Shown here piece after piece: positions 1 through 64,000 of a stretch of DNA of 64,000 nt. The DNA is taken from contig JAHFJM010000003.1 in NCBI GenBank assembly GCA_023245935.1, positions 101,070-165,069 of the forward strand. The letters run 5' to 3'. The translations under genes were made by a program, and so were the position numbers. Position 1 is the stretch's first letter. The number at the start of each line of letters is the position of its first letter. The stretch comes from Candidatus Peribacteria bacterium (GTDB taxonomy: Bacteria > Patescibacteriota > Gracilibacteria > Peribacterales > Peribacteraceae). Under the pieces are notes generated by a model. That model made no database searches and was not told the DNA's origin. It saw nothing but the letters and a program-made list of their open reading frames with translations.

Positions 1-223
1 CGAGAGATTCGAGTGCGGTGCCAAGCGAATCTGCACGATGCATGTTCGATTGTCTCTTCGAAAGCGCATGGGAAATCCGCCCGTGAGTGCTTGTTACAAT
101 CGTCAATTCTCCGAATGCCGACTCCGGAAATTCGGTCATCACGGCATCGATCGCATCGAGGTCTTGAAGAGCATTGCGCTGCATGAAAGTGGGGGAAAGG
201 ACATGCTCATTCCACACTTGCAC
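1..223 (-). CDS. hypothetical protein, 3' end beyond the left window edge
   Basis: Manual minus-strand reading stays open from an in-frame GTG (~223) to the edge: VQVWNEHVLSPTFMQRNALQDLDAIDAVMTEFPESAFGELTIVTSTHGRISHALSKRQ... Not in the ORF track because it has no stop inside the window. Start codon uncertain. Confidence 0.35.
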   Translation of the reverse strand, partial: MQVWNEHVLSPTFMQRNALQDLDAIDAVMTEFPESAFGELTIVTSTHGRISHALSKRQSNMHRADSLGTALESL

Positions 224-382
224 GACGTGTCCTTCGATGTGTTTTTTGGCACCTGAACGACGTGAATCTATATTTTGGCTTCAGGAAGCGCTGAGGTGTG
301 TTCTTCTCCGCAAAGGAACATCGAAAATCACTCATTGACAAAAAGAAAGTAATAGAACGTATTGATACCTTCCAACATGTCA

Positions 383-425
383 AAAACCGCATAAATATGC
401 TAAAATAACAAGATTTTGAAAAACA
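383..425 (+). promoter_or_regulatory. putative promoter of the first giant gene
   Basis: Extended -10-like 'TATGCTAAAAT' shortly upstream of ATG 429; -35 not well defined. Confidence 0.35.
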
Positions 426-428
426 CAC

Positions 429-3400
429 ATGAACACCGTTCGCCGATCACTGGCATCGATCCTCCTTGCGGCATTGGTCCTGTCGATTGTGTCATCGGAT
501 GGGCAGAGCATTCGGGCTGCCGCTCCTTCCTTCGTTTCGGTTCCGCGGGGAGTGCGAATGGGAGGCTATGATCCGCTTGGTCCAACCGCGAAGGATTTCG
601 TCGCTGCCACTTCGTCGCTTTCCGAGAGCCCGTTCTTCGGACCTGCGGAAGTCACTCTTGATGCAGGGAAATCAGGCAAAGTTTCGAGAGTCGGTGCGAA
701 ATCCGAAATGGCTGCGATGAGAGTGCGGATACTCGAGAGGGCGAAAGTCCGTCTCAAGTCTGTTCTCGCTACCTTCCTCGCCTTCTCCGGCGGAGAGAAG
801 TACGCCCTCGGTCCCGCGAAGAACAATCAGGTTCTCACCTTCATCGACGGCAAGATCGTGTGGAGAGACCCTGGTGTCCTTCACTCTGCGGCAGGCGGTT
901 CTTCCGACTCTGTTCACGAACCGGGTTCCGGACGCATGCCTGCCTCCGACACACTGACACGTCACATGGGCGGAAACCCCGTGCAGACCGCTACAACCAC
1001 GACAACCTCCGACGGCATATCTCAAGCCACAGCCGACTCCCGCTACGTGAATATCTCCGGCGACACCATGGATGGCGCTCTCAGCATCACGAGTAACGGC
1101 CTCGGCCTCACGATCTCCGGCACCGCTTCGGGCAACGCTCTCCACGCAGAGCGTCTCCTCACCGTCTCCGGTTCTTCCGTCTTCGACTCTAATGCCAGAT
1201 TCAATTCCACCGTCACGCTCAACAACGTCACCTACACCTTCCCCGCTTCCGACGGAGCAGGCTCCGGAAAAGTTCTCAAAACAAACGCAGCCGGTCAGCT
1301 CAGCTGGGCGGATGACAATGCCGTCGGCACCGGACTCTCTCAAGCATCCGGAGATTCCCGCTATGTGAACACCTCAGGCGACACCATGACTGGAGCACTC
1401 ACGATCAACTTGAGCAGCGGTTATCTTGGACTCAAAATCCTCAACACCGCTTCCGGCAATATTCTCCACGCTGAGAAGGATCTCACGTCTTCCGGAACTC
1501 TCACTGTCAACGGAACTGCACGATTCAAATCCAATCTGAACACCGTTGGAACAATCTCCGGTGCCGCACTCGCGATTATGAATGGCAACACGAATTACAT
1601 TCTTGGATCGCTTGGCATCGGTACCACCTCCCCCAAAGCAAAACTTGATGTCACCGGCACCATCTCAGGAACAACGCTGACTATCTCCCGAAACGGCTCG
1701 TTCTCAGGTTCTCTCATCGTTCAGAACAATATCGTTGCCAGAAGCACTATCTCCGGCTCCACGATCAACGGTTTCAATCTCGGTTCATGTAACGGCTCTT
1801 CCCAGAAACTTCTCTACAACAACTCGACGCAGAAATTCGAATGCGGCTCCGATCTCAACTCAGGAGGAACCGGCACCTTCGGCACGGGCAACGTCATCAC
1901 GATCGGCGACGGCAGATATGTGAACACAAGTGGCGATGCGATGACCGGGGCGCTCACGATCAATCTCAGTTCCGGTTTCATCGGACTCAAAATCCTCAAC
2001 ACCGCTTCCGGAAACATTCTTCATGCTGAGAAGGATCTCACTTCCTCGGGAACACTCACGGTTAGCTCTACCGCACGATTCAAATCCAATCTGAACACCG
2101 TCGGAACAATCTCCGGAGCAGCTCTTCAGATCATGGCAGGCAGCACAAACTACATTCTTGGATCTCTTGGCATCGGCACCACCTCCCCCAAAGCAAAACT
2201 GGACATCGCAGGCACCATTTCCGGAACCACTCTGACCATCTCCCGAAACGGTTCCTTCTCCGGTTCTCTCATCGTCCAGAACAATATCACCGCAAGAAAC
2301 ACCATCTCCGGTTCCACGATCAACGGCTTCAATCTCGGTTCATGTAACGGTTCCTCACAGAAACTTCTCTACAACAACTCGACGCAGAAATTCGAATGCG
2401 GCTCCGATCTCAACTCAGGAGGAACCGGCACCTTCGGCACGGGCAATGTCATCACGATTGGTGATTCTCGTTATGTGAACACCTCAGGAGACACCATGAC
2501 AGGAGCACTCACGATCAATCTCAGTTCAGGTTTCATCGGACTCAAAATCATTCAGACAGCATCAGGCAATATTCTGCATGCGGAGAAAAACCTCACTTCC
2601 TCGGGAGGCTTGGTCTTCGAGGGTGCAGCGTCGGGATCGTCTCTCTACGTTGCAACGTCGATTCGTGGAGCAGGGCTTTCCGACTGCACAGGAGGCAACA
2701 AGCTGCTGTGGAATGCAACGACCGGTAGGTTCTCCTGTGTGCAGGATCAAACGGGATCAGCTCTCTCGGTCTCATCAGGCGATGCTCGTTACGTGAACAC
2801 CAGCGGCGACACGATGACCGGAGCACTGACGATCAATCTCAGTTCCGGTTTCATCGGACTCAAAATCCTCAACACCGCTTCCGGAAATATTCTGCATGCG
2901 GAGAAATCTCTCACGTCTTCCGGAACTTTGACCGTGAATGGCATCGCGAGGTTTAAGAACAACGTGAATGTCGTTGGCACTGTTTCCGGAGCTGCACTCA
3001 CCGTCATGAACGGAGTGTCCTCTATCCTCGGCTCTCTCGGTATCGGCACCACTTCACCCAAAGCGAAACTCGAAGTCCTCGGTTCGTTCTCCGGTTCCAG
3101 ACTCTATGCAGCCTCCGCATTCTCGGGAGCGGGGCTTACATCCTGTTCTGGAGCCGGGCAGAAACTTCTCTGGAACAGCACGACCCAGCAGTTCTCGTGT
3201 TCGACCGATCTTACGACCGGTTCCTTCAGCTCCGGCAACGTCATCACGATCGGCGACTCACGCTACGTGAATGTCTCCGGTGACACCATGACCGGCGCAC
3301 TCACGATCAATCTGAGTTCCGGTTTTCTCGGACTGAAAATTCTCCAGACCGGATCCGGAAATATTCTGCATGCGGAGAAAAATCTCACATCGTCTGGAAC

Positions 3401-6400
3401 GATCATCGCGAGAAACAACATCGTAACCGAGCAAGGAACACTGATCACACGTTACGGTCTCACGTTCTTGTCGGGCAGTTCGCTCGCTGAAATCAGCGGG
3501 TTCAGTAATTATGTGAACTTCCGGGAAGGCATCGGTACGGATTCTTCGATTCGTCTCACATCGCAGGGCAATCTCCGGAACATCGGTTCGATCCAGGCAG
3601 GGGAGACGCTGCTGACGGCGGGAGGGACGTTTGCGGCGAGGGTCAATTACGGAGCTGGTACGCTTCCGTCCTCCGTTGCAATCGGAGACCTCAATGGTGA
3701 CGGGAGAAGCGATATCGTCATTGCAAACAGCGGTGTGAATTCAATCTCCGTTTTCATCAATACGGGAACCGGAAGTTTTGCGACGAAGGTCAACTATACG
3801 ACCGGATCCGCTCCGCGCTCGGTTGCCATCGGGGATCTGAACGGTGATGGGAAGCCCGATCTTGCGGTGGCAAATCAGAACGGTGCGTCGGTCTCGGTCT
3901 TCAGAAATTTGGGCAGCGGCACGTTTGCGGCGAAAGCGGATTACGGCGCAGGCACGACTCCGTACGGAGTTGCCATTGCGGATTTCAACGGTGACGGCAG
4001 AACCGATCTCGCCGTCGTGAATAACGGCGCCGATTCCGTCTCGATTCTTCTGAATATCGGAAACGGCGTCTTCGCTTCCAAAGTCGATCTTGCAACCGGT
4101 TCGCTGCCGTCGTCCGTTGCATCGGCGGATCTGAACGGCGACGGGAAACAGGATCTTCTCGTCACGAATGTCGGAACCGATACGGCATCGGTGTTCTTTG
4201 GCATCGGTGACGGAACATTCGCATCAAGTGTCAATTATTCCACGGGTTCCGCGCCGTATTCCGTTTCCGTCGGCGATCTGAATGCGGATGGAAAACCGGA
4301 CGTCGCCGTTGCGAACTTCGGCAGTGACACTGTCTCGGTGCTCTTGAACACCGGCACGGGTTCCTTTGCATCCAAAACCGACTATGCCACGGGTTCCGCA
4401 CCGTACTCGGTTACAATCGGCGATCTCGACGGAGACGGCAAAGGCGATCTCGCGGTGACAAACAGCAACGGGAATTCCGCCTCAACGTTCTTGAACAGAG
4501 GAAACGGGACATTCCTTTCGAGAACGGATCTCACGACCGGATCTGTTCCGCAGTCCATCGCGATTGGCGATCTGAATGCCGACGGAAAGGGCGATCTTGC
4601 CGTTGCCAACAACAGCAGCGCGTCGGTCTCTGTACTTCTCAGCAGACCGCGCACCATCCTCTTCGCTGCCGCTTCTACCGGCGGAGTCGTCGGCATCGGT
4701 ACATCGACGCCGGGAGCCAAACTCTCGATTTCCGGTGCGGTGATCATCAGTGCGCGCGGCGATCTCGCAAATGCACGCACGGACAGCGGCATAGTACTCG
4801 AAGTTGCAGGAACGATCTCCGGAACGGCACTGAAGCTGATGAATAACTTGTCGGTCTCAGGAAGCATTCTCTCTCTTCGTGGGATCACGAGTCGCGGCAC
4901 GGTCTCCGGAAACAACTTAATCGTTTCTCATAGCGCATCCATTTCCGGCACGCTCCTCGTCAAAACATCGATTGCTTCGAAGGGCTCCTTGTCCGGCACA
5001 ACGATCGGGGGCTTCGGCTTCGGTTCGTGTACCGGTCAGTATCAGAAACTTCTCTACAACAACACAACCAATACATTCGTTTGCGGCACCGATGCCCTGA
5101 ATCCGGTCTACGGCAGCGGAAACATGCTCACCGTGACCAATGCGCGTTACGTGAACACTTCCGGCGATACGATGACCGGATCCCTCACGATCAACCTCAG
5201 TTCCGGCTTCATCGGACTGAAAGTGTTGCAGACCGCTTCCGGAAATATTCTGCATGCCGAGAAAGATTTGAGCAGTTCGGGAACACTCACGGTAAACGGC
5301 ATTGCGAGATTTAAAAATAACCTGAACGCCGTCGGCACCGTCTCAGGAGCTGCACTCACGGTCATGAACGGCACGAGTACCATTCTCGGATCTGTCGGCA
5401 TCGGTAATAGTTCTCCGAAAGCGAAGCTCGATGTCTCAGGAACAATTTCCGGAACGACGCTGACCATCAGCAAGAACGGTTCATTCTCGGGAACGCTTCT
5501 CGTTGTCTCGGATATCACGGCACGCGGGACGTTATCCGGAACCAATCTGACGGTCTCGAAGTCCGCATCGATCTCGGGTGCACTCCTCGTGAAAACATCG
5601 ATCACCTCGAAGGGCTCTCTCTCCGGCGTCACAATCGCAGGCTTCTCGCTCGGCTCTTGTAGCGGCGTCTCGCAGAAGCTCCTCTATAACAACTCGACGC
5701 AGACATTCGAGTGCGGCGACGACATCGGGCTTCTTGACAATACGAACTCCGGAAATGTGCTGGCAATCGGCAATGCCCGCTATGTGAAGAAGCAAGGCGA
5801 CACGATGACCGGAGCGCTGATCATCAATCTCTCGTCCGGGTATTTGGGACTCAGGATTCTGCAGATGGCATCGGGCTCCATCCTCCATGCCGAGAAATCT
5901 CTCACGAGTTCAGGACTCCTGATGGTGGTGCAGTCGACCGCGAGAGGTTCGGGAGCACTCGTGGTCGAGCAGCGAACGAACTCGACCGGAGCGTACATCA
6001 CGTCACGCTCACAGTTTAACCCCGTCCTTGCGCTCGACAGTTCGACGGGTTCATTCAAGGCTCCGCATATTCTCTTTGGAACGAATGGATTCTTCGATGT
6101 CGCGCTCTGGCGGACTGCGGGTGCGCTGAACTTGTCCGGTCATCTGCTTCCCGGACTCACGAACAAATTCGATCTCGGTTCGTCGACCAAGCGTTGGAGA
6201 TCGATCTACTTGTCGGGTGGAACGATGTTCATCGGTACGGCTGGGAATGAAGCATCGATCAGCTATAACACTTCCGCCTCCCGCTTCGGTATTGATGCGA
6301 ACACGGATGGCACGAATGAACTGAGTATTCTCAGCACCGGGAATGTCGGCATCGGCACTTCTATTCCGAAAGCAAAACTGGACGTCCTCGGCACGATCTC

Positions 6401-9400
6401 GGGAACAACACTCGTGATCAGCAAGAATGCCTCGTTCTCCGGTTCGCTGACGGTGAGTAGCAGCATCACGTCTCGCGGATCCGTATCCGGATCGACGATC
6501 AGCGGCTTCTCGCTTGGATCCTGCAACGACAGTTCCACCAGCAAGCTCCTCTACAACTACTCGACGCAGAAATTCGAATGCGGTACCGACAGCAACCCCG
6601 GTGCCGGATTCGGACTGCTTAATCTCTACGCCATCGGTGACGCGCGCTATGTCCTGAAACAGGGCGACACGATGACGGGAACGCTCAAGAGCAGGGGATA
6701 CTTACTTGCCTCCGGCACGACACTGTCTGAAATGTCCGGCTGGAACGAGTATCTGAATTTGCCTCACTCGGGCATTGGAACAAATTCAGTCACTCGTCTG
6801 ACGAACCAAGGAGATCTCACAAACATTTCTACGATTCAATCAGGCGAAGCAAATTTCACGAGAGGAGGAACGTTTGCTGCCAAGGTGGATTACAGCACGG
6901 GTACCACTCCACATTCTGTTGCTATTGGAGATATGAATGGTGATGGAAAGCAGGATCTTGCAACGGCAAACTATACCAGCAATACCGTCTCTGTTTTCCT
7001 AAATACAGGTACAGGTTCTTTCGCTACGAAGGTGGATTATATGACGGGAACCAATCCTTACGGTGTCGCTGTCGGTGACGTGAACGGGGACGGAAAGGCA
7101 GACATTGTAGTGGCAAATATAACTAGCAACTCCGTCTCTGTCTTCCTGAACAACGGCAACGGTACCTTCTCTGCAAAAATCGATTATACGACGGGATCAA
7201 ATCCCTACTCCGTTGCCATCGGTGATCTGAATGGTGATGGCAAGGCTGATCTTGCAGTTGCTAACTACAATAGTACCTCCGTCTCCGTTTTCCTGAATAC
7301 CGGCAACGGTACCTTCTCTGCAAAAATCGATTATACGACGGGATCAAATCCCTACTCCGTCGCCATCGGAGACCTGAACGGGGATGGGAAAGCGGATCTT
7401 GCGGTTGCAAATAATCAGAGCACCTCCGTCTCTGTCTTCCTGAACAACGGCAACGGTACCTTCTCTGCAAAAGTCGATTACACGGCTGGTTCCAATCCAG
7501 CCTCCGTTGCCATCGGTGATCTGAATGGTGATGGTAAGGCTGATCTTGCAGCAGCGAATTCTCAAAGTACCTCCGTCTCTGTCTTCCTGAACAACGGCAA
7601 CGGTACCTTCTCTGCAAAAGTCGATTACACGACGGGAAATTATCCCTTTTTCGTTGCCATCGGAGACCTCAATGGCGATGGAAAGGCAGACTTGGCGGTT
7701 GCCGTAGCTGGCAGTGACTCCGTCTCCGTCTTCCTGAATAACGGCAACGGCACCTTTTCACAAAAAGTGGATTACGGAGCGGGTTCCAATCCTCACTATG
7801 TCGTCGTCGGTGACGTGAACGGGGACGGGAAGCCCGACCTTGCAGTTGCAAACTACAGCAGCGACACCGTCTCCGTTCTCCTCAACCAATCCAAAACGAT
7901 CCTCTTCGCCTCCTCCGGCACGGGCGGAGCCGTCGGTATCGGGACACCCACGCCTGGTTCCATCCTCGCTGTTTCCGGTGCGATGCTGATCAACGGCAAC
8001 GGAGACATTCTGAATTCCGGTGTGAATGCCGGAGTCGCACTCGAAGTTGTCGGCACCGCGTCCGGTCGTGTGCTACGTGCATCGACGAGGCTCGAATCTT
8101 CGGGGTCTCTCATCGTCGAAGGGACGATTTCCGGTGCGACGCTCAGGCTTGGGAACCTTGGAATTTGCAATACAAGTGTGAAGAAGCTCACCTATAACAG
8201 CACGACGAACAATATCGAATGTGCGTTTGATTCGTACGCTCAGGCGTTCGGCACAGGCAACGTGCTCGTTATCGGCGACGGCCGCGCGCTCAAGAGAGCA
8301 GGCGGGACGATGACCGGAGCACTGACGATTAACCTGTCTTCCGGATATCTTGGGCTCAAAGTTCTTCAGACCGCTTCCGGAAATATTCTGCACGCAGAGA
8401 AAGACCTTACGAGTTCCGGAACACTCACTGTAAATGGCGTCGCAAGATTCAAAAACAACGTGAATGTCGTCGGTACGGTATCGGGAGCAGTGCTCACCGT
8501 CATGAACGGCACAAGTTACTTCCTCGGTTCTCTCGGCATTGGAAATACTTCTCCGAAAGCAAAGCTCGATGTGCGAGGCGCAATCTCGGGTACTACACTC
8601 ACCGTCTCGGGCAACGGTTCGTTCTCGGGATCTCTCATTGTCAAAAACAACTTATCCGGCAGCAGCTTCTACGGTGCCGGGCTTGGAGACTGTAACAATG
8701 CGACATCCTCGAAACTTCTCTACAACAACGCAACCGGAAAATTCGGCTGTGCCGCTGATACAGGAGGAACGGCGTACGAGTACCAGAATGCTGCGGGTAC
8801 GTTCGTGAATCAAGCAGGCGATACGATGACCGGAGCACTCACGATCAACTTGAGCTCCGGTTTCATCGGTCTGAACGTTCTGCAGACAGCTTCCGGAAAC
8901 ATTCTGCATGCAGAGAAAAGTCTCACGTCTTCGGGCAGCCTCACGGTGGTCGGCGTTGCGAGGTTCAAAAACAATCTGAACGTCGTTGGCACTATCTCAG
9001 GCGCAGCACTGACGGTCATGAACGGCACGAGCTACATGCTCGGTTCCGTCGGTATCGGTAATACCTCACCGAAAGCAAATCTCGATGTCTCCGGAACGAT
9101 TTCCGGCACAACGCTTGTGATGAGTAAGAACGGCTCGTTCTCCGGTTCGCTCATCGTCAAGAACAACTTATCCGGCAGCAGCTTCTACGGTGCCGGGCTT
9201 GGAGACTGTAACAATGCGACATCCTCGAAACTTCTCTACAACAACGCAACCGGGAAGTTCGGCTGTGCGAGTGACCAGGTCGGAGTGGCAACTTTTACCT
9301 ATGCTTCCACTGTCGGGACGTTCGTGAATCAATCCGGTGACACGATGACCGGAGCACTCACGATTAACTTAAGCAGCGGTTATCTTGGACTGAAAGTCCT

Positions 9401-12400
9401 GCAGACCGCTTCCGGAAATATTCTGCACGCAGAAAAGAATCTCACATCGTCCGGAACAATCGTTGCTGCCGGAGATATTCTTTCGAAAAACGGAACTGCG
9501 AAAACCAAAGGCTATGTTCTCTTCTCGGGTGCAACGCTTTCGGAAATGTCAGGCTTCAACGAATACCTCAACATCATCCATTCCGGACTTGGCACAAACT
9601 CCGTCACTCGTCTCACAAATCAGGGTGACCTCAAAAATATCGGGACGATTCAATCCGGAGAAGCACACATGCGAAGGGGAGGGACGTTTGCGACAAAGGT
9701 TAATTATGCGGCAGGGGTAGCTGCTTACGGAGTTGCTGCAGGAGACCTCAATGGTGATGGAAAAGCAGACTTTGCAGTCGTGAACTATGGGATAATAAAT
9801 ACCTCTGCAAACAGCTCTCTCTCTATCTACATCAATACCGGTACGGGTTCCTTTGCAACAAGAGTGAATTATACAACCTTACAAAATCCTAAATCAGTTG
9901 CTATAGGAGATCTCAATGGTGATGGAAAGCCTGATATTGCCATAGGCGGTGATTCGGGATATGTTTCGATTTACATAAATAAGGGCAATGGCACGTTCGC
10001 TACAAAAGTTGATTACGCGGTGGGCAGCAATGGTCACGTTGCAATCGGCGATCTGAATGGCGATGGAAAGGCGGATCTCGCTGTTGCAAATGGCTATAGT
10101 AGTGCCTCTATCTCCATCCTCCTCAATAACGGCAACGGAACCTTTGCTGCAAAAGTTGATTACACTGCGGAAGCGTCCATCAGCTCTATCGCCATCGGGG
10201 ACATTAATGGCGATTCGAAAATAGATATTGCAGTGACGAACGAAAACGCCGATAGTCTCTCTATTTTCATGAATAACGGCAACGGCACTTTTGCTACCAA
10301 AGTCGATTATGCAACCGGAGTATATCCGCGATCCGTTTCGATTGGAGATCTTAATAATGATAATAAGGCCGATCTTGCAGTCGCAAACTATACGACCGAG
10401 GCTGTATCGGTATTTATGAACAATGGTGATGGAACGCTTGCGACAAAAGTTGATTATGATGCGCTTGCTGCGGGGGAGGAAGTTGTCATTGGAGATCTGA
10501 ATGGTGATGGTAAACAAGATCTTTCCGTTTTATTTCAGACAGCTGGATTGTCTATTTTCATTAATAATGGCAATGGCACCTTCGCAGCGCAGAGCCTATT
10601 TTCTACAGAAAGCAATTCAGGGGTTCATGCCTTGGCTGACTTCAACGGCGATGGAAAATTGGATGTGGTTGTTCCCACATACCAATTGAATCTCGTTTCC
10701 GTCTTAATGAACCAATCCAAAACCATCCTCTATGCCTCATCCGGCACAGGTGGCGCCGTCGGTATCGGCACACCGACGCCGGGCTCGGCACTTGCGGTCT
10801 CCGGTGCCGTGCTCATCAATGCAAACGGCAATATTGTGAATACCAAAGCCGATGCAAGACTTGCTCTTGAGGTGATCGGTACGATGTCGGGTCGAGTGTT
10901 GCATGCGCAGGATGTGCTCCGCTCCAGCGGCTCACTGATTGTCGAAGGGAATATGTCCGGAGCAACACTGCAAGGCGCAGGGCTTGCGAGTTGTAATGCT
11001 TCGACGAAGAAACTTCTCTACAACAATTCCACCAAGAAATTCGAGTGCGGAACGGATCAGGGGGCTTCCTTTGCATTTGGATCCGGAAATGTCATCACGA
11101 TCGGCAACAGTCGTTACGTTCGCACCTCGGGCTCGACGATGACCGGCGCACTTACGATCAATCTCACCTCCGGCTACCTCGGACTGAAAGTCTTGCAGAC
11201 CGCTTCCGGCAATATTCTCCATGCGGAGAAGAGCCTCACGAGCTCCGGAACCATCATCGCAGGAACCGATATCATCGCGAAGGGAACGATAAAGAGCGAT
11301 GCGTACGTCTTCAGCTCCGGCACAACCCTTGCGGAGATGTCCGGTTGGAACGAGTACGTCAACATCGTGCATTCCGGACTCGGCACGAACTCCGTCACCC
11401 GTCTCACGAATCAGGGTGATCTGAAAAATATCGGAACGATACAATCCGGAGAAGCGAACTTCAGGAGGGGTGGGACGTTTGCACCGGCGTTGGATTATAC
11501 AACGGGATCAAATCCCGAGTCTGTTGCCATCGGTGACCTGAACGGTGATGGGAAGGCGGATCTTGCAGTCGCGAACAATGACGATTCCTCCGTCTCTATC
11601 TTCCTCAACAACGGCAACGGTACCTTCGCCACAAAGGTCGATTACACTACGGGTACGGATCCTTATTCCGTTGCCATCGGTGACCTGAACGGTGATGGAA
11701 AGCCGGATCTTGCTGTTACCAACGACGACATGCTCGGCTTAAACTATTCTGTTTCCATCTTCCTCAACAAGGGCAACGGCACCTTCGCCACAAAGGTCGA
11801 TTACACTACCGGCAACCGCCCCTTCTCTGTTGCCATCGGAGACCTGAACGGTGACGGGAAGGCGGATCTCGCAACGGCAAACTATGACTCGACTTCGGTT
11901 TCCGTCTTCTTGAATAATGGCAATGGCACTTTCGCTGCAAAAGTCGATTACGCAACGGGGGGCGCTTCAGCCTCCGTTGCCATCGGAGACCTGAACGGTG
12001 ACGGGAAAGCAGATCTTGCTGTTACTAGTGCTGGCTACGTCTCCGTTCTCCTTAACAAGAGCAATGGTACCTTTGCCGCAAAGGTCGATTATACGGCAGG
12101 AACCTTTCCCTGGGGCGTTGCCATCGGCGATCTGAACGGTGATGGCAAGGCGGATCTTGCTGTTACGAACTATCAAGGTGAATCCATATCCGTTTTCATG
12201 AATAACGGTAATGGCACCTTCGCAGCGAAGGTCGATTACACAATCGGCAGCCAGGTATTCTCTGTCGCAATCGGAGACCTAAATGGCGATGGGGCAATGG
12301 ACATTGTTACGGGGAATGGTTCCCTCTCCGTTTTCATGAATAACGGTAACGGTACCTTTGCTACGCAGGCTTACTACGGGGGAAATATCTATCTTTCGGT

Positions 12401-14543
12401 TGCCATCGGAGATCTGAATGGTGACGGAAAAGCAGACCTTGCAGGAGTGAAGAATAACAGTAACACCGTCTCTGTCTTCTTAAACCTCTCCCGCACTATT
12501 CTCTTCGCCTCCTCCGGCACAGGTGGCGCCGTCGGTATCGGCACGCCCACTCCCGGTTCCGCACTCGCGGTCTCCGGTGCCGTGCTCATCAATGCAAACG
12601 GGAATATCAGGAATACTGCTGCCGGTGCGAGCAGTGCACTCGAAGTGATCGGCACTGCGTCCGGAAGAATTCTTCATGCGCAGGATCTCCTCAGATCTTC
12701 CGGTGCTCTTGCCATTGAAGGTGTCTCATATTTCGGTTCCGGTGTCACGATCAAGTCGACACATACGAAAGCAGGCGCGAGCGAATTCACGATCATCACC
12801 GACTACTCAAGCAGCTCCAACAAAGTCTTCAGAGTATCCGCCTCCGGTGCGGTGTATGCAGACGGAACATATAACAGCAACGGTGCGGACTATGCGGAGT
12901 GGTTTAGGGTGACCCCCGCCGCCTCACCCCCGGCCCCTCTCCCTGATGGGAGAGGGGAGACCCTGGAACCAGGTGAAGTCGTGTGTATCGACATCCTTCA
13001 CAACAACTCCGTCTCTCGCTGCACTCGTTCCGGCGATCCCAATGTTATGGGCATCGTCTCCACGAATCCCGCCTTCGTCGGAAATGTCATCAGTGGCGCC
13101 GAAGGCATCATTCCTCCCGGCTACGCTCTCATCGGACTCATCGGTCAGGTTCCGGCAAAACCAAGCCTTGAAAACGGTCCGATACGTCCCGGGGATTCCG
13201 TCACATCTGCCACCGAACCCGGCTTCGTTCGCAAAGCTTCTGCCGGAGAATCCACCGTGGGTGTTGCTCTCGAAGGATATGACGGTTTGGATTCAGTTAT
13301 TGCAACTGACTCAAAGCTCAAAGCTCAAAGCTCAAAGCTTATTAATATTTTAATCTCCCGCAAAAATCAGTCCCTCACGGTCGAAACGATCGAGCAGAAA
13401 GTTCTTCAGCAGATCGCTTCGATGAATCTCAGTGATGAAGTCAGTCGTCTCGTGAACCAAGCGTCCACCAATCTGAATATCGACGATCGGGTGACGCAAG
13501 CTCTGAGCCGGCAACTTCAAGCACTCGATCTTGCTTCGCAGATCAACGGCATTGTTGATCAGAGGCTCTCTCACCTTAACTCATCTGGACATATCCTTAC
13601 CTTCGGTACGTCACTGAGCGGTGCAGCGCTTGCAGATCTCGTGAAAGCTATCGTTGCAGAACTTTCGCAGACGACGGCAACGGGATCTTTTGCACAGAAT
13701 CAGGAATCAGGAATCAGGAATCAGGAATTGCAACTCTCCGAACTTCGGGATCAATTCCTCATTCTCACAGCTCACAGCTCACAGCTCACAGCTTCTCTGG
13801 GCTCTGGACACACGCTGCATGCCGCAGCCCTGAACCTCTCCTCCGGTGCCACTATCTCCGGCTCTCTCCGCCTCATGAGTTCCATGGTTGTTCCTCATCA
13901 ATTCTCAATTATCAATTCTCAATTATCAATTCTGTCCGTTTCCGGTTCCGCCATCGATATCGGCTCTCTCTTTGCATCAGGATCGCTCAAAGTCATCGGC
14001 AACATCACGATCACCGGACTTGCTACGTTCCTCGGCGACGTTCACATCAAGGGCGACCTTGTCCTGAGTAGCAGGCAAGCAGGCTTCGCAGTCATTCCTG
14101 TTTCTAGCACTGCTGTCACTGTTACCTTCTCAGGTGCCATGGCAACCCGACCGATGGTGATTGCGACGCCGAACGCACTCGTGAAATTCGGCATTACCGC
14201 AGTGTCGGCAACCGGCTTTACGATTCGATTGAAAGAACCTGCGACTGAGGAAGTGAGATTCTCATTTGTCGCTTGGGGTAGCGATAATCCAATGACGACG
14301 CAGGGAGTGATTGCGCCTGCAGCCGTTCCGACTACCGTTGACGTACCGTCGATTTTGCCGCTGCTTCAGACATTGTCCGGCACGTTGCAGTCGGTCGATC
14401 ATGCGATGATGCAGACGGAAAGCGGTGTTTCGGTGGTTCCTGAGAGTGAACCAAGTGCGGTGCCGATAATGGATTCGGGGACGGTTCTCAGTCCCGATCC
14501 AATCCTCACCCCCGTCCCCTCTCCTTCGGCAGGAGAGGGGTGA
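429..14543 (+). CDS. giant secreted/surface repeat protein (4704 aa): signal peptide, 13 'GDTMTGALTI' collar-like modules, 'LGIGTxSPKAKLDVxGTISGTTL' repeats, four 7-blade FG-GAP/VCBS blocks, 'ADYAEWF' C-terminal domain
   Basis: Single uninterrupted ORF; N-terminal hydrophobic signal (MNTVRRSLASILLAALVLSIVSS); repeated DLNGDGKADLAVAN motifs; recurrent SGDTMTGALTINLSSG motifs; colinear paralog at 15249-29615. Confidence 0.93.
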   Translation: MNTVRRSLASILLAALVLSIVSSDGQSIRAAAPSFVSVPRGVRMGGYDPLGPTAKDFVAATSSLSESPFFGPAEVTLDAGKSGKVSRVGAKSEMAAMRVRILERAKVRLKSVLATFLAFSGGEKYALGPAKNNQVLTFIDGKIVWRDPGVLHSAAGGSSDSVHEPGSGRMPASDTLTRHMGGNPVQTATTTTTSDGISQATADSRYVNISGDTMDGALSITSNGLGLTISGTASGNALHAERLLTVSGSSVFDSNARFNSTVTLNNVTYTFPASDGAGSGKVLKTNAAGQLSWADDNAVGTGLSQASGDSRYVNTSGDTMTGALTINLSSGYLGLKILNTASGNILHAEKDLTSSGTLTVNGTARFKSNLNTVGTISGAALAIMNGNTNYILGSLGIGTTSPKAKLDVTGTISGTTLTISRNGSFSGSLIVQNNIVARSTISGSTINGFNLGSCNGSSQKLLYNNSTQKFECGSDLNSGGTGTFGTGNVITIGDGRYVNTSGDAMTGALTINLSSGFIGLKILNTASGNILHAEKDLTSSGTLTVSSTARFKSNLNTVGTISGAALQIMAGSTNYILGSLGIGTTSPKAKLDIAGTISGTTLTISRNGSFSGSLIVQNNITARNTISGSTINGFNLGSCNGSSQKLLYNNSTQKFECGSDLNSGGTGTFGTGNVITIGDSRYVNTSGDTMTGALTINLSSGFIGLKIIQTASGNILHAEKNLTSSGGLVFEGAASGSSLYVATSIRGAGLSDCTGGNKLLWNATTGRFSCVQDQTGSALSVSSGDARYVNTSGDTMTGALTINLSSGFIGLKILNTASGNILHAEKSLTSSGTLTVNGIARFKNNVNVVGTVSGAALTVMNGVSSILGSLGIGTTSPKAKLEVLGSFSGSRLYAASAFSGAGLTSCSGAGQKLLWNSTTQQFSCSTDLTTGSFSSGNVITIGDSRYVNVSGDTMTGALTINLSSGFLGLKILQTGSGNILHAEKNLTSSGTIIARNNIVTEQGTLITRYGLTFLSGSSLAEISGFSNYVNFREGIGTDSSIRLTSQGNLRNIGSIQAGETLLTAGGTFAARVNYGAGTLPSSVAIGDLNGDGRSDIVIANSGVNSISVFINTGTGSFATKVNYTTGSAPRSVAIGDLNGDGKPDLAVANQNGASVSVFRNLGSGTFAAKADYGAGTTPYGVAIADFNGDGRTDLAVVNNGADSVSILLNIGNGVFASKVDLATGSLPSSVASADLNGDGKQDLLVTNVGTDTASVFFGIGDGTFASSVNYSTGSAPYSVSVGDLNADGKPDVAVANFGSDTVSVLLNTGTGSFASKTDYATGSAPYSVTIGDLDGDGKGDLAVTNSNGNSASTFLNRGNGTFLSRTDLTTGSVPQSIAIGDLNADGKGDLAVANNSSASVSVLLSRPRTILFAAASTGGVVGIGTSTPGAKLSISGAVIISARGDLANARTDSGIVLEVAGTISGTALKLMNNLSVSGSILSLRGITSRGTVSGNNLIVSHSASISGTLLVKTSIASKGSLSGTTIGGFGFGSCTGQYQKLLYNNTTNTFVCGTDALNPVYGSGNMLTVTNARYVNTSGDTMTGSLTINLSSGFIGLKVLQTASGNILHAEKDLSSSGTLTVNGIARFKNNLNAVGTVSGAALTVMNGTSTILGSVGIGNSSPKAKLDVSGTISGTTLTISKNGSFSGTLLVVSDITARGTLSGTNLTVSKSASISGALLVKTSITSKGSLSGVTIAGFSLGSCSGVSQKLLYNNSTQTFECGDDIGLLDNTNSGNVLAIGNARYVKKQGDTMTGALIINLSSGYLGLRILQMASGSILHAEKSLTSSGLLMVVQSTARGSGALVVEQRTNSTGAYITSRSQFNPVLALDSSTGSFKAPHILFGTNGFFDVALWRTAGALNLSGHLLPGLTNKFDLGSSTKRWRSIYLSGGTMFIGTAGNEASISYNTSASRFGIDANTDGTNELSILSTGNVGIGTSIPKAKLDVLGTISGTTLVISKNASFSGSLTVSSSITSRGSVSGSTISGFSLGSCNDSSTSKLLYNYSTQKFECGTDSNPGAGFGLLNLYAIGDARYVLKQGDTMTGTLKSRGYLLASGTTLSEMSGWNEYLNLPHSGIGTNSVTRLTNQGDLTNISTIQSGEANFTRGGTFAAKVDYSTGTTPHSVAIGDMNGDGKQDLATANYTSNTVSVFLNTGTGSFATKVDYMTGTNPYGVAVGDVNGDGKADIVVANITSNSVSVFLNNGNGTFSAKIDYTTGSNPYSVAIGDLNGDGKADLAVANYNSTSVSVFLNTGNGTFSAKIDYTTGSNPYSVAIGDLNGDGKADLAVANNQSTSVSVFLNNGNGTFSAKVDYTAGSNPASVAIGDLNGDGKADLAAANSQSTSVSVFLNNGNGTFSAKVDYTTGNYPFFVAIGDLNGDGKADLAVAVAGSDSVSVFLNNGNGTFSQKVDYGAGSNPHYVVVGDVNGDGKPDLAVANYSSDTVSVLLNQSKTILFASSGTGGAVGIGTPTPGSILAVSGAMLINGNGDILNSGVNAGVALEVVGTASGRVLRASTRLESSGSLIVEGTISGATLRLGNLGICNTSVKKLTYNSTTNNIECAFDSYAQAFGTGNVLVIGDGRALKRAGGTMTGALTINLSSGYLGLKVLQTASGNILHAEKDLTSSGTLTVNGVARFKNNVNVVGTVSGAVLTVMNGTSYFLGSLGIGNTSPKAKLDVRGAISGTTLTVSGNGSFSGSLIVKNNLSGSSFYGAGLGDCNNATSSKLLYNNATGKFGCAADTGGTAYEYQNAAGTFVNQAGDTMTGALTINLSSGFIGLNVLQTASGNILHAEKSLTSSGSLTVVGVARFKNNLNVVGTISGAALTVMNGTSYMLGSVGIGNTSPKANLDVSGTISGTTLVMSKNGSFSGSLIVKNNLSGSSFYGAGLGDCNNATSSKLLYNNATGKFGCASDQVGVATFTYASTVGTFVNQSGDTMTGALTINLSSGYLGLKVLQTASGNILHAEKNLTSSGTIVAAGDILSKNGTAKTKGYVLFSGATLSEMSGFNEYLNIIHSGLGTNSVTRLTNQGDLKNIGTIQSGEAHMRRGGTFATKVNYAAGVAAYGVAAGDLNGDGKADFAVVNYGIINTSANSSLSIYINTGTGSFATRVNYTTLQNPKSVAIGDLNGDGKPDIAIGGDSGYVSIYINKGNGTFATKVDYAVGSNGHVAIGDLNGDGKADLAVANGYSSASISILLNNGNGTFAAKVDYTAEASISSIAIGDINGDSKIDIAVTNENADSLSIFMNNGNGTFATKVDYATGVYPRSVSIGDLNNDNKADLAVANYTTEAVSVFMNNGDGTLATKVDYDALAAGEEVVIGDLNGDGKQDLSVLFQTAGLSIFINNGNGTFAAQSLFSTESNSGVHALADFNGDGKLDVVVPTYQLNLVSVLMNQSKTILYASSGTGGAVGIGTPTPGSALAVSGAVLINANGNIVNTKADARLALEVIGTMSGRVLHAQDVLRSSGSLIVEGNMSGATLQGAGLASCNASTKKLLYNNSTKKFECGTDQGASFAFGSGNVITIGNSRYVRTSGSTMTGALTINLTSGYLGLKVLQTASGNILHAEKSLTSSGTIIAGTDIIAKGTIKSDAYVFSSGTTLAEMSGWNEYVNIVHSGLGTNSVTRLTNQGDLKNIGTIQSGEANFRRGGTFAPALDYTTGSNPESVAIGDLNGDGKADLAVANNDDSSVSIFLNNGNGTFATKVDYTTGTDPYSVAIGDLNGDGKPDLAVTNDDMLGLNYSVSIFLNKGNGTFATKVDYTTGNRPFSVAIGDLNGDGKADLATANYDSTSVSVFLNNGNGTFAAKVDYATGGASASVAIGDLNGDGKADLAVTSAGYVSVLLNKSNGTFAAKVDYTAGTFPWGVAIGDLNGDGKADLAVTNYQGESISVFMNNGNGTFAAKVDYTIGSQVFSVAIGDLNGDGAMDIVTGNGSLSVFMNNGNGTFATQAYYGGNIYLSVAIGDLNGDGKADLAGVKNNSNTVSVFLNLSRTILFASSGTGGAVGIGTPTPGSALAVSGAVLINANGNIRNTAAGASSALEVIGTASGRILHAQDLLRSSGALAIEGVSYFGSGVTIKSTHTKAGASEFTIITDYSSSSNKVFRVSASGAVYADGTYNSNGADYAEWFRVTPAASPPAPLPDGRGETLEPGEVVCIDILHNNSVSRCTRSGDPNVMGIVSTNPAFVGNVISGAEGIIPPGYALIGLIGQVPAKPSLENGPIRPGDSVTSATEPGFVRKASAGESTVGVALEGYDGLDSVIATDSKLKAQSSKLINILISRKNQSLTVETIEQKVLQQIASMNLSDEVSRLVNQASTNLNIDDRVTQALSRQLQALDLASQINGIVDQRLSHLNSSGHILTFGTSLSGAALADLVKAIVAELSQTTATGSFAQNQESGIRNQELQLSELRDQFLILTAHSSQLTASLGSGHTLHAAALNLSSGATISGSLRLMSSMVVPHQFSIINSQLSILSVSGSAIDIGSLFASGSLKVIGNITITGLATFLGDVHIKGDLVLSSRQAGFAVIPVSSTAVTVTFSGAMATRPMVIATPNALVKFGITAVSATGFTIRLKEPATEEVRFSFVAWGSDNPMTTQGVIAPAAVPTTVDVPSILPLLQTLSGTLQSVDHAMMQTESGVSVVPESEPSAVPIMDSGTVLSPDPILTPVPSPSAGEG
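3620..4650 (+). repeat. FG-GAP/VCBS block 1 of giant protein 1 (7 blades)
   Basis: Seven [D]-[LFIM]-N-x-D-G-[KR] blade motifs counted from the translation. Confidence 0.8.
6860..7900 (+). repeat. FG-GAP/VCBS block 2 of giant protein 1 (7 blades)
   Basis: Seven GD[LMV]NGDGK motifs counted. Confidence 0.8.
9670..10730 (+). repeat. FG-GAP/VCBS block 3 of giant protein 1 (7 blades)
   Basis: Seven motifs counted, including the degenerate GDINGDSKID, GDLNNDNKAD and ADFNGDGKLD. Confidence 0.75.
11465..12500 (+). repeat. FG-GAP/VCBS block 4 of giant protein 1 (7 blades)
   Basis: Seven GDLNGDGK/A motifs counted. Confidence 0.8.
12922..12960 (+). repeat. REP-like palindrome (subtype A) inside coding sequence
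   Basis: CCTCACCCCCGGCCCCTCTCC-ctgatg-GGAGAGGGGAGA; encodes ASPPAPLPDGRGET, which is absent at the homologous site of the paralog. Confidence 0.75.
13310..13337 (+). repeat. heptanucleotide array (CTCAAAG)x4 in coding sequence
   Basis: Direct reading; encodes SKLKAQSSKL, not matched in the paralog. Confidence 0.85.
13697..13724 (+). repeat. heptanucleotide array (GAATCAG)x4 in coding sequence
   Basis: Direct reading; encodes NQESGIRNQE. Confidence 0.85.
13764..13791 (+). repeat. heptanucleotide array (CTCACAG)x4 in coding sequence
   Basis: Direct reading; encodes AHSSQLTAS. Confidence 0.85.
13898..13932 (+). repeat. heptanucleotide array (TCAATT[C/A])x5 in coding sequence
   Basis: Direct reading; alternating TCAATTC/TCAATTA units; encodes QFSIINSQLSIL. 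Confidence 0.85.
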
Positions 14544-14544
14544 C
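14502..14544 (+). repeat. REP-like palindrome (subtype A), left inverted copy flanking the DUF559 gene
   Basis: ATCCTCACCCCCGTCCCCTCTCC-ttcggca-GGAGAGGGGTGAC; near-exact reverse complement of 14978-15023; contains the stop codon of giant gene 1. Confidence 0.85.
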
Positions 14545-15019
14545 GCATGCTTTTCTGAAAATGAAGAGGGTGGAAATGTCTGATAGACTCATCCTTATGG
14601 GTACCAGTGAGGCTCTGAGGCATAGAGAAAAACTGAAATTTAAGAGAGATTTACGGAAAAATCTGACACCAGCAGAACGTGTTCTATGGCAAGAGCTACG
14701 GAACAGAAAGTTGCTCGGAACAAAATGGAAGAGACAGGATACTATCGGACAATTCATCGCAGATTTTCTTTGCAAAGAACACAAGCTGATTATTGAAGTC
14801 GACGGTGGGATTCATGAAACTCAGCAAGAATACGATCGACTACGCACCGAGATCATCAATGTGTACGGATATCGTGTGATTCGTTTCAAAAACGAAGAAG
14901 TCCTTGGAGAATTATCGAATGTTTCACGTAGAATCTCAGAAGAGATTGTGCATATTCCCAAAACTTCAGAAGCTCAAGTCACCCCTTCTCCAGCCGATGG
15001 AGAAGGGGACGGGGGATGA
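14540..15019 (+). CDS. DUF559 / Vsr-like PD-(D/E)XK endonuclease domain protein (start may be 14561 or 14576)
   Basis: RKNLTPAERVLWQELRNRKLLGTKWKRQDTIGQFIADFLCKEHKLIIEVDGGIHETQQEYDRLRTEIINVYGYRVIRFKNEEV is a characteristic DUF559 sequence. Confidence 0.9.
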   Translation: MTHAFLKMKRVEMSDRLILMGTSEALRHREKLKFKRDLRKNLTPAERVLWQELRNRKLLGTKWKRQDTIGQFIADFLCKEHKLIIEVDGGIHETQQEYDRLRTEIINVYGYRVIRFKNEEVLGELSNVSRRISEEIVHIPKTSEAQVTPSPADGEGDGG

Positions 15020-15023
15020 GGAT
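14978..15023 (-). repeat. REP-like palindrome (subtype A), right inverted copy flanking the DUF559 gene
   Basis: GTCACCCCTTCTCC-agccgat-GGAGAAGGGGACGGGGGATGAGGAT; contains the DUF559 stop codon. A further partial inverted copy follows at ~15030-15049 (GGGGCTGGGGGTGAGGATT). Confidence 0.85.
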
Positions 15024-15163
15024 CGTACGAGGGGCTGGGGGTGAGGATTGGGATGGATTATTACCATTTTACTTCATTTTTCATACAAAAATAATATTAT
15101 TATAAAACTTTAAATTTAAAATAACAATTACTTGCAATAATAAGAAAAAGTGCAGTGGCACTC

Positions 15164-15192
15164 CTGACCAAACTCGATTTTTCTGGTAAAAT
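15164..15192 (+). promoter_or_regulatory. putative promoter of the second giant gene
   Basis: CTGACC - 17 nt - TAAAAT upstream of ATG 15249; followed by palindrome TGCGCTAGCGCA in the 5' UTR. Confidence 0.45.
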
Positions 15193-15248
15193 AAGAAGAT
15201 TCTTTATGCGCTAGCGCATGCGCAAAAGCATGAAGAACAAATACCAAC

Positions 15249-18200
15249 ATGAATACACTGAAACAACTTCTGGCACGAGTGCTGCTTGGCACACTTTTCC
15301 TCGGGATGTTCCCGACGGAACTGAGTGCCGCGGTTCCCGTTGGTAAAAAGATTTCTTCAGTCGTTTCTTCTTCGAAAACCGCAGCGACGCATCCCACGAT
15401 CTTCAGCCCGACAGCGCGCGATTTTTCTCCTTCGAAAATCACAAAAGTGAACAACGCTGTCGGAGCATCGCAGATTGATTCTGCGAGACTGCGGAGACTT
15501 GCAGCGGCAAAAGCCGTTGCATCATCCGTCCTCGAAACCTTCCTCGCCTTCTCCGGCGGAGAGAAGTACGCCCTCGGTCCCGCAAAGAACAATCAAGTCC
15601 TCACCTTCATCGACGGCAAGATCGTCTGGAGAGATGTCGATGCATTGCACTCTGCGGCAGGCGGTTCTCCCGATGTTGTTCACGAACCCGGCAGAGGCAG
15701 AATGCCTTCCTCCGATTCCGGTGGTGACTCCCGTCACATGGGTGGAACCCCGGTTCAGACCGCCACAACCACGACAACTTCCGACGGCATCTCTCTGGCA
15801 ACAGCCGACTCCCGCTACGTGAATGTCTCCGGCGACACCATGGATGGCGCTCTCAGCATCACGAGCAACGGTCTTGGTTTGATTATCTCCGGCACCGCTT
15901 CGGGCAACGCTCTCCACGCAGAGCATCTCCTCACCGTCTCCGGTTCTTCCATCTTCGACGGAAGCGCTCGATTCAACTCCAGCGTCACGCTGAACAACGT
16001 CACCTACACCTTCCCCGCTTCCGACGGAGCAGGTTCCGGAAAAGTTCTTAAAACCAATGCAGCCGGCCAGCTCTCCTGGGCGGATGACAATGCCGTCGGC
16101 ACAGGGCTCTCTCAAGCATCCGGTGATTCCCGATATGTGAATGTCTCCGGCGATACGATGACCGGAGCTCTCACAATCAATCTCAGCTCAGGATTCATCG
16201 GTCTCAAAGTTCTCAACACCGCTTCCGGAAATATCCTTCATGCGGAGAAGGATCTTACTTCCTCGGGAACACTCACGGTCAGCTCCACCGCACGATTCAA
16301 ATCGAATCTCAACACCGTCGGAACAATCTCCGGAGCAGCTCTTCAGATCATGGCAGGAAGCACCAATTACATTCTTGGATCGCTTGGCATCGGTACAACG
16401 AATCCCAAAGCAAAACTTGATGTCACCGGCACCATCTCAGGAACAACGCTGACTATCTCCCGAAACGGCTCGTTCTCAGGTTCTCTCATCGTTCAGAACA
16501 ATATCGTTGCCAGAAGCACTATCTCCGGCTCCACGATCAACGGTTTCAATCTCGGTTCATGTAACGGCTCTTCCCAGAAACTTCTCTACAACAACTCGAC
16601 GCAGAAATTCGAATGCGGATCCGATCTTAACTCCGGAGGAACCGGCACCTTCGGCACCGGCAACGTCATCACGATCGGTGATTCACGTTATGTGAACACG
16701 AGTGGCGATGCGATGACCGGGGCACTCACGATCAACTTGAGCAGCGGTTATCTTGGATTGAAAGTCTTGCAGACCGCTTCCGGCAATATTCTCCATGCGG
16801 AGAAATCTCTCACAAGCTCAGGAACTCTCACCGTCTCAGGAATCACCAGACTCAAATCCAATCTCAATGTCGTCGGAACAATCTCCGGAGCAGCTCTTCA
16901 GATCATGGCAGGCAGCACAAACTACATTCTCGGTTCCCTCGGAATCGGTACAACGAATCCCAAAGCAAAACTTGATGTTCTTGGCACGATCTCGGGCTCT
17001 ACGCTCGTCATTTCCAGAAACGGTTCTTTCTCAGGTTCTCTCGTCGTCCAAAACAATATCACCGCTCGCGGTACCATCTCCGGTTCCACGATCAACGGTT
17101 TCAACCTCGGTTCTTGCAACGGATCTTCTCAGAAACTTCTCTACAACAACTCGACGCAGAAATTCGAATGCGGTTCCGATCTCAACTCCGGAGGAACCGG
17201 CACCTTCGGCACCGGCAATGTGATCACCGTCGGTGACGGTCGTTACGTGAATACTTCCGGCGACACCATGACCGGAGCACTGACCATCAATCTCAGCTCA
17301 GGCTTCATCGGACTCAAAATCATCCAGACTGCTTCCGGAAACATTCTTCATGCGGAGAAAAACCTCACTAGCTCCGGTGGTTTGGTCTTCGAGGGTGCCG
17401 CATCGGGATCGTCTTTGTACATTGCGACTTCTCTGCAGGGAGCGGGACTCACGAATTGCACCGGCAGCAATAAACTTCTCTGGGACTCTGCAACCGGCAG
17501 GTTCTCCTGCGGAATCGATCAGACATCGGGATCGGGGCTTGATCAGAACTCCGGCGATGCACGGTACGTGAATGTCTCCGGTGACACGATGACCGGCGCA
17601 CTCACGATCAATCTCAGTTCTGGTTTCATCGGACTGAAAGTATTGCAAACTGCTTCCGGCAATATTCTGCATGCGGAGAAAGATCTGACGTCTTCCGGAA
17701 CACTCACTGTCTCCGGCATTGCGAGGTTCAAAAATAACGTGAATGTCGTCGGAACCGTTTCCGGCGGCGCTCTCACCATCATGAACGGTGTGTCTTCCAT
17801 CCTCGGTTCCCTTGGCATTGGCACATCTTCGCCCAAAGCAAAACTCGAAGTGATCGGATCTTTCTCCGGTTCCAGACTCTACGCCGCTTCCGCATTCTCG
17901 GGAGCAGGGCTGACCTCTTGTTCCGGTGCGGGGCAGAAACTTCTCTGGAACAGCACGACCCAGCAGTTCTCCTGCGGGGTTGACCTGAGTTCCTTCGGTT
18001 CGGGGAATGTTCTCACCGTTGGCGATTCCCGCTACGTGAATGTCTCCGGCGACACCATGACCGGCGCACTCACGATCAACCTGAGTTCCGGTTATCTTGG
18101 TCTCAAAATCCTCAACACTGCTTCCGGAAATATTCTGCATGCCGAGAAAAATCTCACCTCGTCGGGGACGATCGTTGCCAGAAACAACATCGTGACTGAA

Positions 18201-21200
18201 CAGGGAACACTGATCACACGCTACGGACTCACATTCCTCTCCGGCAGTTCACTGGCTGAAATCAGCGGGTTCAATAATTACATCAACTTCCGGGAAGGCA
18301 TCGGTACCGATTCCACGATGCGTCTCACGAATCAAGGCAATCTCCGGAACATCGGGTCGATTCAGGCAGGGGAGACGCTGCTCACGGCGGGAGGAACGCT
18401 TGCGGCGAAAGTCGATTACGCGGCGGGTACCAATGCGTATTCCGTCGCGGTCGGAGACATCAACGGCGACGGTAAGGCAGATATGGCAGTTGCCAACTAT
18501 GGCAGTGATTCTGTTTCTGTCTTCATCAATACGGGCACGGGAAGTTTTGCGACGAAGGTCGATTACACAACCGGAACCAGTCCGTACTCCGTTGCGATCG
18601 GTGACCTCAACGGTGATGGAAAGCCCGATCTCGCAGTGAGCAACAATGGCAGTTCTTCCGTTTCCATCTTCCTGAATAAAGGCAACGGAACGTTTGCTGC
18701 GAAGGTCGATTACACCACCGGTTCCGGTCCGCGCTTCCTTGCCATCGGTGACCTGAATGGCGATGGCAAGCAGGATGTTGCCGCTGCGAGTTTCGGCGGT
18801 AATTCCGTCTCCGTTCTTCTGAATAACGGCAACGGTACCTTCGCTGCAAAAGTGGATTACACGGTGGGGAGTGCCAATCCATATTCCGTTGCCATCGGCG
18901 ACCTCAACGGTGACGGCAAACCGGATCTTGCCGTTGCGGTTCTCAACAGTACCACGATCGCCATCTTCCTGAACAATGGCGACGGCACCTTCGCCGCAAA
19001 GGTCAATTACACGGTGGGTTCCGATCCGACCTCCATTGCCATCGGTGATCTCAACGCTGACGGCAAACCCGATCTCGCCGTTTCAAACAGCAGTAGCAGC
19101 TTTATCTCCATTCTCATCAATAACGGCAACGGAACCTTCGCAACAAAAGTCGATTACACCACGGGGAATAATCCTTATTCCGTTGCCATCGGTGATCTGA
19201 GTGGCGACGGCAAGCCGGATATTGCAGCTACGAACATCAATGGTTTCGTCTCCATCTTCATCAATAACGGCAACGGCACCTTCGCCGCAAAAGTGGATTA
19301 CACCACCGGTTCTTCTCCGCTGTCAGTTGCCATCGGTGATCTGAATAGTGATGGCAAGGCAGATCTTGCCGTTTCTAACTACGGCAGTGACTCCGTCTCT
19401 GTTTTCCTCAACCGGTCCCGTACCATTCTCTTCGCTTCCGCCTCGACTGGAGGTGTCGTCGGTATCGGTACACCCACGCCTGGAGCCAAACTCTCGGTTT
19501 CCGGTGCGGTGATTATCAGTGCCAGAGGCGACCTTGCGAATGCGCGCACGGACAGCGGTATCGCACTCGAAGTGGCAGGCACCATCTCCGGTTCCGCGCT
19601 GAAACTCATGAACAACTTGTCGGTTTCCGGGACGATTCTCTCCGTTGGAACGATCACCACTCGAGGCACGCTGTCCGGAAATAATCTCATCGTTTCCCAC
19701 AGCGCATCGATCTCCGGTGCGCTTCTCGTTCTCACAAGCATTACGTCGAAGGGTTCGCTCTCCGGTGCCACATTCTTCGGTGCGGGACTTGGCAGTTGCA
19801 CGAACTCGAATCAGAAGCTTCTCTATGACCCTGCAACGGGAAAATTCAACTGTTCGACGGATTACGCCGGTTCGACATTCGGTTCCGGGAATACGATCAC
19901 GATTGGTGATGCGCGGTACGTGAATGCCAGTGGCGACACGATGACCGGAGCACTCACGATCAATCTGAGTTCCGGCTTCATTGGGCTGAAAGTATTGCAG
20001 ACCGCTTCCGGAAATATTCTGCACGCGGAGAAAGATCTCACGAGTTCGGGAACACTGACTGTCAGTGGAATCGCGAGATTCAAGAACAACGTGAACGTTG
20101 TCGGAACGGTCTCCGGAGGCGCACTCACGGTCATGAACGGCACAAGTTACTTCCTCGGTTCTCTTGGCATCGGAAACACGTCTCCAAAAGCAAAACTTGA
20201 TGTTCTGGGCACGATTTCGGGCTCTACGCTCGTTATCTCTAAAAACGGTTCGTTCTCCGGTTCGCTTGTCGTTGTCTCGAACATCACGACTCGCGGCACA
20301 CTCTCCGGAACCAATCTAACGGTCTCGAAGTCCGCATCGATCTCGGGTTCACTCCTCGTCAAAACATCGATCACCTCGAAGGGCTCTCTCTCCGGTGTGA
20401 CGATTGCAGGGTTCAATCTTGGCTCCTGCAACGGCGCCTCTCAGAAACTGCTCTACAACAACTCGACGCAGAAATTCGAGTGCGGATCGGATGTCGGTGC
20501 GAATTCCATCGGTTCCGGCAACGTGCTGGCCATTGGCGACGCTCGCTACGTCAAGAAGCAAGGCGACACGATGACAGGCGCACTCATCATCAACCTCAGT
20601 TCCGGTTTCCTCGGACTTCGCATTCTGCAGATGGCATCCGGATCGATCCTTCATGCCGAGAAATCTCTCACGAGTTCAGGTCTTCTGATGGTGACGCAGT
20701 CGACGGTTCGAGGATCCGGAGCACTCGTCGTCGAGCAGAGATCCAATTCCACCGGTGCCTACATCCGCGGTTCCGGCGCACACATCAATGCACCGCTCCT
20801 CGTCCTCGACAGCTCGACGGGTTCGTACAGGGCTCCGCACATCCTCTTCGGATACAAAGGAACATTCGACGTCGCACTCTGGCGCACAACGGGTGCGGTC
20901 CTCAACTTATCGGGTCATTTGCTTCCAAGTCTCACGAACAAATTCGATCTTGGTTCTTCCGCCAATCGTTGGAGGTCTCTCTACCTCTCCGGTGGAACGA
21001 TGTACTTAGGCACTGCAGCCAATCAGGCGAGCATCAACTTCAACACCTCAGCCTCCCGCTTCGGGATCGATGCGAATGCGGACGGAACGAATGAACTCTC
21101 GATTCTCAGTATCGGAAACGTCGGCATCGGCACCGGTAGTCCGAAAGCAAAACTCGATGTAGCGGGAACGATCTCCGGCACAACGCTGACCATCAGCAAG

Positions 21201-24200
21201 AACGGTTCGTTCTCGGGCGCTCTCGTCGTGAAGTCGAGTATTACGTCGAGAGGATCGCTCTCCGGTGTGACGATTGCAGGGTTCAATCTTGGCTCCTGCA
21301 ACGGCTCAAGCCAGAAACTTCTCTACAACAACTCGACACAGAAATTCGAGTGCGGCTCCGATCAGTCGGGAGGTTCTGCAAACAGCGGCACGGTGCTCTC
21401 GATCGGCAATGCTCGCTATGTGCTGAAGCAAGGCGACACGATGACCGGCACACTCAAGAGTCGCGGCTTCCTCCTCGCCTCGGGTACGACCCTCTCCGAG
21501 ATGTCGGGTTGGAACGAATACCTGAATTTGCCTCACTCGGGCATTGGAACAAATTCAGTCACTCGTCTCACGAACAACGGTGATCTCGTGAACATCGGTA
21601 CGATTCAATCCGGCGAAGCGCACTTCAGGAGGGGAGGAACGTTTGCGGGGAAGGTGGATTACACGTCTGGGACACCTTATTCCGTTGCCATCGGTGACCT
21701 CAACGGTGACGGAAAACAGGATCTTGCAACCGTCAACGTTGACGGCAACTCCGTCTCGATCTTCATCAATACCGGCACGGGTTCATTTGCTACAAAAGTC
21801 GATTACACAACTGGAAGTGTTCCAGAAAGCGTTGCAATCGGCGATCTGAATGGTGATGGGAAACCAGACCTTGCAGTAGCCAACTACACCAGCGCCTCAG
21901 TCTCTGTCTTCCTGAACAACGGCAACGGCACATTTGCTTCAAAAGTTGACTACACAGCCGGATCGAATCCGCACTCCGTCGCAATCGGCGATCTGAATGG
22001 AGATGGAAAACAGGATCTTGCAGTAGCGAATTACTTCGGTAATTCTGTCTCCGTCATTCTGAACAACGGCAACGGAACCTTCGCTGCAAAAGTCGACTAT
22101 ACAACCGGATCGAATCCGTACTCCGTTGCCATCGGTGACCTCAATGGTGACGGAAAAAAGGATCTCGCCCTCGCAAACGGTGGCAGTGATTCCGTCTCCG
22201 TCTTCCTGAACAACGGCAACGGCACCTTTGTCGCGAAGGTCGATTACACGACGGGGATTGTTCCTTATTCTGTTGCAATCGGTGATCTGAACGGCGATGG
22301 GAAAGCAGACCTTGCAGTAGCCAATTACACTAGTTCTTCCGTCTCCATCTTCCAGAACAACGGCAATGGCACCTTCGCTACAAAGGTAGATTACACAACG
22401 GGAAATAATCCTTATTCCGTTGCAATCGGTGATCTAACCGGTGACGGAAAACCTGATCTTGCCGTTGCAAACGGCAATGCGAACACCGTCTCCACATTCC
22501 AGAATAATGGCAACGGTACCTTTGCCGCGAAGATCGATTACGGGGCGGGCACCAATCCTTCCTCCGTTGCCATCGGTGATCTGAACAATGACGGTAAGGC
22601 GGATATGGCAACGGCAAACTACGGCACCACCGTTTCCATCTTCCTCAATCTCTCCCGCACCATTCTGTATGCCTCCTCCGGCACCGGTGGAGCCGTTGGT
22701 ATCGGTACACCCACACCGGGTTCCGCACTCGCCGTCTCCGGTGCCGTGCTCATCAACGCAAACGGCAATATTCTGAATACCAAAGCAGACGTCGGGCTTG
22801 CACTCGAGGTGATCGGCACGATGTCCGGTCGTGTGCTCCATGCGCAGGATTTGATCACATCATCCGGTTCGCTCATCGTCGAAGGAACGATCTCGGGAGC
22901 GACACTCAGAGGAGCAGGTCTTGCAAGCTGCAACGGTGCAAGCCAGAAACTTCTGTACAACAACTCCACGAACAAATTCGAATGTGGAACCGATCTCACC
23001 GGAGCATCCGGTACGCCGTTCAGTTCCGGCAACGTTCTCACCATCATCGACGCGCGGTACGTGAAGAAGCAAGGAGACACGATGACCGGAGCACTCACGA
23101 TCAATCTCTCCAGCGGTTTCCTCGGACTCAAACTCCTCAACACCGCTTCCGGAAACATTCTCCACGCCGAGAAAGATTTGAGCAGCTCGGGAACACTTAC
23201 TGTGAATGGCATCGCGAGGTTCAAGAATAACCTCAACGTCGTCGGCACGGTTTCCGGAGCCGCTCTCACAATCATGAATGGCACATCGTACATGCTCGGT
23301 TCCGTCGGCATCGGGAACACTTCTCCGAAAGCGAAGCTGGATGTCTCGGGCACGATCTCAGGCACAACGCTGACGATTTCCAGAAACGGTTCCTTCTCCG
23401 GTTCACTCATCGTCAAAAACAACCTCTCCGGCAGCAGTTTCTACGGCGCCGGGCTCGGTGACTGTAATAATTCCACCAACTCCAAACTGATCTACAACAA
23501 TGCAACCGGAAAGTTCGGCTGTGCGACGGATCAAACTGCGGTGGGTATTTCATACACTGCCGCCTCAAACATCTTCGTCAATCAGTCCGGCGATACGATG
23601 ACCGGCGCACTCACGATCAACCTCAGTTCCGGTTACCTTGGGCTTAAAGTTCTCCAGACCGCTTCCGGAAATATTCTCCATGCCGAGAAAGATCTTACGT
23701 CTTCGGGCACCCTCACGGTGGTCGGAGTCGCAAGATTTAAGAATAATGTGAACGTCGTTGGCACGGTCTCGGGTGCAGCACTGACCGTCATGAACGGAAC
23801 GAGCTACTTCCTCGGTTCTTTGGGTATAGGCAACACATCGCCGAAAGCGAAGTTGGATGTGCGCGGAACAATCTCTGGTACAACACTCACGATCTCGGGC
23901 AACGGTTCATTCTCCGGTTCTCTCATCGTCAAGAACAACTTGTCCGGTAGTAGCTTCTACGGTGCCGGGCTTGGTGACTGTAACAATTCGACATCCAACA
24001 AGCTCATCTACAACAATGCAACCGGCAAGTTCGGCTGTGCGACAGATCAGACAGCGGCAGGACTATCCTTCACGAATGCCGATGGGATCTACGTTAATCA
24101 GGCAGGAGACACAATGACCGGAGCGCTCACGATTAACTTGAGTAGCGGCTATCTTGGATTGAAGATTTTGCAGACCGCTTCCGGAAACATTCTCCATGCA

Positions 24201-27200
24201 GAGAAAAATCTCACATCGTCCGGAACAATCGTCTCCGTTGGAGACATTGTTTCCAAAAACGGAACCGCAAAAACCAAAGGCTACGTTCTTTTCTCCGGTG
24301 CAACACTCGCTGAAATGTCCGGATGGAACGAGTACCTCAACATCATTCATTCCGGACTCGGCACAAACTCCGTCACTCGTCTCACGAATCAGGGTGATCT
24401 CGTCAATATCGGTACGATACAATCGGGCGAAGCACACATGCGAAGGGGCGGGACGTTTGCACCGAAAGTAGATTATACGACAGGTTCAGGTCCTTACTCC
24501 CTTGCCACTGGAGACCTGAATGGTGATGGAAAGGCAGATTTGGCAGTTGCCGTATCCAGCGGAAACTCAGTCGCGGTTCTCCTCAATACTGGTACTGGCT
24601 CCTTTGCAACGAAGGTCGATTACACAACCGGAAGCGGTCCTATATCCGTTGCCATCGGTGACCTCAATGGTGACGGAAAGCCGGATCTCGCAGTTGCGAA
24701 TCAAAGCGATTCCTCCGTTTCCATCTTCCTCAATAACGGTAACGGAACGTTTGCTACGAAGGTGGATTACACAACAGGAACAAGCCCACATTCCGTTGCC
24801 ATCGGAGATCTGAACGGCGATGGCAAGGCAGATTTGGCAGTTACCAAAAACGGCAGTGCCTCCGTCGCAATCTTCCTCAATAACGGTAACGGAACGTTTG
24901 CTACAAACGTGGATTACACGACAGGAACAAGTCCATTTTTCGTTGCTATTGGTGATCTGAACGGCGATGGCAAGGCAGATTTGGCAGTTGCCAACAACGG
25001 CAGCACCTCCGTTTCCGTTTTGATCAATAGCGGCAATGGTACCTTCGCTGCAAAGGTCGACTATACAACCGGTACTCAGCCTCAATCCGTTGCCATTGGC
25101 GATCTGAATGGAGACGGAAAGTCCGATCTTACGGTAGCGAACGAAGGTAGCAATTCCGTCTCCGTCTTCATCAATAGCGGCAATGGTACCTTCGCTGCAA
25201 AGGTCGACTACGCGACTGCAACCCTTCCAGACTCCGTTGCCATTGGTGACCTGAACGGAGATGGCAAGGCAGATTTGGCAGTTGCCAACAACGGCAGCAC
25301 CTCTATCTCCATTTTCCTCAATAATGGTAACGGAACCTTTGCCACGAAGGTGGATTACACGACAGGAACAAGTCCATATTCCGTTGCCATTGGTGACCTG
25401 AACGGCGATGGCAAGGCAGATTTGGCAGTAACCAACATCAACAGTTCCTCCGTCTCTATCCTCCTCAACGTCAGTAAAACCATCCTCTATGCCTCCTCCG
25501 GCACAGGCGGAGCCGTTGGTATCGGCACGCCGACTCCCGGATCCGCACTCGCCGTGTCCGGTGCGGTGATCATCAACGCGAACGGCAATATCGTGAATAC
25601 GAAAGCCGATGTAGGGCTTGCGCTTGAAGTGATCGGTACAGCATCCGGTCGCGTGTTGCATGCGCAGGATGTGCTCCGCTCCAGCGGCTCACTGATCGTC
25701 GAAGGGAACATGTCCGGAGCGACACTGCAGGGTGCGGGGCTTGCGAGCTGCAACGGTGCAACGCAGAAACTTCTCTACAACAATTCGACGAAGAAATTCG
25801 AGTGTGGCAGCGATTTCCTCGGTTCCTTCGGTTCCGGAAATGTGGTGACGATTGGCGATTCCCGCTACGTCCGCACCTCCGGCTCGACGATGACCGGAGC
25901 ACTCACGATCAACCTTACCTCCGGCTACCTCGGGCTCAAAATCATGCAGACAGCCTCCGGAAATATTCTCCATGCGGAGAAGAGTCTCACATCGTCGGGA
26001 ACCATCATCGCAGCGCTCGATATCATCGCGAAGGGAACGATGAAGAGTGACGGCTACGTCTTCAGCTCCGGCACAACACTTGCGGAGATGAGTGGCTGGA
26101 ACGAATACACAAACCTCATTCACAGCGGTCTTGGCACAAATTCTGTTGTACGTCTCACAAACCAAGGCGATCTCGTGAATATCGGGACGATTCAATCCGG
26201 AGAAGCACACATGCGCAGAGGCGGAACGTTTGCTGCGAAGGTCGACTACATAACAGGAACAAGCCCTTATTCTGTTGCCATCGGAGACCTGAATGGCGAT
26301 GGGAAGGCTGATCTTGCAGTAGTCAATCTTAACAACTCCGTCTCCGTCTTCATCAACACCGGCACAGGTTCTTTTGCTACGAAGGTCGATTACACGACGG
26401 GAACGAGCCCTCAGTCTGTTGCTATCGGTGACCTCAATGGCGATGGAAAACCAGATCTGGCAGTCGCAAACGAAAATAGTGACTCCGTTTCAGTCTTTAT
26501 GAATAACGGCAATGGTACCTTTGCGACGAAAGTCGACTACATAACGGGAAGCCTTCCTTATTCCGTTGCGATTGGAGACCTGAACGGCGATGGTAAGGCG
26601 GATCTTGCGGTGGCGAATTACATCAGTAACTTCGGCAGTTCCTCCGTCTCCGTCTTCATCAATACCGGCAATGGTATCTTCGCAGCAAAGGTCGATTACA
26701 CAACGGGAACCGCTTCTACTTACGTTGCCATTGGAGATCTCAATGGCGATGGGAAGGCTGATCTTGCAGTGACGAATACTCTAAGCGACACCGTCTCCGT
26801 CTTCCTGAATAATGGCAACGGCACCTTTGCGACGAAGGTCGATTACACGACTGGAAGTCAGCCTTTCTCCGTCGCCATCGGAGACCTGAATGGCGATGGG
26901 AAGGCTGATCTTGCAGTAGTCAATCTTAACAACTCCGTCTCCGTCTTCATCAACACCGGCACAGGTTCTTTTGCTACGAAGGTCGATTACACAACGGGAG
27001 CCGGTTCTTATTTCCTTGCCATCCGAGACCTCAACGGTGATGGGAAGCTGGATCTCGTTTCAGCAAACTATTATGACGACTCCGTTTCCGTCTTGCTCAA
27101 TAATGGTAACGGCACCTTCGCGACAAAAGTCGATTACACAACGGGGGATGGTCCGAGTGGAGTTGCCATTGGAGATCTCAATGGCGATGGGAAGGCGGAT

Positions 27201-29615
27201 CTTGCAGTGACGAATACTCTAAGCAACACCGTCTCCGTCTTCCTCAACCTCTCGCGCACTATCCTCTACGTTTCCGCGGGCACCGGTGGTGCCGTCGGTA
27301 TCGGCACACCGACTCCGGGCTCAGCACTCGCTGTGTCCGGTGCCGTGCTCATCAACGCAAACGGAAATATCGTGAATACCAAAGCCGATGCGGGCCTTGC
27401 GCTTGAGGTGATTGGCACCGCATCCGGAAGAACACTCCATGCGCAGGATCTTCTCAGGTCTTCAGGCGCTCTCACAATCGAAGGTGCTTCGTATTTCGGT
27501 TCCGGCCTCACGATTCAGACAAGCCATAGCAATGCCGGTGCAAGCGAATTCACCATCATCACCAATTACTCGAGTACCAGTAACAAAGTCTTCCGTGTCT
27601 CTGCGTCCGGTGCCGTGTACAGCGACAGTCGCTATAACAGCAACGGCGCAGACTATGCGGAGTGGTTTAAAGATAGTGGTCAGTGGCTAGTGGCTAGTGG
27701 TCAGTCCGCTGCTCCACTCGAACCCGGTGAAGTCGTGTGTATCGATACCACGCAGAATAATGCAGTGAAACGTTGTGAAAATTCAGCTGATCCCAATGTC
27801 ATGGGTATCGTTTCCACAAACCCTGCTTTCGTCGGAAACGTGATTTCCGGTGCCGAAGGCATCATCCCTCCCGGCTACGCTCTCATCGGTCTCATCGGTC
27901 AGGTTCCGGCGAAGCCAACCCTCGAGAACGGTCCGATCCGTCCGGGGGATTCCGTCACGTCTGCCACTGAACCCGGCTTCATCAGAAAAGCGAAAGCAGG
28001 GGAGTCTACCGTTGGTGTGGCACTGGAAGGTTTCGATGGTTCGACTTCGCTCACCACAGGTGGATCGCAAAAGTCCATCAATATTCTTATCTCACGCAAG
28101 AACCAATCTCTTACCGTCGAGACTCTTGAACAGAAAGTCCTCGATCAAATCAATGCCATGAATCTCACCGCTGAGGTTAGCACTCTCGTCAATCAGGCAT
28201 CCGTCAATCTGAATATTGATGATCGAGTGACGCAGGCACTGCATGAGAAAATGGCAGCCTTCGATCTCGCATCCGAGATCAACGCCATTCTCGATGCTCG
28301 TCTCTCCGCTCTCGGCACATCGTCCGGCGCTCTCATTGGAAATAATTCTCTCACCGGCTCGGCTCTTGCAGCCCTTGCCAAAGCGGTCTCGAAGGAATTG
28401 ACCAAGAACACTGTTACGGCAACAGGTTCGACGGATCAGAATTATGAATTACAACTTTCCGAGCTTCGGGATCAATTGCTCGTTCTCAGCACTCAAAGTT
28501 CAGAGCTCAGAGCTTCTCTCGGTTCCGGACACACGCTCCATGCCGCGGCTCTCAGCCTCTCTTCCGGTGCAACGATCTCCGGATCACTTCATCTCAACGG
28601 TTCTCTCATTGTTCCCGATCAATTCTCCATTCTTCACTCCTCTGCAACCACGATGTCCGGTACCGGATTCCCGATCCTCTCCGTTTCCGGTTCCGCCATC
28701 GAGATCGGTTCTCTGATGGCATCAGGATCGCTCAAGGTCATTGGAAACATCACGATCACCGGACTTGCCACGTTCCTCGGTGACGTGCACATCAAAGGTG
28801 AGCTCGTCCTCAGCAATCGTCAGGCGGGCTTCGCCGTCATTCCCGTTTCCGGCACCGCCGTCACCGTTACCTTCTCCGGTGCCATGATGACGATGCCGAT
28901 CGTGAACGTTTCACCCGATACGCCGATTCTCTTTGCCGTCACCAAAGTGACTTCAACCGGCTTCACGATTCGCATCGGCGAGCCGACGCAGAGCCCGATC
29001 ACGTTTGCCTACGTCGCGCTCTCGGCGGATCAGCCGGGGACAACGCTCGGTCATGCTTCCGCAAACGGAGCTCCTGTTCTCATTCCTTTCACGGTGAATG
29101 CACTCGGTCAGCCGGTGTCCTCCGATGCCGTGTGGAACGGCTGCATCCAGGGCAGACCGCTCACCGACAGTGACGGCATTCCGTTCAGCTGCAGTCGATA
29201 CCACGATGGCATGACATGGGATCATCCGGATCTCCATATCAGCTTCATCTATAACCCGAATCACGATCCTGCGATTCTGACGATTCCGGAAGGATATCAG
29301 GTTGTCGTCGTCGACGGTCAGGGCGTTTCGACTCCGGTGGAGTCAGCACCCGAGCCGGTCACGTCTCCGGAACCCGTACCGGTCAGCGACTCGGGCTCCA
29401 CGGTTATCTCCGATCCTCCTGTCGCACCGCTTATTGTGCCTGAGATTGTCCCCGCCTCGACCGGGAGTGTTCCTGCGACTGCTCCTGTGGAAACGCAGAC
29501 AGAGCCGACTGTGAATACTCAAACCGAAGCAGGTTCCGGTTCGATTCAGCAGTTCATTCTGCAACTGCTGCAAAACTCAAACACGGCAACAGGAAGCAGC
29601 GTGAGTGAGGAGTAG
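15249..29615 (+). CDS. giant secreted/surface repeat protein (4788 aa), colinear paralog of 429-14543 with an extra C-terminal segment
   Basis: Single ORF; same order of 13 GDTMTGALTI modules and four 7-blade FG-GAP blocks; signal peptide MNTLKQLLARVLLGTLFLGMFPTELSAAV. Confidence 0.93.
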   Translation: MNTLKQLLARVLLGTLFLGMFPTELSAAVPVGKKISSVVSSSKTAATHPTIFSPTARDFSPSKITKVNNAVGASQIDSARLRRLAAAKAVASSVLETFLAFSGGEKYALGPAKNNQVLTFIDGKIVWRDVDALHSAAGGSPDVVHEPGRGRMPSSDSGGDSRHMGGTPVQTATTTTTSDGISLATADSRYVNVSGDTMDGALSITSNGLGLIISGTASGNALHAEHLLTVSGSSIFDGSARFNSSVTLNNVTYTFPASDGAGSGKVLKTNAAGQLSWADDNAVGTGLSQASGDSRYVNVSGDTMTGALTINLSSGFIGLKVLNTASGNILHAEKDLTSSGTLTVSSTARFKSNLNTVGTISGAALQIMAGSTNYILGSLGIGTTNPKAKLDVTGTISGTTLTISRNGSFSGSLIVQNNIVARSTISGSTINGFNLGSCNGSSQKLLYNNSTQKFECGSDLNSGGTGTFGTGNVITIGDSRYVNTSGDAMTGALTINLSSGYLGLKVLQTASGNILHAEKSLTSSGTLTVSGITRLKSNLNVVGTISGAALQIMAGSTNYILGSLGIGTTNPKAKLDVLGTISGSTLVISRNGSFSGSLVVQNNITARGTISGSTINGFNLGSCNGSSQKLLYNNSTQKFECGSDLNSGGTGTFGTGNVITVGDGRYVNTSGDTMTGALTINLSSGFIGLKIIQTASGNILHAEKNLTSSGGLVFEGAASGSSLYIATSLQGAGLTNCTGSNKLLWDSATGRFSCGIDQTSGSGLDQNSGDARYVNVSGDTMTGALTINLSSGFIGLKVLQTASGNILHAEKDLTSSGTLTVSGIARFKNNVNVVGTVSGGALTIMNGVSSILGSLGIGTSSPKAKLEVIGSFSGSRLYAASAFSGAGLTSCSGAGQKLLWNSTTQQFSCGVDLSSFGSGNVLTVGDSRYVNVSGDTMTGALTINLSSGYLGLKILNTASGNILHAEKNLTSSGTIVARNNIVTEQGTLITRYGLTFLSGSSLAEISGFNNYINFREGIGTDSTMRLTNQGNLRNIGSIQAGETLLTAGGTLAAKVDYAAGTNAYSVAVGDINGDGKADMAVANYGSDSVSVFINTGTGSFATKVDYTTGTSPYSVAIGDLNGDGKPDLAVSNNGSSSVSIFLNKGNGTFAAKVDYTTGSGPRFLAIGDLNGDGKQDVAAASFGGNSVSVLLNNGNGTFAAKVDYTVGSANPYSVAIGDLNGDGKPDLAVAVLNSTTIAIFLNNGDGTFAAKVNYTVGSDPTSIAIGDLNADGKPDLAVSNSSSSFISILINNGNGTFATKVDYTTGNNPYSVAIGDLSGDGKPDIAATNINGFVSIFINNGNGTFAAKVDYTTGSSPLSVAIGDLNSDGKADLAVSNYGSDSVSVFLNRSRTILFASASTGGVVGIGTPTPGAKLSVSGAVIISARGDLANARTDSGIALEVAGTISGSALKLMNNLSVSGTILSVGTITTRGTLSGNNLIVSHSASISGALLVLTSITSKGSLSGATFFGAGLGSCTNSNQKLLYDPATGKFNCSTDYAGSTFGSGNTITIGDARYVNASGDTMTGALTINLSSGFIGLKVLQTASGNILHAEKDLTSSGTLTVSGIARFKNNVNVVGTVSGGALTVMNGTSYFLGSLGIGNTSPKAKLDVLGTISGSTLVISKNGSFSGSLVVVSNITTRGTLSGTNLTVSKSASISGSLLVKTSITSKGSLSGVTIAGFNLGSCNGASQKLLYNNSTQKFECGSDVGANSIGSGNVLAIGDARYVKKQGDTMTGALIINLSSGFLGLRILQMASGSILHAEKSLTSSGLLMVTQSTVRGSGALVVEQRSNSTGAYIRGSGAHINAPLLVLDSSTGSYRAPHILFGYKGTFDVALWRTTGAVLNLSGHLLPSLTNKFDLGSSANRWRSLYLSGGTMYLGTAANQASINFNTSASRFGIDANADGTNELSILSIGNVGIGTGSPKAKLDVAGTISGTTLTISKNGSFSGALVVKSSITSRGSLSGVTIAGFNLGSCNGSSQKLLYNNSTQKFECGSDQSGGSANSGTVLSIGNARYVLKQGDTMTGTLKSRGFLLASGTTLSEMSGWNEYLNLPHSGIGTNSVTRLTNNGDLVNIGTIQSGEAHFRRGGTFAGKVDYTSGTPYSVAIGDLNGDGKQDLATVNVDGNSVSIFINTGTGSFATKVDYTTGSVPESVAIGDLNGDGKPDLAVANYTSASVSVFLNNGNGTFASKVDYTAGSNPHSVAIGDLNGDGKQDLAVANYFGNSVSVILNNGNGTFAAKVDYTTGSNPYSVAIGDLNGDGKKDLALANGGSDSVSVFLNNGNGTFVAKVDYTTGIVPYSVAIGDLNGDGKADLAVANYTSSSVSIFQNNGNGTFATKVDYTTGNNPYSVAIGDLTGDGKPDLAVANGNANTVSTFQNNGNGTFAAKIDYGAGTNPSSVAIGDLNNDGKADMATANYGTTVSIFLNLSRTILYASSGTGGAVGIGTPTPGSALAVSGAVLINANGNILNTKADVGLALEVIGTMSGRVLHAQDLITSSGSLIVEGTISGATLRGAGLASCNGASQKLLYNNSTNKFECGTDLTGASGTPFSSGNVLTIIDARYVKKQGDTMTGALTINLSSGFLGLKLLNTASGNILHAEKDLSSSGTLTVNGIARFKNNLNVVGTVSGAALTIMNGTSYMLGSVGIGNTSPKAKLDVSGTISGTTLTISRNGSFSGSLIVKNNLSGSSFYGAGLGDCNNSTNSKLIYNNATGKFGCATDQTAVGISYTAASNIFVNQSGDTMTGALTINLSSGYLGLKVLQTASGNILHAEKDLTSSGTLTVVGVARFKNNVNVVGTVSGAALTVMNGTSYFLGSLGIGNTSPKAKLDVRGTISGTTLTISGNGSFSGSLIVKNNLSGSSFYGAGLGDCNNSTSNKLIYNNATGKFGCATDQTAAGLSFTNADGIYVNQAGDTMTGALTINLSSGYLGLKILQTASGNILHAEKNLTSSGTIVSVGDIVSKNGTAKTKGYVLFSGATLAEMSGWNEYLNIIHSGLGTNSVTRLTNQGDLVNIGTIQSGEAHMRRGGTFAPKVDYTTGSGPYSLATGDLNGDGKADLAVAVSSGNSVAVLLNTGTGSFATKVDYTTGSGPISVAIGDLNGDGKPDLAVANQSDSSVSIFLNNGNGTFATKVDYTTGTSPHSVAIGDLNGDGKADLAVTKNGSASVAIFLNNGNGTFATNVDYTTGTSPFFVAIGDLNGDGKADLAVANNGSTSVSVLINSGNGTFAAKVDYTTGTQPQSVAIGDLNGDGKSDLTVANEGSNSVSVFINSGNGTFAAKVDYATATLPDSVAIGDLNGDGKADLAVANNGSTSISIFLNNGNGTFATKVDYTTGTSPYSVAIGDLNGDGKADLAVTNINSSSVSILLNVSKTILYASSGTGGAVGIGTPTPGSALAVSGAVIINANGNIVNTKADVGLALEVIGTASGRVLHAQDVLRSSGSLIVEGNMSGATLQGAGLASCNGATQKLLYNNSTKKFECGSDFLGSFGSGNVVTIGDSRYVRTSGSTMTGALTINLTSGYLGLKIMQTASGNILHAEKSLTSSGTIIAALDIIAKGTMKSDGYVFSSGTTLAEMSGWNEYTNLIHSGLGTNSVVRLTNQGDLVNIGTIQSGEAHMRRGGTFAAKVDYITGTSPYSVAIGDLNGDGKADLAVVNLNNSVSVFINTGTGSFATKVDYTTGTSPQSVAIGDLNGDGKPDLAVANENSDSVSVFMNNGNGTFATKVDYITGSLPYSVAIGDLNGDGKADLAVANYISNFGSSSVSVFINTGNGIFAAKVDYTTGTASTYVAIGDLNGDGKADLAVTNTLSDTVSVFLNNGNGTFATKVDYTTGSQPFSVAIGDLNGDGKADLAVVNLNNSVSVFINTGTGSFATKVDYTTGAGSYFLAIRDLNGDGKLDLVSANYYDDSVSVLLNNGNGTFATKVDYTTGDGPSGVAIGDLNGDGKADLAVTNTLSNTVSVFLNLSRTILYVSAGTGGAVGIGTPTPGSALAVSGAVLINANGNIVNTKADAGLALEVIGTASGRTLHAQDLLRSSGALTIEGASYFGSGLTIQTSHSNAGASEFTIITNYSSTSNKVFRVSASGAVYSDSRYNSNGADYAEWFKDSGQWLVASGQSAAPLEPGEVVCIDTTQNNAVKRCENSADPNVMGIVSTNPAFVGNVISGAEGIIPPGYALIGLIGQVPAKPTLENGPIRPGDSVTSATEPGFIRKAKAGESTVGVALEGFDGSTSLTTGGSQKSINILISRKNQSLTVETLEQKVLDQINAMNLTAEVSTLVNQASVNLNIDDRVTQALHEKMAAFDLASEINAILDARLSALGTSSGALIGNNSLTGSALAALAKAVSKELTKNTVTATGSTDQNYELQLSELRDQLLVLSTQSSELRASLGSGHTLHAAALSLSSGATISGSLHLNGSLIVPDQFSILHSSATTMSGTGFPILSVSGSAIEIGSLMASGSLKVIGNITITGLATFLGDVHIKGELVLSNRQAGFAVIPVSGTAVTVTFSGAMMTMPIVNVSPDTPILFAVTKVTSTGFTIRIGEPTQSPITFAYVALSADQPGTTLGHASANGAPVLIPFTVNALGQPVSSDAVWNGCIQGRPLTDSDGIPFSCSRYHDGMTWDHPDLHISFIYNPNHDPAILTIPEGYQVVVVDGQGVSTPVESAPEPVTSPEPVPVSDSGSTVISDPPVAPLIVPEIVPASTGSVPATAPVETQTEPTVNTQTEAGSGSIQQFILQLLQNSNTATGSSVSEE
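18385..19425 (+). repeat. FG-GAP/VCBS block 1 of giant protein 2 (7 blades)
   Basis: Seven GD[LI][NS]xDGK motifs counted. Confidence 0.8.
21630..22665 (+). repeat. FG-GAP/VCBS block 2 of giant protein 2 (7 blades)
   Basis: Seven GDL[NT][GN]DGK motifs counted. Confidence 0.8.
24445..25480 (+). repeat. FG-GAP/VCBS block 3 of giant protein 2 (7 blades)
   Basis: Seven GDLNGDGK motifs counted. Confidence 0.8.
26215..27260 (+). repeat. FG-GAP/VCBS block 4 of giant protein 2 (7 blades)
   Basis: Seven DLNGDGK motifs counted. Confidence 0.8.
27675..27702 (+). repeat. heptanucleotide array (AGTGG[TC/CT])x4 in coding sequence
   Basis: AGTGGTC AGTGGCT AGTGGCT AGTGGTC; encodes DSGQWLVASGQS at the site where the paralog carries a REP-like element. 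Confidence 0.8.
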
Positions 29616-29618
29616 GCA

Positions 29619-29663
29619 CGGTCCTCACCCCCAGCCCCTCTCCAACGGCCAGAGAGGGGTGAC
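29619..29663 (+). repeat. REP-like palindrome (subtype A)
   Basis: CGGTCCTCACCCCCAGCCCCTCTCC-aacggcca-GAGAGGGGTGAC immediately after the giant gene 2 stop. Confidence 0.8.
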
Positions 29664-29702
29664 TTGCATTTCTCTGATTACGGACATCTTCTCTTCGCCG
29701 CA

Positions 29703-29740
29703 GCGGAGAGAAGTGGCTCCGCAGAGCCGAAGTGAGGATC
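29703..29740 (-). repeat. REP-like palindrome (subtype B-like), inverted relative to 29619-29663
   Basis: GCGGAGAGAAGTGGCTCCGCAGAGCCGAAGTGAGGATCG; shares the GGATCCTCA/TGAGGATCG terminus. Confidence 0.6.
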
Positions 29741-29770
29741 GTCGGAGGAAGCAAGTACTTGCCTCTTTGT

Positions 29771-29986
29771 TTATGTTTCCGTCAGTCTATGCAGTAGCCG
29801 TGCCGCATCTTCCCTTGTTTCTCTTATCGCAATCTTATTGACTCTCTCCCGAATCGTCTGCTCTTCCGCACTATGCGGAGTGATGTGGAGCATGCCTTGA
29901 AGCTTGTCTAAAAGCTGTGTATCGCTCATTTGGGTATAGCGTTCTTTCATGACGTTCTCGCCGTCGACGTGCTCGAATTTAGGCAT
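29771..29986 (-). CDS. small hypothetical protein (~72 aa)
   Basis: MPKFEHVDGENVMKERYTQMSDTQLLDKLQGMLHITPHSAEEQTIRERVNKIAIRETREDAARLLHRLTET; start overlaps the end of the upstream minus-strand ogt gene. Confidence 0.55.
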   Translation of the reverse strand: MPKFEHVDGENVMKERYTQMSDTQLLDKLQGMLHITPHSAEEQTIRERVNKIAIRETREDAARLLHRLTET

Positions 29987-30497
29987 TGGCGCGCATTGTA
30001 AGCGCCGTTTGCGTTTGCGCAAATTTTTTCTCATGCTCCAGCAGCCACCGCTTCTTTTCCAGTCCTCCGCTGTACCCTCCAATTCCGCTACCAGATGCGA
30101 TAATCCTGTGACAGGGGATCAGGATCACGATCGGGTTTCTTCCACAGGCGCTTCCTGTAGCACGCATTGCTTTCGGTTTCCCAATTCGCTTCGAAAGCTC
30201 TGAATAACTGATGGTTTTTCCGTACGGTACGCGCAGCATTTCTCTCCAGATAATCCTTTGAAAATCCGTGCCTTGCGGTGAGATTGCGACGGAGAATTTT
30301 TGTCTTCTACCACCAAAATATTCTTTCAGCTCTTTTCTGCATTGCAGAAGAACCTTGTCAGTTTTTTCCTTCGAACTTTTTTGCTTCCCGAAAGCAACAC
30401 TGGTGATCGCTTGTCCGTCACTCGTGATCGTGAGAACGCCGAGGGGGGAGGGGAGAGTGAGGGAAGGCATCATCGACAGCTTAGTCCGTTCTTCCAT
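29979..30497 (-). CDS. ogt: methylated-DNA--[protein]-cysteine S-methyltransferase
   Basis: Active-site motif IPCHRII and GxGGYSGGLxxKxWLLEHE. Confidence 0.92.
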   Translation of the reverse strand: MEERTKLSMMPSLTLPSPLGVLTITSDGQAITSVAFGKQKSSKEKTDKVLLQCRKELKEYFGGRRQKFSVAISPQGTDFQRIIWREMLRVPYGKTISYSELSKRIGKPKAMRATGSACGRNPIVILIPCHRIIASGSGIGGYSGGLEKKRWLLEHEKKFAQTQTALTMRANA

Positions 30498-32133
30498 CAG
30501 CTGCCATTTGCTTTCTCATGCAGTACCACTCAAAACCTTCTTTGAGCGCCGTCCAACTTGCCTGAAGCATGTCGCTGCTCACGCTTGTGGTGGACCATTG
30601 GTCGGCATCATTTGCGAATTCGATGGACACCTGCACAAGCGAAGCGGATCCTTCGGCGCTGATTGGAAGTTTATCGACATGGAAGTCGACAAGTGAAACA
30701 TGGGAAGTTTCAGGAAGCCTACCCGCGAGAGCTTTGCGAAGCGTTTGAAACAAGGCATCGATAGTTCCATTGCCTTCGGCAACCGTGTGTTCAATGGTGC
30801 CATGCACGTTCATTTTCATGCTCGCCTCCGATCGCAGCCCGAGAGTGTCGATCACTTTGGGGGCGCTTACTTCGGTGAATGTCGGTGCCAGATTTTCTTT
30901 CACTTGGGCAAGAAGCAGGAGATCCAAAGATCCCATTCCTGCTCCGAAGTTGATTCCATTGCCTGATGCGGATTTGATGGCATCGGCAGCTCGTACTTGC
31001 AGTGCAGGTTCATGGAGGAACCGATCACGGAGCTCAGGACTTAGGAGTCTCGAAGATTTTGCGATTTCAACAACCAAACTGCGACCACCCTGTTTCGATG
31101 CGACGATGCTCCTCTCGTTTCCGAGGGTCGTCGGATCGAAGAACTCGTATGCATTTCCACGAGGATTCTCTCCGTTTGTTCGTGCAACAGCGGAGATATG
31201 CATGCCACCGCTGTGGCTTGCGACACGATCGCCGAGGAAGGCTTGCCTTGGATCCAACGGTTGTCTCTGAATGCGGGAAATCTGACGACTCGTCGGGGTG
31301 AGTGTTGCGAGTGATTCTTTCGAGAGTGTTTCGTATCCGGAATGGTGAAGATTGGCGATTGCGACACCGAGATCAAGATTCCCGACACGCTCGCCGTGCC
31401 CGTTCCATGTGCCCTGTACATGACGAGCTCCCTCCTGCACTGCCGCGAGCATATTTGCCATCGCGAGATTGCGATCGTCGTGAGGGTGGATGCCGATGAG
31501 AGCGCCGCTGAAGGAGCGGCGGACATCCGAGACCGCTCGTCCCACCAAGTCGGGGGTCCTTCCTCCATTGGTATCGCAGAGGACAATGCGCTTCGCACCC
31601 GATTCCAGCGCCGTTTGCAGCGTGCGAAGGGCGTACTCGGGATCCTCACACCATGCGTCGAAAAAATGTTCGGCGTCGTAGGTGACATCGTTTGATTTCG
31701 AGGACAGCAATTGAATGGAATCTCTGATCATCGCGATATTCTCATTCACGGTTGTGCGGAGCACTTTCTCCACCTGGTAGCGTGAACTTTTTCCAACCAC
31801 CGTGAGTGCAGGCGCCCCGCTTCCGATCAATGCCCGGAGACCGGGATCTCTTTCGGCTGCAACCCCTGCACGGCGGGTCATGCCGAATGCGGCGTGCTTG
31901 GTTCCCTGCAGCGGATGTGCTTTCAGTTCTTGAAAGACGGCTCTGTCCACGTCATTGGACTCCGGGAAACCTGTTTCGACGAAGGGAATACCGAGTGAGG
32001 CGTCTATCCGTGCAATGGCAAGTTTGTCTGCTGTCGAGAGGTTGATGCCCGATGCCTGGTCGCCGTCACGGGGTGTGACATCGTAGAGTTCGATTGCATG
32101 AGAGAGATTCATGACGACGTGCGGAAGAGACAT
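30481..32133 (-). CDS. cimA: citramalate synthase / alpha-isopropylmalate synthase family (start may be 32112)
   Basis: YDVTPRDGDQASGINLSTADKLAIA, ADPEYAL-like CEDPEYALRTLQTALESGA, CDTNGG, IHPHDD, VQGTWNGHGERVGN, HSGGMHISAV: TIGR00977-type pattern rather than canonical LeuA. Confidence 0.85.
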   Translation of the reverse strand: MSLPHVVMNLSHAIELYDVTPRDGDQASGINLSTADKLAIARIDASLGIPFVETGFPESNDVDRAVFQELKAHPLQGTKHAAFGMTRRAGVAAERDPGLRALIGSGAPALTVVGKSSRYQVEKVLRTTVNENIAMIRDSIQLLSSKSNDVTYDAEHFFDAWCEDPEYALRTLQTALESGAKRIVLCDTNGGRTPDLVGRAVSDVRRSFSGALIGIHPHDDRNLAMANMLAAVQEGARHVQGTWNGHGERVGNLDLGVAIANLHHSGYETLSKESLATLTPTSRQISRIQRQPLDPRQAFLGDRVASHSGGMHISAVARTNGENPRGNAYEFFDPTTLGNERSIVASKQGGRSLVVEIAKSSRLLSPELRDRFLHEPALQVRAADAIKSASGNGINFGAGMGSLDLLLLAQVKENLAPTFTEVSAPKVIDTLGLRSEASMKMNVHGTIEHTVAEGNGTIDALFQTLRKALAGRLPETSHVSLVDFHVDKLPISAEGSASLVQVSIEFANDADQWSTTSVSSDMLQASWTALKEGFEWYCMRKQMAADGRTD

Positions 32134-32155
32134 AAAAAAAGCGCCATTCCGGCGC
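32134..32155 (-). terminator. intrinsic terminator/attenuator immediately 5' of cimA
   Basis: Minus strand: GCGCC-GGAAT-GGCGC followed by TTTTTTT, abutting the cimA ATG. Confidence 0.75.
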
Positions 32156-32179
32156 GAGAGGTTTGTGCTGATAAGCAGA

Positions 32180-32242
32180 TCACCCCCGGACGCCGGAGCG
32201 CCGAATAATAATTCTACCGATGATCGAGTGAAGACTCTGCAT
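32180..32242 (-). promoter_or_regulatory. candidate isoleucine leader peptide MQSLHSIIGRIIIRRSGVRG* of a cimA attenuator
   Basis: Minus strand ATG CAG AGT CTT CAC TCG ATC ATC GGT AGA ATT ATT ATT CGG CGC TCC GGC GTC CGG GGG TGA; 5 Ile in 20 aa, followed by the terminator. Confidence 0.7.
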
Positions 32243-32369
32243 CACGCGTAAAGTATATTTCCCCACTCGGAAGTCAAGTTTTTACACTTTTGACCGTAGA
32301 ATGCTCCAAGGAGAAGCCAAAAAGTGTCACTGTACTGCTTCGAAGCAGTATCTTTGCTACTGTAGAGCT

Positions 32370-33104
32370 ATGTCCCTCCTTTCCGTCCATCATCTCTCCC
32401 TCACGATCGGCGATCAGCCGATTCTTCGTGGGATCGATCTGGACATCGCGGAAGGCGAGGTGATCGGTGTGATTGGACCCAACGGCTCAGGCAAGACCAC
32501 ACTTTTCAACGTGCTCTCGGGCTTCTTGAAACCGACGCACGGAAAGATTCACTTCAAGAAAACGGATATGACAGCAATGCCAGCGTCCGAGCGTGCCCGG
32601 ATCGGCATCGGAAGAGTCTTTCAGAACTTCGGTATCTTCCGCGAGATGACACTCTCTGAGAACGTGCTTGTGGCACTCGAAGCGCTGCCGAAAGAGCAGC
32701 GACTCGTGCTCGGCGATTTGAAAAAAGCAGTGCATTCGACACTGAAGCTTGTGAATCTGGAAGATCATGCGAAGAGGAAGGCATCGTCACTCTCCGGTGG
32801 TCAGATGCGCCTCCTCGAAATCGCACGCACGCTCGTCTCCGGCAAAGAACTGTTTCTCCTCGATGAACCGACTGCAGGTGTGTCGCCAAAGATGACGGGG
32901 CAGATTGCGGATCTGATCCTCACACTCAAGAAACAGGGGAAGACTGTGCTGATCGTGGAGCACGATCTGCCGTTCATCCAGAAGATCTGCGATCGCGTGA
33001 TCGTTCTCGATGTCGGACAGGTGGTGTTGTCGGGAACGCCGGAGGAGGTGAGGGGAAACAGGAAGCTTAAAGAGCTGTATTTTGGGGCTGATCCGACGGA
33101 ATGA
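32370..33104 (+). CDS. livG: branched-chain amino acid ABC transporter ATP-binding protein (LivG-type)
   Basis: Walker A GPNGSGKTT, signature LSGGQMRLLEIARTL, Walker B LFLLDEP, LivG-like TDMTAMPASERARIGIGRVFQN. Confidence 0.9.
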   Translation: MSLLSVHHLSLTIGDQPILRGIDLDIAEGEVIGVIGPNGSGKTTLFNVLSGFLKPTHGKIHFKKTDMTAMPASERARIGIGRVFQNFGIFREMTLSENVLVALEALPKEQRLVLGDLKKAVHSTLKLVNLEDHAKRKASSLSGGQMRLLEIARTLVSGKELFLLDEPTAGVSPKMTGQIADLILTLKKQGKTVLIVEHDLPFIQKICDRVIVLDVGQVVLSGTPEEVRGNRKLKELYFGADPTE

Positions 33105-33106
33105 CC

Positions 33107-33140
33107 CCCATCCTCGATCCTCCCCCCGAGGGGGGAAGGA
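33107..33140 (+). repeat. short palindrome, possibly a REP-like variant or bidirectional terminator
   Basis: ATCCTCGATCCTCCCCCCGAGGGGGGAAGG after livG. Confidence 0.4.
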
Positions 33141-33223
33141 AGCCCTGCTTTGAGCAACTTTTTTGAGTTGTATTTTGTTATACAATCAGACTATTCTCCG
33201 ACTGATTCTTACCCCCATTTCTT

Positions 33224-34342
33224 ATGAAAAAAACTCTCGCTCTTGCTTCACTCCTGACACTTGCCCTCACGGCATGTGGCGGTCCGAAGACTGTTCGAAT
33301 CGGTTACATCGGTCCACTGACCGGTGACGCCGTATCGTACGGTGTCGATACACTCAATGGAGTACGCAATGCCGTGGATGAGGTGAATGCTGCAGGAGGT
33401 ATCGATGGTCGGCAGGTCGAACTTATTGCCGAAGACAGCAAATGCAACGGTGCCGATAGTGCAAGTGCGGTTCAGAAGCTCGTGAATGTAGATAAGGTTG
33501 TTGGCATTATCGGTGGTCAATGCAGTTCGGAAACGCTTGCGGCAGCTCCGATTGCCGAGGCTGGAAAAGTCGTGATGATTTCGCCGATTAGTTCCAATCC
33601 GGATATCACGACGGTCGGTGACTACATCTTCCGTGTGTACCCAAGCGATGCCCTCAAAGGAAAGGCGCTCGCAGCGTTCTTCACGAAGTCCGGATTCACG
33701 AAGGTGGCAATGATCAGCGAGAATACTGATTTTTGTCAGGGCGTTCGGTCGTCTGTGAAGAAAGATCTTCCGGCAGGTGTTGAGCTGGTTTTCGATGAGA
33801 ATGTTGATCCCGGAACGAAGGATTATCGAACGCTGATGACAAGACTGAAGAATATTAATTTCGATGTGATCATCCCGAATGGTCAGTCCGATGCGACGGT
33901 TGCGGAGATGGTAAAGCAGATGCGTGCTCTCGGTATGACACAACAGATTGTCGGTACGGATGTTGCCGATTCCGTCACACTCGGTGTCGTTGCCAAGGAA
34001 GCGGTTGAGGGTCTGAAAGTTCTCTCCGTGCCGTCTCTCGGCGAAGAGAATCCTGCAGCTGCAGCTTTTGCAACGAAATTCAGGCAGCAGTATGGTGAGC
34101 CGAAACAGACGATGTTCTTTGCAGCGCTTGCGTACGATGCAACGAATGTGATGCTCAAAAAGATCGGAGAGGCAGGCACCGGTGAAAAACTGAAGCAAGC
34201 TCTCTACGATCTAAAGGAGTATCAGGGTATTGCAGGAACATTCCATTTCGATAGCAACGGTGATGTCGTTGGCATTCCGTTTGCGATGAAGCAATTCAAG
34301 GACGGAAAACTCATGCAGTCGGAGATCGTTCCAATTCAGTAA
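33224..34342 (+). CDS. livK: branched-chain amino acid ABC transporter substrate-binding lipoprotein
   Basis: Lipobox LALTAC; VRIGYIGPLTGDAVSYG...GGIDGRQVELIAEDSKCN Peripla_BP_6-type sequence. Confidence 0.9.
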   Translation: MKKTLALASLLTLALTACGGPKTVRIGYIGPLTGDAVSYGVDTLNGVRNAVDEVNAAGGIDGRQVELIAEDSKCNGADSASAVQKLVNVDKVVGIIGGQCSSETLAAAPIAEAGKVVMISPISSNPDITTVGDYIFRVYPSDALKGKALAAFFTKSGFTKVAMISENTDFCQGVRSSVKKDLPAGVELVFDENVDPGTKDYRTLMTRLKNINFDVIIPNGQSDATVAEMVKQMRALGMTQQIVGTDVADSVTLGVVAKEAVEGLKVLSVPSLGEENPAAAAFATKFRQQYGEPKQTMFFAALAYDATNVMLKKIGEAGTGEKLKQALYDLKEYQGIAGTFHFDSNGDVVGIPFAMKQFKDGKLMQSEIVPIQ

Positions 34343-34360
34343 AAAATCGGATAGTAACCG

Positions 34361-34398
34361 GCGAATAGCGAATAGCAGCTTTGCTACTCGCTATTCGC
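34361..34398. repeat. heptanucleotide-based inverted repeat (GCGAATA.../...CGCTATTCGC) after livK
   Basis: GCGAATAGCGAATAGCagctttGCTACTCGCTATTCGC; can form a hairpin. Confidence 0.65.
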
Positions 34399-34446
34399 TT
34401 TACGATGTATTCCAGTTTGCAGTAAACGATAGGTACAATCCTCTCT

Positions 34447-35322
34447 GTGCAGCTCCTCCTCAACGCCCTCATCGCAGGATCCTTTGCGGCTCTGCTCGCT
34501 TCAGGATTGTCGCTTGTGTATGGAGTGCTCGGGATCTTCAATATGGCACTCGGGCAAATTGCGCTTGTTGGAGGATTAACGACATGGTGGCTTGCGTCGG
34601 TACTGTCACTTCCGCTTCCCTTCGCGATTGTCGGGGGAATCGTCGTCACAGCACTCGTCACATGGTTCGGCTTCGAATTCTTCGTCGCTCCATACTATCG
34701 ACGTCATCGTTTCCTCCCGCTGGTGACAACGATTGCACTCAGTATGGTGCTCGATGGATTGATTCTTGCTCTCTTTCATGAAGAACCGAAGACGATTGCC
34801 GCAGGCTCGAGAACACTCCTGCATGTCGGTGATGCCTTGATGTCCTACCAACAGCTCACGCTCATTCTCCTTACGATTCTCTTCCTTGCTGTTCTCACGT
34901 GGGTGCTCGTCGCGACATCGTTCGGTCGCCGTATCCGGGCGACGGTGCAACATCCACTCGCTGCGGAAAGTCTTGGGATTCGTTCGGGACTTCTTCACCG
35001 TATTCTCTTCATCATGAGTGGAGTACTTGCCGGATTTGCCGGTATTTATATTGGTATTGATCAGAACCTCACGCCGACGATTGGTTTTGCAATCACAATC
35101 AAAGCGTATGCCGCACTCATTGCCGGTGGCAAGGACAGTCTCAAAGGCACGATTGTCTGCGCGTACCTCATTGCCCTCCTCGAACAGCTTGCCGTCGGTA
35201 TTCCGTGGTTCGGATTCTATATACCGTCCGGGTACCAGAGCAGTGTTGCATTGCTTGTCATCATCTTCATTCTTCTCCTGAAGCCTCAGGGTATCTTTGG
35301 TTCCCGTACCCGCATCGCATAG
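34447..35322 (+). CDS. livH: branched-chain amino acid ABC transporter permease (LivH-type)
   Basis: GTG start; LLLNALIAGSFAALLASGLSLVYGVLGIFNMALGQIALVGG pattern; multiple TM segments. Confidence 0.9.
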   Translation: MQLLLNALIAGSFAALLASGLSLVYGVLGIFNMALGQIALVGGLTTWWLASVLSLPLPFAIVGGIVVTALVTWFGFEFFVAPYYRRHRFLPLVTTIALSMVLDGLILALFHEEPKTIAAGSRTLLHVGDALMSYQQLTLILLTILFLAVLTWVLVATSFGRRIRATVQHPLAAESLGIRSGLLHRILFIMSGVLAGFAGIYIGIDQNLTPTIGFAITIKAYAALIAGGKDSLKGTIVCAYLIALLEQLAVGIPWFGFYIPSGYQSSVALLVIIFILLLKPQGIFGSRTRIA

Positions 35323-35326
35323 CTCT

Positions 35327-36181
35327 ATGAATTACTTGTTCCACATTCTCACGATGATCGGCATCGTACTGCCCAATATTCTTGGCTATAACCTTATCTT
35401 CGGACGAGGAAAGATTCTGCATTTCGGTCCCATCGCGGTAAGCCTGATGTCGGCGTACGCAATTTTCCTGACACAGCGGGCAACCGGCAGCTATCTTCTT
35501 GCGATTCCGGCAGGGCTTGCAGCATCTCTTTTCATTTCAGCATTCTTCGCATGGCTTGCACTCCGGCTCGACAGCGATGCGCTCGGCATTCTGACGATTG
35601 CGATGCATTTGGCTCTCCTCGCAGTTGTTCTAAACTGGATATCACTGACTCGCGGTGCTCTTGGCATCCCGCAGATTCCGAGGATGCAGGGGCTTTCAAC
35701 GCAGCCTGCGTTTACTTTCATAGCAATCACTATCGGTGTTCTCTGGGCTTTCCTGATGCATCATATTCATCGTTCTGGTCTCGGCAGACAACTGTCTGCA
35801 CTTGCCGAGAACCGAGCTCATGCAGAAGCCCTCGGCATCAGCAGAATGCGTGTCATTCTCTCTGCATTTCTGATTTCCGGCATCGGTGCTTTCTTCTCCG
35901 CCTTTCTCTATCCGCAGTATATTTCACTCCTGCATCCGAATGATTACCAATTCAAAGATCTCATTTTCTACGTGATGTGCGTCGTTGCGGGAGGACCGGG
36001 CTCGGTACGAGGCGTTGCCCTTGCGACCGCTTTGCTCACGTGCCTGCAGGAGGGGATTCGTTTTCTCCCGTTGCCGTACTCGCTAATCGGTCCCGTGCGG
36101 CTTATTGTTTTCGGATGTATTTTGATTGTTGCCGTGTACATCAGGAGGAGGGAAATTTTTCCTATGCAACGCACTGTGTAG
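35327..36181 (+). CDS. livM: branched-chain amino acid ABC transporter permease (LivM-type)
   Basis: GYNLIFGRGKILHFGPIAVSLM..., LSALAENRAHAEALGISRMRVILSAFLISG. Confidence 0.88.
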   Translation: MNYLFHILTMIGIVLPNILGYNLIFGRGKILHFGPIAVSLMSAYAIFLTQRATGSYLLAIPAGLAASLFISAFFAWLALRLDSDALGILTIAMHLALLAVVLNWISLTRGALGIPQIPRMQGLSTQPAFTFIAITIGVLWAFLMHHIHRSGLGRQLSALAENRAHAEALGISRMRVILSAFLISGIGAFFSAFLYPQYISLLHPNDYQFKDLIFYVMCVVAGGPGSVRGVALATALLTCLQEGIRFLPLPYSLIGPVRLIVFGCILIVAVYIRRREIFPMQRTV

Positions 36182-37025
36182 CCGGTGTCGCATGCATCTT
36201 GCAGTACCCCTCACACGTCGGTTCACATGCTTCACAGCACAGAAATAAGCTGTGGCAGGGCTGGAAGCGGCAATCGAGATACCGATCGCACGGCTGGTTG
36301 CAGAAGTTGCAATTCGAGATGAATCGCTGGGGCAGCTTTCCGGGGAAGCGCAGCGTCATCCGGTCGTCGAAGACGAAGCACGAGCCTTCAAAGAAGCCAT
36401 CGGGGAATTTTTCGCAGTAGGTCACGATCCCGCCTTCGAGCTGGCGAACATCGGTGAAGCCATGCAACTTGAGAAGCGCGCTCGCTCTCTCGCAGCGAAT
36501 GCCTCCCGTGCAGTACGTGACTGTGCGGCGATGCTTGTACGGTTCCAAATCCGCAAGAAACTTCGGAAGATCTCTGAAGTTCTCCATCGTGAGTGTTTTC
36601 GCATTCCGAAAGCGACCGATTGCCGCTTCGTAGTCATTGCGCATGTCGAGAAGCACGAGGTCTTCATTCCGTTCCAGCGCTGCATGCAGCTCTTCCGGCG
36701 TGATGTACGGTGCCGCTTCTTTCGCACTCACGGCTTGTCGAAGCGTGACGACTTCGGGTCTTTGGCGCACGAAGAGCTTCTTGAAGGGATGTCCGTCACT
36801 GAGGGATTCTTTAAAAACGATTCCGGAGAATAGGGGATGTTCACCAAGCGCACACTTGTACTTCTCGATGTTTTCTTTCGTTCCCGAGCACGTTCCATTA
36901 ATGCCTTCGGAACTGATATAAATTCGCCCTTTCAGCTCCAGAGACTGTGCAAGCGCTCTGTGTTTCGTCGTTTCCTGCTCCGCATTCGGAATATCGACAT
37001 ACTTGTAGTAGAGGAGGACATGCAT
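36162..37025 (-). CDS. trhO: rhodanese-like tRNA uridine(34) hydroxylase
   Basis: GRIYISSEGINGTCSG, YCTGGIRCERASA, LEGGIVTYCE, C-terminal Cys cluster. Confidence 0.9.
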   Translation of the reverse strand: MHVLLYYKYVDIPNAEQETTKHRALAQSLELKGRIYISSEGINGTCSGTKENIEKYKCALGEHPLFSGIVFKESLSDGHPFKKLFVRQRPEVVTLRQAVSAKEAAPYITPEELHAALERNEDLVLLDMRNDYEAAIGRFRNAKTLTMENFRDLPKFLADLEPYKHRRTVTYCTGGIRCERASALLKLHGFTDVRQLEGGIVTYCEKFPDGFFEGSCFVFDDRMTLRFPGKLPQRFISNCNFCNQPCDRYLDCRFQPCHSLFLCCEACEPTCEGYCKMHATPATQCVA

Positions 37026-37047
37026 ACGAACATGATATCATCGCTTT

Positions 37048-37794
37048 GTGAAAGCTTATACCCTCATCACCGGCGCAAGCTCCGGCATCGGCGAAGCGAC
37101 CGCAAGGCGTTTTGCGAAAGAGGGGAGGAACCTGATCCTGATTGCGCGGCGTGAGGAGCGACTGAGAAAACTCGCAACAGAACTGAAGAAATCCGGAAGT
37201 GACGTGAGTGTTCATGCATGCGATATCACCGATCACGGCGCACTCGAAGATTTGTTTCGAAAGCTTCAGGATCAGCAGATCGACGTCGTCGTGAATAACG
37301 CGGGACTCGCGCTCGGAACAGAATCATTCGATCGGTACGATTTTAAAGACATCCAAACGATGATCGATACCAATATCACGGCGTTCATGAAGATCGCGCA
37401 TCTTTCGCTTCCGCTCCTCAAAAAAACCAAAGGACACTTGATCAATCTTGGCAGTATTGCGGGAAAAGAAACCTATGCAGGCGGCACCGTGTACTGTGCG
37501 ACGAAGCATTTCGTACACGCGTTCACGGGCGGGCTCCGGAAGGATCTGCTCGGTTCCGGCGTGCGCGTGACGACGATCGAACCGGGACGCGTCGAAACTG
37601 AGTTTTCCGTCGTGCGTCTGAAAGGGGATGCAGCGAAGGCGAAGAAAGTGTACGAAGGCTACAGACCGCTTCTGCCTGCGGACATTGCCGATGCGATCTG
37701 GTACGCGGTCAGTCGTCCGTCGCACGTGAACATTGAAGAAATGCTCGTAATGCCGACGGATCAGGCAGGACTGAACGTGAAGCTCAGTGCGTAG
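37048..37794 (+). CDS. SDR family NAD(P)-dependent oxidoreductase (YdfG-like)
   Basis: TGASSGIGEATARRFAKEG, NNAGLALG, YCATKHFVHAF. Confidence 0.92.
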   Translation: MKAYTLITGASSGIGEATARRFAKEGRNLILIARREERLRKLATELKKSGSDVSVHACDITDHGALEDLFRKLQDQQIDVVVNNAGLALGTESFDRYDFKDIQTMIDTNITAFMKIAHLSLPLLKKTKGHLINLGSIAGKETYAGGTVYCATKHFVHAFTGGLRKDLLGSGVRVTTIEPGRVETEFSVVRLKGDAAKAKKVYEGYRPLLPADIADAIWYAVSRPSHVNIEEMLVMPTDQAGLNVKLSA

Positions 37795-38137
37795 TGCGGT
37801 GGCTTGCTACCCATTCGTAGATTGTTTCCCCGATCCACGAGACTCCCGGAACGTACAGAAACGGTGCGAGGATCCAGAGGAGGGGAAGCGCAAAGCAGAG
37901 TCTTCGGAAAGCGAAAAATCCTTTTCTGAATGTTCCATCCTGCAGCTTGATATGCATTGCCGCATTCAGTTTCTCGAAGCTTATTTCCGGAGCGTAGTGA
38001 TTTCTCACTGCAGGATCGTGCAGATTTTCAAATTGCAGCACGGAGAACCAATCGAGTGCATGCAGGATCTTCATACTGCTTTTGCAGAGCCCGCAACGAC
38101 CGTCGTAGAGGAGAACGATGGGGGAGGTTGTTGTCAT
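37784..38137 (-). CDS. DCC family thiol-disulfide oxidoreductase (DUF393)
   Basis: VLLYDGRCGLCKSSMKIL motif. Confidence 0.88.
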   Translation of the reverse strand: MTTTSPIVLLYDGRCGLCKSSMKILHALDWFSVLQFENLHDPAVRNHYAPEISFEKLNAAMHIKLQDGTFRKGFFAFRRLCFALPLLWILAPFLYVPGVSWIGETIYEWVASHRTTH

Positions 38138-38150
38138 GGGATGACAGTGG

Positions 38151-39803
38151 CTATTTCCCCGCTTTCGTCAGCGGAAATCCGAGTGCGGTGAGAGCATCGG
38201 TCGTGCTGCCGAACACGCTGCCGTTTTGCATTTTCTCCCGGTACCAACGTACTTTCGAGAGCATCGGAGCGATCGATTCGCCGACGCCGGTCAGAATCAC
38301 TTTCCTCTCCCTGCTCTTCGCTTCTTTGATGATGTCCGCGAGTGTTTCGACTCCGTCGATATCGATGTAGAAGAGATTGCGGAGACTGAGGATGATCGTG
38401 TGACATCCGCGCAGCGATCGAATCGTGGATGCGTGTGCGATGCCGTTGAAGTACGTCAGTTCCCCGGCGAAACGGTACACGGTGATGTCTCCGTGATCCT
38501 CAAGCTCTTTGAGTTTTGTTTGAGGCACGCGTGCAACCATGCGTTTGTCTCGATGAATCGTAACCTCGCTCTGACCTTTGGAAAGTTGTTGCAGGAAGAG
38601 GAGCATTGCGACGGTGGAACCGGCGAGAATGCCGACGAGAGGATCGACCACCACCGTGAGCGCCGCGACGATGATCGAGAGGAAGAACATCGTCTTATCC
38701 ATCGTGAAGAGATTTCGGTAGTGCTCGAGTCCGATCATGCGGATTGCGACGTACATCAGGATCGATGCGACGACTGCGAGCGGAAGGTACTGGAAGCCCT
38801 GGAAGAGGAAGAACGAGAGGACGAGTACGAAGAGCGCATTCAGCCCGGAAGCGACCTTGGACGTTGCACCGCTCTTGATGTTCAGTGCCGTTCTCGCAAG
38901 CACGCCCGTAGCCGGGAGCCCTCCGACGAGACCGGAGAGGACGTTCGCGACGCCGAGACCGAACATCTCTTTCCGCTGATCGAATGGTTTCTCCGCTCTT
39001 GCCATCGAGTCGGCGATCTTCGCCGAGAGCAGGGTTTCAAGCATTGCGACGATTGCGGTGGTGAGGACTGCACTGAGAAATTTCGTATTGATCGCAGGAA
39101 GTTCGAAGTGAGGAATTGCGATGAGCTCGGCTTTGAATGTGCCGTACTTGTCGAAGAGCGTTGCAATATTCAGATGGATCCACCCGACGTTCGCCGCGTA
39201 ACCGATCGTAATCCCGATGATGGCAACGATCACGGGTCCGGGAACGCGAGGAACGAATTTCGCAAGGAGGAACAGAGCGATGAAGCAGAGAAGGAAGAGT
39301 GAAAACGACGTCGGATCAGTCTGACCGATCGAAGACAGCGATTCGACGACGTTGCGGATGAGCGTGTCATGAGCCGGAAGCTTGGGGAGCCCGAGTGCGG
39401 CATTCAGCTGTCCGAGCCCGATGATGAACGCGACACCGAGCGTGAACCCGTGTACGACCGCGGATGGAATGAAGACGATGTACTTGTCCCATTTGAGGGC
39501 GTAGCAGATCAGAATCAGGATGCCGGTGAGGATCGCGAGCATCGGAAGACTCTCGACGCCGAAGGAGAGTGCGTATGCCGTCAGGATGCCGGAGAGCGCT
39601 CCTGCAGGACCGATGACATTGAAGCGGCTGCCTGAAAAAACTGCGGCGGCAAGTCCCGCCCAGATCGCGGTGATGATGCCCATGATCGGTCTCGCACCCG
39701 AGGCGATCGCGAGTGACAGCGAGAGCGGGATCGAGATCAGCGCAACATTCAGTCCCGCTTTCCAGTTTTCCCGAACCAGCCGAAGTGACGAGGAAGAAGA
39801 CAT
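38151..39803 (-). CDS. SulP family inorganic anion transporter with STAS domain
   Basis: SIPLSLSLAIASGARPIMGIITAIWAGLAAAVFSGSRFNVIGPAGALSG and C-terminal STAS. Confidence 0.9.
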   Translation of the reverse strand: MSSSSSLRLVRENWKAGLNVALISIPLSLSLAIASGARPIMGIITAIWAGLAAAVFSGSRFNVIGPAGALSGILTAYALSFGVESLPMLAILTGILILICYALKWDKYIVFIPSAVVHGFTLGVAFIIGLGQLNAALGLPKLPAHDTLIRNVVESLSSIGQTDPTSFSLFLLCFIALFLLAKFVPRVPGPVIVAIIGITIGYAANVGWIHLNIATLFDKYGTFKAELIAIPHFELPAINTKFLSAVLTTAIVAMLETLLSAKIADSMARAEKPFDQRKEMFGLGVANVLSGLVGGLPATGVLARTALNIKSGATSKVASGLNALFVLVLSFFLFQGFQYLPLAVVASILMYVAIRMIGLEHYRNLFTMDKTMFFLSIIVAALTVVVDPLVGILAGSTVAMLLFLQQLSKGQSEVTIHRDKRMVARVPQTKLKELEDHGDITVYRFAGELTYFNGIAHASTIRSLRGCHTIILSLRNLFYIDIDGVETLADIIKEAKSRERKVILTGVGESIAPMLSKVRWYREKMQNGSVFGSTTDALTALGFPLTKAGK

Positions 39804-39807
39804 ATTT

Positions 39808-41040
39808 TTACTTGCTTGGCATCAGCAGCACAATCTCCCTTCCGACGAACTGATCGTTTCTTCGGTACAGGAGCGACAGACGATCGGGCAGCCAACCGGA
39901 GACGTGCGGTGGCATCACGGTGCGGTACCCGCACTCGGTGATGGTTGTCGCGATTTTCTTGAGTGGCATCATCTTCTTCTGCGCGTACCAGACGGGTATG
40001 GTCATCACGATCGGAGTACCGGGAAGAGACGCTCTGCAGTTTTGCAGAAACCCTGCAGCGAGATCGTCACTGTCACGCATATATTTTTCGATATCTTTGA
40101 CCGTTGGTCGATCCGAGAGCGAGGGACCGAGCGAACCTTCCGTCACGATGACGTCCGGTATCGTCTTTGAAAGATCGAACGGTTTCATTGCATCCTGTTT
40201 CCAGACGGTGCTTGCAGTGTCTTTCTTGAGAATCTTGTAGGTCTTTCTCGTCCACTCGATGTTCTTCTCGCAGCCGTTCACGGCTTTCAGCGACACATCG
40301 GACGCAAGGACGGTGTTTCCGCGAATCAAACATTCGATGGGGATGACGCCTGTTCCGCAGAACGGATCGAAGACAGTAGAGCTTTGAGCTTTGAGCTTTG
40401 AGCTTTGAGTGACGAGGTACTGACCGAAGTTCAGCAATATTTGTGCCAATTTTGGCGGAAGCAAGCCAACAGTCGTGTCCCGCACCGGTTTGCCGATGTC
40501 GCGAAGCGTGTAGGCTTTCACGTTCTGAGCGGCAACCGTCCGTCCGATCCACAGATCGTGTTTCTCCCGGATAATGGTCAGCTCGCAGCCCTTCTTCGGA
40601 TCAAGCAGCCCTTCATCATGGAGCACGATCGGCTTCGCCGCCTCGCGCTCGTTTCCGACGTACCGGCTCGGGACACCTTTCTTCTTGAGTCCGTTCTTGC
40701 ACGCACGGAAGAGTTCTTTCCCTTCCCTCGGCGGAATGCCCACAAGCCGAAGCGAAAATGTCGCCTTTCCCTTCACACTTGCGAGTTCCGCTGCAAGAAG
40801 TGCCGGAACATCGTTCAGTGTCACTACGGAGTTCCCCGTAATGCGTTTGGCGATAAGAATCGTGCCTCCGAGACGATTCAGAAAATCCTGTGTCAGTTCT
40901 TCGTTCGTCTCGAACGTGAGGAATTGGTTGCTGAGAAGGGCTTTCTTCTCCAAATCGGGAAGGAGTGCAGAGAGTTCTGCAGTCGAGATCGTCGGATTAT
41001 TTCCAAGAAGTGCGGCGTAGGTGTGCATGCCTGAGAGCAT
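39808..41040 (-). CDS. TRM11/THUMP-like SAM-dependent RNA methyltransferase
   Basis: VFDPFCGTGVIPIECLIRGNTVLASDVSLKAVNGCEKN motif I/II; interrupted just upstream of motif I by a heptamer array. Confidence 0.8.
   Translation of the reverse strand: MLSGMHTYAALLGNNPTISTAELSALLPDLEKKALLSNQFLTFETNEELTQDFLNRLGGTILIAKRITGNSVVTLNDVPALLAAELASVKGKATFSLRLVGIPPREGKELFRACKNGLKKKGVPSRYVGNEREAAKPIVLHDEGLLDPKKGCELTIIREKHDLWIGRTVAAQNVKAYTLRDIGKPVRDTTVGLLPPKLAQILLNFGQYLVTQSSKLKAQSSTVFDPFCGTGVIPIECLIRGNTVLASDVSLKAVNGCEKNIEWTRKTYKILKKDTASTVWKQDAMKPFDLSKTIPDVIVTEGSLGPSLSDRPTVKDIEKYMRDSDDLAAGFLQNCRASLPGTPIVMTIPVWYAQKKMMPLKKIATTITECGYRTVMPPHVSGWLPDRLSLLYRRNDQFVGREIVLLMPSK
40379..40406 (-). repeat. heptanucleotide array (GAGCTTT)x4 (=CTCAAAG family) inside the methyltransferase gene
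   Basis: Direct reading; encodes QSSKLKAQSS between QYLVT and VFDPFCGTG. Confidence 0.85.
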
Positions 41041-41056
41041 AGAGAGAAGTACCGTT

Positions 41057-41079
41057 AAAAAAAAGACCCTGACGGGTCT
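41057..41079 (-). terminator. intrinsic terminator (minus orientation has an 8-T tract; could be bidirectional)
   Basis: Minus strand AGACCC-GTCA-GGGTCT-TTTTTTT. Confidence 0.75.
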
Positions 41080-41640
41080 TTGTTTTTGTGTGCTGCCGGT
41101 GTCGTCATTGCCGTGAGGCTTTGCCGATAGGCAGGAACGTTGTTGTCCTTACGGACGCTGACTGCAGTGCTATGGTTTCTTGTTTCTCCTCGTAACCGGA
41201 CGAGGTCCCCGGACCGGTTCGCCATGAGAACCGTAAGGTTCAGAGGGAACACTGGGGAGTGGGTGTTGGGTGCACCCCACCTCGTTCCTGACGGAACTAT
41301 GCGGGGCGACGTCGCAGAGCAGAGAGAAGGATGGCTACAAGTGAGAACAGACGTTGCTATACCCAGAGTTGTGCAATTGAATGCGGTTGTGTGCCCGGGA
41401 GGAACGAGTGTAAGTTTCTGTAGACATCATCCTCTCTACTTTTTTTGCGGTGTTGTGAGGGAGCGGAGGATCGAGAGGGTCCGAGCGTCCTCGGACTGGT
41501 CGATCTGTTTGTTTTGGTCTGTGTGTTGGGCTCTTTGATGTGAAGACTGTTTGGAACCCTGTTCTTTTCCGTAGGGTTCATCGCATAGTACTCACGTCAG
41601 AATTTTCCGCAAGCATTAGGGCTCGCTGAGAATTTATTTT
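41080..41640 (-). ncRNA. candidate large structured non-coding RNA (strand tentative)
   Basis: No convincing ORF on either strand; many short perfect hairpins (41145-41156, 41188-41205, 41204-41215, 41228-41241, 41285-41296, 41479-41496) ending at a minus-strand terminator. Confidence 0.4.
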
Positions 41641-41720
41641 TGTATTTTGAATACAATTTGTGTACAAAAATCGACAAACGAACTTCATGGCATTGGAATC
41701 AAGGAATGTCGGTATCAAAA

Positions 41721-44172
<2,452 letters not shown>

Positions 44173-44177
44173 GAAGA

Positions 44178-44630
44178 ATGACTTTCCTTTCGTCTCCCAT
44201 TTCGTCAATGCACGTTGAACTCATCACATCAGAGGGCAGTGCCTACAGCGGAGAAGCCCTCTCCGTCACGCTGCCGAGCGGTACCGGTGAAATCACGGTG
44301 CTCAATCATCACATTCCGCTACTGACGACGGTCGAGCCGGGCACGGTGATCATCAGAAATTTGAGTGACGAACTTCTCTTCGCCGTTTCGCGCGGCGTCG
44401 TGCAAGTCGGGGAGGGGAGTATTCGCATTCTCTCGGATATCGCCGACAAAGCGGAGAGTCTGGAGGAGGATGCCATCGAGCTTGCGAAAACAAGAGCGGA
44501 GGAACTGAAGACAGCACGCAGAGCCGATGCCGAAGGGTACGCGGAGGCGACGGCAACGCTCGACCGGGAGCTCGCACGTCTTGCCACCACCCGTCGTCTC
44601 CGCTCACGCCGCCGCTTCGGCAGAGCGTAA
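44178..44630 (+). CDS. atpC: ATP synthase F1 subunit epsilon (start may be 44208)
   Basis: MHVELITSEGSAYSGEALSVTLPSGTGEITVLNHHIPLLTTVEPGTVII. Confidence 0.92.
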   Translation: MTFLSSPISSMHVELITSEGSAYSGEALSVTLPSGTGEITVLNHHIPLLTTVEPGTVIIRNLSDELLFAVSRGVVQVGEGSIRILSDIADKAESLEEDAIELAKTRAEELKTARRADAEGYAEATATLDRELARLATTRRLRSRRRFGRA

Positions 44631-44640
44631 TTTTTCGTCC

Positions 44641-45006
44641 ATGTTCACTCCCACCACACCATCGGCGCCAGGACAGCATCCGGTGAAGGATGTTGATCCG
44701 CGTGAGAGCACGGTGCTCGGGTTCGCATTCGCATGGGATCTTGGCTACACCATCGCGATTCCTGCTGTTGTATTCGGTCTCGGCGGAGGATACCTCGACA
44801 GGCACTTTAACAGTTCTCCGGCTTTTCTTCTCCTCGGACTCTTCATCGCATTCGTGACGTCGTTCATCGTCGTCGCACGCAAGGTGAAGGCCATCCTTGC
44901 GCGTATGCCGAAGACGCTCCCGAAGAAAAAGAAACAGAGTATTCCGGTCGATGTCGCTCTCGAACAGTCCGCTCTCCACGATCTCTTCCGTCCCCCGTCC
45001 GAATAA
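44641..45006 (+). CDS. AtpZ/AtpI-like ATP synthase-associated membrane protein
   Basis: FAWDLGYTIAIPAVVFGLGGGYLDRHFNSSPAFLLLGLFIAFVTSFIVV; TAATG overlap with atpB. Confidence 0.8.
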   Translation: MFTPTTPSAPGQHPVKDVDPRESTVLGFAFAWDLGYTIAIPAVVFGLGGGYLDRHFNSSPAFLLLGLFIAFVTSFIVVARKVKAILARMPKTLPKKKKQSIPVDVALEQSALHDLFRPPSE

Positions 45007-45809
45007 TGGCATCCATTTCCATATCATTGGCATCGGAAGCCGTTGGTGCTGTCGGTTCCTTTCAGGTCCGGAACACCATGCTCATGGCATGGCTCACGAT
45101 GTTTTTGCTCTTCATCGTCTCCGCCTGCGTTCGTGCAACGAAGTATGCACTCGTTCCGAGCCGTTTTCAGGCAGCGGTGGAGATCGTCCTCGGCAGTTTG
45201 TACGACCTGTTCGCATCGATTCTCAATCAGGATAGGCTCACGAAACAATTCTTCCCGATGCTCGCAACCATGCTTCTCTTCATCGTGCTCGGCAACTGGA
45301 TCGGCATTCTGCCCGGCGTCGGAACCATTACGATTCAAGCAATGCATGAGGGACGGATGGAAGCGGTTCCGCTTCTGCGTTCGATGAATGCCGATGTGAA
45401 CATGACCCTTGCCATTGCCATCATCGCGATGTTCGCCGTGCAGTTCTACGGAATGTGGGAGCTCGGATTTCGATCGTACGCAGGCAAATTCATCGTTGCG
45501 CCGTGGAAGAATCCGATGGGAACGTTCCTCGGTTTTCTGGAAGTCATCAGCGAGTTCTCACGCATCATCAGCTTCACGTTCCGTCTCTTCGGTAACATCT
45601 TCGCCGGAGAAGTTCTCCTCGCCGTCATTGCTTTCCTCGTTCCCTACATCGCACCCGTGCCGTTCCTCGGTATGGAGTTACTTGTGGGTTTGATTCAGGG
45701 ATTCGTGTTCGCGCTCCTCACGACGGTGTTCCTCAAAATCGCCGTCACGGAGCACGATGCGTCGCATGAGGACGCTCCTCCCGCTTCTTCCAATCACGCC
45801 ATGGCTTAA
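45006..45809 (+). CDS. atpB: ATP synthase Fo subunit a
   Basis: FRLFGNIFAGEVLL, multi-TM subunit a pattern. Confidence 0.93.
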   Translation: MASISISLASEAVGAVGSFQVRNTMLMAWLTMFLLFIVSACVRATKYALVPSRFQAAVEIVLGSLYDLFASILNQDRLTKQFFPMLATMLLFIVLGNWIGILPGVGTITIQAMHEGRMEAVPLLRSMNADVNMTLAIAIIAMFAVQFYGMWELGFRSYAGKFIVAPWKNPMGTFLGFLEVISEFSRIISFTFRLFGNIFAGEVLLAVIAFLVPYIAPVPFLGMELLVGLIQGFVFALLTTVFLKIAVTEHDASHEDAPPASSNHAMA

Positions 45810-46130
<321 letters not shown>

Positions 46131-46132
46131 GC

Positions 46133-46642
46133 ATGAATCAATTTCTCTCCGCGTTCGGCATCGAATGGTCTGCGCTCGTCGCGCAGGCTGTCAACTTCCT
46201 GATTCTCGTCTTCGTACTGTCGAGGTACGTCTACAAACCCGTTCTCGGGATCATCGACAGGCGCAGGGAAGCCATCGCCGAGTCGATGGAGAAAGTGAAA
46301 GAGATCGAACATGCCAAAGAGAAGGTCGACCTCGAGCGTGCCGCCATTCTCCGCAAGGCGGATATCGAAGCGGGAGCACTCCTCGAGCGTGCGAAAACCG
46401 AAGCCGAAACCGTGCGCACGGAAATCGAGAAAGCAGCCAAACTGCAGGCGGCGCAGATCGTCACGAAAGGCATGGAACAACTCGAGAATGAGCGTGCAAC
46501 CATGATCAGAGAGGTCCAGAACAAGCTTGCACACGCCATTGTTCTCTCGGCGGAGAAAATCCTTCGTCGCGAGTTCAGCAAGGCGGATCAGGAAAATTTT
46601 GAGACGGAACTGAAGCAGAATCTCCCCACCATGTTGTCATGA
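46133..46642 (+). CDS. atpF: ATP synthase Fo subunit b
   Basis: N-terminal TM followed by YKPVLGIIDRRREAIAESMEK and a long charged helix. Confidence 0.93.
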   Translation: MNQFLSAFGIEWSALVAQAVNFLILVFVLSRYVYKPVLGIIDRRREAIAESMEKVKEIEHAKEKVDLERAAILRKADIEAGALLERAKTEAETVRTEIEKAAKLQAAQIVTKGMEQLENERATMIREVQNKLAHAIVLSAEKILRREFSKADQENFETELKQNLPTMLS

Positions 46643-47040
46643 GGATCACGCCGAAAGACATTGCGCGTTCGCTGATCGACTCCCTCGCGTCGGCATCGCT
46701 TTCCGTCGACGATGCGTGCGACAGTGCCATCGGACTTCTGAAGCGTTCGTGCCCCGGCGTTGCGCTTCGCGAATTCATCAGAATGGTCGAACGTGAGGTG
46801 AGGAAGAGGGGACTCACAACGTCGGCGATGCTTGTCGTCCCAAACGAGCAGTCCATTCAAGCCGACACGATTGCACCGCTCCTCGCATCGAAATCCGGCA
46901 AGAAAGTCCACGTGGATCGCAAAACCGAGCCCGAACTGATCGGAGGCGCCGTGTTTCTGGTCGACCATCGGCGCATCGACTGCAGCATTCAGGGCGCTCT
47001 TGCGGCACTCCTTCGCAGCTGTCTGCAACCACTTGAATAA
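46639..47040 (+). CDS. atpH: ATP synthase F1 subunit delta (short form, 133 aa)
   Basis: Position between atpF and atpA (ATGA overlap); C-terminal [35 protein letters not shown]. Confidence 0.85.
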
Positions 47041-47066
47041 TTTCTTCGTTTCCTCCCTCTCCTCCC

Positions 47067-48629
47067 ATGAGTCTCTCCACCAATCTCATCAAGACGCTCG
47101 AAGAACGGATCGCGCAGTACAAGCCGTCCGTGACCGAAGAGCATGTCGGTACCGTCGTCCAAGTCGGTGACGGCATCGCCAAGATCACGGGGCTCACGAC
47201 CATCGGTTCCGGAGAGATGATCGATTTCGGCAACGGCGTGCTCGGCAGTGCCCTCAACCTCGAGGAAGAACTCGTCGGTGCGGTGATCTACGGAGATTAC
47301 ACGCTCGTGAGCGAAGGACAGACCGTCAAAGCTCTCGGACGCGTGCTCTCGGTACCGGTCGGTGAGGCGCTCATCGGGCGTGTCGTGTCGCCGCTCGGCA
47401 TCGCCAAAGACAACGGACCCGCTCTGAAACTCGAGACGATGTATCCGATCGAGAAGGTCGCCGCCGGCGTCATCGAACGCAAGTCGGTGACTGTTCCGCT
47501 GCAAACCGGCATCACGTCGATTGACGCGATGATTCCGATTGGTCGCGGTCAGCGCGAACTGATCATCGGGGACAGGCAGACCGGCAAGACCGCGGTTGCC
47601 ATCGACACGATCCTGAACCAGAAGAAGACGCAGCTGACGGATCGTCCGGTCATCTGCATCTACGTTGCGATCGGTCAGAAAGAAGCGAAAGTCGCGCGCA
47701 TCGTTGCGGAGCTCGAAAAACACGGCGCCATGGAGTACACGATCGTCGTGAGCGCATCGGCATCCGAGCCAGCGTCGCTTTCGTACATTGCGCCGTTTGC
47801 CGGCACCGCGATGGGCGAGTACTTCGTCGATCAGGGCAAAGACGTGCTCATCATCTACGATGACCTGAGTCGTCAGGCGTGGGCGTACCGACAGATCTCG
47901 CTGCTGCTTCGTCGCCCCCCGGGACGCGAGGCGTATCCGGGAGACGTGTTCTATCTCCACTCGCGTCTTCTCGAACGTGCAGTGTGTCTGGATGAGAAGC
48001 ACGGCGGAGGCTCACTCACGGCTCTGCCGATCATCGAGACGCAGGCAGGCGACATCGCCGCATACATTCCAACGAACGTGATCAGCATCACCGACGGTCA
48101 GATCTTTCTGGAGGCTGATCTTTTCTACAAAGGCATAAGGCCCGCCGTGAACGTCGGAACATCCGTTTCGCGTGTGGGATCCGCCGCGCAAAGAAAGTCC
48201 ATGAAGAAGGTTGCCGGAAAGATGCGTCTCGATCTCGCACAGTACCGAGAGCTTGCGGTGTTCGCGCAGTTCGGATCCGATCTCGATGCCGCAACCAAGA
48301 AACAGCTCGATCGCGGAGCGAGGCTCACCGAGATCTTAAAACAGCAGCAGTTCGAGCCGTTATCCGTTGGCGAACAGGTCTCGCTTCTCTACGTTGCCGT
48401 GAACGGTCACCTCGATGAAGTGCCGGTCGCGGAGGTGAAAGCGTTCAGCGATAAATTCCTGAAGGGCATGCGTGAGAAACACTTCGATCTGCTGAAGGTT
48501 CTCGACATGGAACTCACCAAAGAGGCAGAGGATCAACTCGCGAGACTTATCACTGCGGATCGCAATGCGGCATACCCGCCGGCGGTTGTTGAGGAGAAAA
48601 AGAAACCGGCAGAGATGAAGAAGAAGTAA
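47067..48629 (+). CDS. atpA: ATP synthase F1 subunit alpha
   Basis: [60 protein letters not shown]. Confidence 0.97.
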
Positions 48630-48647
48630 TTCCAAGCACCCACTCTC

Positions 48648-49580
48648 ATGAGAAGTCTTCGCGACATTCGGCGCAAGATGAAGGCGATCAAGTCCACGAG
48701 ACAGGTCACCAAAGCCATGGAACTTGTTGCCGCATCGAAGATGCGTAAAGCAGTGCAGAGTGCGCAGGCACTCCGTCGCTACGCGCTCCATGCATGGGAA
48801 ATCCTGATGAGTATCGGTCGCACGCATTCCGCCGATCATCCCTTCCTCCTGCAACGAAAAGTGAAGAAGGTTCTCGGCATCATCTTCACCTCCGACAGAG
48901 GGCTGTGCGGAAGTCTGAATGCGCAGCTTCTGAAATCGCTTCAGAAATACATCAACGGCGTGTCTGCACTCAAAACATTCGATTCCATGGATTTCATCAC
49001 GGTCGGCAGGAAAGGGCACCAGATGCTCACGCGCCAGAAGCGTACGGTGATCGCGACGTTCCCCGCTCTCAGCAATCATCCGTCCATCAAAGACGTGCGT
49101 CCGATTGCGAAGCTTGCCATCGATGAATTCAAGAAAGGAACGTACGATCACGTCGTGCTCGTCTACACGGATTTCATCTCGCCGATCGTGCAGCAGGCGT
49201 CGGTGAAGGTGCTCCTGCCGTTTTCTCCGAGCGAAGTGCGCGAGGTTGTCAGTGTGATTCTCGAGAACCGGAAGCTCAGCAAAGAACAGCAGGAGATCAA
49301 GCCGACACAGATCGGCAAAGGACAGGAGTTCGTCTTCGAGCCGACACCGGAAGAAGTGCTGGATGTGATCCTGCCGCAGCTCACCGAGACGCAGATTTTT
49401 CAAGCGGTGCTCGAGTCCGTTGCCTCCGAGCACTCGGCTCGCATGATGGCGATGCACAGCGCAACCGACAGCGCGTCGGAAATCCTGGATGACATCACGC
49501 TGACCTATAACCAGACACGACAAGCGAGCATCACGGCAGAACTCGCGGAACTCTCTGCGGGTGCTGCGGCGCTGGGGTAA
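48648..49580 (+). CDS. atpG: ATP synthase F1 subunit gamma
   Basis: MRSLRDIRRKMKAIKSTRQVTKAMELVAASKMRKA, SDRGLCGSLNAQLL, NQTRQASITAEL. Confidence 0.95.
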   Translation: MRSLRDIRRKMKAIKSTRQVTKAMELVAASKMRKAVQSAQALRRYALHAWEILMSIGRTHSADHPFLLQRKVKKVLGIIFTSDRGLCGSLNAQLLKSLQKYINGVSALKTFDSMDFITVGRKGHQMLTRQKRTVIATFPALSNHPSIKDVRPIAKLAIDEFKKGTYDHVVLVYTDFISPIVQQASVKVLLPFSPSEVREVVSVILENRKLSKEQQEIKPTQIGKGQEFVFEPTPEEVLDVILPQLTETQIFQAVLESVASEHSARMMAMHSATDSASEILDDITLTYNQTRQASITAELAELSAGAAALG

Positions 49581-49584
49581 TGAT

Positions 49585-49605
49585 GAGCTTTGAGCTTTGA
49601 GCTTT
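49585..49605 (+). repeat. heptanucleotide array (GAGCTTT)x3 between atpG and dedA
   Basis: Direct reading; same unit as 40379-40406, reverse complement of 13310-13337. Confidence 0.85.
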
Positions 49606-49624
49606 GAGCGCTAAGATTTTTTCG

Positions 49625-50263
49625 ATGCTTCTCCTCCACTCCCTCCTCGACTTCTTCCTCCACATCGACACCCATCTCGGTTCTATTCTGCAGGAGTACG
49701 GCGCACTGACGTACCTGATTCTCTTCCTCATCATCTTCTGCGAAACCGGGCTTGTCGTCACACCGTTTCTCCCCGGTGATTCGCTTCTCTTCGCTGCAGG
49801 CGCATTTGCTGCGCGCGGCTCGATGAACGGGATCGTTCTGTTCGTTCTTCTTTCTGTCGCCGCCATAGCAGGCAACACGACGAACTATTTCATTGGCAGG
49901 CACGTCGGGGTCGCTGCGTACGGCTGGAATTCGCGGTTCATCAAACAGGAACATCTGCAGCATACGAAACAGTTCTTTGCCGTGCACGGCGGACTGACCA
50001 TCATCATCACGCGTTTTATGCCGATCGTACGAACATTCGCCCCGTTCGTCGCGGGAATCGGTCACATGCCACTCCGCACCTTCTTCGCCTATAACATTGC
50101 CGGAGGACTTCTGTGGGTAACGCTCTTCGTCGGCGGAGGGTACTTCTTCGGCACGCTGCCGTTCGTGGAAAAGAATTTCTCTGCAGTTATTCTGGTGATT
50201 ATTGTGTTCTCGGTCTTGCCCGGGCTTTTTGCATGGATGAAGAGGCGGGTCGCGAGTGTGTGA
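49625..50263 (+). CDS. DedA family (SNARE-associated) membrane protein
   Basis: FCETGLVVTPFLPGDSLLFAAGAFA, FIGRHVGVAAY, RFMPIVRTFAPFVAGIGHM. Confidence 0.92.
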   Translation: MLLLHSLLDFFLHIDTHLGSILQEYGALTYLILFLIIFCETGLVVTPFLPGDSLLFAAGAFAARGSMNGIVLFVLLSVAAIAGNTTNYFIGRHVGVAAYGWNSRFIKQEHLQHTKQFFAVHGGLTIIITRFMPIVRTFAPFVAGIGHMPLRTFFAYNIAGGLLWVTLFVGGGYFFGTLPFVEKNFSAVILVIIVFSVLPGLFAWMKRRVASV

Positions 50264-50280
50264 GAGTTCGTTTCCTCGTA

Positions 50281-50333
50281 ACGGTCCTCACTCCGTCCTG
50301 CGGGACACCTCTCTCCATCGGCTGGAGAGAGGA
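50281..50333 (+). repeat. REP-like palindrome (subtype B)
   Basis: ACGGTCCTCACTCCGTCCTGCGGGACACCTCTCTCC-atcggct-GGAGAGAGG. Confidence 0.75.
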
Positions 50334-50360
50334 GGATTTGTATTGAGTGGAACTCGGGCT

Positions 50361-50406
50361 CCCCCTTCTCCGGTACACGGAGAAGGGGTCAGGGGATGAG
50401 GACCGT
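50361..50406 (-). repeat. REP-like palindrome (subtype A), inverted partner of 50281-50333
   Basis: CCCCCTTCTCC-ggtacac-GGAGAAGGGGTCAGGGGATGAGGACCGT; outer ends ACGGTCCTCA/TGAGGACCGT are inverted repeats. Confidence 0.8.
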
Positions 50407-50430
50407 AAGGCGAGAAGGATTTTTTTTGGA

Positions 50431-51849
50431 TCATTCCTTACTCTCGAGGGTTTTTTGCAGAAGCACCATCACCACCATCACCGCAATTGGCATGATGTGC
50501 AGCAGTCCTCTGCTTAAGCCTGTCTGCATGATTGCCTCCGTTGCGAGTGATGAAACGAAGATGAAGATCAGGAATTGAGCTGCAACAGTGACGAGCAGGA
50601 AGACCGTGAGTACGCCTTCCGGAAGTTTGAAGGCGGATTTTCCTGACAGAATGATGGTGAGTGGAGTGACGAGAGGTAAGAGCAGCCAGTTTGGTTCATG
50701 ACTCAGGTGAAACCAGATTGCTTGTATAACTTTTGTGTTCAAAGATAACGTCAGCCCTGAGACGGATTTTGCATTGCCGAACGTCAATCCGTGCATCCAT
50801 TTAAACAGAAGCCATGGCGCAGCAAAGAGGAGAGCAAGGAGTGCGAAGAGCGCAAAAGTTTTTCGCACCTGCTCGGCAGTCAGCAGAGCAACTTTTTTCT
50901 TTGCGAGAAGAATCCAGACGAAGAGAATCGTCATGGTCGGTGCATACAGAACGGATGCTTCGTTCTTCGTGAAAATCATGAGCCCGAGTGCGAAACCGAA
51001 AAGCTTCACCCATGTCTTCACTTTCTCACGGTCTTCCGTTTCCGACATCGCAAAGAGACAGATCATCGGAAGAAGAATGTGTGCTGCCATGAAGATGTCC
51101 GCGTACGGATTTGTTGCCTGAATCAGAAGCAGCGGAAGGGAGACGAGGAGGTAGACACCGAAGAGGCTGAGCATTGGTTGTAAACGGCGTCGAAGTCCGA
51201 AGTAAAAACTTCCGATCAGCCCTGCAAACCAAATCAAATGCAGACTGTTCACGAGCGGTTCCTCCCACGATCCGCGAAGAACGCTGAGCCACGTCTTCAG
51301 GAGCGGAACGGTGACCGGATACGAGCTGACTCCGCTTGCAGACTGGACGATGCCGTTCCCGACAGGAATTTCCAGCAGCAGTTTTTCATTCAAGTAAAAC
51401 ATCTTCCCGCGCATGTTCCAGTTATTGAACGAATCATCCCAGTACGTCGGCACCGAAACGAGGTCGTAGGCACCGGCGAGGATTTTCATTGCTGTCCAGA
51501 TCGTGAGGAGAAGAATGCCGATCTTCATCCATGTTGGAAGTGGAGTCGACGGTGCGTACTCGGGAGCAGTGCTTTGGCGTGAGAAAGATCGTGTGACGAT
51601 TGCAGCGATGATGAGAATTGCAGTAGCGATGAGTGACGGAATCAGAAAGCCACTCAGCGTCAGTGCAGTAAGCCCAAGAACATGCGGGAGGAAGACGATC
51701 AGCGCGAAGAGCGTCGGTCCAAGAATCAGCGCGAAGAACCATCGCTCCGCTCTCCCGAGAACCGGGTTCTTTCCTTCAAGCAGCAGAAGCGATATCCATC
51801 CGAGGATGACGGGGATCGCGATGCCGACGAGGAAGGCAAAGAAGTTCAT
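50431..51849 (-). CDS. polytopic membrane protein, glycosyltransferase (GT39/ArnT)-like
   Basis: Many TM segments; DSFNNWNMRGKMFYLNEK and long hydrophobic repeats; family assignment tentative. Confidence 0.6.
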   Translation of the reverse strand: MNFFAFLVGIAIPVILGWISLLLLEGKNPVLGRAERWFFALILGPTLFALIVFLPHVLGLTALTLSGFLIPSLIATAILIIAAIVTRSFSRQSTAPEYAPSTPLPTWMKIGILLLTIWTAMKILAGAYDLVSVPTYWDDSFNNWNMRGKMFYLNEKLLLEIPVGNGIVQSASGVSSYPVTVPLLKTWLSVLRGSWEEPLVNSLHLIWFAGLIGSFYFGLRRRLQPMLSLFGVYLLVSLPLLLIQATNPYADIFMAAHILLPMICLFAMSETEDREKVKTWVKLFGFALGLMIFTKNEASVLYAPTMTILFVWILLAKKKVALLTAEQVRKTFALFALLALLFAAPWLLFKWMHGLTFGNAKSVSGLTLSLNTKVIQAIWFHLSHEPNWLLLPLVTPLTIILSGKSAFKLPEGVLTVFLLVTVAAQFLIFIFVSSLATEAIMQTGLSRGLLHIMPIAVMVVMVLLQKTLESKE

Positions 51850-53024
51850 AGAGTCAGCGTAGGAGCCGGTTTCTGAAATGTCCGGAAGACGAAAGAGGAC
51901 TCGTCGAAGCGACCGAGAATTTTTCCCGGCTGTGAGACGGGCTCACCTTCGATCGTCAGTTGGTTCGCCTCATTGAGACCGACATCGCTCCGATGGTAGA
52001 TCACCCACGTATCGTCATGATCGAAGTCGATGCCCGGGATCGCGGGATACGTCAGGTACCGCATGTTGCCGAGGTACGGCCACTGCTGCTCGGCGAAGAA
52101 GATGTAACTCTCGCGGTCGAAGACGTACGGTGCCGCAAAGGCGGCGAAGTCGTAGAAACGATCACGATCACGGAACGTTCGCGTTGCGTCGGAGGCTGCG
52201 ATGTACGACGTGTGATCAGCGCTGACATACGAGAGAAATTCGGAGCCCTCACGGAGATCGAACACGATCCAGACTGCAGCGACGAGAACACAGCCGATAA
52301 GCAATGCTTTGCGTTTCGTTTCGTCGCTCTGTGAGAATCGCGCACGCAAGATGAGTAGTACAATCAGAATCAGAAGACCGATGTTGATGACGTAGGTCCA
52401 AGAGGTCGTTGGCGGCGGGAGCACCGAAAATAAAGATTGTCTCGCGAGCGGGTTGCTCGCCACTTGCGGTCCCCACAGAAAATTGATGCTGTAGGTTCGG
52501 TACCGGTCGAATGTCCAGAATGACTTGATGGTCTCGAGGAGACGTTCAGCGGGGTTCAGTGCATCGAAGCGGATCTGATGCAGGAGGATTGTGCTGTTTG
52601 GTTTGAGCACGATACCCAGTTTTTTGTTTGCCGCGTACCAGTTCTGCGCTCCGGAGATCTGAAACTGTGTCACGATGTTCGCACCCGCCGGAACACTGAT
52701 CGGAATATCGTAGTTCGTTTGGTTTTGGTCACTGTCATAGATCCAGACAAAGTACGCATCGGTCGGTTCCTGCGCGCTCACGGTGACGGATCCGAAATCG
52801 GGGGAGATCGTCAGTTGGTTATCGGTGACAAAGAGTCCTGTCCCCGTTGTCTGCAGCAGAATGCCATTTGGCATTTGTTGCATCTTGATCGACCCTTTTC
52901 CTTCCCACGTTGCATTCACTGCCCCTGCTCCAAAGTCGAACGTCTGGATGGTCGTGGCAAACACCATTGTTGGCAGTAACAAAGTGCCGAAAAACAGTAT
53001 GCTACGCAGTGAACGAAAAGACAT
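51846..53024 (-). CDS. membrane-anchored hypothetical protein with signal peptide, overlapping the downstream membrane protein gene
   Basis: MSFRSLRSILFFGTLLLPTMVFATTIQTFDFGAG; longer track ORF start (53243) runs through a REP-like repeat and is unlikely; ATGA overlap with 50431-51849. Confidence 0.65.
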   Translation of the reverse strand: MSFRSLRSILFFGTLLLPTMVFATTIQTFDFGAGAVNATWEGKGSIKMQQMPNGILLQTTGTGLFVTDNQLTISPDFGSVTVSAQEPTDAYFVWIYDSDQNQTNYDIPISVPAGANIVTQFQISGAQNWYAANKKLGIVLKPNSTILLHQIRFDALNPAERLLETIKSFWTFDRYRTYSINFLWGPQVASNPLARQSLFSVLPPPTTSWTYVINIGLLILIVLLILRARFSQSDETKRKALLIGCVLVAAVWIVFDLREGSEFLSYVSADHTSYIAASDATRTFRDRDRFYDFAAFAAPYVFDRESYIFFAEQQWPYLGNMRYLTYPAIPGIDFDHDDTWVIYHRSDVGLNEANQLTIEGEPVSQPGKILGRFDESSFVFRTFQKPAPTLTL

Positions 53025-53060
53025 GAGCAAAGTGTACTGCGATTGCTTTGTTTCCGCGAG

Positions 53061-53125
53061 ACGGTCCTCACTCCGCCCCGCCGAGCGGGGCACCTCTCTC
53101 CAAATTTTGGAGAGAGGAAGACCGT
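53061..53125 (+). repeat. REP-like palindrome (subtype B)
   Basis: ACGGTCCTCACTCCGCCCCGCCGAGCGGGGCACCTCTCTCC-aaatttt-GGAGAGAGGAAGACCGT. Confidence 0.75.
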
Positions 53126-53145
53126 AATCAGGGATAGTACGGGTT

Positions 53146-53190
53146 CCCCCTTCTCCAGCCGATGGAGAAGGGGTCAGGGGATGAGGATCG
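53146..53190 (-). repeat. REP-like palindrome (subtype A), inverted partner of 53061-53125
   Basis: CCCCCTTCTCC-agccgat-GGAGAAGGGGTCAGGGGATGAGGATCG. Confidence 0.8.
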
Positions 53191-53226
53191 AGGAGTATAC
53201 TGTTCGTGTTTTCCTCTTTATAACCT

Positions 53227-54534
53227 ATGCCTTCCCCCCTCACCTCCTTCGACCGCGCGATGAGCTTCCTTCGTGCAACGTTCGATCGTCTGAAACTTTC
53301 GACAAAAGAGAAGACGCTGCTGTCGACTCCGCAGCATATTCTGCATCACAACATCAGTTTCAAACTTGATAACGGCAAGATGATGAAAGTGCCTTCGTAC
53401 CGCGTTCAGTTCAACAATGCGAGGGGACCATACAAAGGTGGCATTCGTTACCATCTAGAAGCGGATATTGAGGAAGTGAAAGCGCTTGCCGCGTTGATGG
53501 CGATCAAGACTGCTGTTGTGAATATCCCTTTTGGGGGCGCAAAAGGCGGTATTCAGATCGATCCGAAGAAGTTAAGCTCATCCGAGCTTGAACGCCTCAG
53601 TCGCGCTTACATCCTGAGTATCGCAAATGACATCGGACCGGATATCGATGTGCCGGCACCCGACGTGAATACGAATCCGCAGATCATGGCATGGATGAGG
53701 GATGAGTACGAGAAGACGAAGCACGTGTACGCGCCTGATCTGATTACGGGAAAACCTCTCAGTTATGGCGGCTCTCTCGGCAGAGATAAGGCGACGGCAA
53801 GAGGAGGGTTCTTTATTCTTCAGGAGCTTGCGAAACTCGAACCACCGAATCTCCGGAATGCGCGTGTTGCGATTCAGGGCTTCGGGAATGCCGGAAGCGA
53901 GATTGCGATGTTCCTGCATGATGCCGGTGCGCAGATTGTTGCTGTGTCCGACTCTCAAGGGGGGATTTACTCGTACGTCGGTTTGGATCCGATACGAATC
54001 GAGAAATACAAGAAGGAGACGGGCTCGGTGCGCGGTCAGTACTGCAAAGGATCGGTGTGCGATCTGAAGCGACTGAAGATGGATGCAACGGAGGTAATCA
54101 GCAATGACGATCTGCTCCTCACTGACTGCGATATTCTGATTCCCGCAGCGCTCGATAACGTCATCACGGCGAAGAATGCGAAGAATATCCGTGCGAAGAT
54201 CATCCTCGAACTTGCGAATGGTCCCGTGTCACCCGAAGCGGATGTGATTCTCAAGAAGAAAGGCGTGATCGTCGTGCCGGATGTGCTCGCGAACGCCGGC
54301 GGCGTGACCGTCAGTTACTTCGAATGGGTGCAGGGCAGATCGGGAGATCAGTGGACGGCAGAGAAAGTCGATCGTGAACTGAAGCGCATCATGCTGCAGT
54401 CGTTCGATGATGTTCGCGCAGAAGCGAAGCGCAATGATCTTACGTACCGCGAGGCGGCATTCAACGTCGCAGTTCTGCGTATTGTCGATGCCATGAGGGT
54501 GCGGGGGTGGGTGAATGGAACGAAGGGCAAATGA
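53227..54534 (+). CDS. gdhA: Glu/Leu/Phe/Val dehydrogenase
   Basis: YRVQFNNARGPYKGGIRYH, PFGGAKGGI, DVPAPDVNTNPQIMAWMRDEY, VAIQGFGNAGSEIA. Confidence 0.95.
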   Translation: MPSPLTSFDRAMSFLRATFDRLKLSTKEKTLLSTPQHILHHNISFKLDNGKMMKVPSYRVQFNNARGPYKGGIRYHLEADIEEVKALAALMAIKTAVVNIPFGGAKGGIQIDPKKLSSSELERLSRAYILSIANDIGPDIDVPAPDVNTNPQIMAWMRDEYEKTKHVYAPDLITGKPLSYGGSLGRDKATARGGFFILQELAKLEPPNLRNARVAIQGFGNAGSEIAMFLHDAGAQIVAVSDSQGGIYSYVGLDPIRIEKYKKETGSVRGQYCKGSVCDLKRLKMDATEVISNDDLLLTDCDILIPAALDNVITAKNAKNIRAKIILELANGPVSPEADVILKKKGVIVVPDVLANAGGVTVSYFEWVQGRSGDQWTAEKVDRELKRIMLQSFDDVRAEAKRNDLTYREAAFNVAVLRIVDAMRVRGWVNGTKGK

Positions 54535-54558
54535 AAGCCTTTCCTGTACACTCCCTTC

Positions 54559-55395
54559 GTGCGTACGCTCATCATCAACGCCGACGATTTGGGTGCGAAC
54601 ACCCAGAGAACGCATGGGATTTTTCAGTGCTTCGAGTTCGGCATCGTCACGAATGCAACGCTGCTTCCGAATGCAACGGACTCCGATAGAGCAGGGAAGC
54701 AGGCGCGGGAAAAACGCCTCCCTACGGGGCTCCATCTGAATCTTACGGAAGAATATCCGCTCGGGAAACGTGAGAGCATCGAGTCGTTGCTTGAAGGGAA
54801 CGGAATGTTTCTGCAGGGCAATCGTATGAAGACTGCACTCGATGCAGGAGAAGTGAAGAAAGAGCATCTTGAGCGCGAGATAAGGGCGCAGATCGATTGG
54901 TTCTTCGATACGGTCGGCACGCCGACACATGTCGACTCGCATCATCACATTCATACGCATCCTTTCGTTGCCGCTGCGCTCATTCCCGTTCTCGAGCGGT
55001 ACGCCGTTCGCTTTGTTCGCATACCGCTTGAGGAACCTCTGCCGCCGTTCGGGTATATCATTACAAATGAGCAACTCGAGAAAACGAAGCGCATCAATGC
55101 ACAGGCGACAATTGCAAAAGAGATGTACGGAGCGTACGGCATCGCGACATCCGATCACTTCCGGGGGCTGACACTTGCGGGAAACGCATCACTCAAGAAT
55201 ATCCGACACATCATTGGGAGACTCCCCGAAGGGGTTACTGAATTGATGGTTCACCCTGGAAGTGCTTGCACCTATGGCACGCCGTTCGACTTGGATCCGC
55301 AGCGGCAGACGGAACTCCGGATGCTGACGGACGCGACTATCGCAGAGGAACTGAAGGAACGGGAGATACGACTGGCGTCGTATGGGGATCTCTAA
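54559..55395 (+). CDS. ChbG/YdjC family carbohydrate deacetylase
   Basis: LIINADDLGANTQRTHGIFQ, THVDSHHHIHTHPFVA, ELMVHPG. Confidence 0.9.
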   Translation: MRTLIINADDLGANTQRTHGIFQCFEFGIVTNATLLPNATDSDRAGKQAREKRLPTGLHLNLTEEYPLGKRESIESLLEGNGMFLQGNRMKTALDAGEVKKEHLEREIRAQIDWFFDTVGTPTHVDSHHHIHTHPFVAAALIPVLERYAVRFVRIPLEEPLPPFGYIITNEQLEKTKRINAQATIAKEMYGAYGIATSDHFRGLTLAGNASLKNIRHIIGRLPEGVTELMVHPGSACTYGTPFDLDPQRQTELRMLTDATIAEELKEREIRLASYGDL

Positions 55396-55477
55396 ACGTA
55401 CGAAGAAATCGATTTCTTCCTTGGTCAAGAGAACTCTTGTGCGAAGTTTCGAGAACCTGGTGTACCTTTTCCCTCCT

Positions 55478-56350
55478 ATGACTGTTCGCCTGTCTCTTCC
55501 CGTTCAAGCATCGCTCGCGGTTTTTGCTTTTGCCGTACTCGCGCTCAGTTTCATTTCCAGTGCTTCCGCACTGACCACAGTCGATACCGAATGCCTCAAG
55601 AAAGCCGTGAATGAGAGAAGCAAGTTGATCAAAACCGCATACGATACCTACGCAAAAGATATGGCGAAGGCATCCGAGAGGTTGCAGACGAGCGAAACAG
55701 ACATCACGGGGTTCGGTGACATCACGTTTCGTCAGAGTGAGATCCAGCGGATCTACGATAATTTCACGTACGAAGTGTCCGAGCGATCCCGTGATCTCTC
55801 GGGACGACTGACGGAAGCATGGAACAGTTTCGAGAAGAGCAGAAGTCTCTGCAATGCGTCGGCACTGCCCGCATCGATCACGCCTGCGTACACTCCGCCC
55901 AATTACGGAGCGCCGACGTACGGGAATTATTCGTATGGGAACTATCCGTACAGCGGCTATTCGTACGGTTCATACTCTCCGTACTATTCTCCATACACTC
56001 CCTATAGGTCATACGATGCCTACAGCCGCTACGATTCGTACGATTACGATGCGTACACTCGCTATCGTTACGGCGATGCGCTCTACACTCGGTATCACGG
56101 TGCCGCCACCTGCTCGCAGCGTTCACTTGCGCCACCTCCTCCCGGTTGCGGGTATCAGTATGGAACCGACAGCAGCGGTTGCCCCAGTTACACGCCCGTC
56201 TGCAACAATACGCAGAGCAGCAGTTCGCCGTGCACGTGCTCCAATCTATATACACCCGTCTGCGGTCGCGACGGTCGGACGTACTTCAATGCATGTTACG
56301 CACTCTGCTTAGGCGGGACGGTGCAGTATCAGGGACCGTGCCAATATTAA
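55478..56350 (+). CDS. secreted Tyr-rich protein with C-terminal Kazal-type domain
   Basis: Signal peptide; PCTCSNLYTPVCGRDGRTYFNACYALCLGGTVQYQGPC (Kazal pattern); YGNYSYGNYPYSGYSYGSYSPYYSPYTPYRSYDAYSRYDSYDYDAYTRYRYGD linker. Confidence 0.85.
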   Translation: MTVRLSLPVQASLAVFAFAVLALSFISSASALTTVDTECLKKAVNERSKLIKTAYDTYAKDMAKASERLQTSETDITGFGDITFRQSEIQRIYDNFTYEVSERSRDLSGRLTEAWNSFEKSRSLCNASALPASITPAYTPPNYGAPTYGNYSYGNYPYSGYSYGSYSPYYSPYTPYRSYDAYSRYDSYDYDAYTRYRYGDALYTRYHGAATCSQRSLAPPPPGCGYQYGTDSSGCPSYTPVCNNTQSSSSPCTCSNLYTPVCGRDGRTYFNACYALCLGGTVQYQGPCQY

Positions 56351-56480
56351 GGAGAACCTCTGAAAAATGCAGACTGCTTCGTCAACTTCGTTGAAATTTT
56401 TCTCAATGTATACGAAATACATCTCAAAAAATCTCAACTTGTTTCCTCGCATTCTGCTATTTTTGAGAGGTTCTTTTTCT

Positions 56481-57836
56481 TCAATTATGCTCTGCAACCA
56501 CGCTCCGCATCGCGATATCCTCTCCGCCGCGTGTCTGCACCGTTTCTGCCATGTACTTTTTCGAGAGTGAGAGCGGAAGCGTCTTGTATCGTGCGAGAAT
56601 GACTTCCTGCAGTGCATCGCCCTGCGGCAGTTGCACGCTTCGTTCCCATCCGATTTCATTGGTTCTGATCTGGTGACCGTCCGACGTGAGAACCGTCTGC
56701 CCCGTCCGTGCGAAGAACGGTCCGCTGATCGTTACCGAACGTCCGTCATCAATGCCGTAGATATTCACGGTCGCTTCATCACCTCGGTTGAATGCCTGAA
56801 TCACGATCGGTCCCGGCGTGTCATTACGGAAGATCATATCCTGGTGTCCCATGAAGATCGTCGCATCCAATCCCACGCCGTACGCCTCGTAGTAATGCAC
56901 GTAGAGGCTGTGGTTCTTGTGTGCCAGAATCGGGAGTCCCGCTCTCAGTGCCGCGCGGTACAAGGTCGTCGACGCCTGGCAGATCCCTCCGCCGGGAGCG
57001 GGCTTCAGTTCACCGCCGTTGAAGATCGTGAGTGCCATTTTCCATCCTGCCGAGAGTGACACTTTCTCTCCGAGAGCGCTGTTGAAGGAGAACGTCGCGC
57101 CCTGCGGGATGACGATATTGTTGATGCGTTCGTTCAGAGCTTTCCGCACATTGTCCTTCCGTCCGGCACCGGAACCTTTGAAATTGGATTGTCCGCTCGC
57201 GAGCAGCGTCATTGTTCCGTTCACTGTCTCGCCGCTGCCTCCCATGCCCGTGATGACGGGAGCGACCTGCGTCAGTGCGACATCGACGGTCGGTTTCTTC
57301 GATTCGAATGCTTCTTTCAGATTTCCTGCAAGCGAGTGTTGATCAAACGTATAGCCGTTCTCTCCGAGACAGCTCGTTTCGATTCTCCGCACTCCCTGCG
57401 CGTCCGTGTGTTCGCTTTGGATGACGCATGCTTTCGGCGACGGAACGCCGTCGATGGGATTACTTTGGAGGTACTCCCGGATGACGTCCGATTGAACGAC
57501 CGGACGAATAGTATCGCCCATGTCAGGCGAGAACGTGACCCATGTCGGGTGGTCTGCAAGTGATACGTTCCACTCGGCAACCGTTGTTCCGGTACCGGTG
57601 ATGAACCGGACAACGACCGATCGCAACATCAACGTCGATCGTTCTCGGATTCCTTGTCTCAGGTTTTCGGCAGTGACGTTGCCGATGGCAAATCGTTCGT
57701 ACGCGGTTTTTGCACCGACCGGAGCAGCGGACGCGGTCAGGAGCGACCATGAACCGATCAGAGTCACCAGCAAGATTGCAAACGCTAAAACGAGTGCAGG
57801 ATGTGCTTGTTTATCTCGGGAAAAAATAGAATGCAT
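56481..57836 (-). CDS. VanW family protein
   Basis: NIVIPQGATFSFNSALGE...GGICQASTTLYRAALRAGLPILAHKNHSLYVHYYEAYGVGLDATIF. Confidence 0.9.
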   Translation of the reverse strand: MHSIFSRDKQAHPALVLAFAILLVTLIGSWSLLTASAAPVGAKTAYERFAIGNVTAENLRQGIRERSTLMLRSVVVRFITGTGTTVAEWNVSLADHPTWVTFSPDMGDTIRPVVQSDVIREYLQSNPIDGVPSPKACVIQSEHTDAQGVRRIETSCLGENGYTFDQHSLAGNLKEAFESKKPTVDVALTQVAPVITGMGGSGETVNGTMTLLASGQSNFKGSGAGRKDNVRKALNERINNIVIPQGATFSFNSALGEKVSLSAGWKMALTIFNGGELKPAPGGGICQASTTLYRAALRAGLPILAHKNHSLYVHYYEAYGVGLDATIFMGHQDMIFRNDTPGPIVIQAFNRGDEATVNIYGIDDGRSVTISGPFFARTGQTVLTSDGHQIRTNEIGWERSVQLPQGDALQEVILARYKTLPLSLSKKYMAETVQTRGGEDIAMRSVVAEHN

Positions 57837-57893
57837 ACTTTTTGTTTGTGTTGATTATTTTTTTGTTGTTTTTATTATAACACATTTTAATAT

Positions 57894-60800
57894 TTATGCA
57901 AACAGCTTCGGGAGCAACTTGCTTGCGGCAGCGGAGGCGACACCGATCAGGCTGACGAGCATGGAGTAGAGCAGTCCCGGGAAGGAGCTATGTGCAGATC
58001 CTTCGGAATTCTTCTGACCTTTCTTGGCGACCGTCAGGTGTGACGTATCCGTTAGGCTTGCATAGAACTGAGTATTGTTCGTGCCTGTCTGAGGGACGAC
58101 GACCGGTGGGTAGAAGACGGGAGGTGTCGGTGGAGTGAAGACAGGAGGAGGTGGCGGCGTATAGACGGGCGGGAAGTACGGAGGGTAGGTCGGCGGATAG
58201 TACGGCGGCTCATAGATGTGATTCTGGATGGTCGTGTCATCCGTCGCCGTCTGGCTGTTCACTGTTGCGGTGTTGTGGACTACGGTGTTGTTGAGAACAT
58301 CGCTTCTGACCTGCGCATCCAATGTGATCGTCAGGCTTGTGTTTGCACCGACGGTTACATTGTTCCACGTGACGTTCTGTCCGCTGACGATGCCGCTGTT
58401 TGATACCGTGAGGATCGTGAGCCCCTGCGGAACCGAATCCGTGACGGTCAAGTTCGTCGCGGCGGAGCTTGCGCTGTTTGTCAGAATGATTTGGTAGTGG
58501 AGCGTGTCGCCTGCAGTGGCGGTCGAGCGATTATCCGTTTTGTAGATCGTTACGGTTCCGCCTGTCGGAGGACACGTCAACGTCGTCTGGATCGTCTGGC
58601 TCGTGTTGTTGCTCAGGTTCGGATCGGTGGTTGCATTGCTCACGGTTGCGTTGTTTGTGACAATCGTTTGGGTGCAGTTGCTGATCGTCGGCACGTTGAA
58701 GGCAAGGGTGACAGTCGTGCTCTGACCGTTCGTTAACGTCGCAACGGTACAGAGAATATTCGAACCGTTTTGGGAACAGTTGCTTGAGCTCAGACTTGAG
58801 TTGAAGTTCAGCCCCGACGGAATCGGATCGGTGATCACGACACTCGTCGCCGTAGCAGGACCCAGGTTCGTGACCGTCAGCGTGTAGGTGGCGATGCCGC
58901 CTCGCAGCACAGTGCTTGTGCCGGTCTTCACGATGGCGAGATCGGCATTGGTGATGGGACAGGTCAGCGTGGTCTGGATCGTTGCACTCGTGTTGTTGCT
59001 CGTGTTCGGATCGGTCGTCGCGCTGCTCACGGTTGCGTTGTTCGTGACAATCGTTTGCACGCAGCTCGTCATCGTCGGCACGTTGAATGCAAGTGTCACG
59101 CTTGTGCTCTGACCATTGGCGAGAGAGGCAATGTTGCACTGAATGTTCGAACCGTTTTGCGTACAGCTACTTGAACTTATACCGGTATTGAAGTTCAACC
59201 CTGACGGAATCGGATCGGTGATCACGATACTCGTCGCCGTTCCCGGACCGGCATTGGTTACAGTCAACGTGTAGTACGCAATGCCGCCGCGCAGCACGCT
59301 GCTGCTGCCGCTCTTCACGATCGACAGATCGGCAGTGATGCTCGGGCACGTGATTGTCGTCTGGATCGTTGCACTCGTGTTGTTGCTCGTATTCGGATCA
59401 CCCGTGGAGGAGCTCACCGTTGCCGTATTATTCACGGTCGTCTGGGTGCAGTTCGTGATCGTCGGCACATTGAATGCGATGGTGACCGTCGTACTCTGCC
59501 CGCTTCCGAGCGTTGCTGCATTGCAGACGATGTTTGAACCGTTCTGGGAACAGTTGCTGGAGCTCGCACCGGCATTGAACGTCAGCCCCGACGGAATCGG
59601 ATCGTTGATGACCACGTTCGTCGCCGCACTCGGACCTGCGTTGGTGGCGGTCACCGTGTAGGAGAGAACGCTGCCGCGCACGACGGAAGAAGGTCCGCTC
59701 TTCACGATCGAGAGATCAGCGGTGATGTTCGGGCAGGTCAATGTTGTCTGGACGATCTGGCTCGTGTTGTTGCTCAGGTTCGGATCCGTCGTCGAAGAGC
59801 TGATGATGGCATGGTTACTCACCGTCGTCGGGGTGCAACTGCTGATCGTCGGCACGTTGAAGGCAATGGGGAGAATGGTGCTCTGTCCGCTGCTGAGATT
59901 GAAATTCGTACACACGATATTCGTTCCGATCTGGGAACAACTGTTGGAACTCTGTCCTGCATTGAACGTCAGCCCTGTGGGGATCGCATCCGTCACGGTC
60001 ACGTTCACAGCCGTACTCGGTCCGGCGTTGAAGATATTCAGGTGATAGACAGCGACGCCGCCGCGCGTGACAGACGCGGGCCCCGATTTCTGTATCGACA
60101 AATCCGCCTGCACCACCGGACATGTCAGCGTCGTTGCGACCGTATTGCTCGTGTTATTGCTCGGGTTCGGGTCGGTGCATGAAGAAGCGACCGTTGCGGT
60201 ATTATTCACCGTTGTCTGCACGCAGCTCGTCATCGTCGGCACGTTGAAGGCAATCGTGACCGTGGTGCTTTGACCATTCGCGATCGATGGATTGGTACAG
60301 ACAATATTCGAACCGCTCGGGGCACAGTTGCCGGAACTCTGGCTCGCATTGAACGTGAATCCGGCAGGTATCGGATCGGTGATCGTGACGTTGTTCGCCG
60401 CACTCGGTCCCGCATTGCTGGCGGTGAGTGTGTAACTCACAACGCCTCCGCGGGCAACGGACGTCGGTCCGCTCTTGAGAATCGAGAGGTCCGCTGAGAG
60501 AGGGCAAGTCACAGTCGTCTCAGCCACATTGCTCTGGTTGTTGCCCGGGTTTGCATCAGTCGTTGCAGCACTGACCGTCGCCGTATTGGAGACCGTCACC
60601 TCGGTGCAGTTCGTCATCGTCGCCGTCGTGAACGCAATCGTCACCGTTGAGTTCTGTCCGTTCGTGATGGACGGAATGGTGCAGACGATGTTCGCTCCGC
60701 TATGGATGCAGTTGCTTGAGCTTTGGCTCGGGTTGAATGTGAGCCCGGAAGGAATCGGATCGGTGATGACCACGGTTGTTGCCGTACTCGGACCGGCATT

Positions 60801-61736
60801 GAACGCAGTCACCGTGTAGGCGATCACACTGCCACGCACCACGAAAGCAGGTCCGCTTTTCGCAATCGAGAGATCGGCGCTGATGATCGGACACGTCAAT
60901 GTCGTCTGAATCGTCTGGCTCGTGTTGTTGCCCGAGTTCGGATCAGTCACCGAGCTGCTGACGGTTGCTTTATTGTTGACCGTCGTCTGCGTGCAGTGCG
61001 TCGTCGTCGGAACATTGAAAGCGATGGTGAAAGTCGTGTTCTGACCGTTCCCCAGTGACGGATCGGTACACACGATGTTCAAACCGCTTTGCACACAGTT
61101 CGGGGAGCTCTGTGAAGCGTTGAACGTGAGTCCGGCGGGAATCGGATCGGTGATCTTGACGTTCGTTGCCGTCGTCGGGCCCGCGTTGAAGGCGGTGACC
61201 GAATAGTAGGCGATGTCACCCCGTTCCACGGAGGAAGGACCGCTCTTCGTCACCGAAAGATCGGCACCAGCCGGGGGACAGGTCACGGTCGTCGAGACGG
61301 TTTGACTCTGATTATTGGCTGAGTTCGGATCGGTCGTGGAAGTGCTCACGGAAGCGTGATTATGGATGGTGGTCAACGTGCAGTTGCTGACCGTCGGTAC
61401 GTTGAACGCGATCGTCACCGTCGCACTGTCTCCGCTGTTTAAGGTCATGTTGTCGCACAGGATATTCACTCCGTTCTGGAGGCAGTTCGGGGAGCTCTGC
61501 GAAGAGTCGAACGTCAGTCCTGCAGGAATCGCATCCGCGATCACCACGTTGTTTCCGGTCATCGGTCCTGCATTGAAGATCGTCACCGTATAGACCACGG
61601 TGTTGCCGCGTACTACGGATGACGGTCCTGATTTCTGGATGGAAAAATCTGCTCCCGTTGCGGCATTCGATTGCTGCACTTGCATCAGCAGTATTCCCGC
61701 AAGCACGACTGAGGAGAGTGTTTTGGGGAGTTTCAT
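57894..61736 (-). CDS. DUF11-repeat surface protein (1280 aa; eight similar repeats plus one divergent) with C-terminal hydrophobic segment
   Basis: Signal peptide; repeated ADLSIxKSGPxSVxRG...NAGPSxAxNVxIxDPIPxGLTFN; C-terminus LLYSMLVSLIGVASAAASKLLPKLFA. Confidence 0.93.
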   Translation of the reverse strand: MKLPKTLSSVVLAGILLMQVQQSNAATGADFSIQKSGPSSVVRGNTVVYTVTIFNAGPMTGNNVVIADAIPAGLTFDSSQSSPNCLQNGVNILCDNMTLNSGDSATVTIAFNVPTVSNCTLTTIHNHASVSTSTTDPNSANNQSQTVSTTVTCPPAGADLSVTKSGPSSVERGDIAYYSVTAFNAGPTTATNVKITDPIPAGLTFNASQSSPNCVQSGLNIVCTDPSLGNGQNTTFTIAFNVPTTTHCTQTTVNNKATVSSSVTDPNSGNNTSQTIQTTLTCPIISADLSIAKSGPAFVVRGSVIAYTVTAFNAGPSTATTVVITDPIPSGLTFNPSQSSSNCIHSGANIVCTIPSITNGQNSTVTIAFTTATMTNCTEVTVSNTATVSAATTDANPGNNQSNVAETTVTCPLSADLSILKSGPTSVARGGVVSYTLTASNAGPSAANNVTITDPIPAGFTFNASQSSGNCAPSGSNIVCTNPSIANGQSTTVTIAFNVPTMTSCVQTTVNNTATVASSCTDPNPSNNTSNTVATTLTCPVVQADLSIQKSGPASVTRGGVAVYHLNIFNAGPSTAVNVTVTDAIPTGLTFNAGQSSNSCSQIGTNIVCTNFNLSSGQSTILPIAFNVPTISSCTPTTVSNHAIISSSTTDPNLSNNTSQIVQTTLTCPNITADLSIVKSGPSSVVRGSVLSYTVTATNAGPSAATNVVINDPIPSGLTFNAGASSSNCSQNGSNIVCNAATLGSGQSTTVTIAFNVPTITNCTQTTVNNTATVSSSTGDPNTSNNTSATIQTTITCPSITADLSIVKSGSSSVLRGGIAYYTLTVTNAGPGTATSIVITDPIPSGLNFNTGISSSSCTQNGSNIQCNIASLANGQSTSVTLAFNVPTMTSCVQTIVTNNATVSSATTDPNTSNNTSATIQTTLTCPITNADLAIVKTGTSTVLRGGIATYTLTVTNLGPATATSVVITDPIPSGLNFNSSLSSSNCSQNGSNILCTVATLTNGQSTTVTLAFNVPTISNCTQTIVTNNATVSNATTDPNLSNNTSQTIQTTLTCPPTGGTVTIYKTDNRSTATAGDTLHYQIILTNSASSAATNLTVTDSVPQGLTILTVSNSGIVSGQNVTWNNVTVGANTSLTITLDAQVRSDVLNNTVVHNTATVNSQTATDDTTIQNHIYEPPYYPPTYPPYFPPVYTPPPPPVFTPPTPPVFYPPVVVPQTGTNNTQFYASLTDTSHLTVAKKGQKNSEGSAHSSFPGLLYSMLVSLIGVASAAASKLLPKLFA

Positions 61737-61761
61737 AGGATGAGAAAAGTGAAAGGGGGTT

Positions 61762-61790
61762 ACTTTACATTACTATAATAGTATTGTCAA
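61762..61790 (-). promoter_or_regulatory. putative promoter of the DUF11 gene 57894-61736
   Basis: Minus strand TTGACA - 17 nt - TAAAGT. Confidence 0.5.
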
Positions 61791-61824
61791 ATGTAAAATA
61801 AGCTCCGGGAAACGCTGTTCTACG

Positions 61825-61870
61825 GCAGAGCCGGTAGCTTTTGGGACTTTCCCTCTGCTACCGGCTCTGC
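61825..61870. other. long perfect inverted repeat with nested hairpin between the two DUF11 genes
   Basis: GCAGAGCCGGTAGC (14 nt) / GCTACCGGCTCTGC with loop TTTTGGGACTTTCCCTCT that itself contains GGGA..TCCC. Confidence 0.8.
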
Positions 61871-61912
61871 GTTCGTTCTCAGTGGTGTGACTCGAAGCTC
61901 AGGACGGAAACC

Positions 61913-64000
61913 TTAGCAGGAGCATCCGCTGATCGGACACTTCAGCTGGGTCTGGACCGTTTCGCTTCGGTTGTTCGACGGATTCGGGTCGATGGTCGAC
62001 GTGTTGACCGTTGCCGTGTTTTGCACGGTGGTGTGTCCGCACATGGAGACCGTCGGTACGTTGAACGCGATCGTCACCGTCGCACTCTGACCGTTCAGGA
62101 GGTTCAGGTTGCTGCACACGATGTTCAAGCCTTGCTGGACACAGCTTGCCGAGCTCTGGCTTGCATTGAACGTGAGTCCTGCCGGAATCGGATCGTTGAT
62201 CGTCACGTTGGTTGCCGTACTCGGACCGGCATTGAACACGCTGAGCGTGTACGTTGCCACTCCTCCGCGGAGGACTGTCAGCGGTCCTGACTTCACAATC
62301 GAGACGTCGGCGAGAGACGGACACTTCACCGTCGTCGTCACCGTCTGACTCTGGTTGTTGCTCGGGTTCGGATCGGTCGTCGACGTGCTCACGGAGGCGG
62401 TGTTATTCACCGTCGTCTCGGAACAGTTCGGTATGTTCGGTACGTCGAATGCGATCGTCACCGTTGCGCTCTGGCCGCTGGTCAGCGTCATGTTGTCACA
62501 GAGGATGTTCGAACCGTTCTGGACACAGTTGCCGGAGCTCTGGCTCGGATTGAACGTGAGTCCTGCCGGAATCGGATCGGTGATCGTGACGTTATTCGCC
62601 GTGCTCGGTCCTGCGTTGAATGCGCTGAGCGTGTAGAGGATGATCCCGCCGCGAGTCACGGACCTCGGTCCTGACTTCACGATCGAAAGATCGGCATTGA
62701 TGACCGGACATGTCACGGTCGTCGTGACGGTCTGGCTCTGGTTGTTGCTCGAGTTCGGATCGGTCACCGAAGTGCTGACGGAGGACGTGTTGTAGATCGT
62801 CGTCTCGGAGCAGTTCGCGATTGCCGGAATATTGAACGCAATCGTTACCGTCGCACTCTGACCGTTTGTCAGTGTCATGTTGTCACAGAGGATGTTCGAA
62901 CCGTTCTGGACACAGTTCGGCGAACTCTGCGAAGCATTGAACGTGAGCCCTGCCGGGATCGGATCGGCGATCGTGACATTGGTTGCCGTGTTCGGTCCTG
63001 CATTGAATGCGCTGAGCGTGTAGTGAACGACTCCTCCGCGGAGCACGGTTGCAGGTCCGCTCTTCACGATGGAGAGGTCGGCTTGCGGTGCTGGGCAGGT
63101 GATCGTCGTCGTCACGGTCAAACTCTGGTTATTGGCTGAGTTCGGATCGGTCGTCGAGGTGCTGACGGAGGCACGGTTGTTCACCGTGACTGTCGAACAG
63201 TTGGCGATGACCGGCGTGTTGAACGCGATCGTCACCGTCGCACTCTGACCGCTCGTGAGCGTCAGGTTGTCGCACAGAATGTTCACTCCGTTCTGGACAC
63301 AGTTCCCCGAGCTTTGCGTCGGGTTGAAGATCAGTCCTGAAGGAATCGGATCGGTGATCGTGACGTTGTTTGCCGTGCTTGGTCCTGCGTTCGTTGCCGT
63401 CAACGTGTAGGAGATGACATCACCGCGAACCACCGTGGAAGGACCGTTTTTGACGATCGACAGATCGGCGCGAGGAGGACAGTTGATCGTCGTCGTCACC
63501 GTGTTGCTCTGGTTGTTCGTCAGGTTCGGATCGGTCACCGCATTGCTGACCGTTGCGGTGTTATTCACGGTCGTCTCTGAGCAGTTATTCACTGTCGGAG
63601 CCGTGAACGCAATCGTGACTGTGGAACTCTGACCGTTTGCAAGGGTTGCGATAGTGCAGCGGACATTTGTTCCGCTGACAGTGCAACCGCTGGAACTCTG
63701 ACCCGGGCTGAAGGTAAGACCTGCAGGAATCGGATCGGTGATGACCACACTTGTTGCCGTGCTCGGCCCCGCATTCGTCGCCGTCACCGTGTAGGAGATG
63801 ACATCACCGCGCATCACGGAGGAAGGTCCGCTCTTGACGATCGAGAGGTCTGCTTTGATCGGACAGGTGATCGTCGTCTGAGCGCTGCTCTGGTTATTGG
63901 TGAGGTTCGAATCAGTCACGTCGTTCGTGACGGAAGCGGTGTTCGTCACGCTTACCTCTGTGCAGACAGCGCACGTCGGAACTGTGAACGCAAGCGTCAC
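61913..64000 (-). CDS. DUF11-repeat surface protein, 5' end cut by the window edge
   Basis: At least five complete DUF11-type repeats; C-terminus ...KCPISGCSC* with no membrane anchor. Confidence 0.9.
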   Translation of the reverse strand: MTLAFTVPTCAVCTEVSVTNTASVTNDVTDSNLTNNQSSAQTTITCPIKADLSIVKSGPSSVMRGDVISYTVTATNAGPSTATSVVITDPIPAGLTFSPGQSSSGCTVSGTNVRCTIATLANGQSSTVTIAFTAPTVNNCSETTVNNTATVSNAVTDPNLTNNQSNTVTTTINCPPRADLSIVKNGPSTVVRGDVISYTLTATNAGPSTANNVTITDPIPSGLIFNPTQSSGNCVQNGVNILCDNLTLTSGQSATVTIAFNTPVIANCSTVTVNNRASVSTSTTDPNSANNQSLTVTTTITCPAPQADLSIVKSGPATVLRGGVVHYTLSAFNAGPNTATNVTIADPIPAGLTFNASQSSPNCVQNGSNILCDNMTLTNGQSATVTIAFNIPAIANCSETTIYNTSSVSTSVTDPNSSNNQSQTVTTTVTCPVINADLSIVKSGPRSVTRGGIILYTLSAFNAGPSTANNVTITDPIPAGLTFNPSQSSGNCVQNGSNILCDNMTLTSGQSATVTIAFDVPNIPNCSETTVNNTASVSTSTTDPNPSNNQSQTVTTTVKCPSLADVSIVKSGPLTVLRGGVATYTLSVFNAGPSTATNVTINDPIPAGLTFNASQSSASCVQQGLNIVCSNLNLLNGQSATVTIAFNVPTVSMCGHTTVQNTATVNTSTIDPNPSNNRSETVQTQLKCPISGCSC

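Follow-up and report, generated by a model that had tools for sequence, protein, structure and literature searches.

The DUF559 (PF04480) gene at positions 14576 to 15019 of the window, the 64,000-nucleotide stretch of Candidatus Peribacteria DNA analyzed here, probably belongs to a selfish element that is widespread among bacteria, in which a Vsr-like nuclease gene lies within BoxC/PIT-type palindromes and which would spread by nuclease-driven repair. BoxC/PIT repeats, on record since the 1990s, occur in hundreds of genomes. According to Holder et al. (2015; PMC4666352), their origin is unclear and no transposase, integrase or other mobility gene stands near them in E. coli. They were published there as a DNA motif alone, without a DUF559 partner, a complete unit or presence/absence alleles. 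Since DUF559 genes lie inside BoxC/PIT pairs across phyla, there is a strong case for DUF559 as the candidate enzyme behind the movement or maintenance of these palindromes. With a consistent partner gene, the spread of BoxC/PIT repeats can be put directly to experiment, for which a single small protein and an oligonucleotide suffice. The partnership also suggests a role other than mismatch repair for a very common unassigned domain; proteins of this domain that are named very-short-patch-repair endonucleases may often be parts of selfish elements. In the open-licence literature we found no paper that connects DUF559 or COG2852 with palindromes or other repeats, and an earlier description may exist outside it.

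The gene is on the plus strand, its likely start being the ATG at 14576 behind GAGGGTGG, chosen by inspection, in a reading frame that is open already from the GTG at 14540. The left arm (14502-14545) consists of a tail, ATCCTCACCCCCGT, and a hairpin at 14516-14540 (CCCCTCTCC-n7-GGAGAGGGG), and reads ATCCTCACCCCCGTCCCCTCTCC-TTCGGCA-GGAGAGGGGTGAC over 14502-14544. Its inverted copy, the right arm (14978-15023), consists of a hairpin at 14983-15007 (CCCTTCTCC-n7-GGAGAAGGG) and a tail, GACGGGGGATGAGGAT, and encodes the last 13 codons of DUF559 and its stop (TGA, 15017-15019). In inverted alignment the two arms differ by two mismatches and three one-base gaps (score 29, against at most 13 for random placements in Peribacteria loci), and each is predicted to fold as a single-strand hairpin far more stably than shuffled sequence (z -3.7). 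The 23-base arm, with up to three mismatches allowed, has three matches where 0.00 are expected, which excludes chance. The gene has inverted terminal repeats around it, as insertion sequences and transposons do, and the first-pass annotation was right about the inverted palindromes, the stop codon within the right one and DUF559 as the only open reading frame between them (PF04480, E 5.7e-36). Its arm coordinates also hold, but the right edge is composite, because an extra half-repeat, GAGGGGCTGGGGGTGAGGATTGG (15029-15051, minus strand), mirrors the outermost left tail, CCAATCCTCACCCCCGTCCCCTC (14499-14521, plus strand), of which it is the reverse complement at 21 of 23 positions; both were delimited by inspection. 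The preceding 4704-aa open reading frame ends within the left arm (stop 14541-14543), a detail missing from that annotation.

The encoded protein matches the Pfam family PF04480 with 123 bits (cut-off 20.6); the other Pfam match, to MTES_1575, is weak and below cut-off, and the same search gave no match of the window protein to the Vsr profile (PF03852). The suggested Vsr/PD-(D/E)XK-like fold is borne out by Foldseek, in which the 134-residue protein model resembles both Vsr and the EDxHD homing endonuclease I-Bth0305I (3R3P: probability 1.00, E 1e-3, catalytic domain). Catalytic-type residues, E, D and H among them, are invariant in DUF559, and sequence comparison indicates that the enzyme is under purifying selection.

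The same palindromes occur in the window without a DUF559 gene, as had been noticed: as gene-less doublets, taken as non-autonomous elements, at 29623-29737, 50286-50401 and 53066-53186, and as a single palindrome at 12922-12957, in frame inside the 4704-aa open reading frame (PPAPLPDGRGE). The window genome, a Candidatus Peribacteria relative of 1.22 Mb, holds about 37 candidate doublets of the unit's palindromes and three DUF559 genes, all three of which adjoin palindromes and two of which have both arms; gene-less doublets far outnumber DUF559 units. The two full units lie in unrelated places, with a dN/dS of 0.05 between them; the second (C6:364 kb) has a right-arm core identical to that of the window unit, and the right ends of the two share 48 unbroken matches. 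A doublet was also considered as an internally deleted DUF559 unit, and this was not supported for the one doublet examined, the spacer of which is no remnant of such a unit.

The palindromes had been called REP-like; they are indeed a real and recurrent family, but by sequence they match the BoxC/PIT/intrastrand-triplex family, an identity that had been missed. Compared with the E. coli list, arms and doublets contain a pyrimidine block, a complementary purine block and a third G-rich block, the three-block motif of BoxC/PIT (pyrimidine stem, purine stem and a third block of the GGGGTGAGGG type, 34-37 nt). Like BoxC/PIT, they are dispersed, mostly intergenic, often arranged in inverted pairs and unstable between strains, whereas the doublet tails face outward in the window genome and inward in E. 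coli BoxC pairs. Among these repeats, it is the E. coli motif alone that has been shown to form an intrastrand triplex in vitro (PMC4666352).

The association of DUF559 with palindromes is general across many bacterial phyla. Inverted palindromes stand on both sides, within 300 bp, of 115 of 170 distinct DUF559 genes spread over the bacterial tree. Enrichment near DUF559, the first of the refutation tests set by the first-pass annotation, was clear: 73/104 DUF559 genes bear arms, against 3/146 other open reading frames and 10/1416 random places. The collection scan relied on a 9-sequence profile, as no stretch was conserved enough across 28 diverse DUF559 domains; its sample is biased towards FRRQVP-type proteins and Mesorhizobium, and Pfam-family searches gave a less biased one. 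At the threshold used, arms are missing from about a third of DUF559 genes. These include the greater part of a Rhizobiales clade and, on its upstream side, ycjD of E. coli. Palindrome sequence tracks the DUF559 protein (Mantel rho 0.45, 0/200), and palindrome copy number tracks that of DUF559 (rho 0.56) and not that of RAYT (Y1). The expectation that palindromes should be scarcer without DUF559 largely held: medians were lower in the Rhizobiales (0 in genomes without DUF559 and 5 with it, p 2.5e-6) and in the Peribacteria family (1.5 and 16, p 0.013), with exceptions among individual genomes, such as G117 and G016, which are rich in palindromes although they lack DUF559. The presence of Vsr, too, is correlated with the number of palindromes (p 0.004), so genome size or relatedness contributes.

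Mobility is read from presence and absence at fixed sites. Empty sites had been proposed as a check, and at one Mesorhizobium intergenic site three alleles occur: one is empty, another holds a gene-less doublet and the third a complete DUF559 unit. A DUF559 unit was also found in both orientations within the same flanking sequence, an inversion at a fixed site, and the empty and filled pairs compared have no target-site duplication of constant length. Two cases were set aside as empty-site evidence: the ycjD-less E. coli strains examined carry an efflux cluster in its place, and the ygfF-gcvP doublet is unusable because the adjoining gene is missing in the alternative strains.

That DUF559 is the mobilizing enzyme of the palindromes seems the likelier reading. 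The nuclease would recognize the extruded palindrome as a hairpin, cruciform or intrastrand triplex, and would nick or cut at or near it; with another copy as the repair template, the palindromes, the gene or both could then be spread or homogenized, in a movement of the homing or gene-conversion type. DUF559 units would be the autonomous copies and gene-less doublets the non-autonomous ones, sharing the same ends. Also in favor of this reading, the DUF559 protein VsrA of Caulobacter is needed for an SOS response in cells that lack a methyltransferase (PMC12907096). Such break-and-copy spread is proposed here by likeness to EDxHD homing endonucleases, the catalytic-domain fold of which is similar (I-Bth0305I, 3R3P); unlike these, DUF559 is associated with neither an intron nor an intein, its 134-residue model lacks an additional DNA-binding domain, and the unit is bounded by palindromes. 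More tentatively, and with slightly less than even confidence, we suggest that single-domain Vsr-like DUF559 nucleases mobilize BoxC/PIT repeats throughout bacteria, as a repair- or homing-type enzyme outside the known transposase classes that possibly recognizes triplex or hairpin DNA.

The parallel drawn earlier with REP/REPIN-RAYT holds in that DUF559 genes are enriched between inverted arms, while catalysis of movement by DUF559 is what we infer. Both systems have inverted pairs of short, species-specific palindromes, many gene-less copies and a single small gene with those palindromes on either side, but the partner here is an unrelated enzyme, a PD-(D/E)XK/Vsr-like nuclease instead of a Y1 HUH protein (TnpA-REP), and by eye the units contain no GTAG/CGTC-type tag. 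It is unlikely that DUF559 is instead cargo or an addicted rider of palindromes spread by other machinery, such as RAYT-like HUH proteins, replication slippage or template switching. Family palindromes do occur in genomes without DUF559 (G117 and G016), doublets are far commoner than units, and 32/58 Peribacteria relatives have Y1 genes; yet the window genome is palindrome-rich without a single PF01797 match, and Y1 number does not track palindrome number, which makes RAYT an improbable mobilizer here. The finding of one gene family between the arms across phyla, with palindromes that track its protein, and the lack of transposases and integrases near the E. coli copies (PMC4666352) also argue against cargo.

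Still less probable is that DUF559 is a host very-short-patch-like repair nuclease and the flanking palindromes serve its regulation or processing, perhaps as bidirectional terminators or as structures that it cuts to control itself. The Vsr-like fold (1VSR, 1CW0), the purifying selection and the largely armless Rhizobiales clade, which looks like a resident gene, are in its favor, as is Caulobacter VsrA, which is linked to a solitary methyltransferase and for which the authors favor mismatch repair (PMC12907096). However, dozens of the same palindromes have no gene, units come, go and invert at fixed sites, closely similar units lie in unrelated places of one genome, and true Vsr genes are never armed (0/30, against 37/59 DUF559 genes of the same Rhizobiales genomes). 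Chance flanking by common palindromes, of which the window genome has about 90 core-pattern matches in 1.2 Mb with both strands counted, is refuted by the enrichment and hardly conceivable, as palindromes stand at both ends of just 5/1025 other open reading frames of this genome and, in the wider controls, of 3/146 open reading frames, 10/1416 random places and none of the 30 Vsr genes.

The DUF559 gene of the window (14576-15019) is bounded, as described in the first-pass annotation, by arms at 14502-14545 and 14978-15023 that are near reverse complements of each other, each with an internal palindrome and a folding far above that of shuffled sequences (z -3.7). The ORF matches PF04480 at 5.7e-36 in a profile search; its stop codon falls within the right arm, and the left arm contains the stop codon of the 4704-aa ORF that precedes it. 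The same palindromes form gene-less doublets at 29623-29737, 50286-50401 and 53066-53186. The preceding ORF (429-14543) and a second one of 4788 aa (15249-29615) are giant, repeat-rich tandem paralogues; the first stops in the left arm and lacks the second's C-terminal stretch, as if its end had been cut off by the unit of gene and arms. A further family palindrome (12922-12957) is read in frame (PPAPLPDGRGE) within the first giant ORF, and the second has a different sequence at the matching position.

A scan of the whole genome (1,217,666 bases, 8 contigs) gave 37 doublet candidates, including a few DUF559 arms or composite matches, mostly of 114-121 bp and with ends around CGGTCCTCA and TGAGGACCG. 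Two of the three DUF559 genes, at unrelated places, carry both arms, and the third has palindromes downstream only; palindromes border both ends of 5 of the 1025 other ORFs that are 100 aa or longer. Between the two full units dS is about 1.4 and dN 0.07 (ratio 0.05), and therefore the protein is kept by selection. Their right ends have 48 unbroken nucleotides in common despite the high dS, so the unit ends are either strongly constrained or homogenised.

The expected enrichment of palindromes at DUF559 genes was found well beyond this genome. Most DUF559 genes are flanked by inverted palindromes in 29 loci from relatives and 80 from named genomes (Mesorhizobium and other Alphaproteobacteria, Beta- and Gammaproteobacteria, Geobacteraceae, Nitrospirae, Chloroflexota, and Gastranaerophilales). 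With 250-bp windows and inverted-repeat scores of 17 or more, arms were present at 73 of 104 DUF559 genes, compared to 3 of 146 other ORFs of the same loci (Fisher p 5e-34, uncorrected for relatedness) and 10 of 1416 random places. This threshold is conservative, since the second full unit of the window genome (score 15) was tallied as armless though its arms are visible. In a second sample, arms were present at 37 of 59 DUF559 genes versus 0 of 30 true Vsr genes, with all the Vsr genes and half of the DUF559 sample taken from one 101-genome Rhizobiales set. Among loci from a plasmid collection, two-sided arms occur in Pseudanabaena, Sinorhizobium meliloti pSymB and Deinococcus, and are absent by that measure in E. 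coli, Neisseria, Azospirillum and a second Sinorhizobium locus. In a tree of 170 distinct domains, built on few columns and with many forks unresolved, the 115 arm-bearing domains are present in all parts, and one Rhizobiales clade is largely without arms. Some DUF559 domains share an open frame with another protein, recognised by eye in the translations: in L090 the domain lies within an apparent Elp3-like radical SAM protein, and in L080 it precedes an apparent MiaA.

The palindrome sequences are lineage-specific and track DUF559 protein similarity (Mantel rho 0.45, 0/200 permutations; rho 0.21 below 65% protein identity). Their number also goes with the presence of the gene: the palindromes are not equally abundant without DUF559 but rarer, with a median of 5 per Rhizobiales genome with DUF559 versus 0 without (at least three in 39/62 versus 8/39 genomes), and of 16 versus 1.5 for the Peribacteria family. 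Exceptions to this pattern include G117, with 66 family palindromes, and G016, only 84% complete, with about 38, both without a DUF559 match. Palindrome number correlates, more weakly, with Vsr presence as well; genome size or relatedness may therefore contribute to the co-occurrence.

Empty sites in related genomes, a check proposed in the first-pass annotation, were found at one Mesorhizobium intergenic site, where a joined-flank query was followed by comparison of the fetched alleles. Some are empty (e.g., L315, L317, L319, L331), two, L326 and L327, hold a DUF559 unit as a 615-626 bp insert, one holds a 221-bp gene-less doublet of the same arm type (L322), and four alleles hold palindromes of other families (L323, L324, L325, L330). 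Between the same flanks, L098 and L101 carry the unit in opposite orientation. The E. coli BoxC doublet between hrpB and mrcB is absent in some strains (e.g., L249, L252) and partly deleted in others (L250, L251). No constant target duplication was seen at the Mesorhizobium and E. coli sites, and at these distances the individual sites do not prove whether an element was gained or lost. Alleles L323 and L325 are nested composites, with CTCGCCCC-type palindromes inside ATCTCCCCC-type ones. One Mesorhizobium locus (L104, L106, L133, L131) has tandem DUF559 units and doublets spaced by about 1 kb, in combinations that vary by species.

We favour a selfish nuclease as the explanation: the DUF559 protein would recognise the extruded palindrome and cut, and break repair would then copy both the unit and gene-less doublets, leading to their spread. 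That some other machinery moves DUF559 as a rider seems unlikely. The window genome lacks a Y1 gene, and in the Peribacteria set palindrome number tracks DUF559 number (rho 0.56) and is not significantly correlated with Y1/RAYT number (rho 0.19). A purely host repair role is more doubtful still, though a mismatch-repair role is preferred by the authors of the study on Caulobacter VsrA, a DUF559 protein needed for a DNA-damage response in cells without a cytosine methyltransferase (PMC12907096). VsrA provides indirect evidence that DUF559-type proteins can damage chromosomal DNA. The enzyme has invariant positions at R, E, W, RQ, D, E-x-D-G and H. The AlphaFold2 model of the window protein (mean pLDDT 81) has 3HRL, whose sequence is of DUF559 type, as its first match; the homing endonuclease I-Bth0305I comes next, through its catalytic domain, and Vsr follows more weakly.

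The flanking palindromes match the BoxC/PIT/intrastrand-triplex motif, which occurs in more than 260 bacterial genomes and has 23 copies in E. coli K-12, where some form A+B pairs in inverted arrangement; its origin was termed unclear, and no transposase or integrase remnants were found near the copies (Holder et al., 2015; PMC4666352). In the open-licence literature searched, no description of a link with DUF559 turned up. Copy 9 of that study (1,351,204-1,351,239), going by where the ycjD region lies in a K-12-like strain, adjoins ycjD, the DUF559 gene of E. coli, which has a BoxC-like sequence downstream and none upstream. Of 5426 E. coli genomes, 3361 contain a good match to the ycjD region; in the sapF-fabI interval, three examined strains without it (L183-L185, compared to L182) have an efflux pump cluster beside sapF. 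A partial repeat of the ycjD C-terminal coding sequence lies downstream of the gene.

Follow-up and report, generated by a model that had tools for sequence, protein, structure and literature searches.

The cimA locus

The window, by which we mean the whole 64-kb stretch of DNA that was analysed, holds a gene for a citramalate synthase-type enzyme, cimA, that is divergent from the genes of a branched-chain amino-acid-type ABC transporter, and between the two lies a short ORF in which isoleucine codons are repeated in a run, followed by an intrinsic terminator (Table 1).

Table 1. Features of the cimA leader region and its neighbours, in window positions
Feature	Positions	Strand	Basis and remarks
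cimA, citramalate synthase-type enzyme, 543 aa from the revised, probable start	30481..32112	minus	HMGL-like (PF00682) and LeuA_dimer (PF08502) domains
Intrinsic terminator GCGCC-GGAAT-GGCGC-TTTTTTT	32134..32155	minus	Sequence; terminator also in relatives
Antiterminator 3' arm (ACCTCT C GCGCCGGA ... GCGCT)	32140..32162	minus	Predicted MFE structure; overlaps whole terminator
GGTGATC across the leader stop, pause hairpin 3' arm	32178..32184	minus	Predicted MFE structure of nascent leader
Leader ORF MQSLHSIIGRIIIRRSGVRG, 20 codons + TGA	32180..32242	minus	Stop TGA at 32182-32180; homologous leaders in relatives
Antiterminator 5' arm (GGCGCTCCGGCGT..GGGGGT)	32182..32202	minus	Predicted MFE structure; contains TCCGGCG, 32197-32191
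Main control codons ATT ATT ATT	32204..32212	minus	
Tandem Ile codons ATC ATC	32219..32224	minus	32225-32219 doubles as pause hairpin 5' arm
Putative -10 box TACTTT	32250..32255	minus	16 nt past -35 box, 7 nt ahead of leader ATG
Putative -35 box TTGACT	32272..32277	minus	TTGAC and 16-nt spacer in nearly all family leaders
Branched-chain amino-acid-type ABC transporter (livG, substrate-binding protein, two permeases)	32370..36181	plus	Divergent neighbour, outside the attenuator

The cimA gene is intact, and its product keeps both the conserved motifs and the LeuA_dimer allosteric domain. Its score against TIGR00977 (412.9 bits) falls just under the cut-off of 450, this being by far the best-scoring family, and a citramalate synthase activity is likely but unproven, the substrate being inferred. 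A previous sequence-only reading of this DNA had let the T-run of the terminator abut the ATG of cimA at 32133, but homologues align from the second ATG at 32112 and have their T-run some 15-40 nt ahead of the start, so that the start should probably be moved by 21 nt. Elsewhere in the window, a 4788-aa ORF (15249-29615, plus strand) with many FG-GAP/VCBS-like repeats (VDYTTGxxPxSVAIGDLNGDGKxDLAVAN) encodes a giant surface-type protein.

The leader ORF, its Ile codons, the terminator and the pairings described in that reading proved exact to the base on the minus strand: CGCCGGA (32154-32148) is complementary to TCCGGCG in the antiterminator 5' arm, and GATCATC over the tandem Ile codons pairs with GGTGATC at the leader stop with a single G-U. 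The locus thus has the translatable short ORF with a run of Ile codons, and the intrinsic terminator between this ORF and cimA, that are expected of a leader-peptide attenuator. The combination is furthermore unique within the window. A count of short ORFs (10-40 codons) gave 2409 starts, and the threshold of five or more Ile within eight codons was reached by the cimA leader ORF alone, at three nested starts; when the same threshold was applied to 14 residues, no other short ORF that reached it had a terminator behind it.

The TTGACT/TACTTT pair was not listed by a generic promoter scan, because TACTTT is a poor match to a -10 box, and its assignment as the promoter of the leader is supported only by its agreement with the geometry in relatives. 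The sequence-only reading had pointed to a TATACT/TACTTT box; TACTTT fits the 16-nt spacing of the relatives, whereas TATACT (32257-32252) would leave only 14 nt. Transcription usually starts 6-8 nt after a -10 box, and the earlier suggestion of a nearly leaderless transcript therefore holds up as an inference from promoter geometry, the start site itself being inferred. Leaderless transcripts may well be common in this genome: the pattern TTGAC-17-TAnnnT-5..12-ATG has 26 matches genome-wide as opposed to two for the reversed pattern, and most of these begin ORFs of ordinary length.

Conservation of the leader in relatives

The decisive evidence that the cimA leader may be an attenuator is its conservation. 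Among 74 genomes from the GTDB family, 12 have a homologue of the cimA type, and all 12 homologues are preceded by a leader with an Ile run (for example MTNRSTIISIIIIQAPRR, MASHQIISSIIITPLRKA, MTHRSIIISIIIASRPRR, MKRSIIIRSIIITRAPRR and MQRRAIIANIIIITPTTA), with a clear terminator in at least 11, whereas a lack of either the Ile codons or the terminator in relatives would have refuted the attenuator. The near-universal layout in the family is TTGAC-16 nt-TAnnnT-about 7-12 nt-ATG/GTG, followed by the Ile run, GGCG..GAGG and the terminator, and with a regular expression that allowed 15-18 nt the spacer between TTGAC and TAnnnT was 16 nt in all leaders but one. Ahead of the Ile run, insertions and deletions come in threes while the start codon and the Ile run are conserved. 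The frame in which the GGCG..GAGG segment is read varies, on the other hand, from leader to leader, with the stop codon inside the segment each time, and the segment is thus conserved as RNA and as a position for the stop rather than as peptide. One cimA homologue (L004, G070:C32) has a single TAA within its frame, and its pause helix has decayed; it may be a pseudogene or an assembly error.

A covariance model (R1) built from 15 leaders matches 37 of the 74 family genomes, which as sampled make up the whole order, with E-values down to 1e-20. When the model was run on wider samples of 291 genomes from the class and 384 from the phylum, the matches beyond the order were weak (E 1e-4 to 5e-3 per genome) but mostly consisted of Ile-run leaders with terminators, and individual matches outside the order can be said to draw support from their content rather than from their score. 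Outside the family one such leader, MNTTRNASAIIIPRP, precedes the isoleucyl-tRNA synthetase gene ileS (962 bits to TIGR00392) and another, MTARQIIISIITPSLRGSR, an enzyme with HMGL-like and LeuA_dimer domains; the Ile-run leaders MQKIYSSSIIISIIIPSPLGKGRVLV and MDTNFSHSIIISIIIPRLRLRKSFAVR come from another family of the phylum, and a single match beyond the order has a threonine run instead (MNRLSFVTTTTTTTTSLRNRG). Leaders of the same type hence appear, on sequence grounds, to be present in other families of the phylum and probably also in another class.

Covariation and predicted folding

In the relatives the predicted pause helix joins the Ile-Ser codons to CUGCUGAU after the stop, and it covaries on a structure-free alignment. 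Its covariation score is 0.292, where shuffled controls reach 0.182+/-0.026 and slid ones no more than 0.114, and 29 cells are changed on both sides as against 13 in shuffles. The GAUCAUC:GGUGAUC pairing proposed from the window alone is indeed the predicted fold of the leader before the terminator has been transcribed, but the helix conserved in relatives sits in a neighbouring register. The proposed 7-bp TCCGGCG:CGCCGGA antiterminator is likewise exact, but the predicted antiterminator is longer, and a homologous 5' arm (GGCGUGAGGAGGUAG) is present in relatives. In this Ile antiterminator 77-80% of the cells can pair, as compared to 30-64% in slid controls. The pairing is mostly due to an invariant GGCG:CGCC, and the antiterminator shows some covariation on the alignment made with the covariance model but none on a structure-free MAFFT alignment. 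The codons and the pause helix accordingly agree with the expectation that related genomes would have conserved Ile codons and covarying stems, and the antiterminator does so only weakly. In leucine leaders, by comparison, each antiterminator arm pairs better with its own partner than with swapped ones (none of 5000 permutations as good); when the test was run on Ile leaders over segments set by the position of the stop codon, 495 of 5000 permutations were as good, a weak outcome that reflects the varying frame of the stop with respect to GGCG.

The MFE z-score from RNAfold is -2.6 over the whole leader and -3.8 over the segment that follows the Ile codons, and this latter segment is predicted to fold as a long antiterminator that swallows the terminator (-33.9 kcal/mol; none of 200 shuffles as stable). 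The terminator has a predicted probability of 0 when a ribosome is placed on ATC ATC or on either of the first two ATT codons, and of about 1 once the ribosome has reached the third ATT or any later codon up to the stop; when the leaders of relatives are scanned in the same manner, most likewise switch inside or just past the Ile run. An antiterminator that excludes the terminator in dependence on the position of the ribosome is hence in place, as a prediction only and with weak covariation. Without a ribosome the terminator is predicted with a probability of about 1 in 12 of 15 leaders (relatives and window) by way of the pause hairpin, the window being among the three exceptions, with the antiterminator as its full-length MFE structure. 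Taken alone, single-sequence evidence for the switch is weak, since 51 of 300 spacer shuffles of the window also abolish the terminator and in most leaders the switch arises in 6-20% of shuffles, and for L009, L011, L030 and partly L003, L005 and L022 the simple model gives termination even with a stalled ribosome.

Genes behind the leaders

Forty leaders were examined, about 35 of the Ile type and five rich in valine. The Ile leaders precede cimA (12), the threonine ammonia-lyase gene ilvA (10), other HMGL-type synthase genes (3), liv genes (1) and ORFs of unknown function (9). Established biochemistry has two alternative routes into 2-oxobutyrate, one through CimA and one through IlvA. The liv case is found in a genome of the same genus as the window that has no cimA (G057), where the Ile leader VNFKSAIISFIIVTAFKRS (L144) is followed by a 124-aa ORF and liv genes, the livG product being 89% identical to that of the window. 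The targets cimA, ilvA, liv and ileS satisfy the expectation that an attenuator should control the metabolism of the amino acid it senses, even if the remainder of the isoleucine pathway is absent from the window's genome. The small ORFs between leader and enzyme had no Pfam match in the seven that were scanned and almost no mutual similarity among those compared. No Ile leader was seen ahead of ileS in the window's own genome (G000), where ileS (contig C4; L201:550-4500) has, near position 508, an in-frame insertion of some 400 residues that contains two histidine-phosphatase (His_Phos_1) domains.

Leucine leaders, of which MHSRNLFLGLALLLLTAEGRLRA is an example, are found ahead of leuA-type genes; those of L014-L019, L021, L023-L025, L027 and L028 share an AEGRLRA-like ending and a matched antiterminator, and the leader ORFs of L015, L019, L024, L027 and L028 contain an inserted palindromic repeat (GCCCTGAGC....TCGAAGGGC) that keeps the frame. 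The valine-rich leaders (VVVSLVLVAV, TVVVVVV; L143, L146, L148, L150 and L151) have the same build and precede a small ORF and a UvrD-like helicase; the rationale of a valine sensor ahead of such a helicase is unexplained. The window's genome furthermore has a phenylalanine leader, MRTRVLALKRSNLALAAWLSFAAFGAFGFAYFTFF, with a terminator-like hairpin (G000:C4:157650, L163), ahead of an operon for DAHP synthase, aroB, aroA, aroDE, chorismate synthase and prephenate dehydratase (L192:4954-12450, minus strand), and this may be a second leader-peptide attenuator of the genome, here on a complete pathway (aro-pheA). A Ser/Cys-rich leader, MTSSFSSSASCSCCCPWSEGICA, in the same genome (G000:C6:336829, L177; L193:3745-4086) is followed by a protein of 114-115 aa without family match and an MFS transporter. 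In another genome (G218, L184:303-1000) an aspartokinase-like gene is preceded by a tandem pair of Ile/Thr leaders that both have a terminator; the gene is interrupted by in-frame UGA codons, consistent with UGA encoding glycine as in the Gracilibacteria-type code. What emerges is a sequence-level vocabulary of leader-peptide attenuators (Ile, Leu, Phe and probably Val, Thr and Ser/Cys) on near-leaderless transcripts, and since each leader names the amino acid that is monitored, the leaders give functional clues to adjoining genes of unknown function.

An orphan target

Attenuation of a lone cimA in a seemingly reduced genome was considered odd from the outset, and it is no less so now. The genome of the window, which lies on its contig 5, is 1.22 Mb and 99% complete, and searches of it in which 14 of 14 positive controls were recovered found no KARI (IlvC), IlvD, aconitase/LeuC, LeuB or TPP-enzyme N domain (acetolactate synthase), for which reason its cimA is an orphan; two aminotransferase-IV proteins are present. 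In 70 genomes of the family, IlvC and IlvD are found in one, LeuB in two and LeuC/aconitase in three, and the Ile-attenuated cimA occurs without the rest of the pathway in 11 of 12 genomes, with only G014 having an aconitase/LeuC match. This raises the question of why a first step should be regulated when the later steps are missing.

Enzymes such as CimA, IlvA and LeuA catalyse committed first steps that are normally under feedback control. It can be imagined, as a speculation that we regard as unlikely, that the orphan cimA, ilvA and leuA are outsourced entry enzymes, such that a partner or host finishes the amino acid and the small cell takes it back. Low levels of charged Ile- or Leu-tRNA would then cause citramalate, 2-oxobutyrate or isopropylmalate to be made, which the partner would complete outside its own feedback control, and the liv-type transporter divergent from cimA would be part of the context. 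If true, the attenuator would be the starvation sensor of a metabolic outsourcing across cells.

Alternatively, cimA and its attenuator could be leftovers of a lost isoleucine pathway that are no longer important, a notion which stems from the missing enzymes and to which the G070 homologue, with a stop within its frame and a pause helix that has decayed, lends some colour. This seems very unlikely, however, in view of the intact motifs and allosteric domain of CimA, and since the combination of orphan and leader is kept in 11 of the 12 genomes with cimA, where promoter, leader and terminator are all intact although the enzymes have diverged to 40-50% identity, it must be under selection.

Proposed mechanism and alternatives

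We consider it probable, at roughly nine in ten, that the cimA leader is a ribosome-mediated transcription attenuator, there being no RNA or protein data. The classical Ile attenuation put forward in the sequence-only reading is supported by the leaders of the relatives and by a predicted switch that tracks the ribosome on the Ile codons. Computation has established the parts, their conservation, the gene associations and the predicted position-dependent switch; the start site, the translation of the leader, ribosome stalling, termination and the response to aminoacyl-tRNA charging are all inferred. RNA polymerase would start at the leader ATG or a few bases before it, and the leader would be translated from this leaderless or nearly leaderless end. 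With ample Ile-tRNA the ribosome would reach the UGA inside the antiterminator 5' arm and cover the arm, the terminator would form and cimA would be off, whereas with scarce Ile-tRNA the ribosome would stall on the Ile codons and leave the arm free to form the antiterminator with the 5' side of the terminator, so that cimA would be transcribed. In the absence of a ribosome the arm would be held in the hairpin that spans the Ile codons, a step that is well supported in relatives and less so in the window. What counts against this attenuator, besides the weak single-sequence and antiterminator evidence given above, is that nine targets of unknown function and the orphan cimA leave its physiological logic open.

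The RNA might also act as a sensor independently of any leader peptide, as a T-box or a ppGpp or amino-acid riboswitch, with the Ile codons being incidental. It is indeed structured and conserved, and base pairing explains part of the conservation of the Ile-Ser codons. Such a sensor is nonetheless made highly improbable by the conserved reading of the leader described above, namely the start codon and Ile run, the indels in threes and the stop kept in different frames, and by the fact that the leader residue changes with the gene (Ile with cimA, ilvA and ileS, Leu with leuA and Phe with aro-pheA). Furthermore, Rfam has no family match at the gathering threshold anywhere in the window, no Rfam model matched five related loci, and no T-box was matched in L135 even at E-values up to 1. 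Least credible is an action of the leader on translation of cimA or on ribosome reinitiation rather than on termination, which the short region and the proximity of the leader stop to the cimA start would allow, but which disagrees with the GC-rich hairpin and T-run after the leader in nearly all relatives and with a competing arm that overlaps the terminator and involves no Shine-Dalgarno site of cimA.

Comparison with known attenuators

To our knowledge next to nothing is known of gene regulation in bacteria of the candidate phyla radiation, because few of them can be grown. The enterobacterial attenuators for isoleucine, valine and leucine (ilvGMEDA, ilvBN and leuABCD) begin with a 5' UTR that carries a ribosome-binding site, and they serve complete pathways. 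The cimA leader resembles these in that it has a short ORF with repeated control codons, a predicted pause hairpin and antiterminator, an intrinsic terminator and a branched-chain gene downstream, but differs in being, by inference, nearly leaderless and in having a single orphan enzyme as its target in a reduced genome.

In the open-access literature, older and subscription work being outside the search, we found no report of attenuation or leader peptides in CPR, Patescibacteria or Gracilibacteria, and the genome paper of Ca. Peribacter riflensis describes few genes for amino-acid biosynthesis and does not mention attenuation (PMC4736985). Attenuators and uORFs have been described in actinobacteria, such as ilvBNC of Corynebacterium and leaders of ilvB, leuA and cys genes, and a 2005 survey of this group noted that several terminators are missing and that ileS has unusual T-boxes, not a leader peptide (PMC1262725, PMC10272879, PMC11857589). 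These are similar to the cimA leader in that uORFs with branched-chain residues are involved, with attenuation or presumed attenuation of ilvB, but they sit on other genes and on complete pathways, and no sequence relation was found. The ilvB-OMG and ilvB RNA motifs have likewise been reinterpreted as uORFs rich in branched-chain residues and Thr (PMC10272879); unlike the cimA leader they precede ilvB, and the Rfam searches reported above matched no model. The principle of attenuation as described by Yanofsky is thus an ordinary one, but the setting is unexpected, with near-leaderless leaders in a reduced genome of a candidate phylum, an orphan enzyme as the target and related leaders elsewhere in the phylum.
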